Shown here in pieces: positions 1 to 64,000 of a stretch of 64,000 nt of DNA. The stretch is from Methylomonas sp. EFPC3 (GTDB lineage Bacteria > Pseudomonadota > Gammaproteobacteria > Methylococcales > Methylomonadaceae). Under the pieces are notes generated by a model. The model saw nothing but the letters and a program-made list of their open reading frames with translations. It was not told the DNA's origin and did no database searches. Numbering within the stretch: the first letter of the stretch is position 1; each line of letters opens with the position of its first letter. The DNA is taken from the NCBI RefSeq assembly GCF_029643245.1, contig NZ_CP116398.1:186001-250000 (forward strand), in the 5' to 3' direction. The translations under genes were made by a program, and so were the position numbers.

Positions 1-291
1 TACAACAAGGCGGTGCCGAAGGCGCGCGGCGAGGCCGACCAGAGGATACGCGCCGCCGAGGGTTACCGCTTCAAACGGATCAACGAAGCCGAAGGCGACG
101 TCACCGCTTTTAACCAAGTCCTGGAACAGTATTTGAAGGCGCCGGAAGTCACTCGCGCCCGGATATACCTGGAAACCATGGCCGAGGTGCTGCCGCAGGC
201 CAAACAACAAATCATCGTTGACGACACGGTGCAACAGATTCTGCCGCTGTTGGCGGTGCCAGGTCCGTCAGGTGTCGAGGTGGCGAAATGA
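1..291 (+). CDS. hflK: HflK C-terminal part (partial at window edge)
   Basis: This is the last 96 codons of the membrane SPFH/band-7 protein HflK, which with HflC forms a cage around the FtsH protease and modulates degradation of membrane proteins. The reading frame is open from base 1. The visible part has the charged helical region (ARGEADQRIRAAEGY) and the conserved tail in which subunits end on a YLETM-like segment and a short hydrophobic end. Its stop overlaps the start of hflC by four bases (ATGA), the usual translationally coupled hflKC arrangement, and this neighbour settles the identity of the fragment. The N-terminal membrane anchor lies outside the window. Confidence 0.93.
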   Translation, partial: YNKAVPKARGEADQRIRAAEGYRFKRINEAEGDVTAFNQVLEQYLKAPEVTRARIYLETMAEVLPQAKQQIIVDDTVQQILPLLAVPGPSGVEVAK

Positions 292-1253
292 GCGGCGCCG
301 GAAAATCGTTAGGCTTAATCGCGATCGCGCTGGTTTTTTTGCTGACCTGTGCCTACACCGTCAACCAAACCGAGCAGGTCATCGTTACCCAATTCGGCAA
401 GCCGGTCGGGCCGCCCATCACCGAGCCGGGTTTACATTTTAAATTGCCGCTCGTGCAACAAATCAACAGCTTCGACAAGCGCTATCTGGCTTGGGACGGG
501 CCGATGGTGGAAATGTCGACCAAGGACAAAACCTACGTTCAGGTCGATACTTTTGCCCGCTGGCGCATCACCGATCCGATGCGCTACTACCTGCGGCTGC
601 GTGACGAGCGTAGCGCCCAATCCCGGCTGGAAGACATCCTGGGCAGCGAAACCCGTACCGCAATCGCCCGTCATGAACTGATCGAGGTGGTCCGCACCGA
701 CAAGGATCGCAAGCCGATGCAGGACGAGAGTCTGGCAGGCCTCGCCAGCGAAGCCGGAATCGGCGTGTTGCGGCCGATCCGGGTTGGCCGGGTAGCGATC
801 GAGCGCGATGTATTCAACGCGGCAGCGCCGAAATTGGCCGAGTTCGGCATCGAATTACTGGACGTACGCTTCAAACGGATCAATTACAACCGGCAAGTGT
901 TGGAGCGGATACACCAGCGTATGATCAGCGAGCGCCTGCAAATTGCGCAACGTTTCCGCTCGGAAGGCGAGGGCGAAGCCGCCCGTATCCACGGCAACAA
1001 GGAACGCGATATCAACGAGATCGAATCCGCGGCTTACAAACAGGTCCAGGAAATTCAAGGCGCGGCCGACGCCAAGGCCGCCGAGATTTACGCCAAAGCC
1101 TACGCACAAAAGCCGGAAGCGGCGGAGTTCTATAAATTCCTGAAAAGTATGGAGACTTATCGGGCCGTGATCGGCGGCGAAGCCAGTCTGGTGCTGTCCA
1201 CCAACAGCGACTTATTCGGCCTGTTGAAACGCGCTGATGCCAAAGGGCGTTGA
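288..1253 (+). CDS. hflC: HflC, FtsH protease modulator
   Basis: A 321-residue SPFH/band-7 protein of normal HflC length. One membrane segment covers about residues 7-25, followed by the periplasmic band-7 domain (about 28-230) and a charged coiled helix rich in Ala/Glu/Arg (about 230-290). As the partner of HflK it acts at the inner membrane to restrain FtsH. The start codon overlaps the hflK stop (ATGA), which fixes the start and implies coupled translation. In related bacteria the upstream genes are usually hfq-hflX; these would lie outside this window. Confidence 0.95.
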   Translation: MSGAGKSLGLIAIALVFLLTCAYTVNQTEQVIVTQFGKPVGPPITEPGLHFKLPLVQQINSFDKRYLAWDGPMVEMSTKDKTYVQVDTFARWRITDPMRYYLRLRDERSAQSRLEDILGSETRTAIARHELIEVVRTDKDRKPMQDESLAGLASEAGIGVLRPIRVGRVAIERDVFNAAAPKLAEFGIELLDVRFKRINYNRQVLERIHQRMISERLQIAQRFRSEGEGEAARIHGNKERDINEIESAAYKQVQEIQGAADAKAAEIYAKAYAQKPEAAEFYKFLKSMETYRAVIGGEASLVLSTNSDLFGLLKRADAKGR

Positions 1254-1349
1254 CGGCTTTACCGGCGGCCGCGCGCGGTTAAGTCGGAATTAAGTTGCCG
1301 CTCGCATGATGCATCCCAACACGATCATTTTGCGAAAAGGAGCTTTGAT

Positions 1350-1718
1350 ATGTGTAAGAAAACCATAATTGCCGTTTTGAGTTTGGCGTTTTCGTCGGCC
1401 GCATTGGCCGACCACGAAGGTTGGGGCCACCGTTGGGGCCATCACCACCATCATCACCACGATTATTACCCGGAATACCGGGAGCGGGTGATTTACTACC
1501 AACCGGCGCCGCCGCCGGTGGTGGAATACGTTCCGGAGCCTTCGTACTATGCACCGCCGCCGCGGCCGCGTTATGACCAGTACGACCAACGTAACCCGCA
1601 AGGTTTGCTGGGCGGCATGGTCGGCAGTGCGATGGGCTACCACTTCGGCGGCGGCGACCCGTTGGCCGCCGGCATCGGCGCCGCGGCCGGCGCACTGTTA
1701 GGTAACGGCATGTACTGA
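1350..1718 (+). CDS. Exported His-rich glycine-zipper protein
   Basis: A 122-residue protein of unknown function. Residues 1-20 are a clear signal peptide ending ALA before Asp21. A run of seven histidines at 31-37 follows, in a His/Trp/Tyr-rich stretch, then a Pro/Tyr-rich linker (50-80) and a C-terminal glycine zipper (about 85-120) of the type found in small outer-membrane or periplasmic proteins that insert in or associate with membranes. AAAAGGAG just upstream is a good ribosome binding site. The histidine run could bind metal ions, but that is inference. It stands alone between hflC and a convergent operon. Confidence 0.8.
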   Translation: MCKKTIIAVLSLAFSSAALADHEGWGHRWGHHHHHHHDYYPEYRERVIYYQPAPPPVVEYVPEPSYYAPPPRPRYDQYDQRNPQGLLGGMVGSAMGYHFGGGDPLAAGIGAAAGALLGNGMY

Positions 1719-1757
1719 TCCGATTGCCGAGTCCGGTCGGCCGTCAGCGACCGTGAC

Positions 1758-1931
1758 TTAATAATTAAGCAGTTGGAAAAAGCTTTTCGGCGCGCCGCAA
1801 ATCGGACATTGCCAGTCGTCCGGGATGTCTTCCCAGCGGGTGCCGGGAGCGATGCCGCTGTCCGGATCGCCTTTGGCTTCGTCGTAAATGTGTTCGCATT
1901 CGCGGCAATGGTATTTTTTGTATTCGGCCAT
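1758..1931 (-). CDS. Rubredoxin (57 aa)
   Basis: A short gene read from the reverse strand, encoding 57 residues beginning MAEYKKYHC. It has the two iron-binding knuckles of rubredoxin: C9-x2-C12 and C42-P-I-C45-G, with the conserved aromatic/acidic middle ([14 protein letters not shown]). Rubredoxins are soluble one-iron electron carriers for redox enzymes such as alkane hydroxylases or oxygen-detoxifying flavodiiron proteins; the partner here is unknown. GGGAGAGAAAGG precedes the ATG. It is the last gene of an apparent three-gene operon with the YqiA-like and DUF2905 genes (16 bases downstream of yqiA). Confidence 0.93.
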
Positions 1932-1946
1932 ACCTTTCTCTCCCGG

Positions 1947-2450
1947 TTAAGGCGTAAGTTCGGCCAAGAAGCGGTCGAAGGTCATCACCATCAGCGGCAA
2001 AATGCTGAGCAGGCGGTGGTCCGAGTCCAGCATGTGCAAGCGGGCGCGGTGCTCGCGGCAAAAGCGCCAAGCGTTTTCAGGCGGCACGACGTCGTCTTGC
2101 CAGCCGTGAAATACCTCGATGTTGTCGGTGCCGGGGGCGAAACGGTGGCGCGCATAACCGGACAGGTAAAACGCCGGGGCAATTAAAAACAGGCCATGCG
2201 GCTTGATCGTTTCGGCGGCGACGGTCGCCACGTAAGCGCCCATGCTCGAGCCGGCCAGCACGATCCGCTGGTAACCGCGCAAATCCATCGCCAACAGTCG
2301 ATCGATTCGCCATTCCGGATCGTTGCTGGCCTGATAGTCCGGGCTAATAAACTCGAAACCGCGGCTCCTGGCCACCTCGGCCAGCGCCAGGGCTTTTTCG
2401 CCCCACGGAATACTGTCCTTGCCGTGGTTGTATACCACCAGGTTATTCAT
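1947..2450 (-). CDS. YqiA/YcfP-type alpha/beta hydrolase
   Basis: A 167-residue minimal alpha/beta hydrolase of the YqiA/YcfP (UPF0227-like) esterase group. The nucleophile elbow is G67-S-S69-M-G71, the likely acid is Asp120 in the HGWQDD segment, and the catalytic His is H145 in DSDHRL, giving a complete triad. The family acts on small esters in the cytoplasm; natural substrates are not established. The start follows GGGGAAGAG and lies 10 bases after the stop of the DUF2905 gene, so the two are probably cotranscribed with the rubredoxin. Confidence 0.85.
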   Translation of the reverse strand: MNNLVVYNHGKDSIPWGEKALALAEVARSRGFEFISPDYQASNDPEWRIDRLLAMDLRGYQRIVLAGSSMGAYVATVAAETIKPHGLFLIAPAFYLSGYARHRFAPGTDNIEVFHGWQDDVVPPENAWRFCREHRARLHMLDSDHRLLSILPLMVMTFDRFLAELTP

Positions 2451-2460
2451 CTCTTCCCCC

Positions 2461-2676
2461 TCATTTTCGAAAAAACAGATTAGCCAGCACAGTGATCAGC
2501 ACACTGGCCACGATCATCGACGTGATCGGAATGAACACAAAGCTGTTCTTATTTTGAATACGAATGTCGCCGGGCAATTTGCCGAACCAACTGACCAGCC
2601 AAGGCGCGTAGTTGATGACCAAACCCAGGGCCAGAAGCAGGGCGCCAATACTTATCAAGGCTTTGCCGGGTTCCAT
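2461..2676 (-). CDS. DUF2905 small membrane protein
   Basis: A 71-residue protein with two predicted membrane helices (about 5-25 and 46-68) separated by a short loop holding the family signature WFGKLPGDIRIQ. This pattern is diagnostic of the DUF2905 family, whose role is unknown. AAAAGGAG lies eight bases before the ATG. It is the first gene of a likely operon with the YqiA-like esterase and rubredoxin. The pairing with a redox carrier may be incidental. Confidence 0.88.
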   Translation of the reverse strand: MEPGKALISIGALLLALGLVINYAPWLVSWFGKLPGDIRIQNKNSFVFIPITSMIVASVLITVLANLFFRK

Positions 2677-3105
2677 GCTAACTCCTTTTCTTAAAACTTA
2701 CCGGGCTATTCTATGCCGTCCGGGTTTGTTGTGCAGCGCCAGGCTCGGGTTGACTTGTTCCAGGGAGGGCTAAAATAGCGAGCTGTCCGAAACCCGCTTG
2801 AGGTTAATCGAGATGTGGTCGTTTGGACGCGTTCTTGGTGGGCGGATCAGTTGAGGATAATCTTGGCTGCAGGTCGATTGGCTAAAGTCGACCAAAAAAG
2901 ACAGTCGGTTGAACTTTCCAATAACTGTTAATAGATAATAAACTGAATCTGCGTTTGTGGGGGTAGGCTGGGTTGAATGATAATGAAACCCAGCTAGAAA
3001 CCTTAAAGCTGGGTATCGCTGTTGCTCCACCCAGCCTACGCTCCTATCGTCGCTACGCTTTCACCGTCAAGTTACCCTTATCGTTAGTGATTTCAGGAAC
3101 CTCTC
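2677..3105. other. Gene-free stretch with a palindromic repeat and a half attC-like site
   Basis: No convincing gene is seen in these 429 bases. They hold the palindromic element described separately (2963-3039) and, just before the DUF4145 gene, GTTACC (3071-3076) followed by CGTTAGTG (3082-3089), which resembles the right half of an integron attC site. An open frame on the reverse strand (2770-3030) runs through the repeat and has no family resemblance. Confidence 0.6.
2963..3039. repeat. Palindromic GTAGGCTGGGT element, copy A
   Basis: A 77-base imperfect palindrome that begins GTAGGCTGGGTT and ends ACCCAGCCTAC, with an inner pair AACCCAGC / GCTGGGTA. It could fold into a long hairpin with internal loops. 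A closely similar copy lies inverted at 24064-24141. The sequence class is that of short non-coding palindromic repeats scattered between genes in methylotroph and other proteobacterial genomes; mechanism of spread unknown. Confidence 0.85.
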
Positions 3106-3810
3106 ATGTCCAAGCCCGACTACTCCTGGACCTGCCCTTACTGTAGGCAAGTAGCAACAATTAAACCTGACAACGTCAGTAGCTATCTGCACACCTTCGA
3201 GCGGAATAACAAGCTCGGCTTGCTGGGCCTTTATACTTACGCAACTGTTTGCCCCAACAGTAAATGTCGGGATTTCACGATCATCGCTTCACTCTATAAC
3301 GCTCAGCACACCACCAATGGCGTTCGCGTTGTCGGTGAGCCGATCATTCGTTGGGATCTCAAACCACAGTCATCGGCAAAGCCATTTCCAGACTACATTC
3401 CGCCCCCCATCCGCCAAGACTATGAAGAAGCATGTCTGATTTGCAGTTTGAGCCCAAAAGCGTCAGCGACACTTTCGAGGCGCTGCCTTCAGGGAATTAT
3501 TAGGGACTATTGGGGCATTACGAAAGCGCGCCTAGTGGATGAGATTGCCGAACTTAAAGACAAAATCGACTCCACAACTTGGCAGGCCATTGATGCCGTT
3601 CGAAGCATCGGCAATATTGGGGCGCACATGGAGAAGGACATCAACCTTATCGTTGATGTTGAGCCGCAAGAGGCGGACCTGCTCATACGCCTGATCGAAG
3701 TTCTTCTGGAAGAGTGGTACATCCGCCGTCACGAACGCGACGAACACATGCAGAAGGTTATCGCAGCGGCTCAAGGAAAGGCTTCCGCAAAGAATGGCGA
3801 CAATCACTAA
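3106..3810 (+). CDS. DUF4145 protein, probable integron cassette gene
   Basis: A 234-residue protein. The N-terminus carries a zinc-ribbon-like Cys set (C10, C13, C49, C54) and the middle (about 105-205) matches the DUF4145 helical domain (EEACLICSLSPKASATLSRR...GNIGAHMEKD). DUF4145 proteins are often found beside restriction or defence genes and in mobile DNA; their function is unknown. AGGAAC lies upstream of the ATG. Its stop codon falls inside the first box of an attC-like site (3805-3889), and an attC-like half site lies just upstream, so the gene has the layout of an integron gene cassette. Base composition is less GC-rich than the flanks. Confidence 0.82.
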   Translation: MSKPDYSWTCPYCRQVATIKPDNVSSYLHTFERNNKLGLLGLYTYATVCPNSKCRDFTIIASLYNAQHTTNGVRVVGEPIIRWDLKPQSSAKPFPDYIPPPIRQDYEEACLICSLSPKASATLSRRCLQGIIRDYWGITKARLVDEIAELKDKIDSTTWQAIDAVRSIGNIGAHMEKDINLIVDVEPQEADLLIRLIEVLLEEWYIRRHERDEHMQKVIAAAQGKASAKNGDNH

Positions 3811-3889
3811 CCCGGCGGTCAACCGGAGCGAACCCAACAGCACAGCTATTGGGTTCGCTCCGCGCTGGCCGGTTACCTCTACGTTATGC
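3805..3889 (+). other. attC-like integron recombination site
   Basis: The site has the full attC order: R'' box CACTAAC (3805-3811), L'' GGTCAACC (3817-3824), a perfect 13-base stem GGAGCGAACCCAA (3825-3837) / TTGGGTTCGCTCC (3849-3861), L' GGTTACC (3871-3877), a short spacer and R' GTTATGC (3883-3889). L'' and L' pair with one extra base (the C in GGTCAACC), as expected for the extrahelical base that sets strand polarity. No integron integrase gene is in the window, so this would be a stranded cassette. Confidence 0.72.
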
Positions 3890-3907
3890 CTAACCATAGG
3901 AGGGCAG

Positions 3908-4075
3908 ATGGAATCGATAACAGCTTTCGAAAAGGTGAAGAACCCCATCATCACCCTCATAGGAGGACTGTTGCTTGGCGGCTATGTTGCGTGGAATTCT
4001 GATGTAGGCATTCATGAAGAGCGCGTAAAGCTTCTAGAGGCAACGAAAGCCGAGTTGGAGCGTAAAGCCCGGTAG
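3908..4075 (+). CDS. Small membrane protein, possible second cassette gene
   Basis: A 55-residue frame starting at an ATG with AGGAGGG immediately upstream. Residues about 11-28 form a hydrophobic glycine-rich segment (IITLIGGLLLGGYVAW), followed by a charged amphipathic tail (HEERVKLLEATKAELERKAR) that could form a coiled coil. It begins 18 bases after the attC-like R' box, as expected for the next cassette. A longer frame reading back through the attC site (start 3794) exists but lacks a binding site. The TAG stop lies inside the next palindromic repeat, so the repeat may have shortened it. Confidence 0.5.
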   Translation: MESITAFEKVKNPIITLIGGLLLGGYVAWNSDVGIHEERVKLLEATKAELERKAR

Positions 4076-4145
4076 GATGCGGTAAACGGCGTGCACCGCA
4101 TCGTTCGCGACTGGTGCGGTTCGTAAAAACTCACCACACCCTACG
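4072..4145. repeat. Palindromic GTAGGATGCGGT element
   Basis: A 74-base element starting GTAGGATGCGGT and ending ACACCCTAC, with an inner pair GCACCGCA / TGGTGCGG around a short loop. It resembles widespread intergenic palindromes with GTAGG...CCTAC ends. It marks the downstream border of the cassette-like island, and its first bases supply the stop codon of the small membrane protein before it. Confidence 0.65.
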
Positions 4146-4238
4146 CCTGCTTTGGGCTGGACTGTTGACATTGACACTTTAGTTCCGTCTGGTGGCTAAT
4201 GGCGGAATCCAGCCAAACCCAAACATCATCCAAACCAC

Positions 4239-4754
4239 ATGCACCCGACTATCTCCGCCATTCATTCAGACATTACCGAACTGGCCGTCGATGCCATCGT
4301 CAATGCCGCTAATTCTTCGTTGCTCGGCGGCGGCGGGGTGGATGGGGCGATTCATCGTAAGGCGGGACCGGAATTATTGGCTGAGTGCCGCAGCTTGGGC
4401 GGTTGTGCGACCGGAGAGGCCAAGCTGACCAAAGCCTACCGCTTGTCGGCCAAATACGTCATTCATACCGTGGGGCCGGTCTGGCGTGGCGGCTCGGAAA
4501 ACGAGGCTACGCTGTTAGCCGCCTGTTACAGAAATTCGCTGCGGCTGGCGGCGGCGCAGCGGCTGGAGAGTCTGGCCTTTCCCTGCATCAGTACCGGTAT
4601 TTACGGTTATCCGCCGCGCGAGGCTGCGGAAATTGCCGTCGATACCGTTGTGGGCTTTTTAGGTGACCCGGCGTATCGGCTGGCCGTGACCTTTTGCTGT
4701 TTCTCGGAAGCGGATTTGCATATCTACCGCGCCTTGTTGAACAAGGCGGTTTAA
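4239..4754 (+). CDS. Macro-domain O-acetyl-ADP-ribose deacetylase (YmdB type)
   Basis: A 171-residue single macro domain. Residues 19-40 hold the ADP-ribose-binding signature AIVNAANSSLLGGGGVDGAIHR, followed by the late loop CISTGIYGYP. The family hydrolyses O-acetyl-ADP-ribose and can remove mono-ADP-ribose from proteins; some members regulate RNase III. The length fits YmdB. Its stop overlaps the stop of the convergent ATP-grasp-like gene by four bases, so there is no room for a terminator between them. Confidence 0.92.
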   Translation: MHPTISAIHSDITELAVDAIVNAANSSLLGGGGVDGAIHRKAGPELLAECRSLGGCATGEAKLTKAYRLSAKYVIHTVGPVWRGGSENEATLLAACYRNSLRLAAAQRLESLAFPCISTGIYGYPPREAAEIAVDTVVGFLGDPAYRLAVTFCCFSEADLHIYRALLNKAV

Positions 4755-6040
4755 GGCGTAACCACCACCTGGGCGAAGCCGCCGCCCGGCGTGCGGAAAT
4801 TGGTGGTTTGGCCCTGGTACAGCCGGGCGCACACCAGTTGGGTTTGACCGCGATAGACGAAATGGCGTAAATCCAGTTTCAAATCGCCGACATCCAATTG
4901 CCGCTCGCTGGGTTTGACCAGCGTCTGCGCTACATAATCGTGGCGCAGAATCTCGTCGAACACCCGCAAGGTCAGCTTGTCGCCGCGGTAGGCCGCTTTG
5001 CTGCCGTAGCCTTTGGCCGGTTTGAAGAATAACTGCTTACGCTGTTGCCAGAACCACTCGGCATGTTGCGCTTCAACGATGCGGGTTTCAGCGATACCGC
5101 GGCGGAGAATGTCGCGGCTGGCGGCGTCGATGCCGATTTCGGCCAGGAATTCGGCGTCGCCGAGCAAGGCCAGATTTCTTTTGTCCGCATACAGCGCATG
5201 GTTGCGCGGATGCGGCGTCAACACCACGTCGCCGGTCAGATAAGCTTGCAACAAGGGCTGGTGTTTGGCGTGTTCCAAACCGAAGTCGGTCAACCGGTTA
5301 TAAACCAGATCGATCTTGATATCGCCGTGCCATAACGCCGCGTTACGATGGCTCAGCTCGGCCGGATCGAAAATCACAGTTCGGATGCCGTGGCGTTCGA
5401 ACAGCGCTTGAAACAGCAGAAATTCCGGCCACAGGTATTGGTTTTGCGGGTCTTCGTCGACGATTGCTACGGTTTGCAAGGCTTGTCCGCCGCGTTCGCA
5501 GCGCCATTCGTCGGCGAACATCTGCATGAATTGCGCTTCCGGCGCGCTTCCGGTTGCCGCCAACGCCGGCCCGTCGCCGGGGCGCTGGCTGCCGGCTTCT
5601 TCGCAGCAGCGCATCTGCGCCCGGATCGCCAACGCGTTTAGCAAACCGCCGCCGGCATTGGAGTTGATTTCGATCAGCTTGGGTCCGTCCGGGCTCAAAT
5701 GGAAATCGTAGCCGACGAATACGCCGTGGGCCTTGGCCGGAAAGTGCGCCGATTCCGGCGCATAGCCTAGCACCCGTTTTTGGTAGGCGGGCAGGGCGAT
5801 GACTGTTTCGGCCGCGGCGATGACGGCCAACTGCGCCTGCAGGCCGGCCCGGTCCAGAAACACCGGCGCTTCGGCAAACAAATGAGGCCTTTCCTCTCCA
5901 ATCATTCGGTATATGTCGTGCGCGGCGTCCCAGTCGGCCAATTCCCGGCGCAACAGCTCCCGGCTCAGCGAGGCACAGCGGCAGCTTCGGTTGAGTTGTT
6001 CGGCGTTTAGCGCCAGTTTAGGCAAGGGGGCGAGAGTCAT
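4751..6040 (-). CDS. ATP-grasp-like protein of unknown function
   Basis: A 429-residue soluble protein. Two stretches look like an ATP-grasp ligase: KLIEINSNAGGG (about 121-132), the type of acidic metal-binding strand with Asn/Glu found at the end of such active sites, and LFFKPAKGYGSKAAYRGD (about 336-353), resembling the nucleotide-binding strand and glycine loop. The order of these motifs is reversed compared with ordinary ATP-grasp enzymes, which would suggest a circular permutation. Substrate unknown; a peptide or amine ligase is possible but not shown. It stands alone, converging on the macro-domain gene. Confidence 0.7.
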   Translation of the reverse strand: MTLAPLPKLALNAEQLNRSCRCASLSRELLRRELADWDAAHDIYRMIGEERPHLFAEAPVFLDRAGLQAQLAVIAAAETVIALPAYQKRVLGYAPESAHFPAKAHGVFVGYDFHLSPDGPKLIEINSNAGGGLLNALAIRAQMRCCEEAGSQRPGDGPALAATGSAPEAQFMQMFADEWRCERGGQALQTVAIVDEDPQNQYLWPEFLLFQALFERHGIRTVIFDPAELSHRNAALWHGDIKIDLVYNRLTDFGLEHAKHQPLLQAYLTGDVVLTPHPRNHALYADKRNLALLGDAEFLAEIGIDAASRDILRRGIAETRIVEAQHAEWFWQQRKQLFFKPAKGYGSKAAYRGDKLTLRVFDEILRHDYVAQTLVKPSERQLDVGDLKLDLRHFVYRGQTQLVCARLYQGQTTNFRTPGGGFAQVVVTP

Positions 6041-6256
6041 TGGCTATCCGGCAAGCGCGGTTTCTTTTGGCGTTATTTTAACTCGCCGGACGTCGCGGCC
6101 CGGAATAGTTTCGGTGTGGCGAGTTTGGCTGGGGACAAAGCTTGTGTGAGAGAATGTAAAGTTATGAAAATTGCCGGACGGTGCGATACGCACTTGGCAA
6201 TGCCGGACTCGTTGCCGGCCCGATTTAATCCGATCAACCCGATTCAAGCCGTAACT

Positions 6257-7966
6257 ATGTTCTGTTCGCTAAGTTTGCTCCGTATTCTGCCGCGTTTTTT
6301 CACGGTTTTGCTGATGTGTCATTGGGGTGTCGCCGCCGGAGCGGCTGAAACCGATGTCGGCAAAGCCATCGAGGCCTTTCTGAACGGCGGCGGCTCAGCG
6401 CTATTGTCCGGAGCCGAGCTGTCTGAGCAGCGTCCGGCCCTGATTCAGTTATACCGGGCCAATGGCAATCGCTTGTTGTGGTTTGGCGGCGCCAACCCGG
6501 CGCAGAATCGGGAACAGGCTTTGGCCGTATTACGGAATGCGGCCGATGAAGGCTTGAATCCCCGCCATTACGACGCGGAACGTCTGGCCGCATACGCCCG
6601 GCTGGCCGAGACTGCGGCACCGGATGCGCTGGCCGGTTACGATTTGGCCTTGTCTGCGGCGCTGCTGCGTTATGCCGGCGATCTGCATTCGGGACGGGTC
6701 GATCCGCGGAAACTGGATTATCCGGCGCAGCTCGGCGGATTGCGGCCGCAGCCGGATTTGGCGGCAGTCCTGCAACGGCATTGGCAAATGCAGAGTCTGG
6801 CGCAATTGCCTGCCGAACTCGCGCCGAATAACGAGCAATACCGGTTGCTGAAGCGTGCGCTGGCCGACTTCCGCCGCCGATTGCCGGGGACCGAAGCCGG
6901 CGCCGGCTTGGTATTCGCCAAATCGCTGCACCCCGGCGAGGGCGACGCCCAGATGCCGGAACTGCGCCGACGACTGCGCGAATTGGGCGAAGCTGACCTT
7001 CCGGCGGCGGCCGATGCCGACAAGGCCGCCGATATTTACGACGAAGCCAGCGTCGCCGCAGTCAAGCGGATTCAGGAACGCCAGGGCTTGAAGGCCGACG
7101 GTGTGATCGGCCGACAAACCCTGGCCTTGCTGAACCAATCGGTGCCGGAAAAAATTGCCGCTATCGAATTGGCCATGGAACGCATACGCTGGTTGCCGGA
7201 ACCCCCGGCCGGGCCGCATATCGTCGTCAATATCCCGGCTTTTCAGCTCTGGGCTTTCAAGGATTCGCAAGACCCGCAACCTTTGCGGATGAAGGTGATC
7301 GTCGGTAAAGCCCCGGAAAATTTGACGCCGATGCTGGCGGAGGACATGAAGTATCTGGAATTCATGCCCTACTGGAATATTCCGAAAAGTATCATGGACA
7401 AGGAAATTCTGCCGAAATTGGAAGGAGACGAAGCCTTCCTGGACGATCAGGACATCGAACTGGTCGAGCGATACAGCGACGACGAACAGGAAGAAGATGT
7501 CGTCGCCGATCTCAAGCAAGGCCGGCTTCGCGCCCGCCAGCGTCCCGGCGCGAACAATCCGTTGGGCCGGGTGAAGTTCGTGTTTCCGAACAAAGCCGAG
7601 GTCTATTTACACGATACGCCGGGTAAGGCCGCGTTCAACCGCGACCGGCGCGATTTGAGCCACGGCTGCGTCCGCGTCGCCGAGGCCGATAAACTGGCCG
7701 AGTTCGTGTTGAGCGACCAGGAAGGCTGGAATCCGGATACCATCCGGCAGGCAATGGCCGGGCCCAAGACTCAGCGCGTCAGCTTGAAAAAATCGGTACC
7801 GGTCTTGTTTTTCTACGCGACCGCATTTGTTGATCGCGACGGCAAGCCGCGCTTTTATCCGGATATCTACGGTTACGACGCCGCGTTGCGCAATGCGCTC
7901 AACAAATCGGTTCCCGAAACCGGCTCGCAATTGACCAGCAAAGGCAACGCTACCGCAGGTAGTTAG
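6257..7966 (+). CDS. L,D-transpeptidase of the LdtD/YcbB type
   Basis: A periplasmic peptidoglycan cross-linking enzyme that makes 3-3 bonds between diaminopimelate residues. From the ATG at 6257 it is 569 residues; the first ~29 form a signal peptide (LRILPRFFTVLLMCHW...AAGA). A scaffold domain follows, then a PG-binding domain (near ERQGLKADGVIGRQTLALL) and a YkuD catalytic domain with HDTPGK and SHGCVRV; Cys471 is the nucleophile. An upstream ATG (6164) in the same frame would add 31 residues and cannot be ruled out. Family length is about 600. No partner genes nearby. Confidence 0.9.
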   Translation: MFCSLSLLRILPRFFTVLLMCHWGVAAGAAETDVGKAIEAFLNGGGSALLSGAELSEQRPALIQLYRANGNRLLWFGGANPAQNREQALAVLRNAADEGLNPRHYDAERLAAYARLAETAAPDALAGYDLALSAALLRYAGDLHSGRVDPRKLDYPAQLGGLRPQPDLAAVLQRHWQMQSLAQLPAELAPNNEQYRLLKRALADFRRRLPGTEAGAGLVFAKSLHPGEGDAQMPELRRRLRELGEADLPAAADADKAADIYDEASVAAVKRIQERQGLKADGVIGRQTLALLNQSVPEKIAAIELAMERIRWLPEPPAGPHIVVNIPAFQLWAFKDSQDPQPLRMKVIVGKAPENLTPMLAEDMKYLEFMPYWNIPKSIMDKEILPKLEGDEAFLDDQDIELVERYSDDEQEEDVVADLKQGRLRARQRPGANNPLGRVKFVFPNKAEVYLHDTPGKAAFNRDRRDLSHGCVRVAEADKLAEFVLSDQEGWNPDTIRQAMAGPKTQRVSLKKSVPVLFFYATAFVDRDGKPRFYPDIYGYDAALRNALNKSVPETGSQLTSKGNATAGS

Positions 7967-8204
7967 TGGGCCGTTATCAATCCGGCCCCTAAAGACCGGT
8001 CGGCGTGAGTCTTGTCGATAGGCTTTTCGACCAGGCCAGTCCGCTCGGCATACCAGTCATTGACGGGGCCGGGTTCATCAGCGCGCGCCCCTGTCATCCT
8101 TAAGCCGTTCGCTGCGAATTCGAGTGCTACCGAAGCTCGCGCCCGCAAATTTTTACGGTAAATTCCAAGACGCAGGGCGTTGCGCTCATTGTCTTCGGGC
8201 CGTC

Positions 8205-8681
8205 ATGAAAGTCTATTATCTTTACCGTAGCCAGTCCTTAACCTTGTCCGCCAAGCAGGCATGGGCGTTTTTTTCGTCTCCGCACTACTTGAACCGGATT
8301 ACGCCGGATTTTTTTCACGTCGATATCGCGTCGCCGGTGCCGGAGCAGATTTACGGCGGCTTGCTGATTTGCTACCGGATGAAGGCGGTCTTGGCTTGGC
8401 CGATGGTCTGGTTGTCGGAAATCACGCACTGCGACCAGCCCCGCCGGTTTGTTTACCAGCAACGCGTCGGACCATTCGCATTCTGGAGTCATGAAGTGGC
8501 GATTACCGAAACCGGCGACGGCGTGGAGGTCGAGGATATTGTGTTTTATGCGATGCCGTGGGGCTGGTTCGGCCGATTTATGCACCGAATTTTGATAGGC
8601 GGCAAATTGCGGCAAATTTTCGATACCCGGCGCGATTATCTGTTGCAACGTTGGGGCGGCGCAGCAAGCAAACCGGACTGA
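8205..8681 (+). CDS. SRPBCC-fold ligand-binding protein
   Basis: A 158-residue protein with the START/SRPBCC pattern: an N-terminal strand (YLYRSQSLTLSAKQAWAFFSSPHYLNRITP), the LSEITHCDQPRRFVYQQRVGPFAFWSHE core typical of the ligand-binding SRPBCC/polyketide-cyclase-like group, and a C-terminal helix. Members bind hydrophobic ligands; the role here is unknown. The ATG at 8205 is chosen because homologous sequence begins there; a longer frame from 8124 lacks support. It precedes the membrane protein gene at 8753 on the same strand. Confidence 0.78.
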   Translation: MKVYYLYRSQSLTLSAKQAWAFFSSPHYLNRITPDFFHVDIASPVPEQIYGGLLICYRMKAVLAWPMVWLSEITHCDQPRRFVYQQRVGPFAFWSHEVAITETGDGVEVEDIVFYAMPWGWFGRFMHRILIGGKLRQIFDTRRDYLLQRWGGAASKPD

Positions 8682-8752
8682 CGCGCGCGATTGACATTTG
8701 CGCGAGCCAGGCATTTAATCCCGAATACCAAACCAAACTTCAGGAGGCGGAG

Positions 8753-9286
8753 ATGGCTGAAGAATCAGGTTATTTGGAACCTTCCGGCGATCGGGTCGTG
8801 GCGATAGTCCAAAATCTGGACCGCGACGTCGAACGCGGCGAGGACACGATCATGTTGGGTTACGGACTCGTATTACTGGCGCCGGCTTTTGCGCCGTTAC
8901 TGCCGCCCAGCATTCTGTTGCCGTTGATGGCGATTACCTTTGCCGTTTCGGCGAGCGCGGCGCGTTGGCATTTCTATAAGATGGCGCGCAAGTTGAACAA
9001 TTCGCTGGCCGTGTTGGACAACTCGGAACAGGCCGCGCTGAAACCGATTGCGCAGGTGTTCGAAGAACATCCGCAGCAAACACTGGCCGTGGCCTTCAAT
9101 CCGTTGAAAAATCTGAAACGCACCTGGAAAAGTATTCTGGGCGGGCTGATGATCAACCCGTTCTGGGGGCCGATTTTCTATATGCTGGGCGTGCAGTTTG
9201 TCGAAGACAAGCATTTTTTCGTGCTGAATAAAGCCGTGATCAACGTCGAGCAAAAAATCATGCCGATCGTCCTGCGCGATGAATAG
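8753..9286 (+). CDS. Membrane protein of unknown function
   Basis: A 177-residue protein starting at an ATG preceded by CAGGAGGCGGAG. A hydrophilic N-terminus is followed by a hydrophobic hairpin (about residues 33-68: GLVLLAPAFAPLLPPSILLPLMAITFAVSASA), a charged middle and another weakly hydrophobic stretch (about 128-148). I do not recognise the family. A longer frame upstream (from 8558) overlaps the SRPBCC gene and looks like a shadow. Confidence 0.75.
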   Translation: MAEESGYLEPSGDRVVAIVQNLDRDVERGEDTIMLGYGLVLLAPAFAPLLPPSILLPLMAITFAVSASAARWHFYKMARKLNNSLAVLDNSEQAALKPIAQVFEEHPQQTLAVAFNPLKNLKRTWKSILGGLMINPFWGPIFYMLGVQFVEDKHFFVLNKAVINVEQKIMPIVLRDE

Positions 9287-9374
9287 GCGGGATTTAGATT
9301 ATCGCTATTTTATCAACGTCTTATATTTTGAATCACTGTAAATTTAAGCCGATTTGCCCTTGAGGCGCAACGAT

Positions 9375-9431
9375 ATATCCACAGGGTGCCTATTGTACGA
9401 AAGTACAGTTATACACAGAAGCTGTGGATAA
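9375..9431. promoter_or_regulatory. Cluster of DnaA-box-like sites upstream of nifJ
   Basis: Three matches to the DnaA box TTWTNCACA fall within 57 bases: ATATCCACA (9375-9383, one mismatch), TTATACACA (9409-9417, perfect) and TGTGGATAA (9423-9431, perfect on the reverse strand). The last two face each other across CACAGAAGCTGTG. Such a cluster could be a DnaA-responsive promoter or a DnaA-titration site; it is not near dnaA/dnaN, so an origin is unlikely on context alone. Confidence 0.55.
9394..9407. promoter_or_regulatory. Perfect palindrome TGTAC-GAAA-GTACA
   Basis: Two 5-base arms separated by four bases, lying between two of the DnaA-box-like sites. It has the shape of a dimeric regulator operator. 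The regulator is not identifiable from the sequence. Confidence 0.4.
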
Positions 9432-9493
9432 ACTTGTGGTCAAATCGTGGGCAAACCGTCAAAAAGCCCGTCCGCTTTGAAGCGTTTTTAAAT

Positions 9494-9510
9494 TGGCTAA
9501 AAATTAGCCA
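9494..9510. promoter_or_regulatory. Perfect palindrome TGGCTAA-AAA-TTAGCCA
   Basis: Seven-base arms around a three-base centre, about 95 bases before the nifJ start, with a further TGGCTA half site at 9520-9525. This is a plausible operator for control of the nifJ operon. The binding protein is unknown. Confidence 0.45.
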
Positions 9511-9602
9511 GCGGATTTTTGGCTATCCTTGTCTCCAGTAGAGTATAAGAGCCGTCGGCTCGCACCGAACGGCCGTCCGTAACACACGCATAAGGTCGCG
9601 CC

Positions 9603-12600
9603 ATGTCCAAGCAAACTCTGACCATCGACGGCAATCAGGCCGCCGCCAGCATCGCCTACAAACTCAACGAAGTCATCGCCATTTATCCGATCACGCCGTC
9701 GTCGCCGATGGGCGAATGGGCCGACGAATGGGCCTCGCGCGGCCAAGCCAATTTGTGGGGCACCGTGCCGCAGGTCGTCGAATTGCAAAGCGAGGCCGGC
9801 GCCGCCGGTACCATTCACGGCGCCTTGCAGGCCGGCACCTTGGCGACCACCTTCACCGCGTCGCAAGGCCTGCTGTTGATGCTGCCGAATATGTACAAAA
9901 TCGCCGGCGAACTCAGTCCGGCCGTGTTCCACATCGCCGCCCGTTCGCTGGCGGCACAAGGCTTGTCGATCTTCGGCGACCATAGCGACGTGATGGCGGC
10001 GCGGATGACCGGCTTTGCGATGCTGTGCTCCAATTCGCCGCAGGAAGTGCAGGATCTGGCCTTGGTTACCCATGCGGTATCGCTGCAAAGCCGGGTGCCG
10101 TTCATGCATTTTTTCGACGGTTTCCGCACCTCGCACGAAGTCGCCAAAATCGTCGAAGTCGACGACGCTGTGATACGCGGCATGATCGACGATGCCTGGG
10201 TTGCCGATCATCGCAGCCGGGCTTTGACGCCGGATAAGCCGGTGCTGCGCGGTACCGCGCAGAACCCGGACGTGTATTTCCAGGGCCGCGAGTCGGTCAA
10301 TCCGTTTTATGCGGCGTTGCCGGACATGGCTCAGCAGGCGATGGACCGTTTCGCCGGGCTGACCGGTCGCCAATACCGTTTATTCGAATACGTAGGGGCC
10401 GCCGATGCCGAGCGGGTGATTGTGTTGATGGGTTCCGGCGCCGAGGCAGTCGAAGAAACCCTGGATTATCTGAATCGGCAGGGTGAGGCGGTCGGCTTGC
10501 TCAAAGTCCGGCTGTTCCGGCCGTTCTCGCCGCAACATTTGATCGCGGCCCTGCCGGCGAGTTGCCGAAAAATTGCCGTCTTGGATCGCACCAAGGAACC
10601 GGGCGCCGACGGCGAACCGCTGTATAAAGATGTGCTGACGGCCGTGGCCCAAGCCTTCAGCCAGGGCGAAAAGTTTAGCCAGATGCCGCGCGTGGTCGGC
10701 GGCCGTTACGGCTTATCGTCCAAGGAATTCACGCCGGGCATGGTCAAGGCCGTTTACGACGAGTTGAAAAGCGAACGGCCGAAGAACCAGTTTACGATCG
10801 GTATCCATGACGACGTCAGCCATACCAGTCTGACCTGGGACGCCGCTTACCGCACCGACGCCCACGACCAGACTTTTCAAGCGATGTTTTACGGCCTGGG
10901 TAGCGACGGCACGGTCGGCGCCAACAAGAACACGATCAAGATCATCGGCGAAGAAACCGAGTTGTACGCCCAGGGTTATTTCGTCTACGACTCTAAAAAG
11001 TCAGGCGCGGTGACGGTGTCGCATCTGCGCTTCGGCCCGCAGCCGATCCGTTCCAGCTATTTGATCGGCGAAAACGACGCCCAATTCATCGGCTGCCACC
11101 AGGCGGTGTTTCTGGAACGTTACGACATGCTGGCCAACGCTGCCGCCAATGCCGTATTCCTGTTGAACAGCCCGGCCCCGGCCGACAAAGTTTGGGATAC
11201 CCTGCCGCGCAAGATGCAGCAACAGATGCTGGACAAAAACATCCGTTTTTACCTGATCGACGGCAACGCGGTGGCGGAGAAATCCGGCATGGGCAAGCGC
11301 ATCAACACCATCATGCAGACCTGTTTTTTCGCGATTTCCGGGGTGTTGCCGCAAGAACAAGCGATTGCCGCGATCAAACATGCGGTTGAAAAAACCTACG
11401 GCAAAAAAGGCCAGCGCATCGTCGACTTGAACTTCAAAGCCATCGACGAAACCCTGGCCGGCCTGCACCAAGTGCCGTTGCCGCCGCAGGCCAGCAGCGC
11501 CTTCGACATCATGTCGCGGATTAGCGACAGCGCGCCGGACTTTATCCGCCGGGTCACCGCCGAGATCATCGCCGGCCGCGGCGACGCCTTGCCGGTCAGC
11601 GCGATGCCGGCCGACGGTACTTTCCCGACCGGCAGCGCCGCGTTTGAAAAGCGCAATCTGGCGTTGGAAATTCCGGTCTGGGAAACCGATTTATGTACCC
11701 AATGCGGCAAGTGCCCGATGGTCTGCCCGCACGCGGCGATCCGCAGCAAAATCGTGCCGAACGAGGCCTTGAGCAATGCGCCGGCCACCTTCAAACATGC
11801 GGCGATGCTGGGCAAGGACTTCCCGCCAGGGTTATCGATCAGTTACCAGGTGGCGCCGGAAGATTGCACCGGTTGCGGCTTGTGCGTCGATATTTGCCCG
11901 ATTCGCGATAAATCCAACGCCAGTCGCAAGGCCTTGAACATGGCGCCGCAAGCGCCGCTGCGCGAACCGGAGAGCCAAAATTGGGATTACTTTCTGTCTT
12001 TGCCGGAATACGATCGCCGGCTGCTTAAAACCAATACCATCAAAGGTTCGATGGTGTTGCAGCCTTTGTTCGAATTTTCCGGCGCCTGCGTCGGCTGCGG
12101 CGAAACGCCTTACGTCAAACTGGTCTCGCAATTGTTCGGCGACCGGATGGTGGTGGCCAACGCCACCGGTTGCTCATCGATTTACGGCGGTAACCTGCCG
12201 ACCACGCCGTGGACCAAAAACGCCGAGGGTAAAGGGCCGGCTTGGAGCAATTCCCTGTTCGAAGATAACGCCGAGTTTGGCCTGGGCATGCGGGTGGCGA
12301 TCGATAAGCAAGCCGAGCACGCCGCCGAGTTGCTGGAGTCGCTACGCGAAACCCTGGGCGGCGAATTGGTCGATGCGATCCTGCAGGCCGACCAATCCGA
12401 CGAGGCCGGACTTTACGAGCAACGCCAACGCATCGCCGAATTGAAACAGCATTTACCGTCTTTAAGCCAACCCGCCGCCCAGGCCTTGCTGCCGTTGGCC
12501 GATTATTTATGCAAGAAAAGCGTCTGGATCATCGGTGGCGACGGCTGGGCTTACGACATCGGCTACGGTGGCCTGGACCACGTGTTGGCCAGCGGCCGCA

Positions 12601-13235
12601 ACGTCAATATCCTGGTGCTGGACACCGAGGTGTATTCCAACACCGGCGGCCAGACTTCCAAATCGACGCCGATGGGTGCAGTGGCCAAGTTCTCGGCCGG
12701 CGGTAAGCCGACCGCGAAGAAAGATCTGGCCTTGCTGGCGATGGACTACGGCAACGTTTACGTCGCCCACGTGGCTTATGCCGGCAAGGATACCCAGACG
12801 CTGAGCGCCTTCCTGGAAGCCGAAGCCCACAACGGCCCATCCATCATCATCGCTTACTCGCCGTGTATCGCCCATGGCGTGGATTTGTCCAATAACCATC
12901 GCCAGCAAAATCTGGCCGTGAAGAGCGGGCACTGGCCGTTGTTCAGGTTCAACCCGGCCAAGATTCAGCAAGGCAAGAATCCGATGCAACTGGATTCGGC
13001 GGAACCGTCGATCCCGTACCGCGACTTCGTCATGACCGAAACCCGCTTCAGCATGTTGTGGCAAAGCCATCCCGACCACGCCGAGGCTTTCTTGAAACAG
13101 GCCCAGCACGACGTCAAAAACCGCTACCGCTATTACCAACAACTGGCGGCTTTGGAATGGAGCGACGCCACCAGCGTGGCCGCCGCCAAAGCCCAAGTCA
13201 AAGCCGATCTGGCCCAGGAGCAGAACAATGGTTGA
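9603..13235 (+). CDS. nifJ: Pyruvate:ferredoxin (flavodoxin) oxidoreductase
   Basis: A 1210-residue single-chain PFOR of normal length. It oxidises pyruvate and CoA to acetyl-CoA and CO2, passing electrons to ferredoxin or flavodoxin in the cytoplasm. The N-terminal pyrimidine-binding domain starts IDGNQAAASIAYKLNEVIAIYPITPSSPMGE; the ferredoxin-like domain has C698/C701/C704/C708 and C755/C758/C761/C765 for two 4Fe-4S clusters; the C-terminal thiamine-diphosphate domain has CVGCGE, ATGCSS and GDGWAYDIGYGGLDH (about 980). Its stop overlaps the next gene by eight bases. In an aerobic methylotroph it would serve low-oxygen fermentation or nitrogen fixation; no nif structural genes are in the window. 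Confidence 0.97.
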   Translation: MSKQTLTIDGNQAAASIAYKLNEVIAIYPITPSSPMGEWADEWASRGQANLWGTVPQVVELQSEAGAAGTIHGALQAGTLATTFTASQGLLLMLPNMYKIAGELSPAVFHIAARSLAAQGLSIFGDHSDVMAARMTGFAMLCSNSPQEVQDLALVTHAVSLQSRVPFMHFFDGFRTSHEVAKIVEVDDAVIRGMIDDAWVADHRSRALTPDKPVLRGTAQNPDVYFQGRESVNPFYAALPDMAQQAMDRFAGLTGRQYRLFEYVGAADAERVIVLMGSGAEAVEETLDYLNRQGEAVGLLKVRLFRPFSPQHLIAALPASCRKIAVLDRTKEPGADGEPLYKDVLTAVAQAFSQGEKFSQMPRVVGGRYGLSSKEFTPGMVKAVYDELKSERPKNQFTIGIHDDVSHTSLTWDAAYRTDAHDQTFQAMFYGLGSDGTVGANKNTIKIIGEETELYAQGYFVYDSKKSGAVTVSHLRFGPQPIRSSYLIGENDAQFIGCHQAVFLERYDMLANAAANAVFLLNSPAPADKVWDTLPRKMQQQMLDKNIRFYLIDGNAVAEKSGMGKRINTIMQTCFFAISGVLPQEQAIAAIKHAVEKTYGKKGQRIVDLNFKAIDETLAGLHQVPLPPQASSAFDIMSRISDSAPDFIRRVTAEIIAGRGDALPVSAMPADGTFPTGSAAFEKRNLALEIPVWETDLCTQCGKCPMVCPHAAIRSKIVPNEALSNAPATFKHAAMLGKDFPPGLSISYQVAPEDCTGCGLCVDICPIRDKSNASRKALNMAPQAPLREPESQNWDYFLSLPEYDRRLLKTNTIKGSMVLQPLFEFSGACVGCGETPYVKLVSQLFGDRMVVANATGCSSIYGGNLPTTPWTKNAEGKGPAWSNSLFEDNAEFGLGMRVAIDKQAEHAAELLESLRETLGGELVDAILQADQSDEAGLYEQRQRIAELKQHLPSLSQPAAQALLPLADYLCKKSVWIIGGDGWAYDIGYGGLDHVLASGRNVNILVLDTEVYSNTGGQTSKSTPMGAVAKFSAGGKPTAKKDLALLAMDYGNVYVAHVAYAGKDTQTLSAFLEAEAHNGPSIIIAYSPCIAHGVDLSNNHRQQNLAVKSGHWPLFRFNPAKIQQGKNPMQLDSAEPSIPYRDFVMTETRFSMLWQSHPDHAEAFLKQAQHDVKNRYRYYQQLAALEWSDATSVAAAKAQVKADLAQEQNNG

Positions 13236-14241
13236 TTTAGCCACCGAATATTTGGGTCTGAAACTGGCGCATCCGCTGGTGCCGTCGGCTTCGCCGTTAA
13301 GCAAGGACTTGGACAGCGCCCGCCGGCTGGAAGATGCCGGCGCGGCAGCGATCGTTTTGTCGTCGTTGTTCGAGGAAAAAATCGAAGCCGAGCAGCAGCA
13401 GATGGAGCGTTTCCTGTTCGGGCAGGGCATCGGTTACGGTGAGGCGGATTCGTTTCATCCGTTGCCGTCGCAGATCGTCACCTACATGGATCAGTATCTG
13501 GATCATCTACAACGCTTGAAAAGCGCGTTGCAAATTCCGGTGATCGCCAGCCTGAACGGCACTTCGGTCGGCGGCTGGATCGAATACGGCAAAGCCTTGC
13601 AGGACGCCGGCGCCGATGCGCTGGAGTTGAATATTTACCATCTGGCGGCGGATATTAGCGAAAGCAGCGAGACGGTCGAAAACCGCTATCTGGACATCGT
13701 TCGCGAATTGAAGCGCCAGATCAACATCCCGCTGGCCGTGAAACTGTCGCCGCAATTCAGCTCGCCGCTGCATTTCGTGCAGCGTTTGCAGGAGGCCGGC
13801 GCCGACGGGGTGGCCTTGTTCAACCGTTTTTACCAGCCGGACATCGATCTGGACACCTTGGAAGTGGTGCCGAAACTGCAATTGTCGACGCCGGCCGAAG
13901 CGCTGTTGCGGGTACGCTGGACCGCGCTGATGTACGGCCGGGTGCGATTGTCGCTGGCCGTGACCGGCGGCTTTCACCAGGCCGACGACGTGATCAAGGC
14001 CTTGCTGGCCGGCGCAGACGTGGTGCATTTATGCAGCGTGTTGCTGGCGCAGGGCGTCGGCAAGCTGGGCGAGATTCGCAGCGAACTGGCGGATTGGCTG
14101 ATCGAACACGAATACGAGTCGGTGAGCCAAATGAAGGGTAGCGTCAGCCGGCAACACGCGATCGACCCCAGCGCCTATGAAAGGGCCAACTACATTCACG
14201 TGCTGGACAGCTATACGCCGGCGCCGGGCGTATTGCGTTAG
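13228..14241 (+). CDS. Dihydroorotate-dehydrogenase-like flavoprotein
   Basis: A 337-residue FMN-type TIM-barrel protein of the dihydroorotate-dehydrogenase-like family that commonly follows nifJ. It starts VDLATEYLGLKLAHPLVPSASPLS, has the barrel strands with IPVIASLNG, ALELNIYH, IPLAVKLSP, and SLAVTGGFHQADDVIKALLAGADVV near the phosphate-binding end. The start overlaps the nifJ stop by eight bases. True pyrimidine biosynthesis is unlikely given the operon; the enzyme's substrate is unknown, but coupling to PFOR electron transfer is a reasonable inference. Confidence 0.88.
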   Translation: MVDLATEYLGLKLAHPLVPSASPLSKDLDSARRLEDAGAAAIVLSSLFEEKIEAEQQQMERFLFGQGIGYGEADSFHPLPSQIVTYMDQYLDHLQRLKSALQIPVIASLNGTSVGGWIEYGKALQDAGADALELNIYHLAADISESSETVENRYLDIVRELKRQINIPLAVKLSPQFSSPLHFVQRLQEAGADGVALFNRFYQPDIDLDTLEVVPKLQLSTPAEALLRVRWTALMYGRVRLSLAVTGGFHQADDVIKALLAGADVVHLCSVLLAQGVGKLGEIRSELADWLIEHEYESVSQMKGSVSRQHAIDPSAYERANYIHVLDSYTPAPGVLR

Positions 14242-14248
14242 ATAAACG

Positions 14249-14599
14249 ATGCGGGATTTGGACGAGTTGTTCGCCGGCTTGGCCAAATCCCGGTTTCGCA
14301 GCCAGTTTCGCTTGAACGCCAAGGATTTGCAGTATCTGCAAACCAAGGGCATCGCAACCATCTTAAGCCACGCCGACGACTTTATCGGCAAACGTCTGGC
14401 CCCAGCCCAGCCGCTCAACGACGGCAAGCAAACGCCTTACCGCGGCCATCCGGTGTTCGTCGCCCAACACGCTACCGCCTGCTGCTGCCGCGGTTGCCTG
14501 CAAAAATGGCACTCGATTGCGCAGGGCAGGGAACTGAGTCTTGAGGAACTTAGCTACATCCGGTCCGTGTTGGAACGCTGGTTGCGCGCGCTGTTATGA
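14249..14599 (+). CDS. DUF4186 protein
   Basis: A 116-residue protein matching DUF4186: N-terminal SRFRSQFRLNAKDLQYLQTKG, the central HPVFVAQHATACCCRGCLQKWH with clustered Cys/His that could bind metal, and a C-terminal helix ending in VLERWLRALL. Function unknown. It begins seven bases after the preceding stop, so it is the third gene of the nifJ operon. Confidence 0.85.
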   Translation: MRDLDELFAGLAKSRFRSQFRLNAKDLQYLQTKGIATILSHADDFIGKRLAPAQPLNDGKQTPYRGHPVFVAQHATACCCRGCLQKWHSIAQGRELSLEELSYIRSVLERWLRALL

Positions 14600-14623
14600 A
14601 GCTGCCAACTCTCAAGGATTCGG

Positions 14624-14797
14624 CTAGCGGCTGTAAAGTTGGTCGACCAAGTCTTTAAACCACGCCGGCCGCAACAGCATCACGTACAAAATCGTCAGTT
14701 CCAGAATCGGCAGCGGGATGATGTGCAACACGATCAAAATCAGCAAGACCAAGCAGCAAACCAGTAATTTCGGGAAGAAGGGGACTGTATTCATCAT
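14624..14797 (-). CDS. Small hydrophobic membrane protein
   Basis: A 57-residue protein starting at tandem ATG codons (14797 and 14794) behind GAGGAGATC. Almost all of residues 6-42 is hydrophobic (FFPKLLVCCLVLLILIVLHIIPLPILELTILYVMLL), giving one or two membrane helices, followed by a short polar tail. Family not recognised. It lies just downstream of the SpoIIE-type phosphatase on the same strand (55 bases), so it may be cotranscribed with it. Confidence 0.6.
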   Translation of the reverse strand: MMNTVPFFPKLLVCCLVLLILIVLHIIPLPILELTILYVMLLRPAWFKDLVDQLYSR

Positions 14798-14852
14798 GAT
14801 CTCCTCGCAAATCGGGATTATCGGTTGAAGCTTTCTCCTTTGAGCCAAGGGG

Positions 14853-17099
14853 CTAATGCCATTTAAACACCAATACGGTGATATCGTCGGCGAATTTTTC
14901 GGTGCCGCAGAATCGGCGCAAACACCCGAATAACCCATCGATTATTGCTTGCGGCGGCAAATCGGCGTTGGCGGCAATTTCGGATTTGACCCGATCCAGG
15001 CCGAAAAAGCCTAATTCGGCGTTTTCCGCTTCGATCAGGCCGTCGGTATAGAGCACTATCAAATCGCCCTCGGTCAACTCGACGCTTTTTCGTTCGAAGC
15101 AAACATCCTGGCGCAAGCCGACGATCAGGCCGTCGGCATCCAGTTCGGCGAACTCCCGGCTATGGCGGTTGAACAGCAACGGCGGCGGGTGGCCGGCATT
15201 GGCGAAATGCAATTGCCGGCGTTCCGGATCGACTTGCAGATAGAACAAGGTCAGGAAGTAGTCGGCCCGATTCAGGTCGTTGAATAAAAACCGGTTCAGC
15301 GCCGACAGTACCGCTTCCGGCCCGGCCTCGGTACTGCTTTTCATCCGGATCGCGCTGCGGGTTTCGACCATGAACAGGGCCGGACCGATCGAATGGCCGG
15401 AGACGTCGGCGATGACGATGTCCAGCCGCCCGCCGTCGCGGTAAAAATAATCGAAATAGTCGCCGCCGACCTTATCCGCCGGCAGGCAAACTCCGGTGAT
15501 CTCGAACTCGCCGGTTTTCAACGGCGCAGCCGGCGACAAACCGGCCTGGATTTGCTGGGCGATCTTCAGCTCGTTTTGCGCCACCGCCAATTCCACTTGG
15601 GCCTGGCGAATTTGCCGTTCCGCCGCCTTGCGGCCGGAGATGTCGTGGATGAAGCCGCTGAAAATGTAGCTGTCGCCCAGTTTCAATGGTGCCACGCTGA
15701 TTTCGACCGGAAACTCGCTGCCGTCGCGCCTGAGCGCGATTTGCTCGGTTTGCCGGTTCAAGATCGTGCCGTCACCGGTTTCCAGAAACCGGCGCATGCC
15801 GTTGCGGTGTGCGGCGCGAAACCGGGGCGGGATGATCAAATCTTCCAGGCGGCGGCCGATGGCCGATTCCGCCGGCCAGCCGAACATCTGCTCGGCGCGC
15901 CGGTTCCAATCGGTGACGGTGCCGTCGGCATCCATGATGACGATGGCATTGATCGAACTTTCGATGATCAGCCGCGTACGCTTTTCCGACTCGATCAAGG
16001 CATTCTGATATTGCATCCGGGCGGTAATGTCCCTATCCACCCCGCGCCACTTTACCAGGGTGCCGGAATCATCCATTAACGGCAAACCGGTCGATTCGGT
16101 GATCACCGGATGGCCGTCCCGATGCCGGTAATGGTTGACCAGGGCATGAAACGACTGCTGGCTGGACGACAGGTCGACATGGGCTTGCTGGTCTTGCGCG
16201 GTCAGCAGTTCGGTGTAATGTTTACCGATGATTTGCGTCGGCGTCAGCCCCAGGATTTGTTCCACTGCGATGCTGCTGTACAGGTAGTAACCCTTGGGGT
16301 CCTGTTCCCACAGCCATTCCCCGGATAAATCGGCCATTTGCCGGAAACGCTGTTCGCTTTCGGCCAGTGCCGATTCCACGGCTTTGCGGCCGGTAATGTC
16401 CTCGGCAACCGCCAGATAGTGGGTGGTGTTGCCGAGGCTGTCCTTGATCGCGCTGATGCTTTCCGCGACCCAGTATTCGCGGCCGGTCTGGTGCCGGTTG
16501 CAAATTTCGCCTTGCCATTCGCCGCTGACCGTCAATTGCCGCCACAGGTCTTGATAATCCTGGGTCGACATTTTTCCGGATTGCAGCAAACTGGGAGTTT
16601 GCCCTAACAATTCGGCTTCGGCATATCCGCTCAGCAGCGAGAAGCGGGGGTTGACGTAGACGATGCGGCCGCTGGCGTCGGTCACCATCATCGCACTCGC
16701 GCTTTGTTCGATGACTCGGCGCATGACCAAAAAATCGTTGGCCGGATCGATGGCTTGGATCAATAACAAGGCTTTGCCAAAGTCAGACCGGAGGCTCGGT
16801 AGCGTACTGACCGTGACCAAGGCCGGAAAGCTGTGGTATCTGGCCAGAAGTTCCGCTTCGAAACATTCGGCGGATTCCCGGTCGCCGGCCCGCGCCAGCG
16901 CCGCCCGGCACAGCTTTAGGCTGGCTGGCGCCAAGATCCGCTCCAACGCCAATCCCGATAACTCGTGCGTGCCGTAACCGAGCAGCGCGGCGGCGGCTCG
17001 ATTGGCGCCGTCGATTACCGGACTTGTCGTTTCGCCGTTGCCGGTCGCGTAGCCGACCAGCAACAGATTGAAGGCCAGACTATCGATCAGTTGGCGCAT
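14853..17099 (-). CDS. PAS-sensor PP2C/SpoIIE (RsbU-type) phosphatase
   Basis: A 748-residue cytoplasmic sensor phosphatase. Four PAS-type domains are visible: a degenerate one (about 10-115), then about 127-245, 247-365 and 367-490, each ending in a DITGRK/DITAR/DISGRK linker. A coiled linker leads to the SpoIIE catalytic domain (about 525-748) with the metal-binding signatures GGDYFDY, ADVSGHSIGPA, LYTDGLIEAEN and the final DDITVLVF. Such enzymes dephosphorylate STAS antagonists in partner-switch systems; a STAS and a kinase gene lie 1.8 kb away, divergently. The start is 24 bases after the decarboxylase stop, so both are probably one transcript. Confidence 0.92.
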   Translation of the reverse strand: MRQLIDSLAFNLLLVGYATGNGETTSPVIDGANRAAAALLGYGTHELSGLALERILAPASLKLCRAALARAGDRESAECFEAELLARYHSFPALVTVSTLPSLRSDFGKALLLIQAIDPANDFLVMRRVIEQSASAMMVTDASGRIVYVNPRFSLLSGYAEAELLGQTPSLLQSGKMSTQDYQDLWRQLTVSGEWQGEICNRHQTGREYWVAESISAIKDSLGNTTHYLAVAEDITGRKAVESALAESEQRFRQMADLSGEWLWEQDPKGYYLYSSIAVEQILGLTPTQIIGKHYTELLTAQDQQAHVDLSSSQQSFHALVNHYRHRDGHPVITESTGLPLMDDSGTLVKWRGVDRDITARMQYQNALIESEKRTRLIIESSINAIVIMDADGTVTDWNRRAEQMFGWPAESAIGRRLEDLIIPPRFRAAHRNGMRRFLETGDGTILNRQTEQIALRRDGSEFPVEISVAPLKLGDSYIFSGFIHDISGRKAAERQIRQAQVELAVAQNELKIAQQIQAGLSPAAPLKTGEFEITGVCLPADKVGGDYFDYFYRDGGRLDIVIADVSGHSIGPALFMVETRSAIRMKSSTEAGPEAVLSALNRFLFNDLNRADYFLTLFYLQVDPERRQLHFANAGHPPPLLFNRHSREFAELDADGLIVGLRQDVCFERKSVELTEGDLIVLYTDGLIEAENAELGFFGLDRVKSEIAANADLPPQAIIDGLFGCLRRFCGTEKFADDITVLVFKWH

Positions 17100-17122
17100 G
17101 GTTCGGCTCGGCGCGGTCGGCC

Positions 17123-18763
17123 TCAGACCCGGCTATGCAGATGCGCTGCCAGCCGCTGCATCGCGGCCGAGGCGTCGGCCGGGTCAAGACGAACGTCGAT
17201 GATGCTGGGCGAGCTGCGGTTGGCCAGTGCCGCCGTGAGCGCGGCTTCGAACGCTGCCTCCGTGCCGGCGGCGTATCCTTGCAGCGGGCCGAAGACTTCG
17301 CCGAGCCGGTCGAAGCGCCAATCGCCGATGTCGTTAAACGGGCCTTCCAGGATGAAGCGTTCGGTACTGTAACCGCGGTTGTTGAAGACGACCACAATCG
17401 GGTCCAGGCCCAGACGGGCAAAGGTCGCCAGTTCGGTGCCTGTCATCTGGAAGGCGCCGTCGCCGACCAGAATCAGCGCCCGCCGGTCGCGGCGGGCGAT
17501 TTGGGCGCCCAGTGCCGCCGGCACGGCAAAGCCCATGCTGGTGTAAAACGCCGACGACAAAAATTCCGACTGTTCGTGCACTTGCAGATCGATCGTCGCA
17601 AACAGGCAGTCGCCGACGTCGCAGACCACGATGAACTCGGGGCCTAGAGCTTGATTCAAGCGGCCGACCAGGCGCGCGGTGGTGATGGCGCGATCCGGCA
17701 ACGGAAAATCCGCTGCGGTCACAGTACCCGGCGCGGCAACGAATTTTTCCGGGCGCATCGGTACCGATTTAGCCAGTGCGTGCAGGAAATCCTTCAGCAA
17801 TACCCGCGGGTAACGGTGCGAGCTGATCACCACTTCGTCCTGCGCCGCCCTGACCATGCGCTGCGGGTCGAGTTTGGCCGTATAAATGCCGGTATCGACG
17901 TCGTTCAACGTCACGCCCAGCATCAGCAACAAATCGGCCTGCTCGACCAGATAGCGGGTGTATTCGGCGCTCATGGTGCCTTCGTAAATACCGAGATAGG
18001 CCGGGTGCCGTTCGGCGATCACCGACTTGCCGGTCAGCGTGGCCGCGACCGGCAGGCCGGAGCGGTTAACCAAGTCGACCAGTACCCCTTGCAAGCCGCG
18101 GCGATGGATCTCCACTCCGGCAACGATGATCGGCGAGCGCGATTTTTCGCCCAGTTCCATGGTTTCCGCCACCGCTTCGGCCAATGCGGTTTCGTCGCTG
18201 CCGCAAACTTCCGGCGCCGGGCCCGGCATCGAGTAACCCGCCACTCTGACCCGGTCGCGCGGGATTTCGATGTACACCGGTTTGGAATAATGGCGCGCCG
18301 CGGCCAGCGCCTGGTCGATCTGGCGACAGGCGATCACCGGATCGTTCAGGACCACACTGGCGCAGGTGATGCGCTCGAAGATTTCGCGTTGAAAGGTAAA
18401 CGGCCCGAAACGGTGATGCAGCAAGGGATCGTTGCGCTGCTCGTCCACGCCGGGCGCGCCGCTGATCACCACCACCGGCGACGATTCGGCGTAGGCACCG
18501 GCCACGGCATTGACCGTGTTCAACGCGCCGACGCCGTAAGTCACCGCCACGGCGCCCAGGCCGGAACAACGGGCGTAACCGTCGGCGGCAAAGGCCGCGG
18601 TGTCCTCGCGGGTGGTGCCGATATGGCGGATCGGGCTATGCACCATCTGGTCGTAGAAGCCGAGGATGTAATCGCCCGGTACGCCGAAAATCTCCCTAAC
18701 GCCCAAGGCGTAGAGCCGGTCGAGCAAGTATTGGCCGATACTTTCGGCATTTTGCGTGTTCAT
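17123..18763 (-). CDS. Pyruvate/indolepyruvate-type thiamine-diphosphate decarboxylase
   Basis: A 546-residue 2-oxoacid decarboxylase that would turn pyruvate or an aromatic 2-oxoacid into the aldehyde and CO2. Glu53 (TTREDTAAF) is the cofactor-activating glutamate, H116-H117 (LLHHRFG) the catalytic pair of the PDC/IPDC group, and GDGAFQMTGTE...NNRGY the thiamine-diphosphate motif. The ATG at 18763 follows GGGAGG; a longer frame to 18910 lacks a binding site. The catalytic His pair separates it from acetolactate synthase. Sequence alone does not settle pyruvate versus indolepyruvate or phenylpyruvate. Confidence 0.9.
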   Translation of the reverse strand: MNTQNAESIGQYLLDRLYALGVREIFGVPGDYILGFYDQMVHSPIRHIGTTREDTAAFAADGYARCSGLGAVAVTYGVGALNTVNAVAGAYAESSPVVVISGAPGVDEQRNDPLLHHRFGPFTFQREIFERITCASVVLNDPVIACRQIDQALAAARHYSKPVYIEIPRDRVRVAGYSMPGPAPEVCGSDETALAEAVAETMELGEKSRSPIIVAGVEIHRRGLQGVLVDLVNRSGLPVAATLTGKSVIAERHPAYLGIYEGTMSAEYTRYLVEQADLLLMLGVTLNDVDTGIYTAKLDPQRMVRAAQDEVVISSHRYPRVLLKDFLHALAKSVPMRPEKFVAAPGTVTAADFPLPDRAITTARLVGRLNQALGPEFIVVCDVGDCLFATIDLQVHEQSEFLSSAFYTSMGFAVPAALGAQIARRDRRALILVGDGAFQMTGTELATFARLGLDPIVVVFNNRGYSTERFILEGPFNDIGDWRFDRLGEVFGPLQGYAAGTEAAFEAALTAALANRSSPSIIDVRLDPADASAAMQRLAAHLHSRV

Positions 18764-18942
18764 CGTCACCTCCCGGAAAGCTACGGCTGTTAGTGTTCCG
18801 CGCCGGAAAGAAAAAACCAGCGCGAAGGTTGAACGTAAGACTGGATTGGGTATCGAAGTTTCCGCAGCACGCCGGTTTTGTCCGATTGCTGCTAGACTGC
18901 GGCCGAACAACCGCCGCCAATGTTTCTGCCCAACTTGCTTCT

Positions 18943-19275
18943 ATGAAACTCGAACTCGAAAAAAATCACGGCTTAAGCGTAGTCACTATTCGGGAACCGC
19001 GGGTCGATGCCCACAATTCCGCCGAATTGAAGGACTATCTGGCGCAATTGATCGAGAGCGGCGAAAACCGGATTCTGGTGCGATTGGCCGACGTCCGCTT
19101 CATCGACAGTTCCGGGCTGGGCGCGCTGTTGTCGGCCTATAAAAGAACCGCCGCCGACGCCGGCCAGTTTGCGCTGAGCAACGTCCAGCCGCAGGTGCTG
19201 TCCATGTTCGAGATCACCCGGCTGAACCGCGTGTTCGAGATTTATGCCGATGCCGCGGATATGCTGCCGAGTTAG
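18943..19275 (+). CDS. STAS anti-sigma-factor antagonist (RsbV type)
   Basis: A 110-residue STAS domain. The phosphorylation site is Ser56 or Ser57 in VRFIDSSGLGALLSAYK. In partner-switch systems the unphosphorylated form binds the RsbW-type kinase and frees its target; a SpoIIE phosphatase reactivates it. The ATG at 18943 starts the STAS domain; an upstream extension to 18793 looks non-coding. The kinase gene follows nine bases after the stop. Confidence 0.92.
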   Translation: MKLELEKNHGLSVVTIREPRVDAHNSAELKDYLAQLIESGENRILVRLADVRFIDSSGLGALLSAYKRTAADAGQFALSNVQPQVLSMFEITRLNRVFEIYADAADMLPS

Positions 19276-19284
19276 CCGACGAGT

Positions 19285-19716
19285 TTGCCCATGTCTCCCA
19301 CCGCCATCCAAGTCGATGTCATCATCCCGACCCACACCAAATATCTGGATCTGGTTGGCAGCATCGGCGAGCGCGTCGTCAGGGAGTTGGATGGCTTTGC
19401 CGGCGACCGGGAAGCCCTGGCCTACCAATTGAACCTGGTGCTGACCGAAGCGGCGGCGAACGTGATCAAGCACGCCCACGACGCCGCCAGCAAGGATACG
19501 GTGCGGGTCACGATCCAGCTTTTGGACGAGACGTTGACCATCAAAGTCTACGACCACGGCCAGGGTTTTGATTTGGAGACCGTGCCCAGCCCCGATTTTG
19601 CCGCCGCGCCGGAAAGCGGCATGGGCTTGTTTCTGATCCGGTCGATGATGGATAAGGTCAGTTATACCCGCCAAGCCGATTGCAACGTGCTGGAGCTGGT
19701 CAAATATTTGAAATGA
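19285..19716 (+). CDS. RsbW-type anti-sigma serine kinase
   Basis: A 143-residue GHKL ATPase. The N box is LVLTEAAANVIKHAH, the G1 box VYDHGQGFD and the G2 box GMGLFLIRSMMD. It would phosphorylate the adjacent STAS protein and bind a target when the antagonist is phosphorylated. An ATG two codons further in (19291) is an alternative start. No sigma factor gene is in the window, so the final target is unknown. Confidence 0.9.
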   Translation: MPMSPTAIQVDVIIPTHTKYLDLVGSIGERVVRELDGFAGDREALAYQLNLVLTEAAANVIKHAHDAASKDTVRVTIQLLDETLTIKVYDHGQGFDLETVPSPDFAAAPESGMGLFLIRSMMDKVSYTRQADCNVLELVKYLK

Positions 19717-19823
19717 GCCGGCGCCGTGGCATCCTGGAGCCATCAAGCCGACCCGCTTTTGCCTGCACCGTAGTCTGCGGAATCGGGTAGCCGGCTGCCA
19801 CCTCAAAACATAGGGCATCGATC

Positions 19824-22800
19824 ATGCAGCATCAGGACCCTTCTTGGAACGAACAACTTCTCGCCGCCTTGCAGCAGGCGCTCGACGCCGAGCACGCCGC
19901 GGCGCTGTGGCGAAACCTCGCTTCTGCCTTGCCTTTCGACTATCAGGCGCTAATTACGCCGCAGCAAGCCGTACGCGATCTGCTCAACCTGGAGCGAATG
20001 TCCGGGCCAACGGTGCCATCGGCCGAATTGTTGGAACCGGCCGGCGCTACCGACGCTTACCGCCTGCATTTTTACGGTACCCGGCAACGCTATCTGGACG
20101 AGTTCATTCCGGTGCTGGAGAACCTGAATTTGCGGGTTTTGGACCAAGTCCAGTTCGGGTTGAGCCTGGAGCGGCAAACGGTTTATCTGAAAAGTTTCAG
20201 TGTCGAACCCGCGGCGGCCGATTGCCCGCCTTTGGACCGGATCAAACCGCAGCTGCTGGCCACGATCCAGGCCGTGATGGCGGGCTGGGTCGAAAACGAC
20301 GGCTTGAACCGCTTGGTGGCCTTGACCGGGATGGATTGGCGCGATTGCGACGTGTTGCGGACTTACCGCAATTATTTTCTGCAGTTGCACAACTGGACCA
20401 GCAAAGCCACCATCCAGCAGGCGCTGGCTGCCAATCCCGCCGCCGCGCGCGGGCTGTTCGATTATTTTGAAGCCCGGTTTCGCCCCGATCCGGAATGGCA
20501 GGATTACGCCGTCAGGGACGAGCAGGTGTTGTTTCCGTTGCGCATGCAACTGTTGCAAACCATGGCGGCGGTGGCGAATATCCAGCACGATCGGATTTTG
20601 CGCGGCCTGTTCAATTTGATCGACGCCACGGTACGCAGCAATTTCCACCTGCGGCGCGAGGCTGCCGAGCATTTTATTGCGATCAAACTCAACAGCCTGG
20701 GCGTGATCGACATGCCGGCGCCGCGGCCGCAATACGAGATTTACGTCCACGCCGCGGATATGGAAGGCATCCATTTACGCGGCGGCCGGGTATCGCGCGG
20801 CGGCATCCGCTGGTCGGACCGGATCGACGATTTCCGTACCGAAATCCTGGATCTGATGCAGACTCAAATCAGCAAGAATGCCTTGATCATCCCGACCGGC
20901 GCCAAAGGCGGTTTCGTGGTCAAACCGGGCGGCTCGAACCAGGACTTCAGGCAGGCCGGGCCGCAGGCCTACCGTCGCCTGATCCGCGGCATGCTGGATT
21001 TGACCGACAACCTGCAAGACGGCGTCGTAGTCGCGCCGCCGCAGTTGGTGGTGCACGACGACCCCGACCCTTATCTGGTGGTGGCGGCCGACAAAGGCAC
21101 GGCCAAATTTTCCGACATCGCCAATGCCGTTGCGGCCGAGTACCGGTTCTGGCTGGGCGACGCCTTTGCCAGCGGCGGCTCGCATGGTTACGACCACAAG
21201 GCCTTGGGCATCACCGCCCGCGGCGCCTGGGAATGCGTCAAACGCCATTTCCGGGAAATGGGCAAGGATATTCAAACCGAGACTTTCAGCGTGGTCGGCA
21301 TCGGTAGTATGGACGGCGACGTGTTCGGCAACGGCATGCTGCTGTCGCCCTGCATTCGCTTGCAAGCCGCGTTCAGCGGCCAGCATATCTTTATCGATCC
21401 GAACCCGCCGGCCGGCGCTGCCGCGTTCAACGAGCGCAAACGCTTGTTCGAATTGCCCGGTTCCAGTTGGCAGGATTACGACCGAAATTTGATCTCGGCC
21501 GGCGGCGGGGTCTATAGCCGTAGCGATAAGGACATTCCGGTGTCGCCGGAACTGAAGAACTGGCTCGGCATCCGCTACCGCAGCATAGACGGCGAAGCCT
21601 TGATCCAGTACCTGCTAAAGGCGCCGGTGGAATTGCTGTGGCTGGGCGGGATCGGCACCTACGTTAAAGCCGGTGCGGAACGGCACGCCGATGTCGGCGA
21701 CCGCGGCAACGACAACGTCCGCATCGACGCCGGCGAATTGCGGGCGCTGGTGGTGGGCGAGGGCGCCAACCTGGGTTTTACCCAGGCCGCCAGAATCGAG
21801 TACGCCTTGCGCGGCGGCCGGATCAACACGGACGCGGTGGACAATTCCGCCGGGGTCGATACCTCCGACCACGAGGTCAATCTGAAAATATTGCTCGCCG
21901 GCCTGCACAAGCAAAGCCTGGTTGAGGATTGCCAAAGCTTGTTCGAAAGTCTGACCGACGCAGTATGCGCCGCGGTATTGCAGGACAACATCGCCCAAAG
22001 CCAGTGTCTGTCGCTGGACCAAATTCGTTGCCAGGCCGATCCGGGCTTGTTCATCCAGGTCGCTGAGCGGCTGGAGGCGGCCGGTTTTCTGGATCGTGGC
22101 GTCGAATCGTTTCCGGAGACCAAGGATATTCTGAGTCGGCCGGGGCAGATCCTGACCCGCCCGGAATTGGCCGTGTTGATGGCCGCCGCGAAAATGTTTC
22201 TGGCGCGGCAATTGGAGAAAGCGCGCGCCCACCTGGATGCGCCTTGCTACCAGCCTTACCTGGAGGCCTATTTTCCCGCGCCGCTGCGCGAGCGCTTCGG
22301 CGCCCAGCTGGCCGAGCATCCGTTGGCGGCCGAGATCAAGGCCACCGTGATCGCCAACCGGATCGTCAACCAGGCAGGCAGCAGCTTTCTGGCGCTCGAC
22401 GACGGTGAGAACGGCAGCATATTGGCGGTAGTCGACGCCTATCTGGCTTTCGATCAGGCGTTGGCCAGCGAAGCATTGCGGACGCGGATTGCGGCAGCCG
22501 GGCCGGAGCTGGCAAACGCTAGCCGCTATGGTGCCTTGCTGAAACTGGAACAGGCTTTATCCGGCTTGTGCGTCTGGGCTGCGGCCCGGCAGACGGCGGT
22601 CGTAGCCGACGCCGACACGGTCGCCCTGTATCAAACGTTGCTGGCAGACTACCGCCGCTACCGCCTTGCCGACTATCCCGTTCCGGATGCCAGCGAGTAT
22701 GCGCAAGCCGGAATGGCGGACGCTTTGGCGGCTGAGATGGTTTTTATCGAAAGCCTGCCCGACTTTTTGTGGCTGGCGGCGCTGGTCAGCGAATCGGGGC

Positions 22801-23141
22801 GCGATTTCGCCAGTGTCGACCGCTTGCTGCAATCCGTCGACCAAACCTTGGCTATTCGCCCGCTGGCGCAGCAATTGGCGCAGATTCCGCAACGCGATTT
22901 TTGGGTCAGGAGCGTTTGCGCCGCATTGCAGGCGGATTTGCGCCGTTTCGCCGGCGAATGGGTCAAGCAAATGCTGGCCCACGGTTGCAGTTCCTGCGCC
23001 GAATATATCGAACAGAAACAATTGCGGGCCGGCCTGAACCGCTACCGCAAAATTCAGGCGGAAAGCCGGAAATTGACGTCGTTGAATTTGTTGAGTTACG
23101 TCGCGCTGGTGCGCGCTTTGGGCGGGGTGTTGCCGGAGTAA
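19824..23141 (+). CDS. NAD-dependent glutamate dehydrogenase, large type
   Basis: A 1105-residue NAD-glutamate dehydrogenase, converting glutamate to 2-oxoglutarate and ammonium in the cytoplasm. The catalytic core includes HLRGGRVSRGGIRWSDR and the lysine loop IPTGAKGGFVVKPG (Lys361); the C-terminal half is a long helical region. It is shorter than the ~1600-residue bacterial enzymes and lacks their long regulatory N-terminus, so it fits the ~115 kDa subclass. The frame is intact. The ATG at 19824 lies about 107 bases after the kinase gene, with no strong ribosome site visible. Confidence 0.93.
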   Translation: MQHQDPSWNEQLLAALQQALDAEHAAALWRNLASALPFDYQALITPQQAVRDLLNLERMSGPTVPSAELLEPAGATDAYRLHFYGTRQRYLDEFIPVLENLNLRVLDQVQFGLSLERQTVYLKSFSVEPAAADCPPLDRIKPQLLATIQAVMAGWVENDGLNRLVALTGMDWRDCDVLRTYRNYFLQLHNWTSKATIQQALAANPAAARGLFDYFEARFRPDPEWQDYAVRDEQVLFPLRMQLLQTMAAVANIQHDRILRGLFNLIDATVRSNFHLRREAAEHFIAIKLNSLGVIDMPAPRPQYEIYVHAADMEGIHLRGGRVSRGGIRWSDRIDDFRTEILDLMQTQISKNALIIPTGAKGGFVVKPGGSNQDFRQAGPQAYRRLIRGMLDLTDNLQDGVVVAPPQLVVHDDPDPYLVVAADKGTAKFSDIANAVAAEYRFWLGDAFASGGSHGYDHKALGITARGAWECVKRHFREMGKDIQTETFSVVGIGSMDGDVFGNGMLLSPCIRLQAAFSGQHIFIDPNPPAGAAAFNERKRLFELPGSSWQDYDRNLISAGGGVYSRSDKDIPVSPELKNWLGIRYRSIDGEALIQYLLKAPVELLWLGGIGTYVKAGAERHADVGDRGNDNVRIDAGELRALVVGEGANLGFTQAARIEYALRGGRINTDAVDNSAGVDTSDHEVNLKILLAGLHKQSLVEDCQSLFESLTDAVCAAVLQDNIAQSQCLSLDQIRCQADPGLFIQVAERLEAAGFLDRGVESFPETKDILSRPGQILTRPELAVLMAAAKMFLARQLEKARAHLDAPCYQPYLEAYFPAPLRERFGAQLAEHPLAAEIKATVIANRIVNQAGSSFLALDDGENGSILAVVDAYLAFDQALASEALRTRIAAAGPELANASRYGALLKLEQALSGLCVWAAARQTAVVADADTVALYQTLLADYRRYRLADYPVPDASEYAQAGMADALAAEMVFIESLPDFLWLAALVSESGRDFASVDRLLQSVDQTLAIRPLAQQLAQIPQRDFWVRSVCAALQADLRRFAGEWVKQMLAHGCSSCAEYIEQKQLRAGLNRYRKIQAESRKLTSLNLLSYVALVRALGGVLPE

Positions 23142-23279
23142 GGCAATCCGCCAAAACCCTATTCAACCGCAAGATCAAGCAGGGCGGATATATCGAAAGT
23201 CATCCATGGTGGATTGCTTCGCAAATCCACCTTGCGGCAACCTTTTATCCGCAGTACGGCCGTTGTTCTTTTGTTCATC

Positions 23280-23873
23280 CTATTGCTTCACCGTTAGCAA
23301 TTCTTGGGGGTGACTAAAAAGCGAAAGAATTTCTTCGCTTTTATCAAAAAGCCTAAGAGGGTGGCTCATTGAAACTGTAAAGTTTGTTATTATGATCATG
23401 CCATGTTCTGGATATGGTTCTCCGCGAAACTTTAGGTTCTTACGGTTTGGCATATTCTCACTTGTAATTAGACAAAAAACATCTTTTGCCCGAAGCTCAA
23501 TATTCTTTGTCCCGTAGATTGAGAAGTCTATTTGTCGCTCATCTCCAGAGTTATCAAATGATCTTATAGTATATGTGCCAATAGTAAAGTATGAGGGGTA
23601 AGGGTGGTATATTTTGGTGGTCTTGAATCTTTTTGCTTTAACTGCTCCAAAATACGCCTTAAAGGATTTTTTGCAAACTGGACATTTTATCTGGCAAATC
23701 GAATAAATTGGCCATTTGAAAAGAATTTTTTCTTCGCACCAAAAGCAATTCATGGAATGGAGTCCAGGATTGCTATCTGTGCCGACTATATTAAGTATCT
23801 CAGATCTTGGAATGTCGCCACTGTATTTAGTTAGAACATCTTGCAGTTTTAAAATTAGACTGGCTTTGGTCAT
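23280..23873 (-). CDS. AT-rich orphan protein with Cys-rich N-terminal part
   Basis: A 197-residue protein I do not recognise. Cysteines at CFWCEEK and CQIKCPVCKK (about 43-68) form a possible zinc ribbon. The rest is rich in Phe, Ile, Lys and Asn. Base composition is strikingly AT-rich against both neighbours, which suggests horizontal arrival. It stands alone, reverse to the genes on both sides, with a palindromic element about 190 bases beyond its 5' end. Confidence 0.65.
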   Translation of the reverse strand: MTKASLILKLQDVLTKYSGDIPRSEILNIVGTDSNPGLHSMNCFWCEEKILFKWPIYSICQIKCPVCKKSFKAYFGAVKAKRFKTTKIYHPYPSYFTIGTYTIRSFDNSGDERQIDFSIYGTKNIELRAKDVFCLITSENMPNRKNLKFRGEPYPEHGMIIITNFTVSMSHPLRLFDKSEEILSLFSHPQELLTVKQ

Positions 23874-24549
23874 ATTGTTATTTTAGTCCCTTGGCAAAGA
23901 GTTTTTGTCTATAGGTTTTTATTTGGGCATCGATGCTGTCATCGATAGACTTAAAATAATTTACGTCGATTTGTTATTAAGGAACTTCTGATTAATTTGC
24001 TGTCGTGATTTTATATGTAAATTAAATCTAAGACTTGTGATTGTTGTTTTCTTGAAAAGGGCTGTAGGCTGGGTGGAGCGGCAGCGATACCCAGCTTTAA
24101 CGGCTTTTAGCTGGGTTTCATTGTCATTCAACCCAGCCTACGTCCACGAATGGAGATTCAGTTTATTATCCATTAGCGGTAATTGGAAAGTTCAGCCAAC
24201 TGTCGCTTATGGGGTGTAACAAAACAATCACGCCTTATCCTACCAAGCGGCGAATTTCCTGAGAACCGAAATTCAGCCAAAATAACGCAGCTCAACATAA
24301 AACCCGGCGCCTTTCGTTCCAACCTTAGAAGGCAAATAGCCATTTTTTGTTGTACTAACGGACCAAATCCGGCTACTATCCTGCCCATGATACTTTCCAA
24401 TCTGCTTTTTCTCGTCAATAAACGCCGCTGGCTATGGGGCTTACCTATTGCCGTGGTGTTTGCGTTTTTCTAAAAACTTTCAAGCAACCGCGGGCTTGCC
24501 GCAGTTGCTTCGTCATTTGCCAAAGGCCCGCATCGATTCAGGAGGCCCA
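23874..24549. other. Gene-free AT-rich stretch
   Basis: No supported gene in these 676 bases. They contain the inverted copy B of the palindromic element and AT-rich sequence that matches the adjacent orphan in composition. A 28-residue hydrophobic frame (24387-24473, MILSNLLFLVNKRRW...) could encode a tiny membrane peptide but has no supporting ribosome site. Confidence 0.5.
24064..24141. repeat. Palindromic GTAGGCTGGGT element, copy B (inverted)
   Basis: A 78-base copy of the element at 2963-3039 in the opposite orientation, with the same ends (GTAGGCTGGGT / ACCCAGCCTAC), the same inner GGGTATCGC/ATACCCAGC segment and only scattered differences. It lies in AT-rich non-coding DNA beside the orphan gene. 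Confidence 0.85.
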
Positions 24550-25461
24550 ATGGCTACAACCGTTTCCACCCATTCATTTCAACACCGCCGTTTGCTCGGC
24601 TTCGGTTTGGCGACTTTGGCCGCGATCGGTTTTTCCGGCAAAGCCATTTTCGTCAAACTGGCTTATGGCGAAGCGGTCGATGCCGTGACTTTGTTGGCGT
24701 TGCGGATGCTGTTTTCGGCGCCGTTTTTCCTGATCGTGGCCTTGCGCCATGCCTGGCAAAAACCGGCGCAGGCCTTGAGCCGGCGAGATTACGCGGCGTT
24801 GTTGTTATTGGGCCTGCTGGGTTACTACCTGTCCAGTCTGTTCGACTTCATCGGCCTGCAATATATCTCTGCCGGTTTGGAGCGCTTGATTCTGTTTTTG
24901 TACCCGACCTTGGTCGTGGTGTTGTCAGCGTTGTTGTTGCATAAACCGTTCGGCCGCAAAGAGATTGTCGCCTTGCTGCTCAGTTACGCCGGGATCGGCG
25001 TGGTGTTCAGCGATCAGGTGACGTTGCAGGCCGAACATTTGTGGTTGGGTGCCGGTTTTGTGTTTGCCAGCACGTTGACTTACGCGGCGTATCTGATTGG
25101 CACCGGCGAGACGGTGGCCAGGATAGGCGCGTCGCGCTTTACCGCCTACGCGATGCTGGTGGCGTGTGCGGCAACACTGATCCAATTCCTGTTGACCCAT
25201 CCGCCGCAGGCGCTGCTGGTCTCGGCTCGGGTCTATCAATTGAGTTTGTGGATGGCGATTGTGTCGACCGTGCTGCCGGTATTCATGCTGTCGGCCGCGA
25301 TCCGGATTATAGGCTCCAGCCATGCCTCGCTGATCGGCGCGTTGGGGCCGGTGGCGACGCTGTTTTTAGCGAATGTGTTTCTCGACGAACAACTGAGCAC
25401 CTTGCAAATGGCCGGCGCGGCGCTGGTGTTGGCCGGGGTGTTGAGCCTGTCGCGAAAATGA
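24550..25461 (+). CDS. EamA/DMT-family transporter
   Basis: A 303-residue inner-membrane protein with about ten hydrophobic helices in two EamA repeats (about 15-150 and 160-300), the second ending LSTLQMAGAALVLAGVLSL. The family exports amino acids, purines or other metabolites; the substrate here is unknown. The ATG at 24550 follows TCAGGAGGC, which decides the start over the longer frame from 24448. It converges on recN. Confidence 0.9.
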   Translation: MATTVSTHSFQHRRLLGFGLATLAAIGFSGKAIFVKLAYGEAVDAVTLLALRMLFSAPFFLIVALRHAWQKPAQALSRRDYAALLLLGLLGYYLSSLFDFIGLQYISAGLERLILFLYPTLVVVLSALLLHKPFGRKEIVALLLSYAGIGVVFSDQVTLQAEHLWLGAGFVFASTLTYAAYLIGTGETVARIGASRFTAYAMLVACAATLIQFLLTHPPQALLVSARVYQLSLWMAIVSTVLPVFMLSAAIRIIGSSHASLIGALGPVATLFLANVFLDEQLSTLQMAGAALVLAGVLSLSRK

Positions 25462-25476
25462 ACCGCGGCGCAGGCC

Positions 25477-27165
25477 TTAGTGCCGGTCGTCGGCCGATCC
25501 GCTCGAGGCCAGCATTTCCCTGGCATGGGCCAGCGTGTTTTCGGTGATGGTGACGCCGCCCAGCATCCGCGCCACTTCGTGCACCCGTTCCTCCTCGCTG
25601 AGCCGGCGGACGCTGGACGAGGTGACGGCGGCCTTCTGGTTTTTGGCGACGAACAGGTGCTGGTGAGCTTGAGCCGCGACCTGCGGCAGGTGAGTCACGC
25701 ACAGCACCTGGCGGTTGCGGCTGAGCCGGCGCAGTTTCTGACCGACGATTTCGGCGATGCCGCCGCCGATACCGGAATCGACCTCGTCGAAGATCATGGT
25801 CGGCGTGGTTTTGTCGGTGCTGGTCGTGACCTGGATCGCCAGACTGATGCGCGACAATTCGCCGCCGGAGGCAACTTTAGCCAAAGGTTTGGCCGGCAGG
25901 CCGGGATTGGTGCTGACCAGGAATTCGATCTGGTCCAGGCCGTTACGCTGCGGTTCGGCCTGTTCCGGCGTCTGCAATTTGACGATGAATTCGCCGTGCG
26001 GCATGCCCAGTTCCTTGATCGCGTCTGAAATCCGTTGCTGCAGTTCGGCGCCGGCCTGGCGCCGGTTGGCTGACAATTCGGCGGCCAGTTTGCGGTACTG
26101 GTTCAGCAAACGTTCGCAATCGGCGTGCAGCGCTTCGATGCGTTCGCTGCTGTGGCTGAGATTGTGCAATTCTTCGCTCAAGCCCGCGGCCAGGGCCGGC
26201 AGTTCTTCCGGCTGGACTTTGTGTTTGCGGCTGAGCGACTGGATCACGCCGATTTGGGTTTCCAGCCAAGCCAGCTGTTGCGGATCGGCCTCCTGGTTTT
26301 CCAGGAAGCGGCGCAATTGTTGGGTGGCCTCGCCGATCTGGATTTCGGCGTCGCCGAGCAGTTCCGCCACGCCGTTCAGTTCGGCCGCGTATTGGCTCAG
26401 CTCTTGTAGTGCGTGGATGACGTGGCCCAGCATGTCGGCGACCGATTGCTGGTCGTTGTCGTACAAAATCTCGAGTTGTTGTTGGCCGACGCCGAGAATT
26501 TTACCGAGGTTGGCCAGTTTGTGGTGTTCGTCGGCCAGAGCCTGGTAATCGAAGTTTTCCAGGTCCAGTTGCTGCAGTTCTTCCAGTTGGTAGCGCAGCA
26601 ATTCCTCGCGCTCGGCCTGGTCGCTGCCGGCTTTTAGCAGTTGCTGCAATTCCTTGTGCGCCTGACGCCAGTTTTGGTAAAACGCGTTGAGTTGTTCCAA
26701 TAAGGCCTGGTTGTTGGCGAAACCGTCCAGCAGCCGGCGCTGCTCTTCGCCGTCCAGCAAGGTCAAATGGGCGTGTTGACCGTGGATTTCCACCAATTGC
26801 CGGCTCAGGGCCTGCAGGGTCTGCAGATTGACCGGACGGTTGTTGATATAAGCTTTGGAGCGGCCGTCCTCGCTGACCGTGCGCCGGATCAGGCACTGGC
26901 TGTCGTCGTCCAACTCTTGGTCGGCCAGCCATTGTTTGACCAGCGGGGCTTTGCTCAAATCGAATTCGATATTGATCTCGGCCCGCTTGCTGCCGGGACG
27001 GACGTAGCCGGAATCGGCGCGGTCACCGAGCGCCAGGCCCAGCGCGGTCAACAGGATGGATTTGCCGGCGCCGGTTTCGCCGGTCAATACCGACATGCCG
27101 GGGTCGAGGTCCAGATCCAGGGCGTCGACCACGGCCAGGTCGAGAATGTTCAGGTTCAGCAGCAT
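25477..27165 (-). CDS. recN: DNA repair protein RecN
   Basis: A 562-residue SMC-like ATPase acting in double-strand break repair. Walker A is GETGAGKS (about 30-37), a long coiled coil fills the middle (about 150-370), and the C-terminal half has SGGELSRISLAIQV and the Walker B MIFDEVDSGIGGG. Length fits the family. It starts four bases after the nadK stop, so it is likely cotranscribed with nadK; no separate LexA box can be seen in that short gap. Confidence 0.96.
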   Translation of the reverse strand: MLLNLNILDLAVVDALDLDLDPGMSVLTGETGAGKSILLTALGLALGDRADSGYVRPGSKRAEINIEFDLSKAPLVKQWLADQELDDDSQCLIRRTVSEDGRSKAYINNRPVNLQTLQALSRQLVEIHGQHAHLTLLDGEEQRRLLDGFANNQALLEQLNAFYQNWRQAHKELQQLLKAGSDQAEREELLRYQLEELQQLDLENFDYQALADEHHKLANLGKILGVGQQQLEILYDNDQQSVADMLGHVIHALQELSQYAAELNGVAELLGDAEIQIGEATQQLRRFLENQEADPQQLAWLETQIGVIQSLSRKHKVQPEELPALAAGLSEELHNLSHSSERIEALHADCERLLNQYRKLAAELSANRRQAGAELQQRISDAIKELGMPHGEFIVKLQTPEQAEPQRNGLDQIEFLVSTNPGLPAKPLAKVASGGELSRISLAIQVTTSTDKTTPTMIFDEVDSGIGGGIAEIVGQKLRRLSRNRQVLCVTHLPQVAAQAHQHLFVAKNQKAAVTSSSVRRLSEEERVHEVARMLGGVTITENTLAHAREMLASSGSADDRH

Positions 27166-27169
27166 GGGT

Positions 27170-28051
27170 TCAGGCGGGGTAGCCGCTCCAGTTGAGTTTG
27201 CTTCTCAGGATATGGAAAAAATCGTGATCTGCCGGGTGCAGAATTGTAATCGGTTTCTCGGCCTTCTTGATGACGATCTTGTCGTTGATGCGGACGTCCG
27301 GAATTTCCAGATGGTCGCAAGTCACCAGCGCATTGATTTGTTTGGCGCGGCTGAAGCGGACTTCGATGGTGACGTTGTCGTCGATCACGATCGGCCGGTT
27401 GGACAAGGTATGCGGATTCAGCGGCACCAAGACCAGGGCGTGCAACGCAGGATGCAGGATGGGACCGCCGGCGGACAGCGAATAGGCGGTGGAACCGGTC
27501 GGGGTGGCGACGATCAAGCCGTCCGAGCGTTGTGTGTTGAGATAGACGCCGTCGATGCTGGTGACAATCTCGATCATGCTTGGCGTGACCCAGCGGTGCA
27601 CCACCACTTCGTTGACCGCGGTTTGCTGGTGGATCAGCGTGCCGTCGCGGATGATGGCTGCATTCAATAAGTGGCGTTGCTCGGTTTTGTAGTTGCCCGC
27701 CAGAATCTGTTCCAGGCTGCCGGAGAGTTGTTCCGGCGAGATATCCGCCAGAAATCCGAGCCGGCCCAGATTGACGCCCAGCAACGGCACGTCGAAATCG
27801 GCCACCGCCCGCGCCGCGGCCAGGAAGGTGCCGTCGCCACCCAAGGCCATCATCAGATCGCAATGCTCCGGCAAACGCTCGATGTAGACGCCGGTGACGT
27901 CGGCGTTCTCGATCAATTCGGCGCTTTGGCTTTCCACCGCCACTTGAAAACCCCGGCGCAGCAGATAGCGGTAGAGTTGGTTCAGCGTCGGCGCGATTCC
28001 GGGGTCGCCGAACTTGCCGACGAGGCCGATACGCTGGAATGGGCTTGGCAT
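27170..28051 (-). CDS. nadK: NAD kinase
   Basis: A 293-residue enzyme that phosphorylates NAD to NADP. It has the ALGGDGTFL motif (catalytic Asp), the GSTAYSLSAGGP loop and the DGLIVATPTGS strand. The chosen ATG gives MPSPFQRIGLVG, matching the usual gammaproteobacterial start and ~292-residue length; a further 22 codons upstream are probably not translated. It precedes recN with a four-base gap, a common gammaproteobacterial order. Confidence 0.95.
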   Translation of the reverse strand: MPSPFQRIGLVGKFGDPGIAPTLNQLYRYLLRRGFQVAVESQSAELIENADVTGVYIERLPEHCDLMMALGGDGTFLAAARAVADFDVPLLGVNLGRLGFLADISPEQLSGSLEQILAGNYKTEQRHLLNAAIIRDGTLIHQQTAVNEVVVHRWVTPSMIEIVTSIDGVYLNTQRSDGLIVATPTGSTAYSLSAGGPILHPALHALVLVPLNPHTLSNRPIVIDDNVTIEVRFSRAKQINALVTCDHLEIPDVRINDKIVIKKAEKPITILHPADHDFFHILRSKLNWSGYPA

Positions 28052-28146
28052 GGCATAGGGTTGGTTGAGAATGTTGCCCGGATTATACAAACAGGTCGGC
28101 GGAAAGTCTTGGCGCAAGTTGCGCCGGGGTCGCGCGCAGCAGCTTC

Positions 28147-28174
28147 TTGTCTAGTTATTTGGGCCTATAGACAA
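28147..28174. promoter_or_regulatory. Inverted repeat TTGTCTA / TAGACAA between divergent genes
   Basis: Seven-base perfect arms separated by 14 bases in the space between nadK and the LuxR-type regulator gene. It could be an operator for either gene. No regulator can be named from the sequence. Confidence 0.35.
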
Positions 28175-28254
28175 AACAATGGATGTGGCTAGAATCCGGA
28201 AATTTTTAAAGGCATATTTGATTTGCCCCAGTTTATTTTGCTTGATCCCAACCC

Positions 28255-28905
28255 ATGAAATTCGACCGAGTAATCCTGGTTGTCGACGAAGACATCTCTT
28301 CCTACAAGGGCATTTTGCGGATGGCCGAACCGCTGGCGGCCGAGGTGGTGCATTTTGCCTGTCGTCACGAATTGAGTCGGTGGACTGTCGAGAACCGTGA
28401 CAGTTTCGATCCGGGCAAGTTGGCTTCCAGCGTGGTGTTCGATCCCGAGTTTCTGGACATCTTCGACAACGGCCCGTTCGACGAATTGTTCGGCCAATGC
28501 CCGCGGATTTGTATCAGCCGTAGCGGGCGTTTGTCCAGGGCGGTGCAGGCGATCAATTCCGGCCTGTTCGATTTTATCGAGAAACCGTTTCGGCTGGAGC
28601 AGATGCAGCAGGTGTTGGAAAATTCGTTGGCATCGCACGAGCGCGATAGACGCCGGCTCAGCGACTTCAAAAGTTTAACCCGCCGAGAATTGCAGACCTG
28701 CCAAATGGTGGTGAGCGGCCTGACGAACCGGGAAATAGCGGAACAGCTGGATATTTCCATCAAAACGGTCAAAGTTCACCGGGCCAATTTGATGCGCAAA
28801 GTGCGGGCTAAATCCGTGACCGAATTGCTGCGCGGTTACGACGAATTTATGGTCAAGATCAACGGCGTACCGAGTCTTGTGAAAAAATTCTCCGTGGGGG
28901 CGTGA
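28255..28905 (+). CDS. LuxR/FixJ-type response regulator
   Basis: A 216-residue regulator. The receiver domain (1-125) has the acidic pocket DED (11-13), the probable phosphorylation site Asp63 (VVFDPEF) and Lys110 in FIEKPF. The C-terminal LuxR helix-turn-helix (about 138-195) reads LTRRELQTCQ...GLTNREIAEQLDISIKTVKVHRANLM. The usual DxxMPG after the phospho-Asp is missing, so the receiver is divergent. The cognate kinase is not adjacent. The c-di-GMP enzyme gene follows on the same strand. Confidence 0.88.
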   Translation: MKFDRVILVVDEDISSYKGILRMAEPLAAEVVHFACRHELSRWTVENRDSFDPGKLASSVVFDPEFLDIFDNGPFDELFGQCPRICISRSGRLSRAVQAINSGLFDFIEKPFRLEQMQQVLENSLASHERDRRRLSDFKSLTRRELQTCQMVVSGLTNREIAEQLDISIKTVKVHRANLMRKVRAKSVTELLRGYDEFMVKINGVPSLVKKFSVGA

Positions 28906-29026
28906 AGCCTCGTTATCCCGGAGCGGCTGCAGTGGACTGGGCGGCCTGAGTCCCGGCCGATAAACGTCCGGCCAATCCTTTTTGCGATACCGGTTTAACT
29001 TCAACTGCTAACCGAATTACCCTTTG

Positions 29027-30388
29027 ATGGAATTGACTCTGTTTCCTACTATCGGCGCTATTGCCCAGCGCCAAATCTTGCGAGCCTCGCTCGATATGAG
29101 TGTGCGCGAGGTCTCCGAGTTGCTGAGCCGGAACAATGTCAGCAGCGTCGTCATCGAGCAGGCGGACGGCCACTACGTGTTTTCGGTCGAAAATCTGTTG
29201 CAACACGTCCATTCAGGCGGCCGGAGCGGCGTGACCCTCGGCGAGCTGCCGATTCGCAAAATCGCCTGTCTGGACGAGAGCGAACATATATTGGTGGGGC
29301 TGGAGGTGCTGGAAAATAGCGGCGACCGTTATCTGGGGGCGGTAGGGGCCGGCGGCGAGCTGGTAGGCATCTTGACCTATACCGATATCCTCTCGGCGGT
29401 CGATCCGACGGTATTGGTGCAAAAGAAAACCATAGGCGAACTGATTTCCCGCACCGAGCCGGTCACGTTTTCGCCGGACTGGATCCTGGAAGACGTACTG
29501 AGTCACCTGCGGAAACTGGAAGATTCGATTATCGTGATCGACGCCGGGATCCCGGTCGGCATCATCACCACCAAAGACATTTTCCGGATTTTGTCGTCTG
29601 GCAGCGCTACCGATTTGCCGTTGACGGAATACATGACCAGCCCGGTCGCAACCACCGACACCGGGGCAACCATCCACGACGCCTTGATGCAATTGAAGAC
29701 CTTAAAGATCAAACGCTCGGTCGTCGTGGACGAAAACCGGCGTTTGGTCGGCGTCGTCACTCAAAGCGAGCTGGTCGGATTTGCCTACGGCACCTGGATC
29801 GATTTGGTCAAACACCATGCCAGCGAACTGAAGGAATTGGTCAGTTTTCTGGAATCGAAAGCAACGGGATTGGAAAAAACGGCGCTTAGCGATCCGTTGA
29901 CCGGTATCGGTAACCGGCGCATGCTGCAGAAACGGCTGGAAGAAGAAATTCAGCGCATGCGGCGTTACCGGTCGACGCCGTTTTCGTTGTTGCTGATCGA
30001 CATCGACCATTTCAAAAACGTCAACGACAGCCACGGCCACATGGTGGGCGACGAAGTCTTGAAAGTGCTGGCATCCGCTCTGCGCGGCCTGGTCCGGGCC
30101 GTTGACGACGTAACGCGCTGGGGCGGCGAAGAATTTGCGATTTTGTTGCCGCATACGCCGGTCGATAATGCCGTCGAATTTGCGGAACGAGTCCGCCAGA
30201 CGATTGCCAATCTGGTCTTCCCGCGCCAAATTCGGACGACCGTCAGTATCGGCGCCGGCGAGTTTACGATGACGGAAACCGAGCAGGCGTTCTTCGAGCG
30301 GGTCGATCAGGCCTTGTATCGCGCCAAGCGCAACGGTCGCAATTGCGTCGTTGCCGATGCCGATGCCGACGCCGCCGAATTGACCTGA
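29027..30388 (+). CDS. CBS-domain diguanylate cyclase (GGDEF)
   Basis: A 453-residue cytoplasmic protein that should make c-di-GMP from GTP. Four CBS-like repeats (about 18-70, 72-132, 134-195, 198-255) form two Bateman modules that may bind an adenine nucleotide. The GGDEF domain (about 285-450) has the intact active site GGEEF (366-370) preceded by RAVD five residues before, a product-inhibition I-site. The ATG at 29027 is preferred over an adjacent TTG three bases before. The last ~280 bases are duplicated at 34049-34323. Confidence 0.92.
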   Translation: MELTLFPTIGAIAQRQILRASLDMSVREVSELLSRNNVSSVVIEQADGHYVFSVENLLQHVHSGGRSGVTLGELPIRKIACLDESEHILVGLEVLENSGDRYLGAVGAGGELVGILTYTDILSAVDPTVLVQKKTIGELISRTEPVTFSPDWILEDVLSHLRKLEDSIIVIDAGIPVGIITTKDIFRILSSGSATDLPLTEYMTSPVATTDTGATIHDALMQLKTLKIKRSVVVDENRRLVGVVTQSELVGFAYGTWIDLVKHHASELKELVSFLESKATGLEKTALSDPLTGIGNRRMLQKRLEEEIQRMRRYRSTPFSLLLIDIDHFKNVNDSHGHMVGDEVLKVLASALRGLVRAVDDVTRWGGEEFAILLPHTPVDNAVEFAERVRQTIANLVFPRQIRTTVSIGAGEFTMTETEQAFFERVDQALYRAKRNGRNCVVADADADAAELT

Positions 30389-30494
30389 AGCGGCCGGGCG
30401 ACGACTTAGCCCACTACCGCAACAGTCTCGCTATCGGAAGTCCGAACGAGATGGGTGCGGTTGGCTTGCGGACAGTGGCGAATACGGGCCGGAG

Positions 30495-32120
30495 CTACTG
30501 AGGTAAGGGCGTGTTACCGCCGCCGCGACGTTTGCATGTCGGCACGGTCAGCGACACCGGCGTGTTGATCGCCACCATCGATCCGGGGTCGACGGACTGG
30601 CTTTGTACGAAGCCGGGATCGACGCACGAATTCGGCCGATAGATGCTGCCGACAGTCACTTTCGCCGCGAGTAAACTACGGATTGCCGCGCTTTCCAAAG
30701 AGCCGACGACGTCGGGTATCGTGGCACTGCCAAGCGATACGGTCAGAGACACTTTCGATCCGACCGGTTCTACGGTGGCCGCCGGTGCGTTTCGGCTCAG
30801 TACCGTGCCGGGTGCAGAGGGGTCGATGATCCCGATGTATTCCGGAATCAGGCCGGCGGCCTGCAGAGCGGTGTTCGCCTGTTCCTGTCCAACTCCCAAA
30901 ACATTGGGTACTGTCGTCGTGTCGTTGCGTTGCAAGTTGATTACGGTGATCGTTCCACCGTCAATTTTGACTGGGTTGCCGGATTCCCAACGCACCTCCA
31001 CGGCAAGCCGGAAATTTCGCGAGCCCTGGCAGGTCGGCGAAACGGGCGCTGCCAACCGATAATTAACCGGCTGATGGTGAATGTCGTTGGAAATATCGTA
31101 GTAGGCGGGCTGAGTCTGATTGGCTTGGCATACGCTGCCATCCGGATTTAATTGATCCAAATGCAAACGGGTGACAATATTCGCGTGGTCTTCGCCGGAC
31201 CAATCGCCCCAGCTCGAACGCGGTCCCCAGTACCACGCGCTACAGGAGCGGGTTTTATACGGGCAGGAAGTGATTTGATACGTGCCCATCACTTCCAGAG
31301 CCGTTGCATCGTCGGAAGCTGACCAGATCCAGTCGGGGTTGGGTTCGTTTTCCGGCTTTTTGGGTTTGTCCGAAGTAATCAAAATCTCTCGTGGATCGCC
31401 CGACGGTTGATTTGCGCTGAATCGGCCGGCCGGAGGATCTTCGCCTTCCACGACGGTGTAGTTGGCCAAATATTCGCAGTCGGAGTTGCCTTGGGAATTG
31501 CAGGTTTTGTGGGTAAACTGGGTGGCGCCTTCTTCGTGGGCGGCACTGATTTCCAGAAACGTATCTTGCGCGTATGCCGTTGCGTAGAAGTCGTCGGTTC
31601 GGCTATGGCTCGCGTAATCGAGTAACGCGCAGCGATACAAGCCGGGTTTGTCGTTGGCCGCTTCCAGCAGCAAGCTATTGGAGAAGGTAAGACGCTGATC
31701 GGGCAGGCCGCTCTGGTTGGTGCCGGCGCTGATCTGATCGCTGTATTGGCTCCAGGTACCGGCCGCTGCGTCGTAATAGGAGCACCGCACTGTGTGGTTG
31801 ACTTCCGCCCAGCGGTACGGAATTACGCCATATTCGCTGGGGCTCGCGGTACCCAAGCTGATCTGCGTCCGCCCGGTGACCCGGCGTTTCTCGCCGGCTT
31901 CCAGAATAAAATCATGAGCCAGAATTTCGTATTCGCCGTAATGGAACTCGGTGCCGGGGCGCGGGAGCTTAGTGGCATCGAATCGAATATCCGCCGCCAG
32001 CGGAATTTCGATGAAACTCGACGAAGTCTCGGCCGCCGCCGTGGCGGCTGCAAGCACCGACGACATTAACGGCAGGACGAAACTAATAGTGTGTAGGTAA
32101 GTTCGGTTGGTTGGAATCAT
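30495..32120 (-). CDS. Exported PASTA-domain protein
   Basis: A 541-residue protein with a signal peptide (about 1-30, SFVLPLMSSVLAAATAAA). The large middle region is rich in Trp, Tyr and Cys and is not recognised. The C-terminus carries two PASTA-like repeats: TVPNVLGVGQEQANTALQAAG (about 405-470) and IPDVVGSLESAAIRSLLAAK (about 472-530). PASTA domains usually sit on penicillin-binding proteins or Ser/Thr kinases, mainly in Gram-positives; a soluble exported form in a Gammaproteobacterium is uncommon. Its ribosome site lies in a hairpin (32131-32148). Confidence 0.82.
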   Translation of the reverse strand: MIPTNRTYLHTISFVLPLMSSVLAAATAAAETSSSFIEIPLAADIRFDATKLPRPGTEFHYGEYEILAHDFILEAGEKRRVTGRTQISLGTASPSEYGVIPYRWAEVNHTVRCSYYDAAAGTWSQYSDQISAGTNQSGLPDQRLTFSNSLLLEAANDKPGLYRCALLDYASHSRTDDFYATAYAQDTFLEISAAHEEGATQFTHKTCNSQGNSDCEYLANYTVVEGEDPPAGRFSANQPSGDPREILITSDKPKKPENEPNPDWIWSASDDATALEVMGTYQITSCPYKTRSCSAWYWGPRSSWGDWSGEDHANIVTRLHLDQLNPDGSVCQANQTQPAYYDISNDIHHQPVNYRLAAPVSPTCQGSRNFRLAVEVRWESGNPVKIDGGTITVINLQRNDTTTVPNVLGVGQEQANTALQAAGLIPEYIGIIDPSAPGTVLSRNAPAATVEPVGSKVSLTVSLGSATIPDVVGSLESAAIRSLLAAKVTVGSIYRPNSCVDPGFVQSQSVDPGSMVAINTPVSLTVPTCKRRGGGNTPLPQ

Positions 32121-32537
32121 GTGGATGATCTCCTAAATAAAGTTAGGATGATCGCGTGTTTACCTCGTAAAACGAGTGAAGTTTGCCTACGGAGCCTGGT
32201 GCGAAACTACCACATGTCGAAATTTGGACGCATAACAACGAATAGAAATGAAACCTGGCTCGGTGCGGTTGGCTCTACCGCCTACAAAGGGCTGAGGTAG
32301 TTTGACGACGCGGCGTAATCTTCGCTTGGGTCGGGGGAATTGACAACGAATGTCCCGTCGGAACCCGGTCGCCCCCCTTTGATGCTGCGCTACGCGGGCT
32401 GGCCCCGTATCTGAGTCTTGGGATAAAAGCGATGAGCTAGATTTATGCTGTCTGGCGGATTGGCTTGAACGCTAGAGTTTGTGAGAGTATTATCAATAGT
32501 GTTCGTCTTCCAACAACCAGTCATGCGGGTAAATCTC
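32121..32537. other. Divergent intergenic stretch
   Basis: A 417-base gap between the PASTA gene and the VPLPA-CTERM-like gene. Besides the hairpin at 32131-32148 it holds a second stem CTCGT...ACGAG (32166-32178) next to the PASTA leader. No gene or firm promoter is seen. Confidence 0.5.
32131..32148 (-). promoter_or_regulatory. Hairpin overlapping the ribosome binding site of the PASTA gene
   Basis: On the reverse strand the leader reads TCCTAA-CTTTAT-TTAGGA followed by GATCATCCAC and the ATG. The perfect six-base stem includes the AGGA of the only visible Shine-Dalgarno sequence, so folding would hide it. This could set translation level; it may also be chance. Confidence 0.4.
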
Positions 32538-33197
32538 ATGAATACCTTCGTTCGATATTTGGCGTTGATAGTTGCATTATTATCGTTTTTCGTCTTGAGC
32601 AGCTTACCCGCGACAGCGGCGTTGGTTCGGTATACCTATACCGGCAACACCTTTACCGACGTATTCCCACTGGGGGTTGGAGATATCGGCGTGAACATCA
32701 GCTTCGTCGTTGAAGAAACCTTGTTGCCCAAATCGGGTCGGGCTATTCTTGATGTTGACGACTATACCAGCGGGCGGATCCCGTTTACCTTCATCTTTGG
32801 GCTGGGAAAGTACTATAAAATCGATACCACGGAATTTTACACAACCCCAAATAATAACGGGGTCGATCCGCATTTTTCGACATATTACGAAAGAAGTGCG
32901 CGGATAGAATTTGATACCGACGCCGATGGGCATCTCACTGGCAATTGGAATGCGGCCCTAAACAGACATGAATACGGCCGGCCAGGACTACTTGGCGGCG
33001 TGTCGATAAGCTCTGTTAGCAATGGCGTAAGTTCTTTGGATGCAGGAGAACTAATGTACAGTTTTACCGGTTCGGTAACCGGTAATCCGGGTAACTGGAC
33101 ACGTGAATTAGCCTCGGTGCCGGTGCCTGCGAGCGGATTTTTGTTCGGTTTTGTCATTTTCGGTTTGGTTAGTGTCAGGCTACGAGGCAATAGGTAG
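32538..33197 (+). CDS. VPLPA/PEP-CTERM-like sorted exported protein
   Basis: A 219-residue secreted protein. The first ~28 residues are a signal peptide (YLALIVALLSFFVLSSLPATA). The middle is beta-rich and unrecognised. The end reads VPVPASGFLFGFVIFGLVSVRLRGNR: a Pro-containing motif, a hydrophobic helix and a basic tail, the layout of PEP-CTERM or its VPLPA variant, processed by exosortase in polysaccharide-exporting Gram-negatives. In-frame starts at 32481 (GTG) and 32523 (ATG) would only lengthen the N-terminus. No exosortase gene is in the window. Confidence 0.78.
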   Translation: MNTFVRYLALIVALLSFFVLSSLPATAALVRYTYTGNTFTDVFPLGVGDIGVNISFVVEETLLPKSGRAILDVDDYTSGRIPFTFIFGLGKYYKIDTTEFYTTPNNNGVDPHFSTYYERSARIEFDTDADGHLTGNWNAALNRHEYGRPGLLGGVSISSVSNGVSSLDAGELMYSFTGSVTGNPGNWTRELASVPVPASGFLFGFVIFGLVSVRLRGNR

Positions 33198-33390
33198 CGG
33201 GATAGATAATTTATGTCAGCTTATTCTGTCAGCGATCCCGGCCTTACGTCAGGCTCAAAACGCAAATGGCACATACGCGGAGTCTTGAAATATCGCAAAG
33301 CACTTTTTGATGTGCTTAATTGCAAAATCTGTCGCCGTCACCGCTTCTTATCGGGACGCAACGTCGGCTATCTAGTTTATTCTGTGGCTT

Positions 33391-33900
33391 TTAGGCTCCA
33401 TTTCCGAATGCCGTCGCCAGCCCAATCAATAAGGGCAATATTCCACTCCGAACATGACGGTGAAATGATGAAAACGGCAAATCCCGAATCCGTTGTACCC
33501 AAGCGTGTTTCATCGGATTGAAGTGAATGTAATCGATATGATGTTGCCAATCCTGTTCGTCACGAATGGTATGCTCGCAACGCCGTCGCCAAATGGAGGC
33601 GCTGCCGTCGCGGCGTTTACCAACATACAGGCCGTCCAGCGATTGGGTAAATAGGGATGTAATCGATTTTCAGCGTCCAGGCTAATCGGTGTCGTGATCC
33701 GGCAAACGCCAGATGGTATGTAATTGGTCGGGCAAAACTACCATCGCCTCAATTAAAAACGCTTTGCGGGCGCGCGATTGCGCAAAAGCAGCGCGCAATT
33801 CATCGACATAATCAACCAGAAAGCGTGCCCGGCGGTCGCGCAGCGTCACCGTGAAAAAGTACGTTCCCCCCAGTCAGGAATTACGCCGATATGCCACCAT
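33391..33900 (-). pseudogene. REP-associated tyrosine transposase (RAYT), decayed
   Basis: The reverse strand encodes the parts of a Y1/HUH-type RAYT in broken frames: MVAYRRNS, then a stop, GGTYFFTVTLRDRRARFLVDYVDELRAAF, EAMVVLPDQLHTIWRLP, then stops, IWRRRCEHTIRDEQDW, and HIDYIHFNPMKHAWVQR...LPFSSFHRHVRSG. The last contains the catalytic Tyr region. At least two in-frame stops and a missing central segment make it inactive, and the first His of the HUH motif is Gln (LPDQLH). RAYTs move or maintain REP sequences, and a REP pair sits directly upstream (33935-34046). Confidence 0.85.
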
Positions 33901-33934
33901 GACACTTCCACAATCAATTTGAGACAAGCCAAGT

Positions 33935-34046
33935 GTAGCCTCGATGGAGCGTCAGCGGAATCGGGGGCGTCGGATTCAAACCAGAAGGGCATCATCGGAA
34001 AATGGAAAGACGTTGGCCTTCGAATCCTCGATTGCATCGAGGCTAC
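33935..34046. repeat. REP pair (BIME-like) beside the RAYT remnant
   Basis: GTAGCCTCGATG (33935-33946) begins a unit that continues GAGCGTCAGCGGAATCGGGGG, able to form the CCTCGAT/ATCGGGG hairpin usual in REPs. The exact reverse complement CATCGAGGCTAC closes the block (34035-34046), preceded by CGAATCCTCGATTG. The two REPs face each other, a BIME arrangement. Confidence 0.78.
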
Positions 34047-34048
34047 TT

Positions 34049-34308
34049 GCTGGGGCGGCGAAGAATTTGCGATTTTGTTGCCGCATACGCCGGTCGATAA
34101 TGCCGTCGAATTTGCGGAACGAGTCCGCCAGACGATCGCCAATCTGGTTTTCCCGCGCCAAATTCGGACGACCGTCAGTATCGGCGCCGGCGAGTTTACG
34201 ATGACGGAAACCGAGCAGGCGTTCTTCGAGCGGGTCGATCAGGCCTTGTATCGCGCCAAGCGCAACGGTCGCAATTGCGTCGTCGCCGATGCCGACGCAG
34301 CTTAATTG
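34049..34308 (+). pseudogene. Partial duplicate of the GGDEF domain
   Basis: This is a near-identical copy of the 3' end of the CBS-GGDEF gene (30117-30390). It starts two bases after the REP pair, keeps the GGEEF motif and runs to a TAA at 34303-34305. Three single-base differences are visible in the shared coding part, all synonymous (ATT/ATC, GTC/GTT, GTT/GTC), followed by a six-base deletion and a changed end. Matching sequence continues past the stop to about 34323. It has lost the start, the I-site and the CBS domains, so it should not be active. Confidence 0.88.
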
Positions 34309-34407
34309 ACCTGAAGCGGCCGCCCGGAAGCCGTCACATCACGAAAAACGTACTCAGGTAAACCGCACCCAGCAACGTGGACAGCAAGCCGAGTTTGTTT
34401 TGCAAAG

Positions 34408-34758
34408 TCAGCGATTGCCAATAAAGCTCGCCTCGGTTTTCCGCCGCACCCAGGCATTCATCAGTGCCTGCTGCAGCCGGCGCCGTATTAGCGGTAATGC
34501 TTTCCACAGCGCGTAAAGCGCAGAACCGCCAAGTGCCAACAAGATGTAAAAAGTGATGATCTGGCTGCCGTGGCGGGTGGTGTGAAAGGTATGCTCCACG
34601 GCATGTTCGATGCCAAGTTCGAACCATTCGAATGCCAGATGCAGCATTTCGAACAGGAAGTGGGCGACGCTGAAAACCAGATCGATGGTCAAATCGTACA
34701 TTGCCAAACCGGCTCCGACGCCGGCTACGGCTATTAAATCCAGATGTTGCCTAATCAT
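34408..34758 (-). CDS. Membrane protein of unknown function, probably frameshifted near its end
   Basis: A 116-residue protein with hydrophobic helices (about 8-35 and 66-90) around an amphipathic His-rich segment (FELGIEHAVEHTFHTTRHGSQ). It ends abruptly as KTEASFIGNR. One base back in frame the sequence continues as ELYWQSLTLQNKLGLLSTLLGAVYLSTFFVM to a stop at 34334, which looks like a natural hydrophobic C-terminus. A single-base change around 34430 would therefore have cut the protein. No slippery heptamer is seen there. Family not recognised. Confidence 0.6.
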   Translation of the reverse strand: MIRQHLDLIAVAGVGAGLAMYDLTIDLVFSVAHFLFEMLHLAFEWFELGIEHAVEHTFHTTRHGSQIITFYILLALGGSALYALWKALPLIRRRLQQALMNAWVRRKTEASFIGNR

Positions 34759-35236
34759 GCCAGTGCCTCTTTAAACAGTGATACTGCATCGTTTCCATCG
34801 CCGGCAGCTCCGGCCAGCCGCCGCAGTTTACTCGACCGTGATGGCAGGCGCAAAGCCCGCCATCAGCGGAAAATCCGCCGACATTCCCTTGGGGGGAGAA
34901 ATGTCGCAACGGATTCGGCAAGATTGTAATAAAACATCGATTCGATACCAAAATATTTTTGCATTGCCTCCGTTCCACAGCGCGATTGTGGTCTTGGGGG
35001 AGGACTGGTGCGGATTTTCTTCCCTGCTGCCGCGCCCGGCACCGGAGAGAGTGGCGAGAAAATACCCGCAGGGGAGCCGGTCGGGATGTGGCTCGTTTTG
35101 TAGCGAAAGTGTCTCGGCTGTCGGTCCGAGAACCGTCATTGAAATAGGCTTCGCGATAGCGGAAACAATACGTGATATTCGAATTTGTCTGGGTATTTGC
35201 ATTCCTCCGATTACGCTTCGCTAACCGGAGCCGACT
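34759..35236. other. Gene-free stretch
   Basis: I see no supported gene, RNA or repeat in these 478 bases. Open frames on both strands (for example 34778-35224) have unlikely amino acid composition and no ribosome site. Confidence 0.5.
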
Positions 35237-35476
35237 TTACGAGTTAGTTGAAAGAGACGATTTTTCCAGCCGCTCGGCCAGCCACATTTTGATAACGGAT
35301 TGCCGGGTAACGCCGAGTCTTCCCGCTTCGCGGTCTAACGAATCGATCATCCAGGCTGGGAAATCGACGTTGACCCGCTTTTGGGTTTGCATAATGCGTT
35401 GAGCTTGCGACAAATCCAGCGAATCGCTGATGTCGATGTCGTCGTCGAATTGTTTCTCGAACTCTTCAGCTTTCAT
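35237..35476 (-). CDS. brnA: BrnA-type antitoxin
   Basis: A 79-residue antitoxin. The acidic N-terminal half (EEFEKQFDDDIDISDSLDLSQ) would bind the toxin and the C-terminal half (RVNVDFPAWMIDSLDREAGRLGVTRQSVIKMWLAERL) is a ribbon-helix-helix DNA-binding domain. It starts 11 bases before the toxin stop, so translation is coupled. BrnA neutralises BrnT and represses the operon in the family; the gene order toxin then antitoxin is typical. Confidence 0.9.
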   Translation of the reverse strand: MKAEEFEKQFDDDIDISDSLDLSQAQRIMQTQKRVNVDFPAWMIDSLDREAGRLGVTRQSVIKMWLAERLEKSSLSTNS

Positions 35477-35729
35477 ACAATTTTACCTCTTCGGCACGTG
35501 AACGACGAACAGAAATGATGCGGATACGGTTGCCGCGATATGTGATTACTGCGGACCAATGTTTGCGCTTGATGACGCCGATTACTAAGAAGCGCGGCTC
35601 GTCCTCCGTTTTTGCCGGAATTTGTAGCAGCCGGGAATCGTTCCATAACACTTGGGCGTCAATGAAATCGATACCATGCTTTTCCAAATTGCTTCGGCTT
35701 TTAGCTTCGTCGAATTCAAATTTAAACAT
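35466..35729 (-). CDS. brnT: BrnT-type toxin
   Basis: An 87-residue BrnT ribonuclease-type toxin. The start MFKFEFDEAKSRSNLEKHGIDF, the central RFLVIGVI and the C-terminal YRGNRIRIISVRRSRAEEVKLYES match the family. It would cut RNA and slow growth unless bound by BrnA. TATAGT on the reverse strand (35739-35744) lies nine bases before the ATG, suggesting a very short leader. The pair sits in the fluid region next to repeats. Confidence 0.92.
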   Translation of the reverse strand: MFKFEFDEAKSRSNLEKHGIDFIDAQVLWNDSRLLQIPAKTEDEPRFLVIGVIKRKHWSAVITYRGNRIRIISVRRSRAEEVKLYES

Positions 35730-35756
35730 GATATAAAAACTATACCATTAAAACGT

Positions 35757-35782
35757 AAAAAGGCCGGTTTCCCGGCCTTTTT
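35757..35782. terminator. Bidirectional rho-independent terminator
   Basis: AAAAAGGCCGG (35757-35767), loop TTTC and CCGGCCTTTTT (35772-35782) form a perfect GC-rich hairpin flanked by A and T runs, so it can work in both directions. It lies downstream of htpG on the reverse strand, between htpG and the brnT start. Confidence 0.88.
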
Positions 35783-35798
35783 AAGTGACTACTTGCTG

Positions 35799-35877
35799 GT
35801 TAGCTCAAAAGCCCAACCCTATCGAAAGCCAACGAGTTGGGTTACGGCTAGTGCCTTTTATGCCCTTGGGGTAAACC
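35799..35877. repeat. Palindromic AACCCAAC / GTTGGGTT element
   Basis: The stretch between the terminator and htpG contains GCCCAACCC, GAGTTGGGTTA and TAAACCCAACCTAC in alternating orientation, a folded-back repeat related in design to the GTAGGCTGGGT elements. It overlaps no gene. Confidence 0.5.
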
Positions 35878-35881
35878 CAAC

Positions 35882-37819
35882 CTACTTCAATAGGTTTTGC
35901 AACAACCCATTCAACTTATGCACAAACGCTGCCGGATCGTCCAACTGGCCGCCTTCGCTGAGGATGGCTTGGTCGAACAAAATATGGCTGATGTCGGCAA
36001 AGCGCGCGTCGTCTTGCTCGTTTTTCAGGGCCTGGACGATGGCGTGGTCCGGGTTGATTTCGAAGATCGGTTTGCTGTTGCCGCCCATGCCGAACATGCC
36101 GCCGGCGTGGCCGGCTTCCTTCATGAGCCTTTCCATGTGCAGGCTCATGTCGTAAGCGCCGGTCACCAAACAGGCCGGGGAGTCGGTCAGACGGTGGCTG
36201 ATTTTGACTTCGCTGACTTTGTCGCTGAGCACGTCCTTGAGTTGCTTGACCACCGATTCGAAGTCCTTGCTGACTTCTTCTTGGTGTTTTTTCTCTTCTT
36301 CGGTGTCGAACTTGTCCAGGTCCAGTTCGCCTTTGGCAATCGATTGCATGTGCTTGCCTTCGAACTCGGTCAAGCTGGACACCAGCCATTCGTCGATACG
36401 ATCGGTGAGCAATAACACTTCGATGCCTTTCTTGCGGAACACTTCCAAATGCGGGCTGCTTTTGGCGGCGGCGAAGCTGTCGGCGGTGATGAAGTAGATT
36501 TTTTCCTGGCCTTCCTTCATCCGGCTGACGTAGTCGGCCAGCGACACGTTCTGGGTCTTGTCGTCGGTGTGGGTCGAAGAAAAACGCAGCAGGCCGGCGA
36601 CGCGGTCCTTGTTTTTGTGGTCTTCGATCGGGCCTTCCTTAATGACGTTACCGAATTGCTCCCAGAATTTTTGGTATTTCTCGGCGTCGTTCTCGGCCAG
36701 ATCTTCCAGCAGGCCCAATACCTTTTTCACGGCGCCGCCCTTGATGGTGCTGATCTGTTTGCTTTGTTGCAGGATCTCGCGCGATACGTTCAATGGCAGG
36801 CTATCGGTATCGATCACGCCGCGGATGAAGCGCAGGTAGCGCGGCATCAGTTGTTCGGCGTCGTCGGTGATGAAGACTTTTTTGATGTACAGCTTGACGC
36901 CGTGTTTGGCGTCGCGATCCCACAAATCGAAGGGGGCGCGGCCTGGTACGTACAGTAACAAGGTGTATTCGTTGGTGCCTTCCACCTTGCTGTGGACGTG
37001 GGCCAGCGGGTCCTGGAAGTCGTGGCCGACATGTTTGTAGAACTCGTTGTACTGTTCTTCGGTGATGTCGTCCTTGGATTTGGTCCACAACGCCGACGCG
37101 CTGTTGACGGTTTCGTCTTCGATGCGGGCCGGTGCGGTTTCGTTGCCGTCATCGTCTTTCTCGGCCGGGATTTCCTGGCTCATGATGATGGGCAGGGAAA
37201 TGTGGTCCGAGTATTTTTTGATGATGGAACGTAGTTTCCAGGCGCTCAAGAACTCATCTTCGCCTTCTTTCAGATGCAGTACGATTTCGGTGCCGCGGCT
37301 GGCTTTATCGACCGATTCGATGCTGTATTCGCCCAGGCCGTCGGACTCCCAGCGCACGCCTTCGCTAACCGGCGCCCCGGCCTTGCGGGTGGTCAATGTC
37401 ACTTTATCGGCGACGATGAAGGCCGAGTAAAAGCCGACGCCAAACTGACCGATCAATTCGCTGTCCTTGGCTTGGTCGCCGGTCAGACGTTCGAAGAATT
37501 GTTTGGTGCCTGATTTGGCAATAGTGCCGATGTGGTCCTGCACTTCCTCGCGGCTCATGCCGATGCCGTTATCGGTGATGGTGATGGTCTTTTTGGCTTC
37601 GTCGAAATCAACACGGATTTTCAGCTCGCTGTCGCCTTCGTACAAGCTGTCGTTGGCCAAGGCTTCGAAGCGCAGTTTGTCGGCGGCGTCGGAACCGTTG
37701 GAGATCAGCTCGCGCAAAAAGATTTCCTTGTTGCTGTACAAGGAGTGAATCATCAAGTGCAGCAAATGTTTGACTTCGGTTTGAAAACCTAGGGTTTGTT
37801 TGTTTGCCTCAACAGTCAT
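35882..37819 (-). CDS. htpG: Chaperone HtpG (Hsp90)
   Basis: A 645-residue Hsp90 chaperone. The N-terminal GHKL ATPase (about 1-230) has [26 protein letters not shown] and [11 protein letters not shown]; the middle domain has the catalytic Arg segment ([13 protein letters not shown]); the C-terminal dimerisation domain ends near the stop. It acts on cytoplasmic clients under stress. A well-formed sigma-32 promoter lies 36 bases upstream of the ATG, and a strong terminator follows the gene. Confidence 0.97.
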
Positions 37820-37854
37820 GTCTATACTCTTTTGGTTGTAAAGTGGACTTGGGC

Positions 37855-37884
37855 AAGTTGGGGATGACCGTTAAATTTTTCAAG
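37855..37884 (-). promoter_or_regulatory. Sigma-32 heat-shock promoter of htpG
   Basis: On the reverse strand CTTGAAA (37884-37878) and CCCCAACTT (37863-37855) are separated by 14 bases. This matches the heat-shock consensus CTTGAAA-N11-16-CCCCATNT at all -35 positions and the CCCCA core. Confidence 0.85.
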
Positions 37885-37944
37885 GCCGCGGTCGCGGCAG
37901 TCGGGGCAAGCGGGTTTTATGGTCTCGTTAGTTGAATCTCGCTT

Positions 37945-39573
37945 ATGAAATTGAGTTTAGCCGGCAAACCGATTTTGCTTGTCGAAGACAAGCCTGTGAT
38001 TCGTAAGTCGATACGCGACATGTTGTACGGCTTGAATGCCGATGCGATTGTCGAGGCCGACAGCGGTGTCGCCGCCGTCAACGCCATGGCGAAAACCACG
38101 TTCGAGATCGTGTTGTGCGACTACAACCTGGGGCCGGGCAAGAACGGCCAGCAAGTGTTGGAGGAAGCGCGGCATCGCAAATTGATCGATTACCGCAGCA
38201 TTTTCATTTTAATCAGTTCCGAACAATCCACCGGCGCCGTGCTGGGCGCAATGGACAGCAAGCCGGACGAATACCTGACCAAGCCGTTCAATGCCCAGCA
38301 ATTGATCAGCCGCTTGCAGCGGCACTTTGCGCGCCGCGAGTATTTGGCTGCGATCGAAAAGGCGATGGCGAAAGGCGATTTGGCGCAGGCGATCCGGCAC
38401 TGCGACACCTTACTGGAAAGTGGCGACGGGACGATGCGCCTGCATCTGCTGAAAATGCGCGCCGAGTTGGCAACCTCTGCCGGCGATTTCGAAACCGCGC
38501 GGCAGATTTACGGTGAAGTATTGCAGCATCGCGAGCTGCCCTGGGCACGTCTGGGCTTGGCTGTGATCGACTTTCAAACCAACGATATCGAGCAAGCCAT
38601 CGCCGGCCTGCAGAGCCTGGTGGCGGACAACCCGATGCTGATGGAGGGTTACGACTGGCTGACCCGAGCCTACGAAGCGCTGGAACGGCATCAGGAGGTT
38701 GAACAGGTGTTGGCGCAGGCTTTGGAATTGTCGCCGCAATCGATCCTGCGGCAGAAGAAGTTTGCCGAGACGGCCGATAAAAACGGCAATCTGGAAGCGG
38801 CCGAAAAAGCTTATAAGGCGGCAGTCAAACTGGGCAAGCATTCGGTTCACGGCTCCTGTAGCGACTACGCCGGTCTGGCCAAGTTATACGCCAAGACCAA
38901 TGCCGGCGAGGAGGCTTTAAAGACACTGAATGAAATGCGCCAGGAATACGGCAACCTGCCGGAGGCCGAACTACGGGCGGCGACCTTGGAGGCCGATCTG
39001 TTCCGGGCGCAGGGCGACGAGGACGCGGCGCAGCAGGCTTTGGAGAAAGCTTTGGAACTTTGCGCTCGCTTGGGTAGCAAAGCGCCGCGCGAGTTGCAGT
39101 TGGAGGTGGCGCGTTCGTGCTTTTTGAACGAGCAGATCGGCAAAGCCGAGGCCATCCTGCACGGATTGATTCATAACCATATCGACGACGAGCCATTTCT
39201 GAACAATCTGCGCGCCATGCAAAGCGGGATCGGCATGCATAACCACTCGGAAGTCCTGATTCAAAAAACCAAACAAGTTTTGGTTGCCACCAACAATAAA
39301 GGTGTGGCGCTATACAAGCAGGGTAAATTCAATGAAGCGCTGGATTTGTTCGAGCAGGCATTTTCGGCGATGCCGGAAAACAAGACCATCATCTTAAACA
39401 TGCTGAAAATTATTATTCACGACTTGAAAGTAAATCCGTTCGACGAAGATAAGGAGCGTCGCGCCAAAACGCTGCTCAAGAAAGCCAAGTTACTGGGTGT
39501 GGAGCAGCACAAACTGGGGGTGTTGCAGCTGGAATTCGGCAAATTGCAGCGCGCCGCCGTTGCCAAGGTCTAA
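37945..39573 (+). CDS. Receiver-TPR response regulator
   Basis: A 542-residue cytoplasmic protein. The receiver domain (about 1-130) has Asp59 as phosphorylation site (IVLCDYNLGPGKNG) and Lys113 in LTKPF. The rest (about 135-540) is helical TPR-like repeats, with no DNA-binding or enzymatic output, so it presumably signals by protein contacts. A small histidine kinase gene starts two bases after the stop, almost certainly its partner. Confidence 0.88.
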   Translation: MKLSLAGKPILLVEDKPVIRKSIRDMLYGLNADAIVEADSGVAAVNAMAKTTFEIVLCDYNLGPGKNGQQVLEEARHRKLIDYRSIFILISSEQSTGAVLGAMDSKPDEYLTKPFNAQQLISRLQRHFARREYLAAIEKAMAKGDLAQAIRHCDTLLESGDGTMRLHLLKMRAELATSAGDFETARQIYGEVLQHRELPWARLGLAVIDFQTNDIEQAIAGLQSLVADNPMLMEGYDWLTRAYEALERHQEVEQVLAQALELSPQSILRQKKFAETADKNGNLEAAEKAYKAAVKLGKHSVHGSCSDYAGLAKLYAKTNAGEEALKTLNEMRQEYGNLPEAELRAATLEADLFRAQGDEDAAQQALEKALELCARLGSKAPRELQLEVARSCFLNEQIGKAEAILHGLIHNHIDDEPFLNNLRAMQSGIGMHNHSEVLIQKTKQVLVATNNKGVALYKQGKFNEALDLFEQAFSAMPENKTIILNMLKIIIHDLKVNPFDEDKERRAKTLLKKAKLLGVEQHKLGVLQLEFGKLQRAAVAKV

Positions 39574-39575
39574 CT

Positions 39576-40259
39576 GTGTCCGGCCGCTTGGAGCGCGATG
39601 CGCTGTTTCCGACGCTGTTGGCATTTACGGTGCACGACATCAAAAATTCGTTGGGCACCTTGCTGGAGTTGATCCGCCAGTTCTCCGCCAAACGCCAAAC
39701 CGAAGCCGGCGATTTGGGACTGCTGGAATTCGAGGCGGTGCGGATTAACCATAGTCTGATGCAACTGCTCGTGTTATATAAGGTTGGGGCTCACAAATTC
39801 AGTTTGGACATCGACCAATGTGCGGTGCTCGATTTGCTGCAGGAAGCGGTGGATCAGCAAGCGCGGCTGTCTACCTTGCACGAGGTCGAGCTGCGGCTGG
39901 ATTGCACCGACGAGTTGCAAGCCTATTGCGATTTCGACAATATCGCCAATGCCTTGGCGGCGGTGTTGAATAACGCCTTACGCTATACTCGGCACACGGT
40001 GTTGGTGTCGGCCGAGCAGGACGGCGACTATTTGCAGATCGCGATCGAGGACGACGGCGCCGGTTATCCGCCGCATTTTCTGCAGGCCGATTTGACCAAC
40101 GCCGCCGAGCTGGATTGGGTCAACGGCAATACCGGTCTGGGCCTCTATTTCGTGTCGGTGATCGCCGGGTTGCACAAAAACGCCGGCCGCTGCGGTTACG
40201 TCAAGATCGACAATGCCAGCCGGCTGGGCGGAGCCCGGTTTCGGCTGTTTTTGCCTTGA
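39576..40259 (+). CDS. Small histidine kinase without a sensor domain
   Basis: A 227-residue protein starting at GTG, two bases after the response regulator stop. The phosphorylated histidine is His20 in VHDIKNSLG; the ATPase domain has an N box (LNNALRY), EDDGAGYP and NTGLGLYFVSVI. There is no membrane segment or PAS domain, so it must receive input through another protein, perhaps the TPR part of its partner. An in-frame TTG at 39588 is another possible start. Confidence 0.88.
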   Translation: MSGRLERDALFPTLLAFTVHDIKNSLGTLLELIRQFSAKRQTEAGDLGLLEFEAVRINHSLMQLLVLYKVGAHKFSLDIDQCAVLDLLQEAVDQQARLSTLHEVELRLDCTDELQAYCDFDNIANALAAVLNNALRYTRHTVLVSAEQDGDYLQIAIEDDGAGYPPHFLQADLTNAAELDWVNGNTGLGLYFVSVIAGLHKNAGRCGYVKIDNASRLGGARFRLFLP

Positions 40260-40347
40260 TTTGGCCGTTACTAAGTTACAATAAGCGCCGCGGCGGCGTA
40301 GAGGGATGAAGACCGCCAGGAACACACAACAATAATATCGGTTGCAT

Positions 40348-41418
40348 ATGAGCATTTTAGTTACCGGCGGCGCCGGCTTTATCGGCAGCAATTTCGTTCT
40401 GGATTGGCTGGCGCAGAGCGACGAAACCGTCGTCAATCTGGATAAGCTGACCTATGCCGGCAACCCGCAAAATCTGGCCGCGCTGCAAGCCGATGCCCGC
40501 CACGTGTTCGTGCACGGCGATATCGGCGATTACGATTTGGTGCTGGGCCTACTGAAGCAGCACCAAGTGCGCGCCGTGGTCAATTTCGCCGCCGAGTCCC
40601 ATGTCGATCGTTCGATACATGGCCCGGAAGACTTTATCCAGACCAATATCGTCGGTAGTTTTCGTTTGTTGGAAGCGGCTAGGGAATATTGGAACAATCT
40701 GCAACCTGCCGAGCAACAGGCGTTCCGCTTTCTGCATGTCTCCACCGACGAAGTTTACGGGTCGCTGGAAAAAACCGATCCACCGTTCGCCGAAACCAAC
40801 CAATACCAGCCCAACAGCCCGTATTCTGCCAGCAAGGCCGCCAGCGACCATCTGGTTCGCGCTTACCACCATACTTACGGTTTGCCGGTGCTGACTACCA
40901 ATTGTTCGAACAATTACGGCCCTTACCATTTCCCGGAAAAGTTGATCCCGCTCTGCATCCAAAACGCCTTGTCCGGCAAGCCGCTGCCGATTTACGGCGA
41001 CGGCCAGCAAATCCGCGACTGGTTGTACGTCAAAGACCATTGCAGCGCGATTCGGCGCGTATTGGCTGCCGGCAAGCTGGGCGAGGTCTACAACGTTGGC
41101 GGCTGGAACGAAAAGGCTAATCTGGATGTGGTAAATACGCTGTGCGCGATACTCGACGAACTGCAGCCGCGTGCCGACGGCAAGTCGTATGCCGAGCAAA
41201 TTACCTATGTCAAAGACCGACCCGGCCACGACCGCCGCTATGCGATCGATGCGACCAAACTGGAGCGGGAATTGGGCTGGAAACCGGCGGAAACCTTCGA
41301 GACCGGGATACGCAAGACCGTGCAGTGGTACCTGGATAACCAGGCCTGGGTCAACAATGTCTTGTCCGGCGATTACCAGGCTTGGCTGGATAAAAATTAC
41401 GCCGGGCGGGCCGGGTGA
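40348..41418 (+). CDS. rfbB: dTDP-glucose 4,6-dehydratase
   Basis: A 356-residue short-chain dehydrogenase/reductase that converts dTDP-glucose to dTDP-4-keto-6-deoxyglucose, the second step to dTDP-L-rhamnose. [10 protein letters not shown] (6-15) binds [11 protein letters not shown] and YSASKA supply the catalytic Thr/Asp/Glu and Tyr/Lys. The ATG at 40348 begins the Rossmann strand; a TTG six bases before is in frame. It leads a tight operon with rfbD (four-base overlap) and rfbA. Confidence 0.96.
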
Positions 41419-42311
41419 AGATCTTACTGTTCGGCAAGAACGGCCAGGTCGGCTGGGAACTGCAGCGCAGTCTGGCGCCGCTAGGCGAATTGCTGGCCTT
41501 GGATCGCCAGGATCGGCAGCACTGCGGTGACTTGAGCAATCCGGAAGGCATCGCGGCTACAATACGGGCTCTACGCCCCAATGTAATTGTCAACGCCGCC
41601 GCTTACACGGCGGTCGATAAGGCCGAAACCGAAATCGAGCTGGCCAATACCATCAATTGTGCTGCGCCGCGGGCGATGGCGGACACAGCGGCGGAATGCG
41701 GCGCTTGGCTGCTGCATTATTCCACCGACTACGTTTTTAATGGCAGCGGCAATCAAGCTTGGCGGGAAGATGATGCGACCGGGCCGCTAAATGTCTACGG
41801 CCAGACTAAATTGGCCGGCGAACGTGCGATTCAAGCCAGCGGCTGCCGGCATTTGATCTTTCGCACCAGTTGGGTGTACGCCGCGCGCGGGAACAATTTT
41901 GCCAAGACCATGTTGCGGCTGGCGCAGGAGCGGCAGCAGTTGTCGGTGATCGACGACCAGATCGGCGCGCCGACCGGGGCCGAGTTGTTGGCCGATGTTG
42001 CGGCTCACGCCATCCGCGCCGCATTGCGCTCGCCGGATGTCGCCGGGATCTATCATCTGACGGCGGCCGGCGAGACTTCTTGGTACGAATACGCCCACTT
42101 TGCGCTGGATTTCGCCCGCCAGGCCGGCGTCGCGTTGAATACGCCGAAGCAGGCGGTCACCGCGATCCCGACCAGCGCGTATCAGACACCGGCCAAACGG
42201 CCGTTGAATTCGCGCTTGAATACCGAAAAATTGCAGGCCGCATTCGATTTACGCTTGCCGCCATGGCAGGCAGGGGTCGAGCGCGTGTTGTCCGAGTTGT
42301 ATGGAAGGTAA
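41415..42311 (+). CDS. rfbD: dTDP-4-dehydrorhamnose reductase
   Basis: A 298-residue NADPH-dependent reductase that finishes dTDP-L-rhamnose synthesis. It has the cofactor loop [22 protein letters not shown] and YGQTKLAGE (catalytic Tyr/Lys). The GTG start overlaps the rfbB stop (GTGA). rfbA follows two bases after the stop. Confidence 0.95.
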
Positions 42312-42313
42312 CC

Positions 42314-43198
42314 ATGAGTCAACGTAAAGGCATTATTCTGGCAGGCGGTTCCGGTACCCGCTTGTACCCGGTCACCAAAGCGGTTTCCAAGCAATTGCTG
42401 CCGATTTACGACAAGCCGATGATTTATTATCCGCTCAGCACCTTGATGCTGGCCGGCATTCGCGACATTCTGATCATTTCCACACCGCAGGATACGCCCT
42501 TGTTTCAACAGTTGCTCGGCGACGGCAGCGATTGGGGCTTGAATTTGCAGTACGCGGTACAACCCAGCCCCGACGGCTTGGCGCAGGCCTTCATCATCGG
42601 TCGCGATTTTGTCGGAGCCGATCCCAGCGCCTTGGTGTTGGGCGACAATATTTTCTACGGCCACGATTTGTATCAGCAATTGCGAACAGCAAACGACCGC
42701 AGCTCGGGCGCGACGGTTTTCGCCTACCACGTACAGGACCCGGAGCGTTACGGCGTGGTCAGCTTCGACGCGGAGGGCAGGGCCTTGTCGCTGGAGGAAA
42801 AGCCGGCCCAGCCGAAGAGCCATTACGCCGTGACCGGCTTATATTTTTACGATAATCAAGTGGTCGATATCGCCGCCAATTTGCAACCTTCGCCGCGCGG
42901 CGAGTTGGAAATTACCGACGTCAACCGGATCTATCTTGAGCGTCAACAACTTAGCGTTGAGATCATGGGCCGTGGCTATGCTTGGCTGGATACCGGTACC
43001 CACGCCAGTCTGATCGAAGCCAGCAACTTCATCGAGACCATCGAGTCTCGCCAGGGTCTGAAAATTTCCTGCCCGGAGGAAGTTGCCTGGCGTAGCGGCT
43101 GGATCGGCGACGAGCAGATCGAAAAATTGGCCAAACCGCTGGCAAAGAACGGTTACGGTCAATATTTGTTAACATTGTTGAATAAGCAAGTATTTTGA
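42314..43198 (+). CDS. rfbA: Glucose-1-phosphate thymidylyltransferase
   Basis: A 294-residue nucleotidyltransferase making dTDP-glucose from glucose 1-phosphate and dTTP, the first step of the rhamnose pathway. It begins [30 protein letters not shown], the signature of the family, with [10 protein letters not shown] and [24 protein letters not shown] further in. It starts two bases after rfbD. A longer frame upstream overlaps rfbD and is a shadow. Confidence 0.96.
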
Positions 43199-43366
43199 TT
43201 GGCCGAACTGGTCGCATGCGATTTTTGGTCGCCCACAAAACTGACATCAAATCCGAATAAATTTGGTGTTCATATATCCTGTGGCATAGAGGCTAGCCGT
43301 TTTGCGACTTGCGTTAAATTGCTATCGCTCAGCCGCAGTCACTTTCGTTTAGATTTTAGGTAAGCC

Positions 43367-43915
43367 ATGCAAGCCAGCCGTCTTTCCATTCCCGATGTCG
43401 TATTATTCACCCCTAAAGTGTTCGGCGACGAGCGCGGCTTTTTTTTCGAAAGTTTCAACGAAAAATTGTTCAGGGAATTGACCGGCGTCGACGTCAACTT
43501 CGTGCAGGATAACCACTCGAAATCGCAAAAAGGCGTGTTACGCGGCTTGCATTACCAAATGCCGCCGATGGCCCAAGGCAAGCTGGTCCGGGTTGTACAG
43601 GGCGAAGTATTCGACGTCGCGGTGGACATTCGCAAAAGCTCGCCAACTTTCGGCCAATGGGTCGGCGAAATATTGTCGGCCGATAACAAGCGGCAAATGT
43701 GGATACCGGAAGGCTTCGCCCACGGTTTCGTGACGCTGTCCGATACGGCGGAATTTCTGTACAAAACCACGAATTACTATGCGCCGCACCACGAGCGCTG
43801 TATTGCCTGGAACGACAAGAGTCTGCAAGTCAATTGGCCGTATGCCGGCGAACCGGTTCTCTCCGGAAAAGACCAAGCCGGCGTGTCGTTAGCCGAGGCT
43901 GAACTGTTTGCTTGA
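43367..43915 (+). CDS. rfbC: dTDP-4-dehydrorhamnose 3,5-epimerase
   Basis: A 182-residue cupin epimerase that turns dTDP-4-keto-6-deoxyglucose into the L-rhamno form. The catalytic His is in VLRGLHYQ and the conserved segment IPEGFAHGF follows. It is separated from rfbA by a 168-base gap, which may hold its own promoter, and is followed by the nonulosonate genes. A more divergent paralogue lies at 61293-61865. Confidence 0.95.
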   Translation: MQASRLSIPDVVLFTPKVFGDERGFFFESFNEKLFRELTGVDVNFVQDNHSKSQKGVLRGLHYQMPPMAQGKLVRVVQGEVFDVAVDIRKSSPTFGQWVGEILSADNKRQMWIPEGFAHGFVTLSDTAEFLYKTTNYYAPHHERCIAWNDKSLQVNWPYAGEPVLSGKDQAGVSLAEAELFA

Positions 43916-43958
43916 ACCCGCTCGACGGCCGGCGCTATAAAATTCTTTCTTGATTAAT

Positions 43959-44957
43959 ATGCTTCACGACAAAACCATACTGATTACCGGTGGTACCGGT
44001 TCCTTCGGCCACACCTTCGTGCCGTTGACTTTGGCCAAATACAATCCGCGCCGCCTGGTGATTTTCTCCCGCGATGAAATGAAACAGTGGGAAATGGCGA
44101 AGCTGTACGGCGACGATCCGCGCGTCCGCTTTTTCATCGGCGACGTGCGCGATAAAGACCGTCTGGCCCGCGCGTTGAACGGTATCGAATACGTCGTACA
44201 CGCCGCGGCGACCAAAATCGTGCCGACTGCGGAATACAACCCATTCGAATGCGTCAAGACCAATATCATCGGCGCGATGAATCTGATCGACGCCTGTATC
44301 GATCAGGGCGTGAAGCGAGTGGTCGCTTTGTCTACCGATAAAGCCAGCAGCCCGGCTAATCTGTACGGAGCGACCAAATTGGCTTCCGACAAATTGTTCG
44401 TCGCCGGCAATTCGTACTCCGGCAAAAACGAAACCCGGTTTGCCGTGGTGCGTTACGGCAACGTGATGGGCTCGCGCGGTTCGGTGATTCCGTTTTTCCA
44501 ATCCATCGCCCATAAAGGCGTGTTACCGATCACCGATGCCCGGATGACGCGCTTCATGATCACGTTGGAACAAGGTGTCGATCTGGTCTGGCGCGCCTTC
44601 GACGACATGGTCGGCGGCGAAATTTACGTCAAGAAAATCCCGTCGATGAATATCGTCGATATCGCCCGTGCGGTGGCTCCGGATGCGCAGCACGAAATCG
44701 TCGGCATTCGCCCCGGCGAAAAATTGCACGAGCAAATGATAGGGCTGGAAGACTCGCCTTATACCTACGAGTACGACGACTACTACAAAATTCTGCCGGC
44801 GATTCACAACTGGAGTTCCGATCCCGAGCGCATCAACCAGGGGGTGCGGGTTGCGCCGGATTTTGTCTATTGTTCGGATAACAACACGGAATGGATGAGC
44901 GTGGCCGAGTTGCAGGCCTGGCTGGAACAGAACCGCGACAAAGTCGGCAAAATATGA
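43959..44957 (+). CDS. pseB: UDP-GlcNAc 4,6-dehydratase (inverting), PseB
   Basis: A 332-residue soluble SDR enzyme that starts pseudaminic acid synthesis by removing water from UDP-GlcNAc with inversion at C5. GGTGSFG (11-17) is the cofactor loop; ALSTDKASSPANLYGATKL holds the catalytic Asp-Lys and Tyr-Lys. Its length of about 333 and lack of membrane helices separate it from FlaA1-type membrane dehydratases. The ATG at 43959 is preferred over an in-frame TTG at 43950. The stop overlaps pseC (ATGA). Confidence 0.94.
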   Translation: MLHDKTILITGGTGSFGHTFVPLTLAKYNPRRLVIFSRDEMKQWEMAKLYGDDPRVRFFIGDVRDKDRLARALNGIEYVVHAAATKIVPTAEYNPFECVKTNIIGAMNLIDACIDQGVKRVVALSTDKASSPANLYGATKLASDKLFVAGNSYSGKNETRFAVVRYGNVMGSRGSVIPFFQSIAHKGVLPITDARMTRFMITLEQGVDLVWRAFDDMVGGEIYVKKIPSMNIVDIARAVAPDAQHEIVGIRPGEKLHEQMIGLEDSPYTYEYDDYYKILPAIHNWSSDPERINQGVRVAPDFVYCSDNNTEWMSVAELQAWLEQNRDKVGKI

Positions 44958-46120
44958 CCGCATTCATTCCTTACGGCCGCCAGGATATCAGCGAAGCCGA
45001 CATCCAGGCGGTCATCGATGTCTTAAAGTCCGATTTTCTGACGCAAGGGCCGGCAGTTCCGGCTTTCGAAACCGCGGTTTCGGAATATTGTGGCGCGCGC
45101 CATGCCATTGCCGTGAATAGTGCGACGTCGGCGCTGCACATCGCCTGCCTGGCGTTGGGCGTCGGGCCCGGCGACGTGGTCTGGACCAGCCCGATTACTT
45201 TCGTCGCCAGCGCCAATTGCGCCTTGTACTGCGGTGCCAAGGTCGATTTCGTCGATATCGATCCGCGTACATACAACCTCAGCGTCGCGGCATTGGAACA
45301 GAAACTGCAGGGGGCCGAACGGGACGGGAAGCTACCCAAAGTGGTGATCCCGGTGCATCTGTGCGGGCAATCCTGCGAGATGGCGGCGATCCATGCTTTG
45401 AGCGAAAAATACGGCTTCAAAATCATCGAAGATGCCTCGCACGCGATCGGCGGAAAATACCGGAACCAGCCGATCGGCAATTGCCGCTATGCCGATATCA
45501 CCGTATTCAGTTTCCATCCGGTCAAAATCATCACCACCGCCGAGGGCGGTATGGCGCTGACCAACGATGCCGAGTTGGCCGATAAGCTGGCCCTGCTGCG
45601 CAGCCACGGCATTACCCGCGATCCGGCGCAAATGACGCACCAGGCCGACGGCCCTTGGTATTACCAACAGATTGCGCTCGGTTACAACTACCGCATGACG
45701 GATATCCAGGCCGCTCTGGGTTTGAGCCAGCTATCGCGGTTGGACGAATTCGTGGCAAACCGGCAGTGCTTGGCAGCGCGTTACGACAGTTTGTTGTCGG
45801 CGTTGCCGGTTGAGATTCCTTGGCAGCACCCGGACAATTATTCCGCGTTGCATTTGTACCCGATCAGAATTGCGGAAGTTGTCTCTGCCTACAGCAGACT
45901 GAGTGTGTTCGAAGGCCTGCGCGCAGCCGGTATCGGGGTCAACGTGCATTACATTCCGGTGCACTTGCAGCCGTATTACCGACGGATGGGTTTCCAACCC
46001 GGAGACTTTCCGGAAGCTGAACGTTATTACCGTGCCGCGATCAGTCTGCCGCTCTATGCGACCTTGTCCGAAGCTAACCAAGACCGCGTCATCGAAGCGT
46101 TGCGCGGACAATTGCAATGA
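44954..46120 (+). CDS. pseC: PseC aminotransferase of pseudaminic acid synthesis
   Basis: A 388-residue PLP enzyme of the DegT/DnrJ/EryC1/StrS family. Lys191 (FHPVKIITTAEGG) forms the Schiff base and EDASHAIGGKY lies before it. Next to PseB it should transfer an amino group to C4, giving UDP-4-amino-4,6-dideoxy-L-altrosamine derivative. Start overlaps pseB and stop overlaps the aldo/keto reductase gene (both ATGA). Confidence 0.94.
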   Translation: MTAFIPYGRQDISEADIQAVIDVLKSDFLTQGPAVPAFETAVSEYCGARHAIAVNSATSALHIACLALGVGPGDVVWTSPITFVASANCALYCGAKVDFVDIDPRTYNLSVAALEQKLQGAERDGKLPKVVIPVHLCGQSCEMAAIHALSEKYGFKIIEDASHAIGGKYRNQPIGNCRYADITVFSFHPVKIITTAEGGMALTNDAELADKLALLRSHGITRDPAQMTHQADGPWYYQQIALGYNYRMTDIQAALGLSQLSRLDEFVANRQCLAARYDSLLSALPVEIPWQHPDNYSALHLYPIRIAEVVSAYSRLSVFEGLRAAGIGVNVHYIPVHLQPYYRRMGFQPGDFPEAERYYRAAISLPLYATLSEANQDRVIEALRGQLQ

Positions 46121-47010
46121 AGATCGGTTTGGGTACCGTACAATTCGGCGTCGATTACGGCGTTTCGAATAAAGACGGCAAAACGCCAGCTGCCGAAGTC
46201 GCCGCTATTCTGGCGGCGGCGGATGAGCTGAAGGTTCGGGTGCTAGATACTGCGAGCCTTTACGGCGATAGCGAACAGGTCTTGGGCAATTGTTTGCCGG
46301 CGGCGGCCGGGTTCGATATCGTGACCAAAACCCCGCAATTTGCCAAACCGGTTTTGGATGCAGATGATGCCGAACGATTGCAACAAGTCTTCCACGAGTC
46401 GTTAACAAAGCTGAACTGCGATTCGGTATACGGCTTATTGATTCATCGGGCGGACGATCTGTTCGTGTCCGGCGGCGAACGCTTGATGGCGGCGTTAACC
46501 GGCTTGAAGCAGCAAGGCTTGGTCGCCAAGATTGGGGTTTCGGTGTACGACTCGGCGCAGATAGACCAAATTCTGCAGCGGTTTGATATCGATTTGGTGC
46601 AACTGCCGATCAGTGTTTTGGACCAGCGCTTGCTGGTTAGCGGCCATTTGCAAAAACTAAAATCGGCCGGAGTCGAGGTGCATGCCCGCTCGGTATTTTT
46701 GCAGGGCCTGTTGCTGATGGATGTGTCGGAAATTCCGGCGTATTTCGCTCCGGTGCGGCATGTTCTCGAATCCTATCACTCATTTGTTCGCGCCCGCGGA
46801 TTGACGCCACTACAGGCCGCAGTGGGGTTCGTGTCCGGCTTGACCGAAATCGACCAAATCATTTGCGGCGTGAACAATGCGCAGCAACTACGCGATATCT
46901 GCGACGCCGCCAACGTCGAGCTCGATTGCGGCGAGTTTGCCGGGTTCGCCATCGGCGCAGAAGCGATAGTCAATCCGGCTTTGTGGCGGCTGGAACCAGG
47001 AAAATCATGA
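46117..47010 (+). CDS. Aldo/keto reductase in the nonulosonate operon
   Basis: A 297-residue aldo/keto reductase with an (alpha/beta)8 barrel: GLGTVQFGVDYGVSN at the start, DTASLYGDSE (the catalytic Asp and Tyr), LIHRADD (the catalytic His region) and GVNNAQQL near the cofactor end. The catalytic Lys appears in VTKTPQF. Its substrate is unknown; being coupled to pseC and the cytidylyltransferase by four-base overlaps, it is likely to act on the nonulosonate or a side-chain precursor. It is not part of the standard six-step pathway. Confidence 0.88.
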   Translation: MKIGLGTVQFGVDYGVSNKDGKTPAAEVAAILAAADELKVRVLDTASLYGDSEQVLGNCLPAAAGFDIVTKTPQFAKPVLDADDAERLQQVFHESLTKLNCDSVYGLLIHRADDLFVSGGERLMAALTGLKQQGLVAKIGVSVYDSAQIDQILQRFDIDLVQLPISVLDQRLLVSGHLQKLKSAGVEVHARSVFLQGLLLMDVSEIPAYFAPVRHVLESYHSFVRARGLTPLQAAVGFVSGLTEIDQIICGVNNAQQLRDICDAANVELDCGEFAGFAIGAEAIVNPALWRLEPGKS

Positions 47011-47783
47011 TATTAGCGATATTACAGGCTCGGCTGTCGTCGTCCCGCTTGCCCGGTAAGGTGTTGATGCCGTTGTTGGGAGAGCCGATGTTGCTCAGGC
47101 AAATCGAACGGCTGCAAAAAGTCCGTCATATCGACCGGCTACTGGTCGCTACCAGCAGCGAGACGGCGGACGATGCGATAGCAAGCCTGTGCGAACAACA
47201 TGCAGTCGACTGCTTTCGCGGCAATCTGCACGACGTACTGGACCGGTTTTATCAAGCGGCAGCGAGTTACCACCCGGATCATGTTGTGAGGCTGACCGCG
47301 GATTGCCCGTTGGCCGATCCCGGTTTGATCGACCAAGTCATCGAATTTTATCTGGCCGGCGGTTACGACTATGCCAGTAACGCCATACAGCCGACCTTCC
47401 CGGACGGCTTGGATGTCGAAATCTGCCGCTTTGCCTGCCTGGAGCAGGCTTGGCGCGAGGCCGTGCTGCCGTCGCAACGCGAACACGTCACGCCGTTCAT
47501 TCACCAGCAGCCGGAACGCTTCAATCTTGGCCATTTTTTCAATCGCGAAGACTTGTCGCATCTGCGCTGGACTGTCGACGAGCCCCGAGATTTCGAATTG
47601 GTGTCGCAGATCTATGCCGCTTTGTACCCGGCCAATCCGGATTTCTCGACGCCGGACATCTTGCGTTTATTGGCCGAGCGCCCGGAGCTGGCCAACTGGA
47701 ATACGCAGCATCAACGCAACGAGGGTTATCTTAAATCCCTTGCCGCCGAAGCGCCGCAACCGTCAAACCCCGCGAGTGAATAA
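47007..47783 (+). CDS. SpsF-type cytidylyltransferase (PseF role)
   Basis: A 258-residue nucleotidyltransferase of the SpsF/COG1861 group. It begins MILAILQARLSSSRLPGKVLMPLLGEPML, has LTADCPLADP (metal-binding Asp) and SQREHVTPF. In spore-coat and flagellin glycan loci this family takes the place of PseF and charges the nine-carbon sugar with CMP. It differs from the classical PseF/NeuA start (IPARGGSKRIPRKN). Four-base overlap with the aldo/keto reductase gene. Confidence 0.85.
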   Translation: MILAILQARLSSSRLPGKVLMPLLGEPMLLRQIERLQKVRHIDRLLVATSSETADDAIASLCEQHAVDCFRGNLHDVLDRFYQAAASYHPDHVVRLTADCPLADPGLIDQVIEFYLAGGYDYASNAIQPTFPDGLDVEICRFACLEQAWREAVLPSQREHVTPFIHQQPERFNLGHFFNREDLSHLRWTVDEPRDFELVSQIYAALYPANPDFSTPDILRLLAERPELANWNTQHQRNEGYLKSLAAEAPQPSNPASE

Positions 47784-47788
47784 CCCTT

Positions 47789-49078
47789 ATGTCAGAACGT
47801 TACCGCAACTCCGAAACACTACTGGAACGCGCGCTGAAAACCATTCCGCTCGGTTCCCAAACTTTCAGCAAGAGTAAAACCCAATACCCGTACGGGGTGT
47901 CGCCGTATTTCATCCAGCGCGGGCGCGGCAGCCACGTTTGGGATGTCGACGGCAACGAGTACGTCGATTTCATTAACAGCCTGGCCGCGGTTACGCTGGG
48001 TTACAACGATCCTGACGTCACCGAAGCCGTCAAGGCGCAGTTGGAAGACGGTGTGATATTCAGCTTGTCCCATCCGATCGAAATGCAGGTCGCCGAAAAA
48101 ATCTGCGAATTGGTGCCGTGTGCGGAACGAGTCAGATTCGGCAAAAACGGTTCCGATGCTACGGCCGGTGCCATTCGTTTGGCGCGCGCGCATACCGGCC
48201 GCGACCATGTCGCGGTTTGCGGCTACCATGGCTGGCAGGATTGGTATATCGGTTCGACCTTGCGCAACCGGGGCGTGCCACAAGCCACCCGCGATTTGAC
48301 GCATACCTTCACGTATAACGACATCACCTCGCTGGACAGTGTGTTCAAGCAGTGGCCGGACCGGATCGCTGCGGTGATTCTGGAACCGATGAATGTGGTC
48401 GAGCCGCAGGACGGGTTTCTGGAGAATGTCAAAGAATTAACCCACAAACACGGCGCGGTGTTGGTTTTCGACGAAACCATTACCGGCTTTCGTTACGCCA
48501 ATGGCGGTGCGCAGGAATATTTCGGCGTGACGCCGGATTTGGCAACCTTCGGCAAAGGTTTGGCCAACGGTTATCCGGTATCTGCCGTCGCCGGGCGCGC
48601 GGACTTGATGCAATTGATGGAAGAAGTGTTCTTCTCGTTTACCTTCGGTGGCGAAACCTTGTCCTTGGCGGCCGCATTAGCGACGATGCAGAAATTGCAG
48701 CGCGAACCGGTCGTAGCGACGATGCGGCTGCAAGGCGAAAAAATCATCCAGCGCCTGCATGCAGCGATAGCCGCACATGGCGCCGAGCATTTTCTTAGCG
48801 TCTCCGGCCATCCGGCCTGGAGCTTTTTGTTGATCAAGGATGCCGAGCCGTACACGTCCTGGCAATTGAAAACCCTGTTCATGCAAGAGATGCTGGAACG
48901 CGGCATTCTGGCCTTCGGCACTCACAATATGAGCTATAGCCATCACGACAGCGATCTGGATCAATTGTTTGCCGCTTACGATGCGGTGCTTCCGCTGCTG
49001 GTTGCGGTGGTCAAGGAGCGCTCCTTGGAGAAAATGCTGCGTTGTCAGGCGCTGGAACCGCTGTTCAAGGTCAGATGA
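47789..49078 (+). CDS. Class III aminotransferase (glutamate-1-semialdehyde-mutase-like)
   Basis: A 429-residue PLP enzyme. VFDETITGFRY and Lys256 in TFGKGLANGYPV are the class III signatures; the whole resembles glutamate-1-semialdehyde aminomutase. It is unlikely to be the haem-pathway enzyme because it sits inside the nonulosonate operon and differs at the start (SKTQYPYGVSPYFIQRG). It could add a further amino group to the sugar or make an amino-acyl donor. pseG overlaps its stop (ATGA). Confidence 0.85.
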   Translation: MSERYRNSETLLERALKTIPLGSQTFSKSKTQYPYGVSPYFIQRGRGSHVWDVDGNEYVDFINSLAAVTLGYNDPDVTEAVKAQLEDGVIFSLSHPIEMQVAEKICELVPCAERVRFGKNGSDATAGAIRLARAHTGRDHVAVCGYHGWQDWYIGSTLRNRGVPQATRDLTHTFTYNDITSLDSVFKQWPDRIAAVILEPMNVVEPQDGFLENVKELTHKHGAVLVFDETITGFRYANGGAQEYFGVTPDLATFGKGLANGYPVSAVAGRADLMQLMEEVFFSFTFGGETLSLAAALATMQKLQREPVVATMRLQGEKIIQRLHAAIAAHGAEHFLSVSGHPAWSFLLIKDAEPYTSWQLKTLFMQEMLERGILAFGTHNMSYSHHDSDLDQLFAAYDAVLPLLVAVVKERSLEKMLRCQALEPLFKVR

Positions 49079-50178
49079 GCCTAAAAGTCGCGATTCGCGC
49101 CGACGCCTCGGTGCAGATGGGCAGCGGCCATGTGATGCGTTGCCTGACTCTGGCCGATGCATTGCGCGAGCGCGGTGCCGAGGTGGCATTCATCAGCCGC
49201 GAACATCCGGGCAATCTGTTTTCGCTGATCGAGGCTTCCGGCCATCTGTTATTGCGGTTGCCGGAATCGACGTCCGCTCCCGATACCCGGCTTGCCCATG
49301 CCGCGTGGTTGGGAACAACGCAAACCGAGGATGCCCAACAAACCGCTGCGGCTTTACGGCAGTTTGGCGATCCCGATTGGCTGATCGTCGACCATTACGC
49401 GATCGACGCGGAATGGGAGGCAATATTGCGGCCGATGGTCGGGCGCATCATGGTGATCGACGATTTGGCGGACCGGCGGCACGATTGTGAACTGTTGCTT
49501 GATCAAAACTTTTATATCAGTCCTGAGCAGCGTTATCGCAGTTGGGTTCCTCAATCTTGCGATTTGTTGTTTGGTCCGGAATATGCTTTGTTGCGTCCAG
49601 AATTTCTGGTGGCAGCCAATTTCTCACGAGCGCGCGATGGCCGAATTCGGCGCATATTGGTTTTCTTCGGGGGCAGCGATCCGACCGGTGAAACCGTAAA
49701 AGCGCTACAAGCCTTTGATTTGCTCGGTTGGACTGAGACGGAGATCGATGTCGTCGTGGGTAAAACCAACCCGCGCAACCCGCTGATTGAAGCACTTTGC
49801 GATAAATACGCGAATATTCATTTTCATTGCCAAACCTCGGATATGGCCCATTTGTGCGCGACAGCTGATATTGCAATTGGTGCAGGGGGGAGTGCAAATT
49901 GGGAGCGTTTTAAATTGGGTTTGCCGACAATGATTGTATTGACTGCCGACAATCAGTGCGAAACTATGCAGGCGCTGGCGGCGGCCGGTTACATTCGCTT
50001 GCTTGGGAAAGCGGATGAAATTGGACCGGAAAGAATTGCGGAAGCACTGACACAGATTTCGCAATGCCCGACACAATTGCTGGAAATGGGTGAAAAGTGT
50101 TTTGGTTTAATGAATGGTTACAAAGGGGCGCAATATGTTGCGCGAATATTGGATCGAAAGCAGACTGAGATAGAGTGA
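49075..50178 (+). CDS. pseG: PseG nucleotide-sugar hydrolase
   Basis: A 367-residue GT-B-like hydrolase that removes UDP from the 2,4-diacetamido sugar before condensation. GSGHVMRC (16-23) contains the catalytic His, and IAIGAGGSANWERFKLGLPTM is the UDP-binding loop. Starts in overlap with the aminotransferase stop. From about 49.5 kb the sequence becomes visibly less GC-rich, marking the start of the less GC-rich block. Confidence 0.92.
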   Translation: MSLKVAIRADASVQMGSGHVMRCLTLADALRERGAEVAFISREHPGNLFSLIEASGHLLLRLPESTSAPDTRLAHAAWLGTTQTEDAQQTAAALRQFGDPDWLIVDHYAIDAEWEAILRPMVGRIMVIDDLADRRHDCELLLDQNFYISPEQRYRSWVPQSCDLLFGPEYALLRPEFLVAANFSRARDGRIRRILVFFGGSDPTGETVKALQAFDLLGWTETEIDVVVGKTNPRNPLIEALCDKYANIHFHCQTSDMAHLCATADIAIGAGGSANWERFKLGLPTMIVLTADNQCETMQALAAAGYIRLLGKADEIGPERIAEALTQISQCPTQLLEMGEKCFGLMNGYKGAQYVARILDRKQTEIE

Positions 50179-51074
50179 AGATTGTGGCAGCGCAGGTTAA
50201 GCAAAACAAGCACGGATATTACGAATTAGTAGACAAGCCGACTCAGGCAGACCTTCAAGCTTACTATGCGGAAAAGTATTACCAAGCAGCCGCAGGTAGT
50301 TACGAGGTGACTTATTCTGAAAGTGAAATTACCTACTTTAATAATAAAATCGCGCAGAAATTTCTCGCTGCTCAAAGTCATCTGGTATTTCCGGTCAATA
50401 GAGCCGCAAAGTTTCTGGACGTCGGTGCCGGGGAAGGTTGGGCACTGAAGTTTTTTGCGGATTCTGGTTGGGATTGTATCGGCTTGGATTACAGCGATTT
50501 TGGTTGTGCGGCTCACAATCCGGGGATTTTAGAGTATCTGGTAGCGGGAGATATTTACCAAAGTTTACGCGGTCTAATTTCAGATCAACGACGTTTCGAT
50601 CTAATTCTGCTCGATAACGTATTGGAACATGTTTTGGAACCTTCGGCGTTACTGGTAGAACTGCGTGACTTACTTGAGCCAAATGGCGTTTTAATGATTG
50701 AGGTGCCAAACGATTTCTCGATTCTGCAAGCACATCTCATGGAGTTTGGTCACATCGATCAGCCATTCTGGGTGGTCTCGCCAGACCATATTTCATATTT
50801 TGGCCCCGATAGTTTGGCCTCGCTAGTAAAGTCGGCTGGGTTGGATGTCAAAATGTTGATGACCGATTTCCCAATCGATTTGGCCTTGGCGAATCCGTTA
50901 ACCAATTACGTCAGAGACCGTTCAGTCGGAAAGGCATGTCATAAGGCTCGCGTCGAGATCGAAAATTTGTTGCACGCAATTTCCCCGGAAAAGACAAATA
51001 CGCTTTATCAGGCTTTGGCCGATTTGGGACTGGGGCGCGAGGTGATTGCAATTTGCTCAAAAGCTGTTCAGTAA
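50175..51074 (+). CDS. Class I SAM methyltransferase in the nonulosonate operon
   Basis: A 299-residue methyltransferase. FLDVGAGEGWALKFF is motif I, IGLDYSDFGC motif II, LILLDNVLEHV motif IV and LLEPNGVLMIEVPNDF motif V. The N-terminal YYELVDKPTQADLQAYYAEKYYQ fits sugar or small-molecule methyltransferases of glycan loci. The GTG start overlaps the pseG stop (GTGA). It may O- or N-methylate the nonulosonate; inference only. Less GC-rich than the flanks. Confidence 0.85.
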   Translation: MKIVAAQVKQNKHGYYELVDKPTQADLQAYYAEKYYQAAAGSYEVTYSESEITYFNNKIAQKFLAAQSHLVFPVNRAAKFLDVGAGEGWALKFFADSGWDCIGLDYSDFGCAAHNPGILEYLVAGDIYQSLRGLISDQRRFDLILLDNVLEHVLEPSALLVELRDLLEPNGVLMIEVPNDFSILQAHLMEFGHIDQPFWVVSPDHISYFGPDSLASLVKSAGLDVKMLMTDFPIDLALANPLTNYVRDRSVGKACHKARVEIENLLHAISPEKTNTLYQALADLGLGREVIAICSKAVQ

Positions 51075-51102
51075 AAAGGGCGTTATTAGCCGCTGGGTAC
51101 GA

Positions 51103-51813
51103 ATGAAGTCAGTTGTCGTAATTTCCGGAGCCACTAGCGGCTTGGGAAACGAGTTATTGAGAACGTTGTTGTCGAATCATATCCCGACCATAGCAATTGG
51201 TCGGCGTATTGACAGGTTGGCCCAACAATTCGGTGCCGATATTCAAAACCTGGTAGCACTTGAAGCAGACTTAGCCAAATCGACAGATCTGCAATGGCTG
51301 CGGAATTTGGAGATGTGCCTTGAAACAAAGGAATTTCGGCAAATCGTCTTGTTGAGCAATGCGGGAGATATCAATCCAATCGGTCTGGTCGGCGAAAATG
51401 CGGCAGACGAAATGGAAAAGTCCTTGAATGTCAATTTGCTGGCACCGATGCTTTTAGCCAGCACCTGTGTCCGGCTTGCAAAAGCGTTATGCGCGGAATT
51501 GCTAGTACTTAATATTTCGTCGGGTGCGGCACATAAGCCGATACCTGGCTGGTCAGCATATTGCTCCGCCAAAGCAGGAGCTCGGATGTTTTTTGACACT
51601 CTTGCGTCGGAATACCCGGAGACCGTGGTCGTTCGACATATCGACCCTGGCGTTTTGGATACCGCAATGCAACGACAAATTCGTGAATCTCCTCCAGCGC
51701 GGTTTCCAGCCGTTCAAGATTTTATTGCCTTAAAATCGGATGGACGGTTAAAGCCGCCGTCCCTAGTCGCAGCTGAAATCGTAGCGTCGATTTTGTCCGG
51801 GATGCCGAAGTGA
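51103..51813 (+). CDS. Short-chain dehydrogenase in the nonulosonate operon
   Basis: A 236-residue classical SDR. The cofactor loop is ISGATSGLGNEL (7-18), the central motif LLSNAGD, and the active site Ser ... Tyr-x3-Lys appears as NISSGAAHKPIPGWSAYCSAKAG. It would oxidise or reduce a hydroxyl/keto group with NAD(P). Closest by pattern to the sepiapterin-reductase-like SDR group. Coupled to the next gene by a four-base overlap. Confidence 0.85.
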   Translation: MKSVVVISGATSGLGNELLRTLLSNHIPTIAIGRRIDRLAQQFGADIQNLVALEADLAKSTDLQWLRNLEMCLETKEFRQIVLLSNAGDINPIGLVGENAADEMEKSLNVNLLAPMLLASTCVRLAKALCAELLVLNISSGAAHKPIPGWSAYCSAKAGARMFFDTLASEYPETVVVRHIDPGVLDTAMQRQIRESPPARFPAVQDFIALKSDGRLKPPSLVAAEIVASILSGMPK

Positions 51814-52508
51814 AAATCGGCCTTTTAGGCGATATACACGGCAACTCGTTGGCGCTTGAGGCTGTGTTGGCAAGTGCCAAAGCGAAGAATGTCGAGATTT
51901 TGTGTCTAACCGGCGATTTCGTTGGCTACTATTACAGCCCCGATCGCGTACTCGATATGTTAACGGAGTGGAGTACGTTTGCGGTGGCGGGCAATCACGA
52001 ACACATGCTGTTTGAGTCGCTCGAAAGTGCAGAGCGGCGCGATGAGTACCTTTCGAAGTATGGTAGCGGATTAATTAGCGCTGCATGCCGACTGTCGCCA
52101 AGTCAACTGGAATGGCTCCGGAAACTGCCCGCCAAACTGGAGCTTGATATTTCCGGTCAGCGTATTTTGTTGGCTCATGGTGCGCCCTGGGATACCGATT
52201 GCTACCTTTATCCGGATGCCCCGGAGCCTCACTGGACCAGAGCTGCCGAAGGAAACTTCGATCTGGTTGTGTTAGGGCATACGCACTACAGATTTCAGCG
52301 GAAAATCGGCCGTAGTTTGATTGTCAACCCGGGGTCGGTAGGTCAGCCTAGAGATCGGATACCCGGCGCCGCTTGGGCTGTTTTCGATACCGACACGATG
52401 GTCTGTGAGCATTACTCCGAATCTTATGATGTTTCAACAGTGATACAACAGGCTCGAGTCAACGATCCCAATAAAAAATATCTGCAAGAGGTTTTGGTTC
52501 GGAGATGA
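51810..52508 (+). CDS. Metallophosphoesterase in the nonulosonate operon
   Basis: A 232-residue calcineurin-like phosphoesterase of the YfcE type. The two-metal site is built from GDIHGN (7-12), TGDFVG, AGNHEHM, LLAHGAP and LGHTHYR; all ligand positions look present. It should hydrolyse a phosphate ester, perhaps the nonulosonate 9-phosphate or an acyl/amino sugar phosphate, since classical pathways via phosphorylated sugar need a phosphatase. GTG start overlaps the SDR stop; ATG of the next gene overlaps its stop. Confidence 0.87.
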   Translation: MKIGLLGDIHGNSLALEAVLASAKAKNVEILCLTGDFVGYYYSPDRVLDMLTEWSTFAVAGNHEHMLFESLESAERRDEYLSKYGSGLISAACRLSPSQLEWLRKLPAKLELDISGQRILLAHGAPWDTDCYLYPDAPEPHWTRAAEGNFDLVVLGHTHYRFQRKIGRSLIVNPGSVGQPRDRIPGAAWAVFDTDTMVCEHYSESYDVSTVIQQARVNDPNKKYLQEVLVRR

Positions 52509-53443
52509 CAAACATACTGATAACTGGAATTGGTGGTGATATCGCCCAGGCTGCCGCGTCGATTGTCAAGCAAACGCATCCTGATTGGCGATTGGTTGGC
52601 GTAGATATGGATAGCCGGCACGGCGGTCGTCTATTCGTCGATCATTTTGAGATTATGCCGCCAGCCAATTCCGATAGTTTCATTCGCCGGCTAGAGGAAC
52701 TGGTAGAACGATACAATATCGATTTCTGTTTGCCTATGTCCGAAGCGGAACTGAGCGTTTTGGCAAGAAATGGCATCGAGTCCATCGGACGCGCCCAATT
52801 GCTTTGGGCGGGTAAAAAGGCGATCGAGGTTTGTTGTGATAAATTGGAAACAGCGCAATTTGTGAGATCATTGGGGATTGCAGTTCCCTGGACTCTGCCG
52901 GCTTCTGCGGATGTCAATCCTTTGTCATTCCCCTGCCTATTCAAATTACGCAATAGCGCCGGGTCGAAAGCGGTGTTTATCTGCAACACCATTGAAGAGG
53001 TCCATTTTTTCCGAGCACGGTATCCGTCTGCTGTGGTTCAGGAATACCTACCTGATGCGGATCAGGAAATCACCTGCGCGGTATACCGCTCCAAGTCGGG
53101 CGTTACGCAAGTGCTGCAGATGAGGCGCCGTTTGGTTGGTGGTTTTACCGGATGGGCCGAAATAGTCGAACATTCGGCGGTTACTGAGCAATGCGTAACG
53201 ATTGCGGAGGCCTTGGATCTTTTGGGACCGATAAACATACAGCTGAGGATGACCCCGGATGGGCCGAGAATTTTTGAAATCAATCCACGGCTATCGTCAA
53301 CTATCTTGATGCGGCATTTAGTGGGGTTTACTGATTTGTTATGGATGGTAAACGAAGCGCTAGGCCTGCCAATCATTCAACCAAAGGAGTCGGTTGGCAC
53401 CGTTTTGGTCAGAACGCAAGGCGCAGCGGTCGTTCCGTCTTAA
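52505..53443 (+). CDS. ATP-grasp ligase in the nonulosonate operon
   Basis: A 312-residue ATP-grasp enzyme. The N-terminal Rossmann-like part (ILITGIGGDIAQAAASIVKQ) is followed by CLFKLRNSAGSKAVF (ATP-binding Lys and flexible loop), VVQEYLPDADQEITC and FEINPRLSST (metal-binding Glu/Asn). Such carboxylate-amine ligases couple acids to amines with ATP; here it may attach an amino acid or another acid to the sugar's amino group. It ends the less GC-rich four-gene block before pseI. Confidence 0.88.
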   Translation: MTNILITGIGGDIAQAAASIVKQTHPDWRLVGVDMDSRHGGRLFVDHFEIMPPANSDSFIRRLEELVERYNIDFCLPMSEAELSVLARNGIESIGRAQLLWAGKKAIEVCCDKLETAQFVRSLGIAVPWTLPASADVNPLSFPCLFKLRNSAGSKAVFICNTIEEVHFFRARYPSAVVQEYLPDADQEITCAVYRSKSGVTQVLQMRRRLVGGFTGWAEIVEHSAVTEQCVTIAEALDLLGPINIQLRMTPDGPRIFEINPRLSSTILMRHLVGFTDLLWMVNEALGLPIIQPKESVGTVLVRTQGAAVVPS

Positions 53444-53462
53444 TTTAGGTAGGGATTACACC

Positions 53463-54512
53463 ATGAGTATTAAACTAGCCGACATCGAGATCGGACAAAG
53501 TCACAAGCCGTTCATTATTGCCGAAATGTCCGGCAACCATAACCAGTCGCTCGAGCGCGCATTGCAGATCGTCGAAGCGGCGGCGCGTTCCGGTGCGCAC
53601 GCGCTGAAGATCCAAACCTACACGGCCAATACCATGACGTTGGATTTGGATCAGGGCGAGTTTTTTATTTCGGACGACAAGTCGTTATGGCAGGGTACGT
53701 CACTCTATAAACTTTATCAGCAAGCTCACACGCCTTGGGAATGGCATAAGCCCATCTTCGACCGTTGCCGTGAATTGGGTATGATCGGTTTTTCGACACC
53801 ATTCGATTCGACCTCGGTCGATTTTTTGGAGACGTTGGATGTACCTTGCTACAAAATCGCCTCGTTCGAAAATATCGATCTGCCGTTGATACGCAAAGTG
53901 GCCGCCACTGGCAAGCCGATGATCGTTTCCACCGGCATGGCCAGCGTAGCCGAACTGGACGATACGGTGCGCGCCGCGCGCGCAGCCGGCTGCAACGACA
54001 TCGTGTTGTTGAAATGCACCAGTTCCTATCCCGCCACGCCGAAGAACACCAACATCCGCACCATTCCGCACCTGCGTGAATTGTTCGGCTGCGAAGTGGG
54101 TTTGTCCGACCATACCATGGGTACCGGCGTCGCCGTGGCCAGCGTGGCGTTGGGAGCCAGTGTCATCGAAAAGCACTTTACCCTGTGCCGCGCCGACGGC
54201 GGCGTCGATAGTGCATTTTCGCTGGAGCCCGCAGAAATGGCGGCATTGGTGGTCGAAACCGAGCGCGCCTGGCAAGCCTTGGGCGAAATCAGCTACGGCG
54301 TAACCGACGCCGAAAAAAAATCGCTGCAATTTCGGCGTTCTATTTACATCGCCCGCGACGTCGTGGCCGGCGAAGTTTTGACCAGCGAGAATTTGCGCTG
54401 CGTCAGGCCCGGTCTGGGATTGCCGCCCAAGTACTACGAAACCTTGCTGGGGCGCAAGGTCAACCGCGATGTGAAAATGGGTACGCCGATGTCCTGGGAT
54501 TTGCTCGGCTGA
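53463..54512 (+). CDS. pseI: Pseudaminic acid synthase PseI (NeuB family)
   Basis: A 349-residue NeuB-type synthase that condenses phosphoenolpyruvate with the six-carbon sugar. The TIM barrel spans about 1-275, with IIAEMSGNHNQ, KIQTYTANTM, GFSTPFDSTSVDFL and GLSDHTMG; the SAF/antifreeze-like domain forms the C-terminus (about 285-349, AGEVLTSENLRCVRPGLGL). The PseI-like opening and PseB/C/G neighbours favour pseudaminic acid over legionaminic or neuraminic acid. The ATG at 53463 follows GTAGGGA. Confidence 0.94.
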   Translation: MSIKLADIEIGQSHKPFIIAEMSGNHNQSLERALQIVEAAARSGAHALKIQTYTANTMTLDLDQGEFFISDDKSLWQGTSLYKLYQQAHTPWEWHKPIFDRCRELGMIGFSTPFDSTSVDFLETLDVPCYKIASFENIDLPLIRKVAATGKPMIVSTGMASVAELDDTVRAARAAGCNDIVLLKCTSSYPATPKNTNIRTIPHLRELFGCEVGLSDHTMGTGVAVASVALGASVIEKHFTLCRADGGVDSAFSLEPAEMAALVVETERAWQALGEISYGVTDAEKKSLQFRRSIYIARDVVAGEVLTSENLRCVRPGLGLPPKYYETLLGRKVNRDVKMGTPMSWDLLG

Positions 54513-54515
54513 GTA

Positions 54516-55586
54516 ATGGCGGAAATCGAACAACCTTGGTTGGATCGTTTACCTTTCGATCTCGATGAAGTTTTGGCGGCGGCGAATTTGCCGGCCCGGC
54601 CGTATTCAGAAAATCCAGGCAATTGGTGTAACGCGGCCGTGCGTGCCGAATATCTGCCGGTGGCCTATAGCAGGGCCATGATCGACTACCAGTTGGCATA
54701 TTGGCGCGGCGGCGGACAACCGCTATTCGACCTATCCCTCGTGCTTTACCAGGACAAGCATCCCTGCGGTATCTGGCCGTTGAGCTTTGTCGTCGCCGAT
54801 GGCGTGCGTCTCGGTAGCAACGGCGATGCGCTGTTGCCGCCGCTGTTCGTTGCCGGGCTGACGCCAAACGTCAGAAAAAAGCTGTTGCAAAGTTGCCTGG
54901 ATTTCGTCGATACGCTGGCGAGGAAATTTGATATCGGCCAATGGCAGTCGCTGGCTGCATTCGAAAATCAGTCCAGTGTCAGCGAATGGCAACACTTGGC
55001 TTTGTGCCGCGGTGCCACCGTTGCCTGCAGCTACGAATTGTTTATCGATTTACATCGTTCCGTTGCCGAGATTAAGTCCGGCTTTCGCAAGAGTTACCGG
55101 CCGTTGGTGTCGTTGGGTGCCAAACTGTGGCAGATTGCGGTTCTTGACGGCCGCGACGATCGGGTCTGGGACGAATTCAAAAATCTGCATCGCGAGGTCG
55201 CCGGCAGGGTGACGCGCAGCGACGACAGTTGGCGCTTGCAGCACGCAGCCGTCGCGTCCGGCGACGCGTTTCTGGTGTACCTGCGCGACGGCGCGCAACG
55301 CATGGTCGGCGGCGGTTTTTTTCAGGTGACCCGCGACGAAGCCGTATACGCGGTGGCTGCCTACGATAGGGCGCTATTCGACAAGCCTTTGGGGCATGCC
55401 GTGCAATACCGGGCCATAGAAGAAATGAAAAGCCGCGGCGTCCGTTGGTACAAAATCGGCGCCCGGCCCTATCCCGGCGATCAGCCGCCGCCCAGCGACA
55501 AGGAGCTGCGGATTGCCGAATTCAAACAGGGTTTTGCTTCACATATTTTTCCGTGCTTTCGCTTGACCGCCAGCCTATGCCATTGA
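54516..55586 (+). CDS. FemAB/GNAT-fold acyltransferase candidate
   Basis: A 356-residue protein starting four bases after the pseI stop. The second half (about 180-330) resembles the FemAB/GNAT fold: KSGFRKSYRPLVSLG, FKNLHREVAGRVTRSDDSW, GDAFLVYLRDGAQRMVGGGFFQVTRDEAVYAVAAYDRALFDKP and YRAIEEMKSRGVRWYKIGARP, which is the cofactor/substrate half of such proteins. It could fill the missing PseH N-acetyltransferase step or add another acyl group. It is far longer than PseH (~180 residues). The assignment is by fold pattern and position. Confidence 0.7.
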   Translation: MAEIEQPWLDRLPFDLDEVLAAANLPARPYSENPGNWCNAAVRAEYLPVAYSRAMIDYQLAYWRGGGQPLFDLSLVLYQDKHPCGIWPLSFVVADGVRLGSNGDALLPPLFVAGLTPNVRKKLLQSCLDFVDTLARKFDIGQWQSLAAFENQSSVSEWQHLALCRGATVACSYELFIDLHRSVAEIKSGFRKSYRPLVSLGAKLWQIAVLDGRDDRVWDEFKNLHREVAGRVTRSDDSWRLQHAAVASGDAFLVYLRDGAQRMVGGGFFQVTRDEAVYAVAAYDRALFDKPLGHAVQYRAIEEMKSRGVRWYKIGARPYPGDQPPPSDKELRIAEFKQGFASHIFPCFRLTASLCH

Positions 55587-55718
55587 TTTCTGAGTCCTGG
55601 AACCTGTCCTGCGAACAAACAGCCGTCTATCGTCTTTCCGTATGCACTCGATAACATTCAGCCCATTCCCTGCCAAAAACAGCGGCCGCAGATTTTCGAG
55701 CCGGCAAGGAGCTTGTTG

Positions 55719-56615
55719 ATGGCAAATGTTTCCATTGGCATCGTCTCTTATAACCGGCCGGAGTTGCTGAAACGGGCCATCGAATCGGCGACCTCGCAAA
55801 CCTACCGCGACGTGGAAATTGTCATTAGCGACAATGGCAGCACCGATCCGCTGGTCAGGCAAATTATCGAAGAATTTGCCGCTAACGACCCACGCATCAA
55901 GTGCCTGTTCCATCCGGTCAACCAAGGGGCGTTTTTTAATTTCCGGGCGGCCTTGAATGCCGCCACCGGCCGCTATTTCATCTGGCTGGCCGACGACGAT
56001 TATTGGTGCGCGGAGTATTTGGAACATATAGTGGCCACAGCCGAACAAAGCGGGGCGGCTTTGACCTATGGCCGTTGCGAGATAGTCGATGTCGACTTAG
56101 CTGGCGATGACCGACTGGTGAAGGAAATGAAAACGGCATTGGGCAGACTGGCCGCGATGACCAATTTCGTTCGTCTCGACACCGACGCCGTGTTTTACGG
56201 CCTGTTTCCTACCGCATTGGGCCGGAAATTGGCCGGGTTGTTGCGCTTTTGGCGGATACCGCCGAAGCTGGCCGTGGCTTGGCCGTTTCTTGAATATAAT
56301 TTCGTCAGTTACGCCTTTATTTTCGGCCTGTTGAGCTCGGGCGGATATTGCAACGCCAGTAGCGAAAATACCGTACATTTCGTCGGCGGCCGATCGCCTT
56401 TTCCGCATTCGCCAAGTTTGGGTTGGCGCCATCTGCTGCTGTTTCTAATGTACGTCTCGGTTCACCTGCAAATGGCGAGCCGGTTTGCCTATGCCGCGTA
56501 TGCGGCCGCCAGTTGGCCGGGTGTGATGTTCTCGCCGGTTGCGGTGGGTTATTTGTTTTGCCGCCGGCTCGGCATGATTTTGAGTCAAAGATTAAACACA
56601 CTGAGAAAGGTCTGA
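55719..56615 (+). CDS. Family 2 glycosyltransferase
   Basis: A 298-residue GT-A enzyme. VSIGIVSYNRPELLKRAIESATSQ, VIVISDNGSTDP and the DxD region WLADDDYW are clear; a C-terminal hydrophobic stretch (about 200-290) suggests membrane contact. It would transfer one of the sugars made in the locus. AAGGAGC precedes the ATG; in-frame TTG codons at 55713 and 55716 are less likely starts. The next gene starts one base after its stop. Confidence 0.9.
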   Translation: MANVSIGIVSYNRPELLKRAIESATSQTYRDVEIVISDNGSTDPLVRQIIEEFAANDPRIKCLFHPVNQGAFFNFRAALNAATGRYFIWLADDDYWCAEYLEHIVATAEQSGAALTYGRCEIVDVDLAGDDRLVKEMKTALGRLAAMTNFVRLDTDAVFYGLFPTALGRKLAGLLRFWRIPPKLAVAWPFLEYNFVSYAFIFGLLSSGGYCNASSENTVHFVGGRSPFPHSPSLGWRHLLLFLMYVSVHLQMASRFAYAAYAAASWPGVMFSPVAVGYLFCRRLGMILSQRLNTLRKV

Positions 56616-56616
56616 A

Positions 56617-57489
56617 ATGAGCGTAAAAACCAAATTCAAGGATTGGCTGTATACAAACTATCCGGGGTCGAAGCAAAAAGTGGAAAACTTTTTTGCCGAT
56701 GCACCACTGTTGCGGAGATTGTTGCGCGTCGGCTTTACCCCGACTTTTCAGGGTTGGGGTATGTCGACCTTTACCCATACGCCGTGGGGCAGTGCGACCG
56801 ATCTGGGCGACATAGAACAGGCTTTCAACGAAACCTGCGGCCAGTTAACCGAACTGGTTAAAAACGACGGATTCAAACTGACCCAATTCAAGCCGGCCGA
56901 ACGGTTGAGCATGTTGAATTCGTTGATGTGGCGGCATTACATCGTCTTCTGGAGCGCCACTTTTGCCGCCAAATACGCGCCGCGCGGGACGCATAATTTT
57001 GTCGAATGCGGAGTTTGCGACGGTCTGACTTCATTTTTTGCATTGAGTGCCGCATCCGGCTGCGGTAACGATTGGGGCGCTTATTTGTACGATGCTTGGG
57101 AGGCGATGCGCGGGGATTTGCTGTTGGATAGCGAGAAAGCCAATCAGGGGGAATACGGCTACCTGAATGTCGATGTGACTCGGGCCAATCTGGCCAAGTT
57201 TGGCGATAGGGTTCGCTTCAACAAGGGTTATATCCCCGAATCGTTTGCCCAATCGGAAAATCCCGAGGCGATTGTGTGGATACATATCGATTTGAATTCC
57301 GCGACGCCGACCATTGCCGCGCTCGACTTTTTTTGGCCGCGCATGGTTTCGGGCGGGGTGGTGTTGTTCGACGATTATGCATGGGCCGGTTACGAGGACA
57401 CCCGCAATTTAATCCTGCAATGGTTGAAAGGCAAGGAAGGCACGCTGCTGCCGTTGCCTACCGGGCAAGCGTTGATCTTTAAACGCTGA
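56617..57489 (+). CDS. TylF/MycF-like sugar O-methyltransferase
   Basis: A 290-residue methyltransferase of the TylF family. FVECGVCDGLTSFF is the SAM-binding motif, and IHIDLNSATPTIAALDFFWPRMVSGGVVLFDDYAWAGYEDTR carries the metal-binding Asp residues of this Mg-dependent group. Family members methylate sugar hydroxyls. It sits between the glycosyltransferase and the ABC exporter, so it may cap or decorate a glycan before export. Confidence 0.86.
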   Translation: MSVKTKFKDWLYTNYPGSKQKVENFFADAPLLRRLLRVGFTPTFQGWGMSTFTHTPWGSATDLGDIEQAFNETCGQLTELVKNDGFKLTQFKPAERLSMLNSLMWRHYIVFWSATFAAKYAPRGTHNFVECGVCDGLTSFFALSAASGCGNDWGAYLYDAWEAMRGDLLLDSEKANQGEYGYLNVDVTRANLAKFGDRVRFNKGYIPESFAQSENPEAIVWIHIDLNSATPTIAALDFFWPRMVSGGVVLFDDYAWAGYEDTRNLILQWLKGKEGTLLPLPTGQALIFKR

Positions 57490-57531
57490 TCGCGGAAGCG
57501 AGCCGATGGGCTGTCGTTTTAAGGAGCAAAA

Positions 57532-59313
57532 ATGCGCTTTTTGATGCTGGTTTTCAGAATCATTCCGGAAGATTGGCATCGGCGGTTTTTTGGCCTGGTT
57601 GCGTTGTATCTGTTGTTGGGCGTGTTCGAGATGCTTGGCGTAGCCTCGATCATGCCGTTCGTCGCCTTGTTGTCCGATCCTGCGGCACTGACCAAATCCT
57701 CGACCGGCCAGTTGTTCGCGCTGGTCAGTCCCGTACCGTTGGAGCAGATACCGGTACACGTGGTGGGTCTGGTCGTACTGTTTTTGTTCGTGTTCGGCAA
57801 TCTGCTCGGCCTAGCGTCGATGTGGTTGTCGATCCGGTTTTCGGCGCAGTTGGGTGTCAGATTGGCCGGCGAATTATCGCTGAGCTTTTTCGCCAGGGGC
57901 TTGCCGTTTTTGCGGTCGCAGAACCCGACGATTCATGCCAATTACGTGGTCAGAGAAATCGATAGAGCGGTGTCGGGCGGCATCCTGCAATTGTGCCTGA
58001 TCGTAAGTAAAACCTTTCAGGTTGCCTTGGTCGTTGTGCTGCTGGCTTTGGTCTCGCTGTTGTTTTCCGCGGTTTTCGGGTTAGCGGCCATCATCATGTA
58101 CTCGTTGTTCTTTCGCGTGTTGCGAAAGAAAATGGCCGGAGCCGGCGAGGCGATTTTGCACGCTACCGGAAATGCCACCCGCGCGGCCACCGATCTGTTC
58201 GCTTCCGCTAAGGAGGTGTTGGTACGCGGCAATCTGAACTACTTTGTTGACGGCGTTTGCGGTTGGTTGGATGAGTACCATCATGCTGATCAGGTTTCCA
58301 GGGTTTATCCGATGGTCCCCAAATACCTGATAGAACTGCTGGCATTTTCGATGTTGCTGTCCTTGCCGATCTACCGTTCCTGGAGCGGCGGCGAATACCG
58401 TTCGCTGGTACCGTTCATCGCCTTGTTCGCTTACGCCGGCTACCGTCTGCTGCCGAATTTGCAGCAGGTTTACGCCAGTCTGAGTATTCTGAAATTCAAT
58501 GCCGCTGCGGTCGAATATCTCGGCCAATGTCTGGCGGAAGCCAGGGCGCGGACGGCGGGTGTCACCAGGATAGAGCACTTCGGCCGGAGCATCGTCTTCG
58601 AAAATGTGGCCTATACCTATCCGGGCAGCGATAGCCCGGCGCTTGCCGGCGTGTCGTTGCAAATCGCTGTTGGCGAAAAGGTGGCGATTGTCGGTGTTTC
58701 CGGGAGCGGCAAAACCACCATGCTCGATTTGATCCTGGGTTTGGTGCCGGCTGCAAGCGGAACGATTGCGATCGACGGGATCGAACTTGCCGATCAACGA
58801 TTGTCATGGGCGACCGAATTGGTCGGCTACGCGCCGCAAGCGCCGCTGATCTTGGGTGCCTCGGTTGCCGAGAATATCGCGTTCGGCATTCCGGCCGATG
58901 CCATCGATCTACGGCGCTGCCGCGAGGTCGCCGATTTTGCATTAGCCGGCGACGTGGTCGGCAATTTGCCGCGCGGTATGGCTACGGTCCTGGGCGGAGA
59001 CGGCGTGGCGCTTTCCGGCGGCGAAGCCCAGCGTATATCGATCGCCCGCGCCTTGTACCACGACCCGCAAATCGTTGTGCTCGACGAGCCGTCCAGCGCC
59101 TTGGACCCGGTATTGTCGGCCCGCCTGTTCGAAAAATTGTGCGCGACCGATTTTCAGAAAACGGTAGTCGCGGTGACTCATAACTGGGACGTTCTGCCTG
59201 GGTTCGACAAGATTGTCTTGATGGACGCCGGCCGCTTGGCCGCGATCGGCAGCTATGCCGAGGTGGCGCCGCTGGTCGAGGAACTGCGCAAGCGCGAGCC
59301 GGCCGAAGGTTGA
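57532..59313 (+). CDS. ABC exporter, fused permease-ATPase (MsbA-like)
   Basis: A 593-residue half-transporter. The N-terminal membrane domain (about 1-320) has roughly six helices; the ATPase domain (about 340-590) has Walker A GVSGSGKTT, signature LSGGEAQR, Walker B IVVLDEPSSALD and the H loop VAVTHNWD. By position it probably flips a lipid-linked sugar or glycan made in the locus. PglK-like flippases have the same architecture. GGAGCAAAAATG supplies the start. Confidence 0.92.
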   Translation: MRFLMLVFRIIPEDWHRRFFGLVALYLLLGVFEMLGVASIMPFVALLSDPAALTKSSTGQLFALVSPVPLEQIPVHVVGLVVLFLFVFGNLLGLASMWLSIRFSAQLGVRLAGELSLSFFARGLPFLRSQNPTIHANYVVREIDRAVSGGILQLCLIVSKTFQVALVVVLLALVSLLFSAVFGLAAIIMYSLFFRVLRKKMAGAGEAILHATGNATRAATDLFASAKEVLVRGNLNYFVDGVCGWLDEYHHADQVSRVYPMVPKYLIELLAFSMLLSLPIYRSWSGGEYRSLVPFIALFAYAGYRLLPNLQQVYASLSILKFNAAAVEYLGQCLAEARARTAGVTRIEHFGRSIVFENVAYTYPGSDSPALAGVSLQIAVGEKVAIVGVSGSGKTTMLDLILGLVPAASGTIAIDGIELADQRLSWATELVGYAPQAPLILGASVAENIAFGIPADAIDLRRCREVADFALAGDVVGNLPRGMATVLGGDGVALSGGEAQRISIARALYHDPQIVVLDEPSSALDPVLSARLFEKLCATDFQKTVVAVTHNWDVLPGFDKIVLMDAGRLAAIGSYAEVAPLVEELRKREPAEG

Positions 59314-59466
59314 CCGACCTGGGAATCCACAAATTTCGCAGGTGAAAGCCGGCGGCCTATCGTGTATCATCCACCGTTTTTTCTTTAGCTCGCTCGCGTT
59401 GAAAAATAAAATGGTGCGTCCGTTACAGCCCCGCCGATTGGCTGCCGACCTTTTTAAAGTTGATTC

Positions 59467-60252
59467 ATGAAAGCAGTCATTCTGGCCGGCGGGCTCGGTA
59501 CCCGCATCAGCGAAGAAACCGTTTCCCGCCCCAAACCGATGATCGAAATCGGCGGCAAGCCGATTCTGTGGCACATCATGAAGATATACTCCGCGCATGG
59601 CATTAACGAGTTTATCGTGTGCTGCGGTTACAAGGGATATGTCATCAAGGAGTATTTCGCCAATTATTTTCTGCATATGTCGGACGTCACCTTCGACATG
59701 CAGAAAAACCAAATGGAAGTCCACCACCGCTACGCCGAACCTTGGCGGGTGACACTGGTCGACACCGGCGACGACACCATGACCGGCGGCCGCTTGAAAC
59801 GGGTCGCCGCCTATCTGCAAAACGAAACGGCATTTTGTTTCACCTACGGCGACGGCGACGGCGTGGCCGATGTCGATATTTCCGCTGCGATTCGTTTTCA
59901 TCAAGAGCACGGCAAGTTGGCCACCGTCACCGCGGTCCAGCCTGCCGGGCGCTACGGCGCCTTGGATTTGGCCGGGACCCGGGTCAAAGGCTTCATGGAA
60001 AAACCGAAAGGCGACGGCGGCTGGATCAACGGCGGTTTCTTCGTGTTATCCCCCGAGTGCGTGCAATACATCGACGGCGATGCAACCCACTGGGAGGCCG
60101 AGCCATTGACCCGTTTGGCGCAGCAAAGCCAACTGATGGCTTTCGAACACGCCGGCTTTTGGCAACCGATGGATACGCTACGCGACAAGAATCAGCTCGA
60201 GGAGTTGTGGCAATCCGGGGCCGCACCGTGGAAGGTTTGGCATGAATCCTGA
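59467..60252 (+). CDS. rfbF: Glucose-1-phosphate cytidylyltransferase
   Basis: A 261-residue enzyme making CDP-glucose. It begins [36 protein letters not shown], with [13 protein letters not shown] and [11 protein letters not shown] further in, matching RfbF. It opens the CDP-sugar branch and overlaps rfbG by 11 bases. A 153-base gap after the ABC exporter could hold a promoter. Confidence 0.96.
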
Positions 60253-61318
60253 ATTCTGGCAAGGCAAGCGGGTGTTCGTCACCGGCCATACCGGTTTCAA
60301 AGGTTCCTGGTTGACGATGCTGTTGCATTCGTTGGGGGCGACGGTTTATGGCTATGCCTTGCCTCCGGCCACTGCACCGGCGCTGTTTGTCGAGGCCGGC
60401 GTGGAATCGCTGCTCGCCGCGCATGTATTGGGGGATATTCGTGATTTACCTGCTTTGGCGACCGCGCTGGACCAGGCCCGGCCCGATATCGTCTTGCATC
60501 TGGCGGCCCAACCCTTGGTACGCTATTCCTACCGCGAGCCGGTCGAGACTTTTCAGGTCAACGTGCTGGGAACGGTAAATTTACTGGAGGCGGTGCGTCG
60601 GCAAAGCACGGTCCGCGCCGTTGTCAACGTGACCACCGACAAGTGTTACGAAAATCGCGAGTGGCTGTGGCCCTACCGCGAGAACGAAGCCATGGGCGGC
60701 CGCGATCCTTATTCGGCCAGCAAAGGCTGCGCGGAATTGGTGACGGCGGCTTACCGGGCGTCGTTTCTGGCGCAGGCTGGTGTGCATTTGGCGTCGGCCC
60801 GTGCCGGCAACGTGATCGGCGGCGGCGACTGGGCGGAAGACCGTTTGCTTCCGGACGCGCTGCGTGCATTGGACCGCGGCGAAGAATTGGTGATTCGGGC
60901 ACCGAATGCGACGCGGCCCTGGCAACATGTGTTGGAACCGCTATCCGGTTATTTGGCGTTGGCCGAGCATTTATTCGAGCATGGCGAGGCGTTCGCCGAG
61001 GGCTGGAATTTCGGACCGCACGAACAGGACGCCAAGCCGGTGGCCTGGGTGCTGGGCGAATTGGCGGGGTGCTTCCCGACTCTGAATTGGCGCTCAGAAC
61101 CCAGCGATCTCCACGAAGCGCATTTTCTGAGCCTGGACAGCAGCAAAGCCCGGCAGCGTTTGGCTTGGCAACCGCGCTGGCGTTTGCAGATTGCCATCGA
61201 AAAAACTGCCGCCTGGCACCAAGCTTGGCGCAACGGCGAGGACATGGACGAGTTCAGTGCCGGACAAATTCGGGACTACCGGCAAGCGCCGCATGGAGAC
61301 GGTCTTGGCGCAATTTGA
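60242..61318 (+). CDS. rfbG: CDP-glucose 4,6-dehydratase
   Basis: A 358-residue SDR that converts CDP-glucose to CDP-4-keto-6-deoxyglucose. The cofactor loop [14 protein letters not shown], the [11 protein letters not shown] catalytic segment and [10 protein letters not shown] (Tyr/Lys) identify the family. This intermediate leads to 3,6-dideoxyhexoses or to branched 6-deoxyhexoses; the genes that follow favour the branched route. The epimerase gene overlaps its end by 26 bases. Confidence 0.95.
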
Positions 61319-61865
61319 AGTCGTCGCGACGCCTTTGGCCGGATTGAAATTGATTCGGCGACGCTGTTCGGAAGATAGCCGAGGTTATTTTTCCCGGTTT
61401 TTCTGCGCGGACGAATTAAACGCTGCCGGCTTTTCCGAACCGATCTCTCAGATCAACCAGACGCTGACTCGCCGCCGCGGTACGGTCAGGGGCCTGCATT
61501 TCCAGTATTCGCCCCACGCCGAGACCAAACTGGTCAGTTGCCTGCGCGGGCGGATATTCGATGTTGCGGTCGATTTGCGCAGCGGTTCGCCGACCTTTCT
61601 ACACTGGTACGGCGTGGAGTTGTCAGCTAATAACCGCGAGTCGCTGCTGATTCCGCAAGGTTTCGCCCACGGTTTCCAGACTTTGGAGGACGACTGCGAA
61701 TTGTTGTATTTGCATAGCGCCGCCTATGCGCCGAGTGCGGAAGGCGCGTTGCATGCGTTGGAGCCGAGAGTGGCTATCGACTGGCCGTTGGCGATTACCG
61801 AAATGTCCGAGCGCGACCGGCAACACTCAAACCTACCATCTGATTTTCAAGGTATCGAGCTATGA
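61293..61865 (+). CDS. RfbC-like sugar 3,5- or 3-epimerase
   Basis: A 190-residue cupin epimerase related to RfbC. The catalytic His is in VRGLHFQ and the conserved IPQGFAHGF follows. In this operon it should act on a CDP-4-keto-6-deoxy sugar rather than the dTDP form. The ATG at 61293 lies within the end of rfbG. A paralogue for rhamnose sits 18 kb upstream. Confidence 0.9.
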   Translation: METVLAQFEVVATPLAGLKLIRRRCSEDSRGYFSRFFCADELNAAGFSEPISQINQTLTRRRGTVRGLHFQYSPHAETKLVSCLRGRIFDVAVDLRSGSPTFLHWYGVELSANNRESLLIPQGFAHGFQTLEDDCELLYLHSAAYAPSAEGALHALEPRVAIDWPLAITEMSERDRQHSNLPSDFQGIEL

Positions 61866-63088
61866 AATGCCGTCATTGCGGTTCCGAACTCTCTCTGCCG
61901 CTGATCGATCTGGGCAGTGCGCCGCCTTCGAATTCCTATCTGACCGCCGAAACCTTGCATGCCCCAGAACGCTGGTACCCGCTGCGGGTACTGGTCTGCC
62001 AGCAGTGCTGGTTGGTACAGACCGAGGACTATGCCCATTGCGCCGAATTTTTTTCGGCCGATTACGCCTATTTCAGTTCGTTCTCGTCGACCTGGCTGCA
62101 ACACGCCGAAAATTACGTCGCGGCGATGGTCCGGCGTTTCGGTCTGTATGCCGGGTCGTTGGTGGTGGAAGTGGCCTCGAACGATGGTTATTTGTTGCAA
62201 TATGTTCAGGCACGCGGCATTGGCGCCCTGGGTATCGAGCCGACTGCGAGCACTGCGCAAGCTGCCCGCGATAAGGGCTTGCGAATAGTAGAGGCGTTTT
62301 TCGGCGCGCAATTGGCCGAGCGGCTGGTTGCGGAAGGCGTCCGGGCCGATTTGATGGCCGCGAACAATGTGCTGGCGCATGTCCCCGACATTAACGATTT
62401 CGTCCGCGGCTTCGCGGTGTTGCTGAAGCCGGCCGGGGTTGCGACCTTCGAGTTTCCGCACTTGCTGAATCTTATCGAAAGCAATCAGTTCGATACGATT
62501 TACCACGAGCACTTTTCCTACCTGTCGCTGACCGCCGTGCAGCGCATATTCGCGGAAAACGGTTTGACGGTATTCGATGTCGAGGAATTACCGACCCATG
62601 GCGGCAGCTTGCGGGTGTTTGCCCAGCGCACCGCCGACGGCGCACAGCCGGTCGAGCCAGCCGTGGCCGAGTTATTGCGGCGCGAGGTTCAGGCCGGCAT
62701 GGCCGGGGTGGCTTTTTACGCCGGATTCCAGAAGCGGGCCGATGCGTTGAAGAACGATCTGCTAAGCTTTTTGTTGGACGCGGCCCGCAATGGCAAGAAA
62801 GTTGCGGCTTACGGCGCAGCGGCCAAAGGCAACACCTTGCTCAATTACGCCGGCGTGCGCCCGGATCTGATTGCCTATGTCGTCGACCGCAATCCGGCCA
62901 AGCAAGGCAAATGGCTGCCCGGCAGTCGGATACCGATTGTCGACGAGCAGCATTTGCAACGCGACAAGCCCGATTATGTGCTGATATTGCCGTGGAATTT
63001 GCAGCGCGAAGTGGTTGCGCAACTCGATTACGTGCGGGATTGGGGCGGCCGTTTCGCCATTGCCGTGCCGGAGTTAACGGTCCTCTAA
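61862..63088 (+). CDS. Sugar C-methyltransferase
   Basis: A 408-residue methyltransferase of the TylC3/NovU group. The N-terminal zinc site is C3, C6, C46, C49; SAM motif I is VVEVASNDGYLLQY, and FEFPHLLN...YHEHFSYLS contains the catalytic Tyr/His/Glu region; the C-terminal Rossmann-like half starts AAYGAAAKGNTLLNY. These enzymes add a methyl group to C3 or C5 of keto-deoxy sugars. In the operon it should make a branched CDP-sugar. Four-base overlap with the epimerase gene. Confidence 0.93.
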   Translation: MKCRHCGSELSLPLIDLGSAPPSNSYLTAETLHAPERWYPLRVLVCQQCWLVQTEDYAHCAEFFSADYAYFSSFSSTWLQHAENYVAAMVRRFGLYAGSLVVEVASNDGYLLQYVQARGIGALGIEPTASTAQAARDKGLRIVEAFFGAQLAERLVAEGVRADLMAANNVLAHVPDINDFVRGFAVLLKPAGVATFEFPHLLNLIESNQFDTIYHEHFSYLSLTAVQRIFAENGLTVFDVEELPTHGGSLRVFAQRTADGAQPVEPAVAELLRREVQAGMAGVAFYAGFQKRADALKNDLLSFLLDAARNGKKVAAYGAAAKGNTLLNYAGVRPDLIAYVVDRNPAKQGKWLPGSRIPIVDEQHLQRDKPDYVLILPWNLQREVVAQLDYVRDWGGRFAIAVPELTVL

Positions 63089-63996
63089 TGCGAATCGCGG
63101 TTACCGGGGCCGACGGCTTCCTCGGCCGTTATCTGTTGCCGATCTTGCTGGCGCAGGGCCATCAGGTGGCTGCCGTTTCCAGGCGTTCCGATCATGCGCC
63201 GCGGCCCGGCCTGACCTGGTTAGCGGCCGATTTGTTGGATGTCGGCCAAGCCAGGCAGGCGATGGCCCAAGCCGAAGCCGAGTGCTTGATTCATTTGGCC
63301 TGGTTCGTCGAGCACGGCCGGTTCTGGACCGCAGCCGAAAATTTTGACTGGTGCGATGCGACGGCGAATTTGCTGGCAGCATTTAAAGAATTTGGCGGCA
63401 AGCGGGCGGTGATTGCCGGGACCTGCGCCGAGTACGACTGGAATTACGGCTATTGCGTCGAAGGCAAAACGCCAACTGCGCCCGTAACGCTGTACGGTAA
63501 GTGTAAGGATGCCACCCGGCAATTTACTGAAGGTTTTTGCCGCGACAACGGCATTGATTGGGTGTGGGGGCGGATTTTTACGCCGTACGGTCCAGGCGAA
63601 CCGACGGTGCGATTTGTGCCGTCGGTGCTCTCGGCCATGGCCCGGGGCGAAGTTTTGAAGTGCAGCCACGGCCGGCAGTTTCGCGATTTTCTGCACGCCA
63701 GCGATGTCGCATCGGCTTTCGCCCATTTGGCGGCAAATACTTCGGCGGCCGGCGTGTTTAACGTCGCGTCGGGCGAACCAGTGCGGCTGGCGGACATCGT
63801 GGCGGTCTGCGCCGGTTTGTTCGAAGCCGTGCCGGTTGTCGAATTCGGCGCCGTGCCGGTGGCCGAATACGATCCGCTGCTGCTGGTCGGCTGCGCGGAT
63901 AAACTGGTTGCAACCGGTTGGGCCGCACGAATATCGATCCGCGACGGCCTTGCCGATTACCGAATTAAAATTAACGAATTGAAGGGGAGTGAATGA
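63088..63996 (+). CDS. NAD(P)-dependent sugar reductase/epimerase
   Basis: A 302-residue extended SDR. The cofactor loop is VTGADGFLGRYL (5-16) and the active site Tyr-x3-Lys is in APVTLYGKCKDA, with GTCAEYDWNYG before it. As the last enzyme of the branch it probably reduces the 4-keto group after C-methylation. Its start overlaps the last base of the previous stop. Confidence 0.88.
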   Translation: MRIAVTGADGFLGRYLLPILLAQGHQVAAVSRRSDHAPRPGLTWLAADLLDVGQARQAMAQAEAECLIHLAWFVEHGRFWTAAENFDWCDATANLLAAFKEFGGKRAVIAGTCAEYDWNYGYCVEGKTPTAPVTLYGKCKDATRQFTEGFCRDNGIDWVWGRIFTPYGPGEPTVRFVPSVLSAMARGEVLKCSHGRQFRDFLHASDVASAFAHLAANTSAAGVFNVASGEPVRLADIVAVCAGLFEAVPVVEFGAVPVAEYDPLLLVGCADKLVATGWAARISIRDGLADYRIKINELKGSE

Positions 63997-64000
63997 TGGA
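63993..64000 (+). CDS. Start of the next gene (cut by window end)
   Basis: GGGGAG followed by ATGATGG gives tandem start codons overlapping the previous stop, as in the rest of the operon. Only the start is inside the window, so the product is unknown. Confidence 0.4.

Follow-up and report, generated by a model that had tools for sequence, protein, structure and literature searches.

A nonulosonate locus of Methylomonas sp. EFPC3 with a segment exchanged within the species and a predicted modular route to an 8-amino sugar acid

The window analysed here, a stretch of 64,000 nucleotides of Methylomonas sp. EFPC3, contains a run of nonulosonate genes in which neither PseH nor PseF is recognized and to which several other enzymes are joined. 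This locus raises the question of how its sugar would be acylated and activated, and what the further enzymes would contribute. The host bacterium probably lives on methane.

Gene content of the locus

All 12 genes are open frames at 43959–55586 (Table 1). By their coordinates, four-base overlaps join PseB to PseC, PseC to AKR, AKR to SpsF, AT3 to PseG, PseG to MT, SDR to MPE and MPE to the ATP-grasp gene, and the remaining four joints have gaps of 3–28 bases. The gene list of a preliminary description is borne out, with PseB, PseC, PseG and PseI scoring over curated cut-offs and the added families matched in Pfam. Four members of the canonical pathway (PseB, PseC, PseH, PseG, PseI and PseF) are thus shared in one gene run, and their functions are assigned by family membership. 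The locus departs from that pathway in having SpsF for PseF and, as a candidate for PseH, an ATP-grasp cassette, with AKR and a class III aminotransferase added.

Table 1 Features of the nonulosonate locus (window positions)
Feature	Position	Strand	Profile matches
PseB, UDP-GlcNAc 4,6-dehydratase (inverting)	43959..44957	+	TIGR03589 528.5 bits (cut-off 407.75)
PseC, 4-aminotransferase	44954..46120	+	TIGR03588 586.3 bits (cut-off 423.5)
AKR, aldo/keto reductase of the AKR-SpsF-AT3 unit	46117..47010	+	PF00248
SpsF-type cytidylyltransferase, putative PseF stand-in	47007..47783	+	CTP_transf_3 (PF02348); PseF model 21.5 bits (cut-off 205.7)
AT3, class III (GSA-aminomutase-like) aminotransferase	47789..49078	+	PF00202; HemL model 268.3 bits (cut-off 527.3)
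PseG, UDP-sugar hydrolase	49075..50178	+	TIGR03590 294.9 bits (over curated cut-off)
SAM methyltransferase (MT)	50175..51074	+	Methyltransf_23
SDR oxidoreductase	51103..51813	+	PF00106
MPE, YfcE-type metallophosphoesterase	51810..52508	+	Metallophos_2 (PF12850); TIGR00040 61.5 bits (cut-off 56.25)
ATP-grasp ligase, proposed amide former on the 4-amino group	52505..53443	+	PF15632
PseI, nonulosonate synthase	53463..54512	+	TIGR03586 507.9 bits (cut-off 340.25)
FemAB-type transferase (tandem GNAT fold), slot 2	54516..55586	+	TIGR04421 FemAB_IMCC1989 316.9 bits (cut-off 250); Pfam Acetyltransf_6 26.0 (cut-off 22)
Swapped segment: PseG C-terminal part, MT, SDR, MPE, ATP-grasp and first PseI codons	49509..53501	+	

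The same description had found no recognizable PseH in the locus and had named a PseH elsewhere in the genome, together with detection of standard pseudaminic acid alone, as evidence against its reading. No PseH was detected in profile and Pfam searches of the twelve genes, and the genome, a single contig of 4.44 Mb, has only two matches to the PseH model TIGR03585, of 29.9 and 22.9 bits against a cut-off of 93.1. These two matches, a lone GNAT and a protein read as RimI-like, were considered as a PseH encoded elsewhere and rejected. The placing of an SpsF-type enzyme at the CMP-activation step agrees with its match to CTP_transf_3 and with a PseF-model score far below the cut-off; the best PseF match in the genome, in a separate locus, scores 123.5 bits against 205.7.

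Exchange of a segment within the species

A locus of the same species (L170) matches the window at 96.7% over 39070–49508 and at 98.5% over 53502–61840. The segment between these flanks has been exchanged within the species, with 1129 bases in L170, which encode the C-terminus of PseG fused to a GNAT domain resembling PseH at the place of the cassette, against 3993 bases in the window. Between the two loci, identity is 96–100% for PseB, PseC, AKR, SpsF, AT3, PseI, FemAB (98%) and the three proteins that follow, and 60% for PseG. The first ~145 residues of PseG are common to relatives, and the remaining ~222 at its C-terminal end, starting at 49509, lie in the swapped segment. The alignment breaks at 49508 against L170 and also against the same-genus loci L014, with a GNAT, and L015, with a formyltransferase-like protein (Pfam 24.2 bits, under the cut-off of 26.1), and similarity to these two returns at 53507. 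The GNAT domains of the sibling loci score 44.5 and 42.8 bits against the PseH model, under its cut-off of 93.1. The GC content is 45.9–51.5% in the genes of the swapped segment and 55–60% from PseB to the PseG N-terminus and in PseI and FemAB.

The place held here by the ATP-grasp cassette and in L170 by the PseH-like GNAT (slot 1) was surveyed in the 59 loci having AT3, PseG and a downstream PseI. It is occupied by an ATP-grasp protein in 7 loci, by a GNAT or formyltransferase in 47, by both in 0 and by neither in 5 (hypergeometric value 2.3e-6, a guide only, with related loci treated as independent). An MPE lies directly upstream of the ATP-grasp gene in six of the seven, L052 having the ATP-grasp without MPE. 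A GNAT that could be PseH follows directly after PseI in three of the seven (L025, L048 and L061; 28.1 bits against the PseH model in L025 and no match in L048), and L059 and L067 combine a slot-1 GNAT with an ATP-grasp right after PseI, so that ATP-grasp and GNAT can share one locus. A similar exchange is described for Acinetobacter capsules, in which two adjacent genes change together, psaD/E (termed nucleotidase and acetyltransferase) or psaG/H, matching an acetyl or 3-hydroxybutanoyl group on N-7 (PMC6586298, PMC9676051, in the excerpts available). Here, however, the incoming module comprises an ATP-grasp ligase, phosphoesterase, methyltransferase and SDR, and no acyltransferase.

The ATP-grasp protein was predicted with a pLDDT of 89.6, and its Foldseek matches include 2pn1 (E 1.6e-20), PurK, PurT and PylC. 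Lys147, Glu258, Asn260 and Arg262 are present in 8/8 aligned proteins and Glu180 and Glu188 in 7/8; the fold and conserved residues are shared with ATP-grasp carboxylate-amine ligases, and ligation of an acid to an amine is predicted. Eight Asp/Asn/His residues, which we take to be the metal site, are conserved in 6/6 MPE proteins. Relatives of MT lie directly upstream of the MPE-ATP-grasp pair in L025, L048, L061 and L107, and the L107 cassette also holds an SDR. By comparison of sequences, this MT-SDR-MPE-ATP-grasp cassette, with its own PseG C-terminal part, is a better candidate than FemAB for the replacement of PseH.

A partial parallel is the sfmABCDE flagellin-sugar locus of Shewanella oneidensis, whose sugar of 274 Da with one N-acetyl bears a 236 Da substituent able to carry methyls (PMC3765264). 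Both loci have a NeuB-type synthase, SDR, methyltransferase and ATP-grasp (the ATP-grasps being likened by description), and no clear PseH appears in the available part of that account (PMC3765264). The sfm locus differs in having a TPP enzyme, a 412-residue SfmE and, in the same excerpt, no clear PseG or PseI orthologue (PMC3765264); no TPP family is found among the Pfam matches of the twelve genes here.

The AKR-SpsF-AT3 unit

The preliminary description treated AKR and AT3, with the cassette, as extra enzymes and proposed a search for the gene order in other genomes. Such a search showed the gene order AKR-SpsF-AT3 to be present in 48 of 84 AT3 loci from several phyla (best 80 of 409 matches of the AT3 genome scan kept, with T. 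maritimum outside those 80; L016, without AT3, left out of the 84). The term applies only in part: AKR, SpsF and AT3 are a recurring, widespread unit rather than a local addition. The three are fused in one 996-residue frame in L068, and SpsF-AT3 fusions occur in L093, L053, L107, L155 and L157. The unit is not universal: 13/84 AT3 loci are without an AKR match (some end at contig edges), a PseF label is present in 10/84, and AT3 is missing from 6/19 AKR loci. The protein of L018 that was set against AT3 reads as NeuC-like. No description of the unit was found among the literature matches listed.

AKR residues Asp44, Tyr49, Lys71 and His110 are conserved in 71/71 aligned relatives, and AT3 Lys256 in 83/83. 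The closest PDB entries to AT3 are glutamate-1-semialdehyde aminomutases, enzymes of other substrates. A HemL duplicate was rejected on the HemL score, about half its cut-off (Table 1), and on the recurring linkage to AKR and SpsF.

A separate sample of PseI loci covers 28 of 29 places (G211, cut by a contig end, omitted). AKR and AT3 occur together in six of these, L148 apart, and AKR or AT3 in 0/15 of those bearing PseF. The AT3 domain scores 291–302 bits in L107, L155 and L157 against 753–802 in four other loci, which makes three of the six AT3 loci in this sample distant. Among the AKR loci, L189 has SpsF, AKR, PseC and PseI, without AT3 and without an SDR of the L148 type. L148 itself, the sole EpaAB-like locus among the 28, encodes an SpsF-AKR fusion followed by an SDR likened to EpaB by family; its AKR is 27% identical to that of the window, and no SpsF-AKR fusion was matched in the phage collection with L148 as query.

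EpaA, a CTP_transf_3 domain fused to Aldo_ket_red, and the SDR EpaB of Acinetobacter prophages convert Pse5Ac7Ac to its 8-epimer, as followed by NMR (PMC12053666, in the portion available). Both EpaA domain families (PF02348 and PF00248) are matched here by family, in adjacent but separate genes. No EpaB-type SDR adjoins SpsF and AKR; AT3 occupies that place, and the SDR of the window sits in the swapped cassette. As AT3 stands in place of the EpaB SDR, amination is predicted instead of inversion, and the one-frame fusion together with the action of EpaA/EpaB at C-8 points to the nine-carbon stage and to C-8. By this analogy, 8-amino-pseudaminic acid would be the likely product.

Such a sugar has a precedent. 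The O-polysaccharide of Flexibacter maritimus contains an 8-amino nonulosonic acid with the backbone predicted here, whose N-5 and N-7 carry acetyl and 3-hydroxybutyryl groups (the review excerpt is inconsistent as to which) and whose C-8 configuration was open (PMC3210612). A Legionella O-antigen locus contains similar genes (PMC3694923, in part available), and the sugar of a non-1 Legionella serogroup, which may differ from that of this locus, is described in the title of a cited reference as lacking an 8-amino group. Among the matches listed, in which subscription journals are thinly covered, no paper on the biosynthesis of 8-amino nonulosonic acids was found.

Proposed pathway and alternatives

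Beyond the four family assignments, the functions and products of the following route are inferred. PseB and PseC would form UDP-4-amino-4,6-dideoxy-AltNAc. The step of PseH would fall to the ATP-grasp ligase, which would convert a carboxylic acid to its acyl phosphate and attach it to the 4-amino group that becomes N-7; MPE would strip a phosphate borne by the acid or the product, and MT and SDR would tailor the acyl group; our guess for the acid is one of glycerate type, derived from a phosphorylated precursor. PseG, with a C-terminal part that moves together with the cassette, would release the acylated hexose for condensation with PEP by PseI. AKR would oxidize the C-8 hydroxyl, AT3 would transaminate the 8-ketone and SpsF would add CMP, giving an activated 5,7,8-triamino-3,5,7,8,9-pentadeoxynonulosonic acid, with FemAB as a second, independent decorating transferase. 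For this modular route to a CMP-activated Pse-type sugar, with the cassette for PseH and amination at C-8 by AKR and AT3, the balance tips slightly in favour. Its wider form we would put at even chances: that AKR-SpsF-AT3 makes CMP-8-amino-pseudaminic acid in several phyla, as an analogue of the EpaA/EpaB epimerase that uses a transaminase, and that N-7 acylation is an exchangeable slot, which an ATP-grasp/phosphoesterase cassette can fill with a methylated acid and which is swapped within a species along with the PseG C-terminal part. Gene content and comparison support the earlier proposal of a sugar acid with an unusual N-acyl group, amino group or both. If the unit makes 8-amino nonulosonic acids, these would be predictable from genomes in several phyla and their pathway could be rebuilt in vitro; the within-species swap is a natural test of the genes setting the N-7 acyl group, and ATP-grasp ligation would, if true, join acetyl and formyl transfer as a route of N-7 acylation.

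A possible but doubtful variant keeps the cassette in place of PseH and has AKR and AT3 act otherwise than in C-8 amination, for example at another carbon or on a precursor for any acyl module. Aldo/keto reductases often act in reduction rather than oxidation. The likeness of AT3 to GSA aminomutases would suit this variant, as would the lack of an AT3 function among the literature matches listed, but the AKR-SpsF-AT3 fusion and the C-8 action of EpaA/EpaB argue against it. It is unlikely that the cassette serves another sugar of the same polysaccharide, with N-4 of the PseC product left free or acylated by an unrecognized enzyme encoded elsewhere: an MPE-ATP-grasp pair does occur in L109, a locus without PseI or PseG matches, and a Sinorhizobium ATP-grasp gene adjoins a PHP phosphatase, yet a PseH-like domain is exchanged along with the PseG C-terminus at this very place, and slot 1 never holds an ATP-grasp together with a GNAT or formyltransferase.

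Very unlikely, in our view, is that the FemAB/GNAT-like protein is the missing PseH, an idea that the preliminary description had put up for testing, with a near-standard Pse5Ac7Ac product and a cassette that only decorates. FemAB does have a GNAT-superfamily fold, the genome has no other PseH over the cut-off, and L025, L048 and L061 show that a GNAT can follow PseI in ATP-grasp loci. Among the NCBIfam models, however, FemAB matches TIGR04421 alone and not TIGR03585; in L035, L036 and L052, which also have an ATP-grasp gene, neither a GNAT nor FemAB is labelled directly downstream of PseI; and L170 pairs its near-identical FemAB with the PseG-fused GNAT, as eight other loci pair FemAB with a slot-1 acyltransferase. 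Slot 1 is filled by a GNAT or formyltransferase in eight of the nine FemAB loci, set by a distance rule, so that FemAB probably does not serve as PseH. In Foldseek, FemAB matches FemX (6snr, E 4.1e-12, TM 0.63, 12% identity) and aminoacyl-tRNA-dependent peptide synthases, and it shares a FemX-like fold with the FemABX transferases. Among sequences of solved structures it matches only two designed proteins (E 0.093 and 0.77), which is uninformative. FemAB genes lying farther from PseI (L017, L030, L037, L057 and L087) are outside the nine, as is that of L056, which adjoins PseI in a locus that also has a slot-1 GNAT.

The locus and its setting

The 12 genes from PseB to FemAB run in one direction, with four-base overlaps at most joints: PseB, PseC, an aldo/keto reductase (AKR), the cytidylyltransferase SpsF, a class III aminotransferase (AT3), PseG, a methyltransferase, an SDR, a metallophosphoesterase (MPE), an ATP-grasp ligase, PseI and FemAB. 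The family assignments of the preliminary description hold for all 12, and the lack of PseH that it reported is confirmed; profile searches of the locus and the genome detected neither PseH nor PseF over cut-off. The 5′ neighbours are read as rmlB, rmlD, rmlA and rmlC. On the 3′ side, Pfam identifies a family 2 glycosyltransferase, a methyltransferase and an ABC transporter, beyond which lie genes read as CDP-sugar type.

Within the genus, 4 of 37 genomes encode AT3, including one from the species of the window. Two PmoA/AmoA-family genes above the Pfam cut-off, on the same contig, mark the host as a methane or ammonia oxidiser, and we read it as a methanotroph. Since a flagellin gene adjoins a separate nonulosonate locus, read as legionaminic type, the sugar of the window is more likely destined for a polysaccharide or other glycoconjugate than for flagellin.

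Coordinates of the loci and genes discussed
Feature	Location	Coordinates	Remark
Window	Single 4.44 Mb contig	186001-250000	
PseB to FemAB	Window	43959-55586	
Nonulosonate locus read as legionaminic type (L018)	Same genome as window	G000:C1:2411000-2430500	Beside flagellin gene; LegB, LegC, NeuC-like, NeuB, NeuD-like, CMP synthetase
PIG-L deacetylase gene, slot 1	L014	11490-12197	Beside methyltransferase
PIG-L deacetylase gene, slot 1	L015	11447-12154	Beside methyltransferase
MPE-ATP-grasp pair	L109	7705-9389	Locus without PseI or PseG matches; also WbqC, DegT-type aminotransferase, genes read as CDP-sugar type

The AKR-SpsF-AT3 unit

The pathway core is widespread. An AT3 alignment scan of named genomes gave at least 409 relatives; the best 80, many of them from metagenome-assembled genomes, come from Janthinobacterium, Thiobacillus, Chromobacterium, Bacillus, Paenibacillus, Brocadia, Nitrospirae, Bacteroidetes and others. 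In the 84 loci comprising these 80, the window and three further loci (L014, L015 and L017), profiles built for this analysis detected AKR in 71, SpsF in 74 and PseF in 10. By their labels, 48 of the loci have the order AKR-SpsF-AT3 and 32 the order PseC-AKR-SpsF-AT3-PseG. Single frames encode SpsF and AT3 in L093, L053, L107, L155 and L157 (the AT3 domain being distant in the last three, at 291–302 bits), and all three enzymes in L068 (996 residues).

Because this selection was made by AT3, a second, class-wide sample of 274 genomes was taken by PseI, yielding 29 places above the PseI cut-off, of which 28, including the window, were examined. PseF is present in 15, none of which has AKR or AT3. 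Of the seven with AKR, six also have AT3, and the seventh (L148) has an SpsF-AKR fusion followed by an SDR. The six with neither PseF nor AKR, several of them short, include two (L163 and L166) in which SpsF adjoins or is fused to PseI. A search for AKR in 398 genomes returned 19 loci, 13 with AT3 within the fetched stretch and six without (L188, at a contig end, L189, L192, L194, L195 and L196). The PseI and AKR samples may share loci with the best 80 AT3 relatives.

Residues that we take to be catalytic are invariant in alignments drawn from the 84 loci (best 80 of at least 409, plus four): Lys256 of AT3 in 83/83 sequences, and Asp44, Tyr49, Lys71 and His110 of AKR in 71/71. In Acinetobacter, EpaA (CTP_transf_3 and Aldo_ket_red domains) and the SDR EpaB convert pseudaminic acid to its 8-epimer, as NMR showed once both genes were placed in a strain lacking them (PMC12053666). 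L148 shares the build of this pair and of a Vibrio cluster in which a fused SpsF-AKR protein precedes a dehydrogenase (PMC7371886). In the window and its relatives, the PLP enzyme AT3 occupies the place of the SDR. On the simplest reading, the unit probably performs oxidation at C-8 (AKR), transamination of the oxidized carbon (AT3) and CMP transfer (SpsF). Flexibacter maritimus, now placed in Tenacibaculum, provides a precedent for the sugar type. It is a known source of 8-amino-3,5,7,8,9-pentadeoxynonulosonic acid (PMC3210612). Among the papers listed by searches on nonulosonate genes or sugars and on Acinetobacter modules, with few subscription journals covered, and as judged by title, opening of the abstract and selected passages, none assigns a function to a pseudaminic-locus aminotransferase of class III or describes the biosynthesis of an 8-amino nonulosonic acid.

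Variable segments flanking PseI

The locus of a second genome of the species (L170, 19.9 kb) equals that of the window except between window positions 49508 and 53502. There, L170 encodes a PseG C-terminal part fused to a GNAT scoring 42.8 bits to the PseH model (cut-off 93.1), whereas the window has a different PseG C terminus followed by the methyltransferase, SDR, MPE and ATP-grasp genes, here termed the cassette. L014 carries a GNAT fused to PseG and L015 a formyltransferase-like domain (under the Pfam cut-off) in the same position, each followed by methyltransferase and PIG-L genes, with break points against the window nearly equal to those of L170. The PIG-L enzymes may deacetylate ahead of re-acylation. 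The GC content of the cassette genes is 45.9–51.5%, against 55–60% from PseB to the PseG N terminus and in PseI-FemAB; the next two genes have 54.4 and 52.6%. Break points and GC contrast are consistent with import of the cassette through recombination in conserved flanks.

Among 59 loci with AT3, PseG and a downstream PseI (from the best 80 of at least 409, plus four), slot 1, between PseG and PseI, is filled by ATP-grasp in seven and by a GNAT or formyltransferase in 47; the two never occur there together, and five loci have neither. This separation holds per slot and not per locus, since both enzyme types occur in L025, L048 and L061 (ATP-grasp in slot 1, GNAT after PseI) and in L059 and L067 (the reverse). 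The cassette of L107, a locus from a different family of the class, runs SDR, methyltransferase, MPE, ATP-grasp. For psaD/E and psaG/H, nucleotidase and acetyltransferase genes are reported to be exchanged jointly, in step with the N-7 acyl group (PMC6586298, PMC9676051); we read psaD as the PseG counterpart.

Nine of the same 59 loci have FemAB within 1 kb downstream of PseI (slot 2); in eight of the nine, slot 1 holds a GNAT or formyltransferase. A different GNAT occupies slot 2 in L025, L048, L061, L044, L060 and L028. The content of slot 2 thus seems independent of that of slot 1. The FemAB model (pLDDT 90.9) is nearest to FemX and aminoacyl-tRNA-dependent peptide synthases. An 8-amino group cannot be the FemAB acceptor throughout, because L016 has FemAB and neither AKR nor AT3 was found within its 19.5 kb.

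Probable chemistry of the ATP-grasp cassette

The ATP-grasp model (pLDDT 89.6) is nearest to 2pn1, PurK, PurT and PylC; of these, PurK, PurT and PylC are enzymes that transfer an activated small acid to an amine. MPE adjoins ATP-grasp in six of the seven slot-1 ATP-grasp loci (from the best 80 of at least 409, plus four). In Sinorhizobium, a PHP-type phosphatase adjoins an ATP-grasp protein 28% identical to that of the window, the same partnership although the phosphatase is unrelated to MPE. That two unrelated phosphatases adjoin related ligases suggests that the acid that ATP-grasp would join, or its product, bears a phosphate. The Shewanella sfm system offers a biological parallel: it includes genes for an SDR, a methyltransferase and an ATP-grasp protein, and its sugar carries one N-acetyl plus a substituent able to bear methyl groups (PMC3765264).

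In L106 (a Sinorhizobium meliloti plasmid) and L110, the PHP-type phosphatase gene overlaps the window-related ATP-grasp gene, near sulfate-activation genes. WbqC-family genes recur near PseI in L016, L017, L031, L040 and L051, lying in the PseG-PseI interval in four of the five, and WbqC may be a further component of slot 1.
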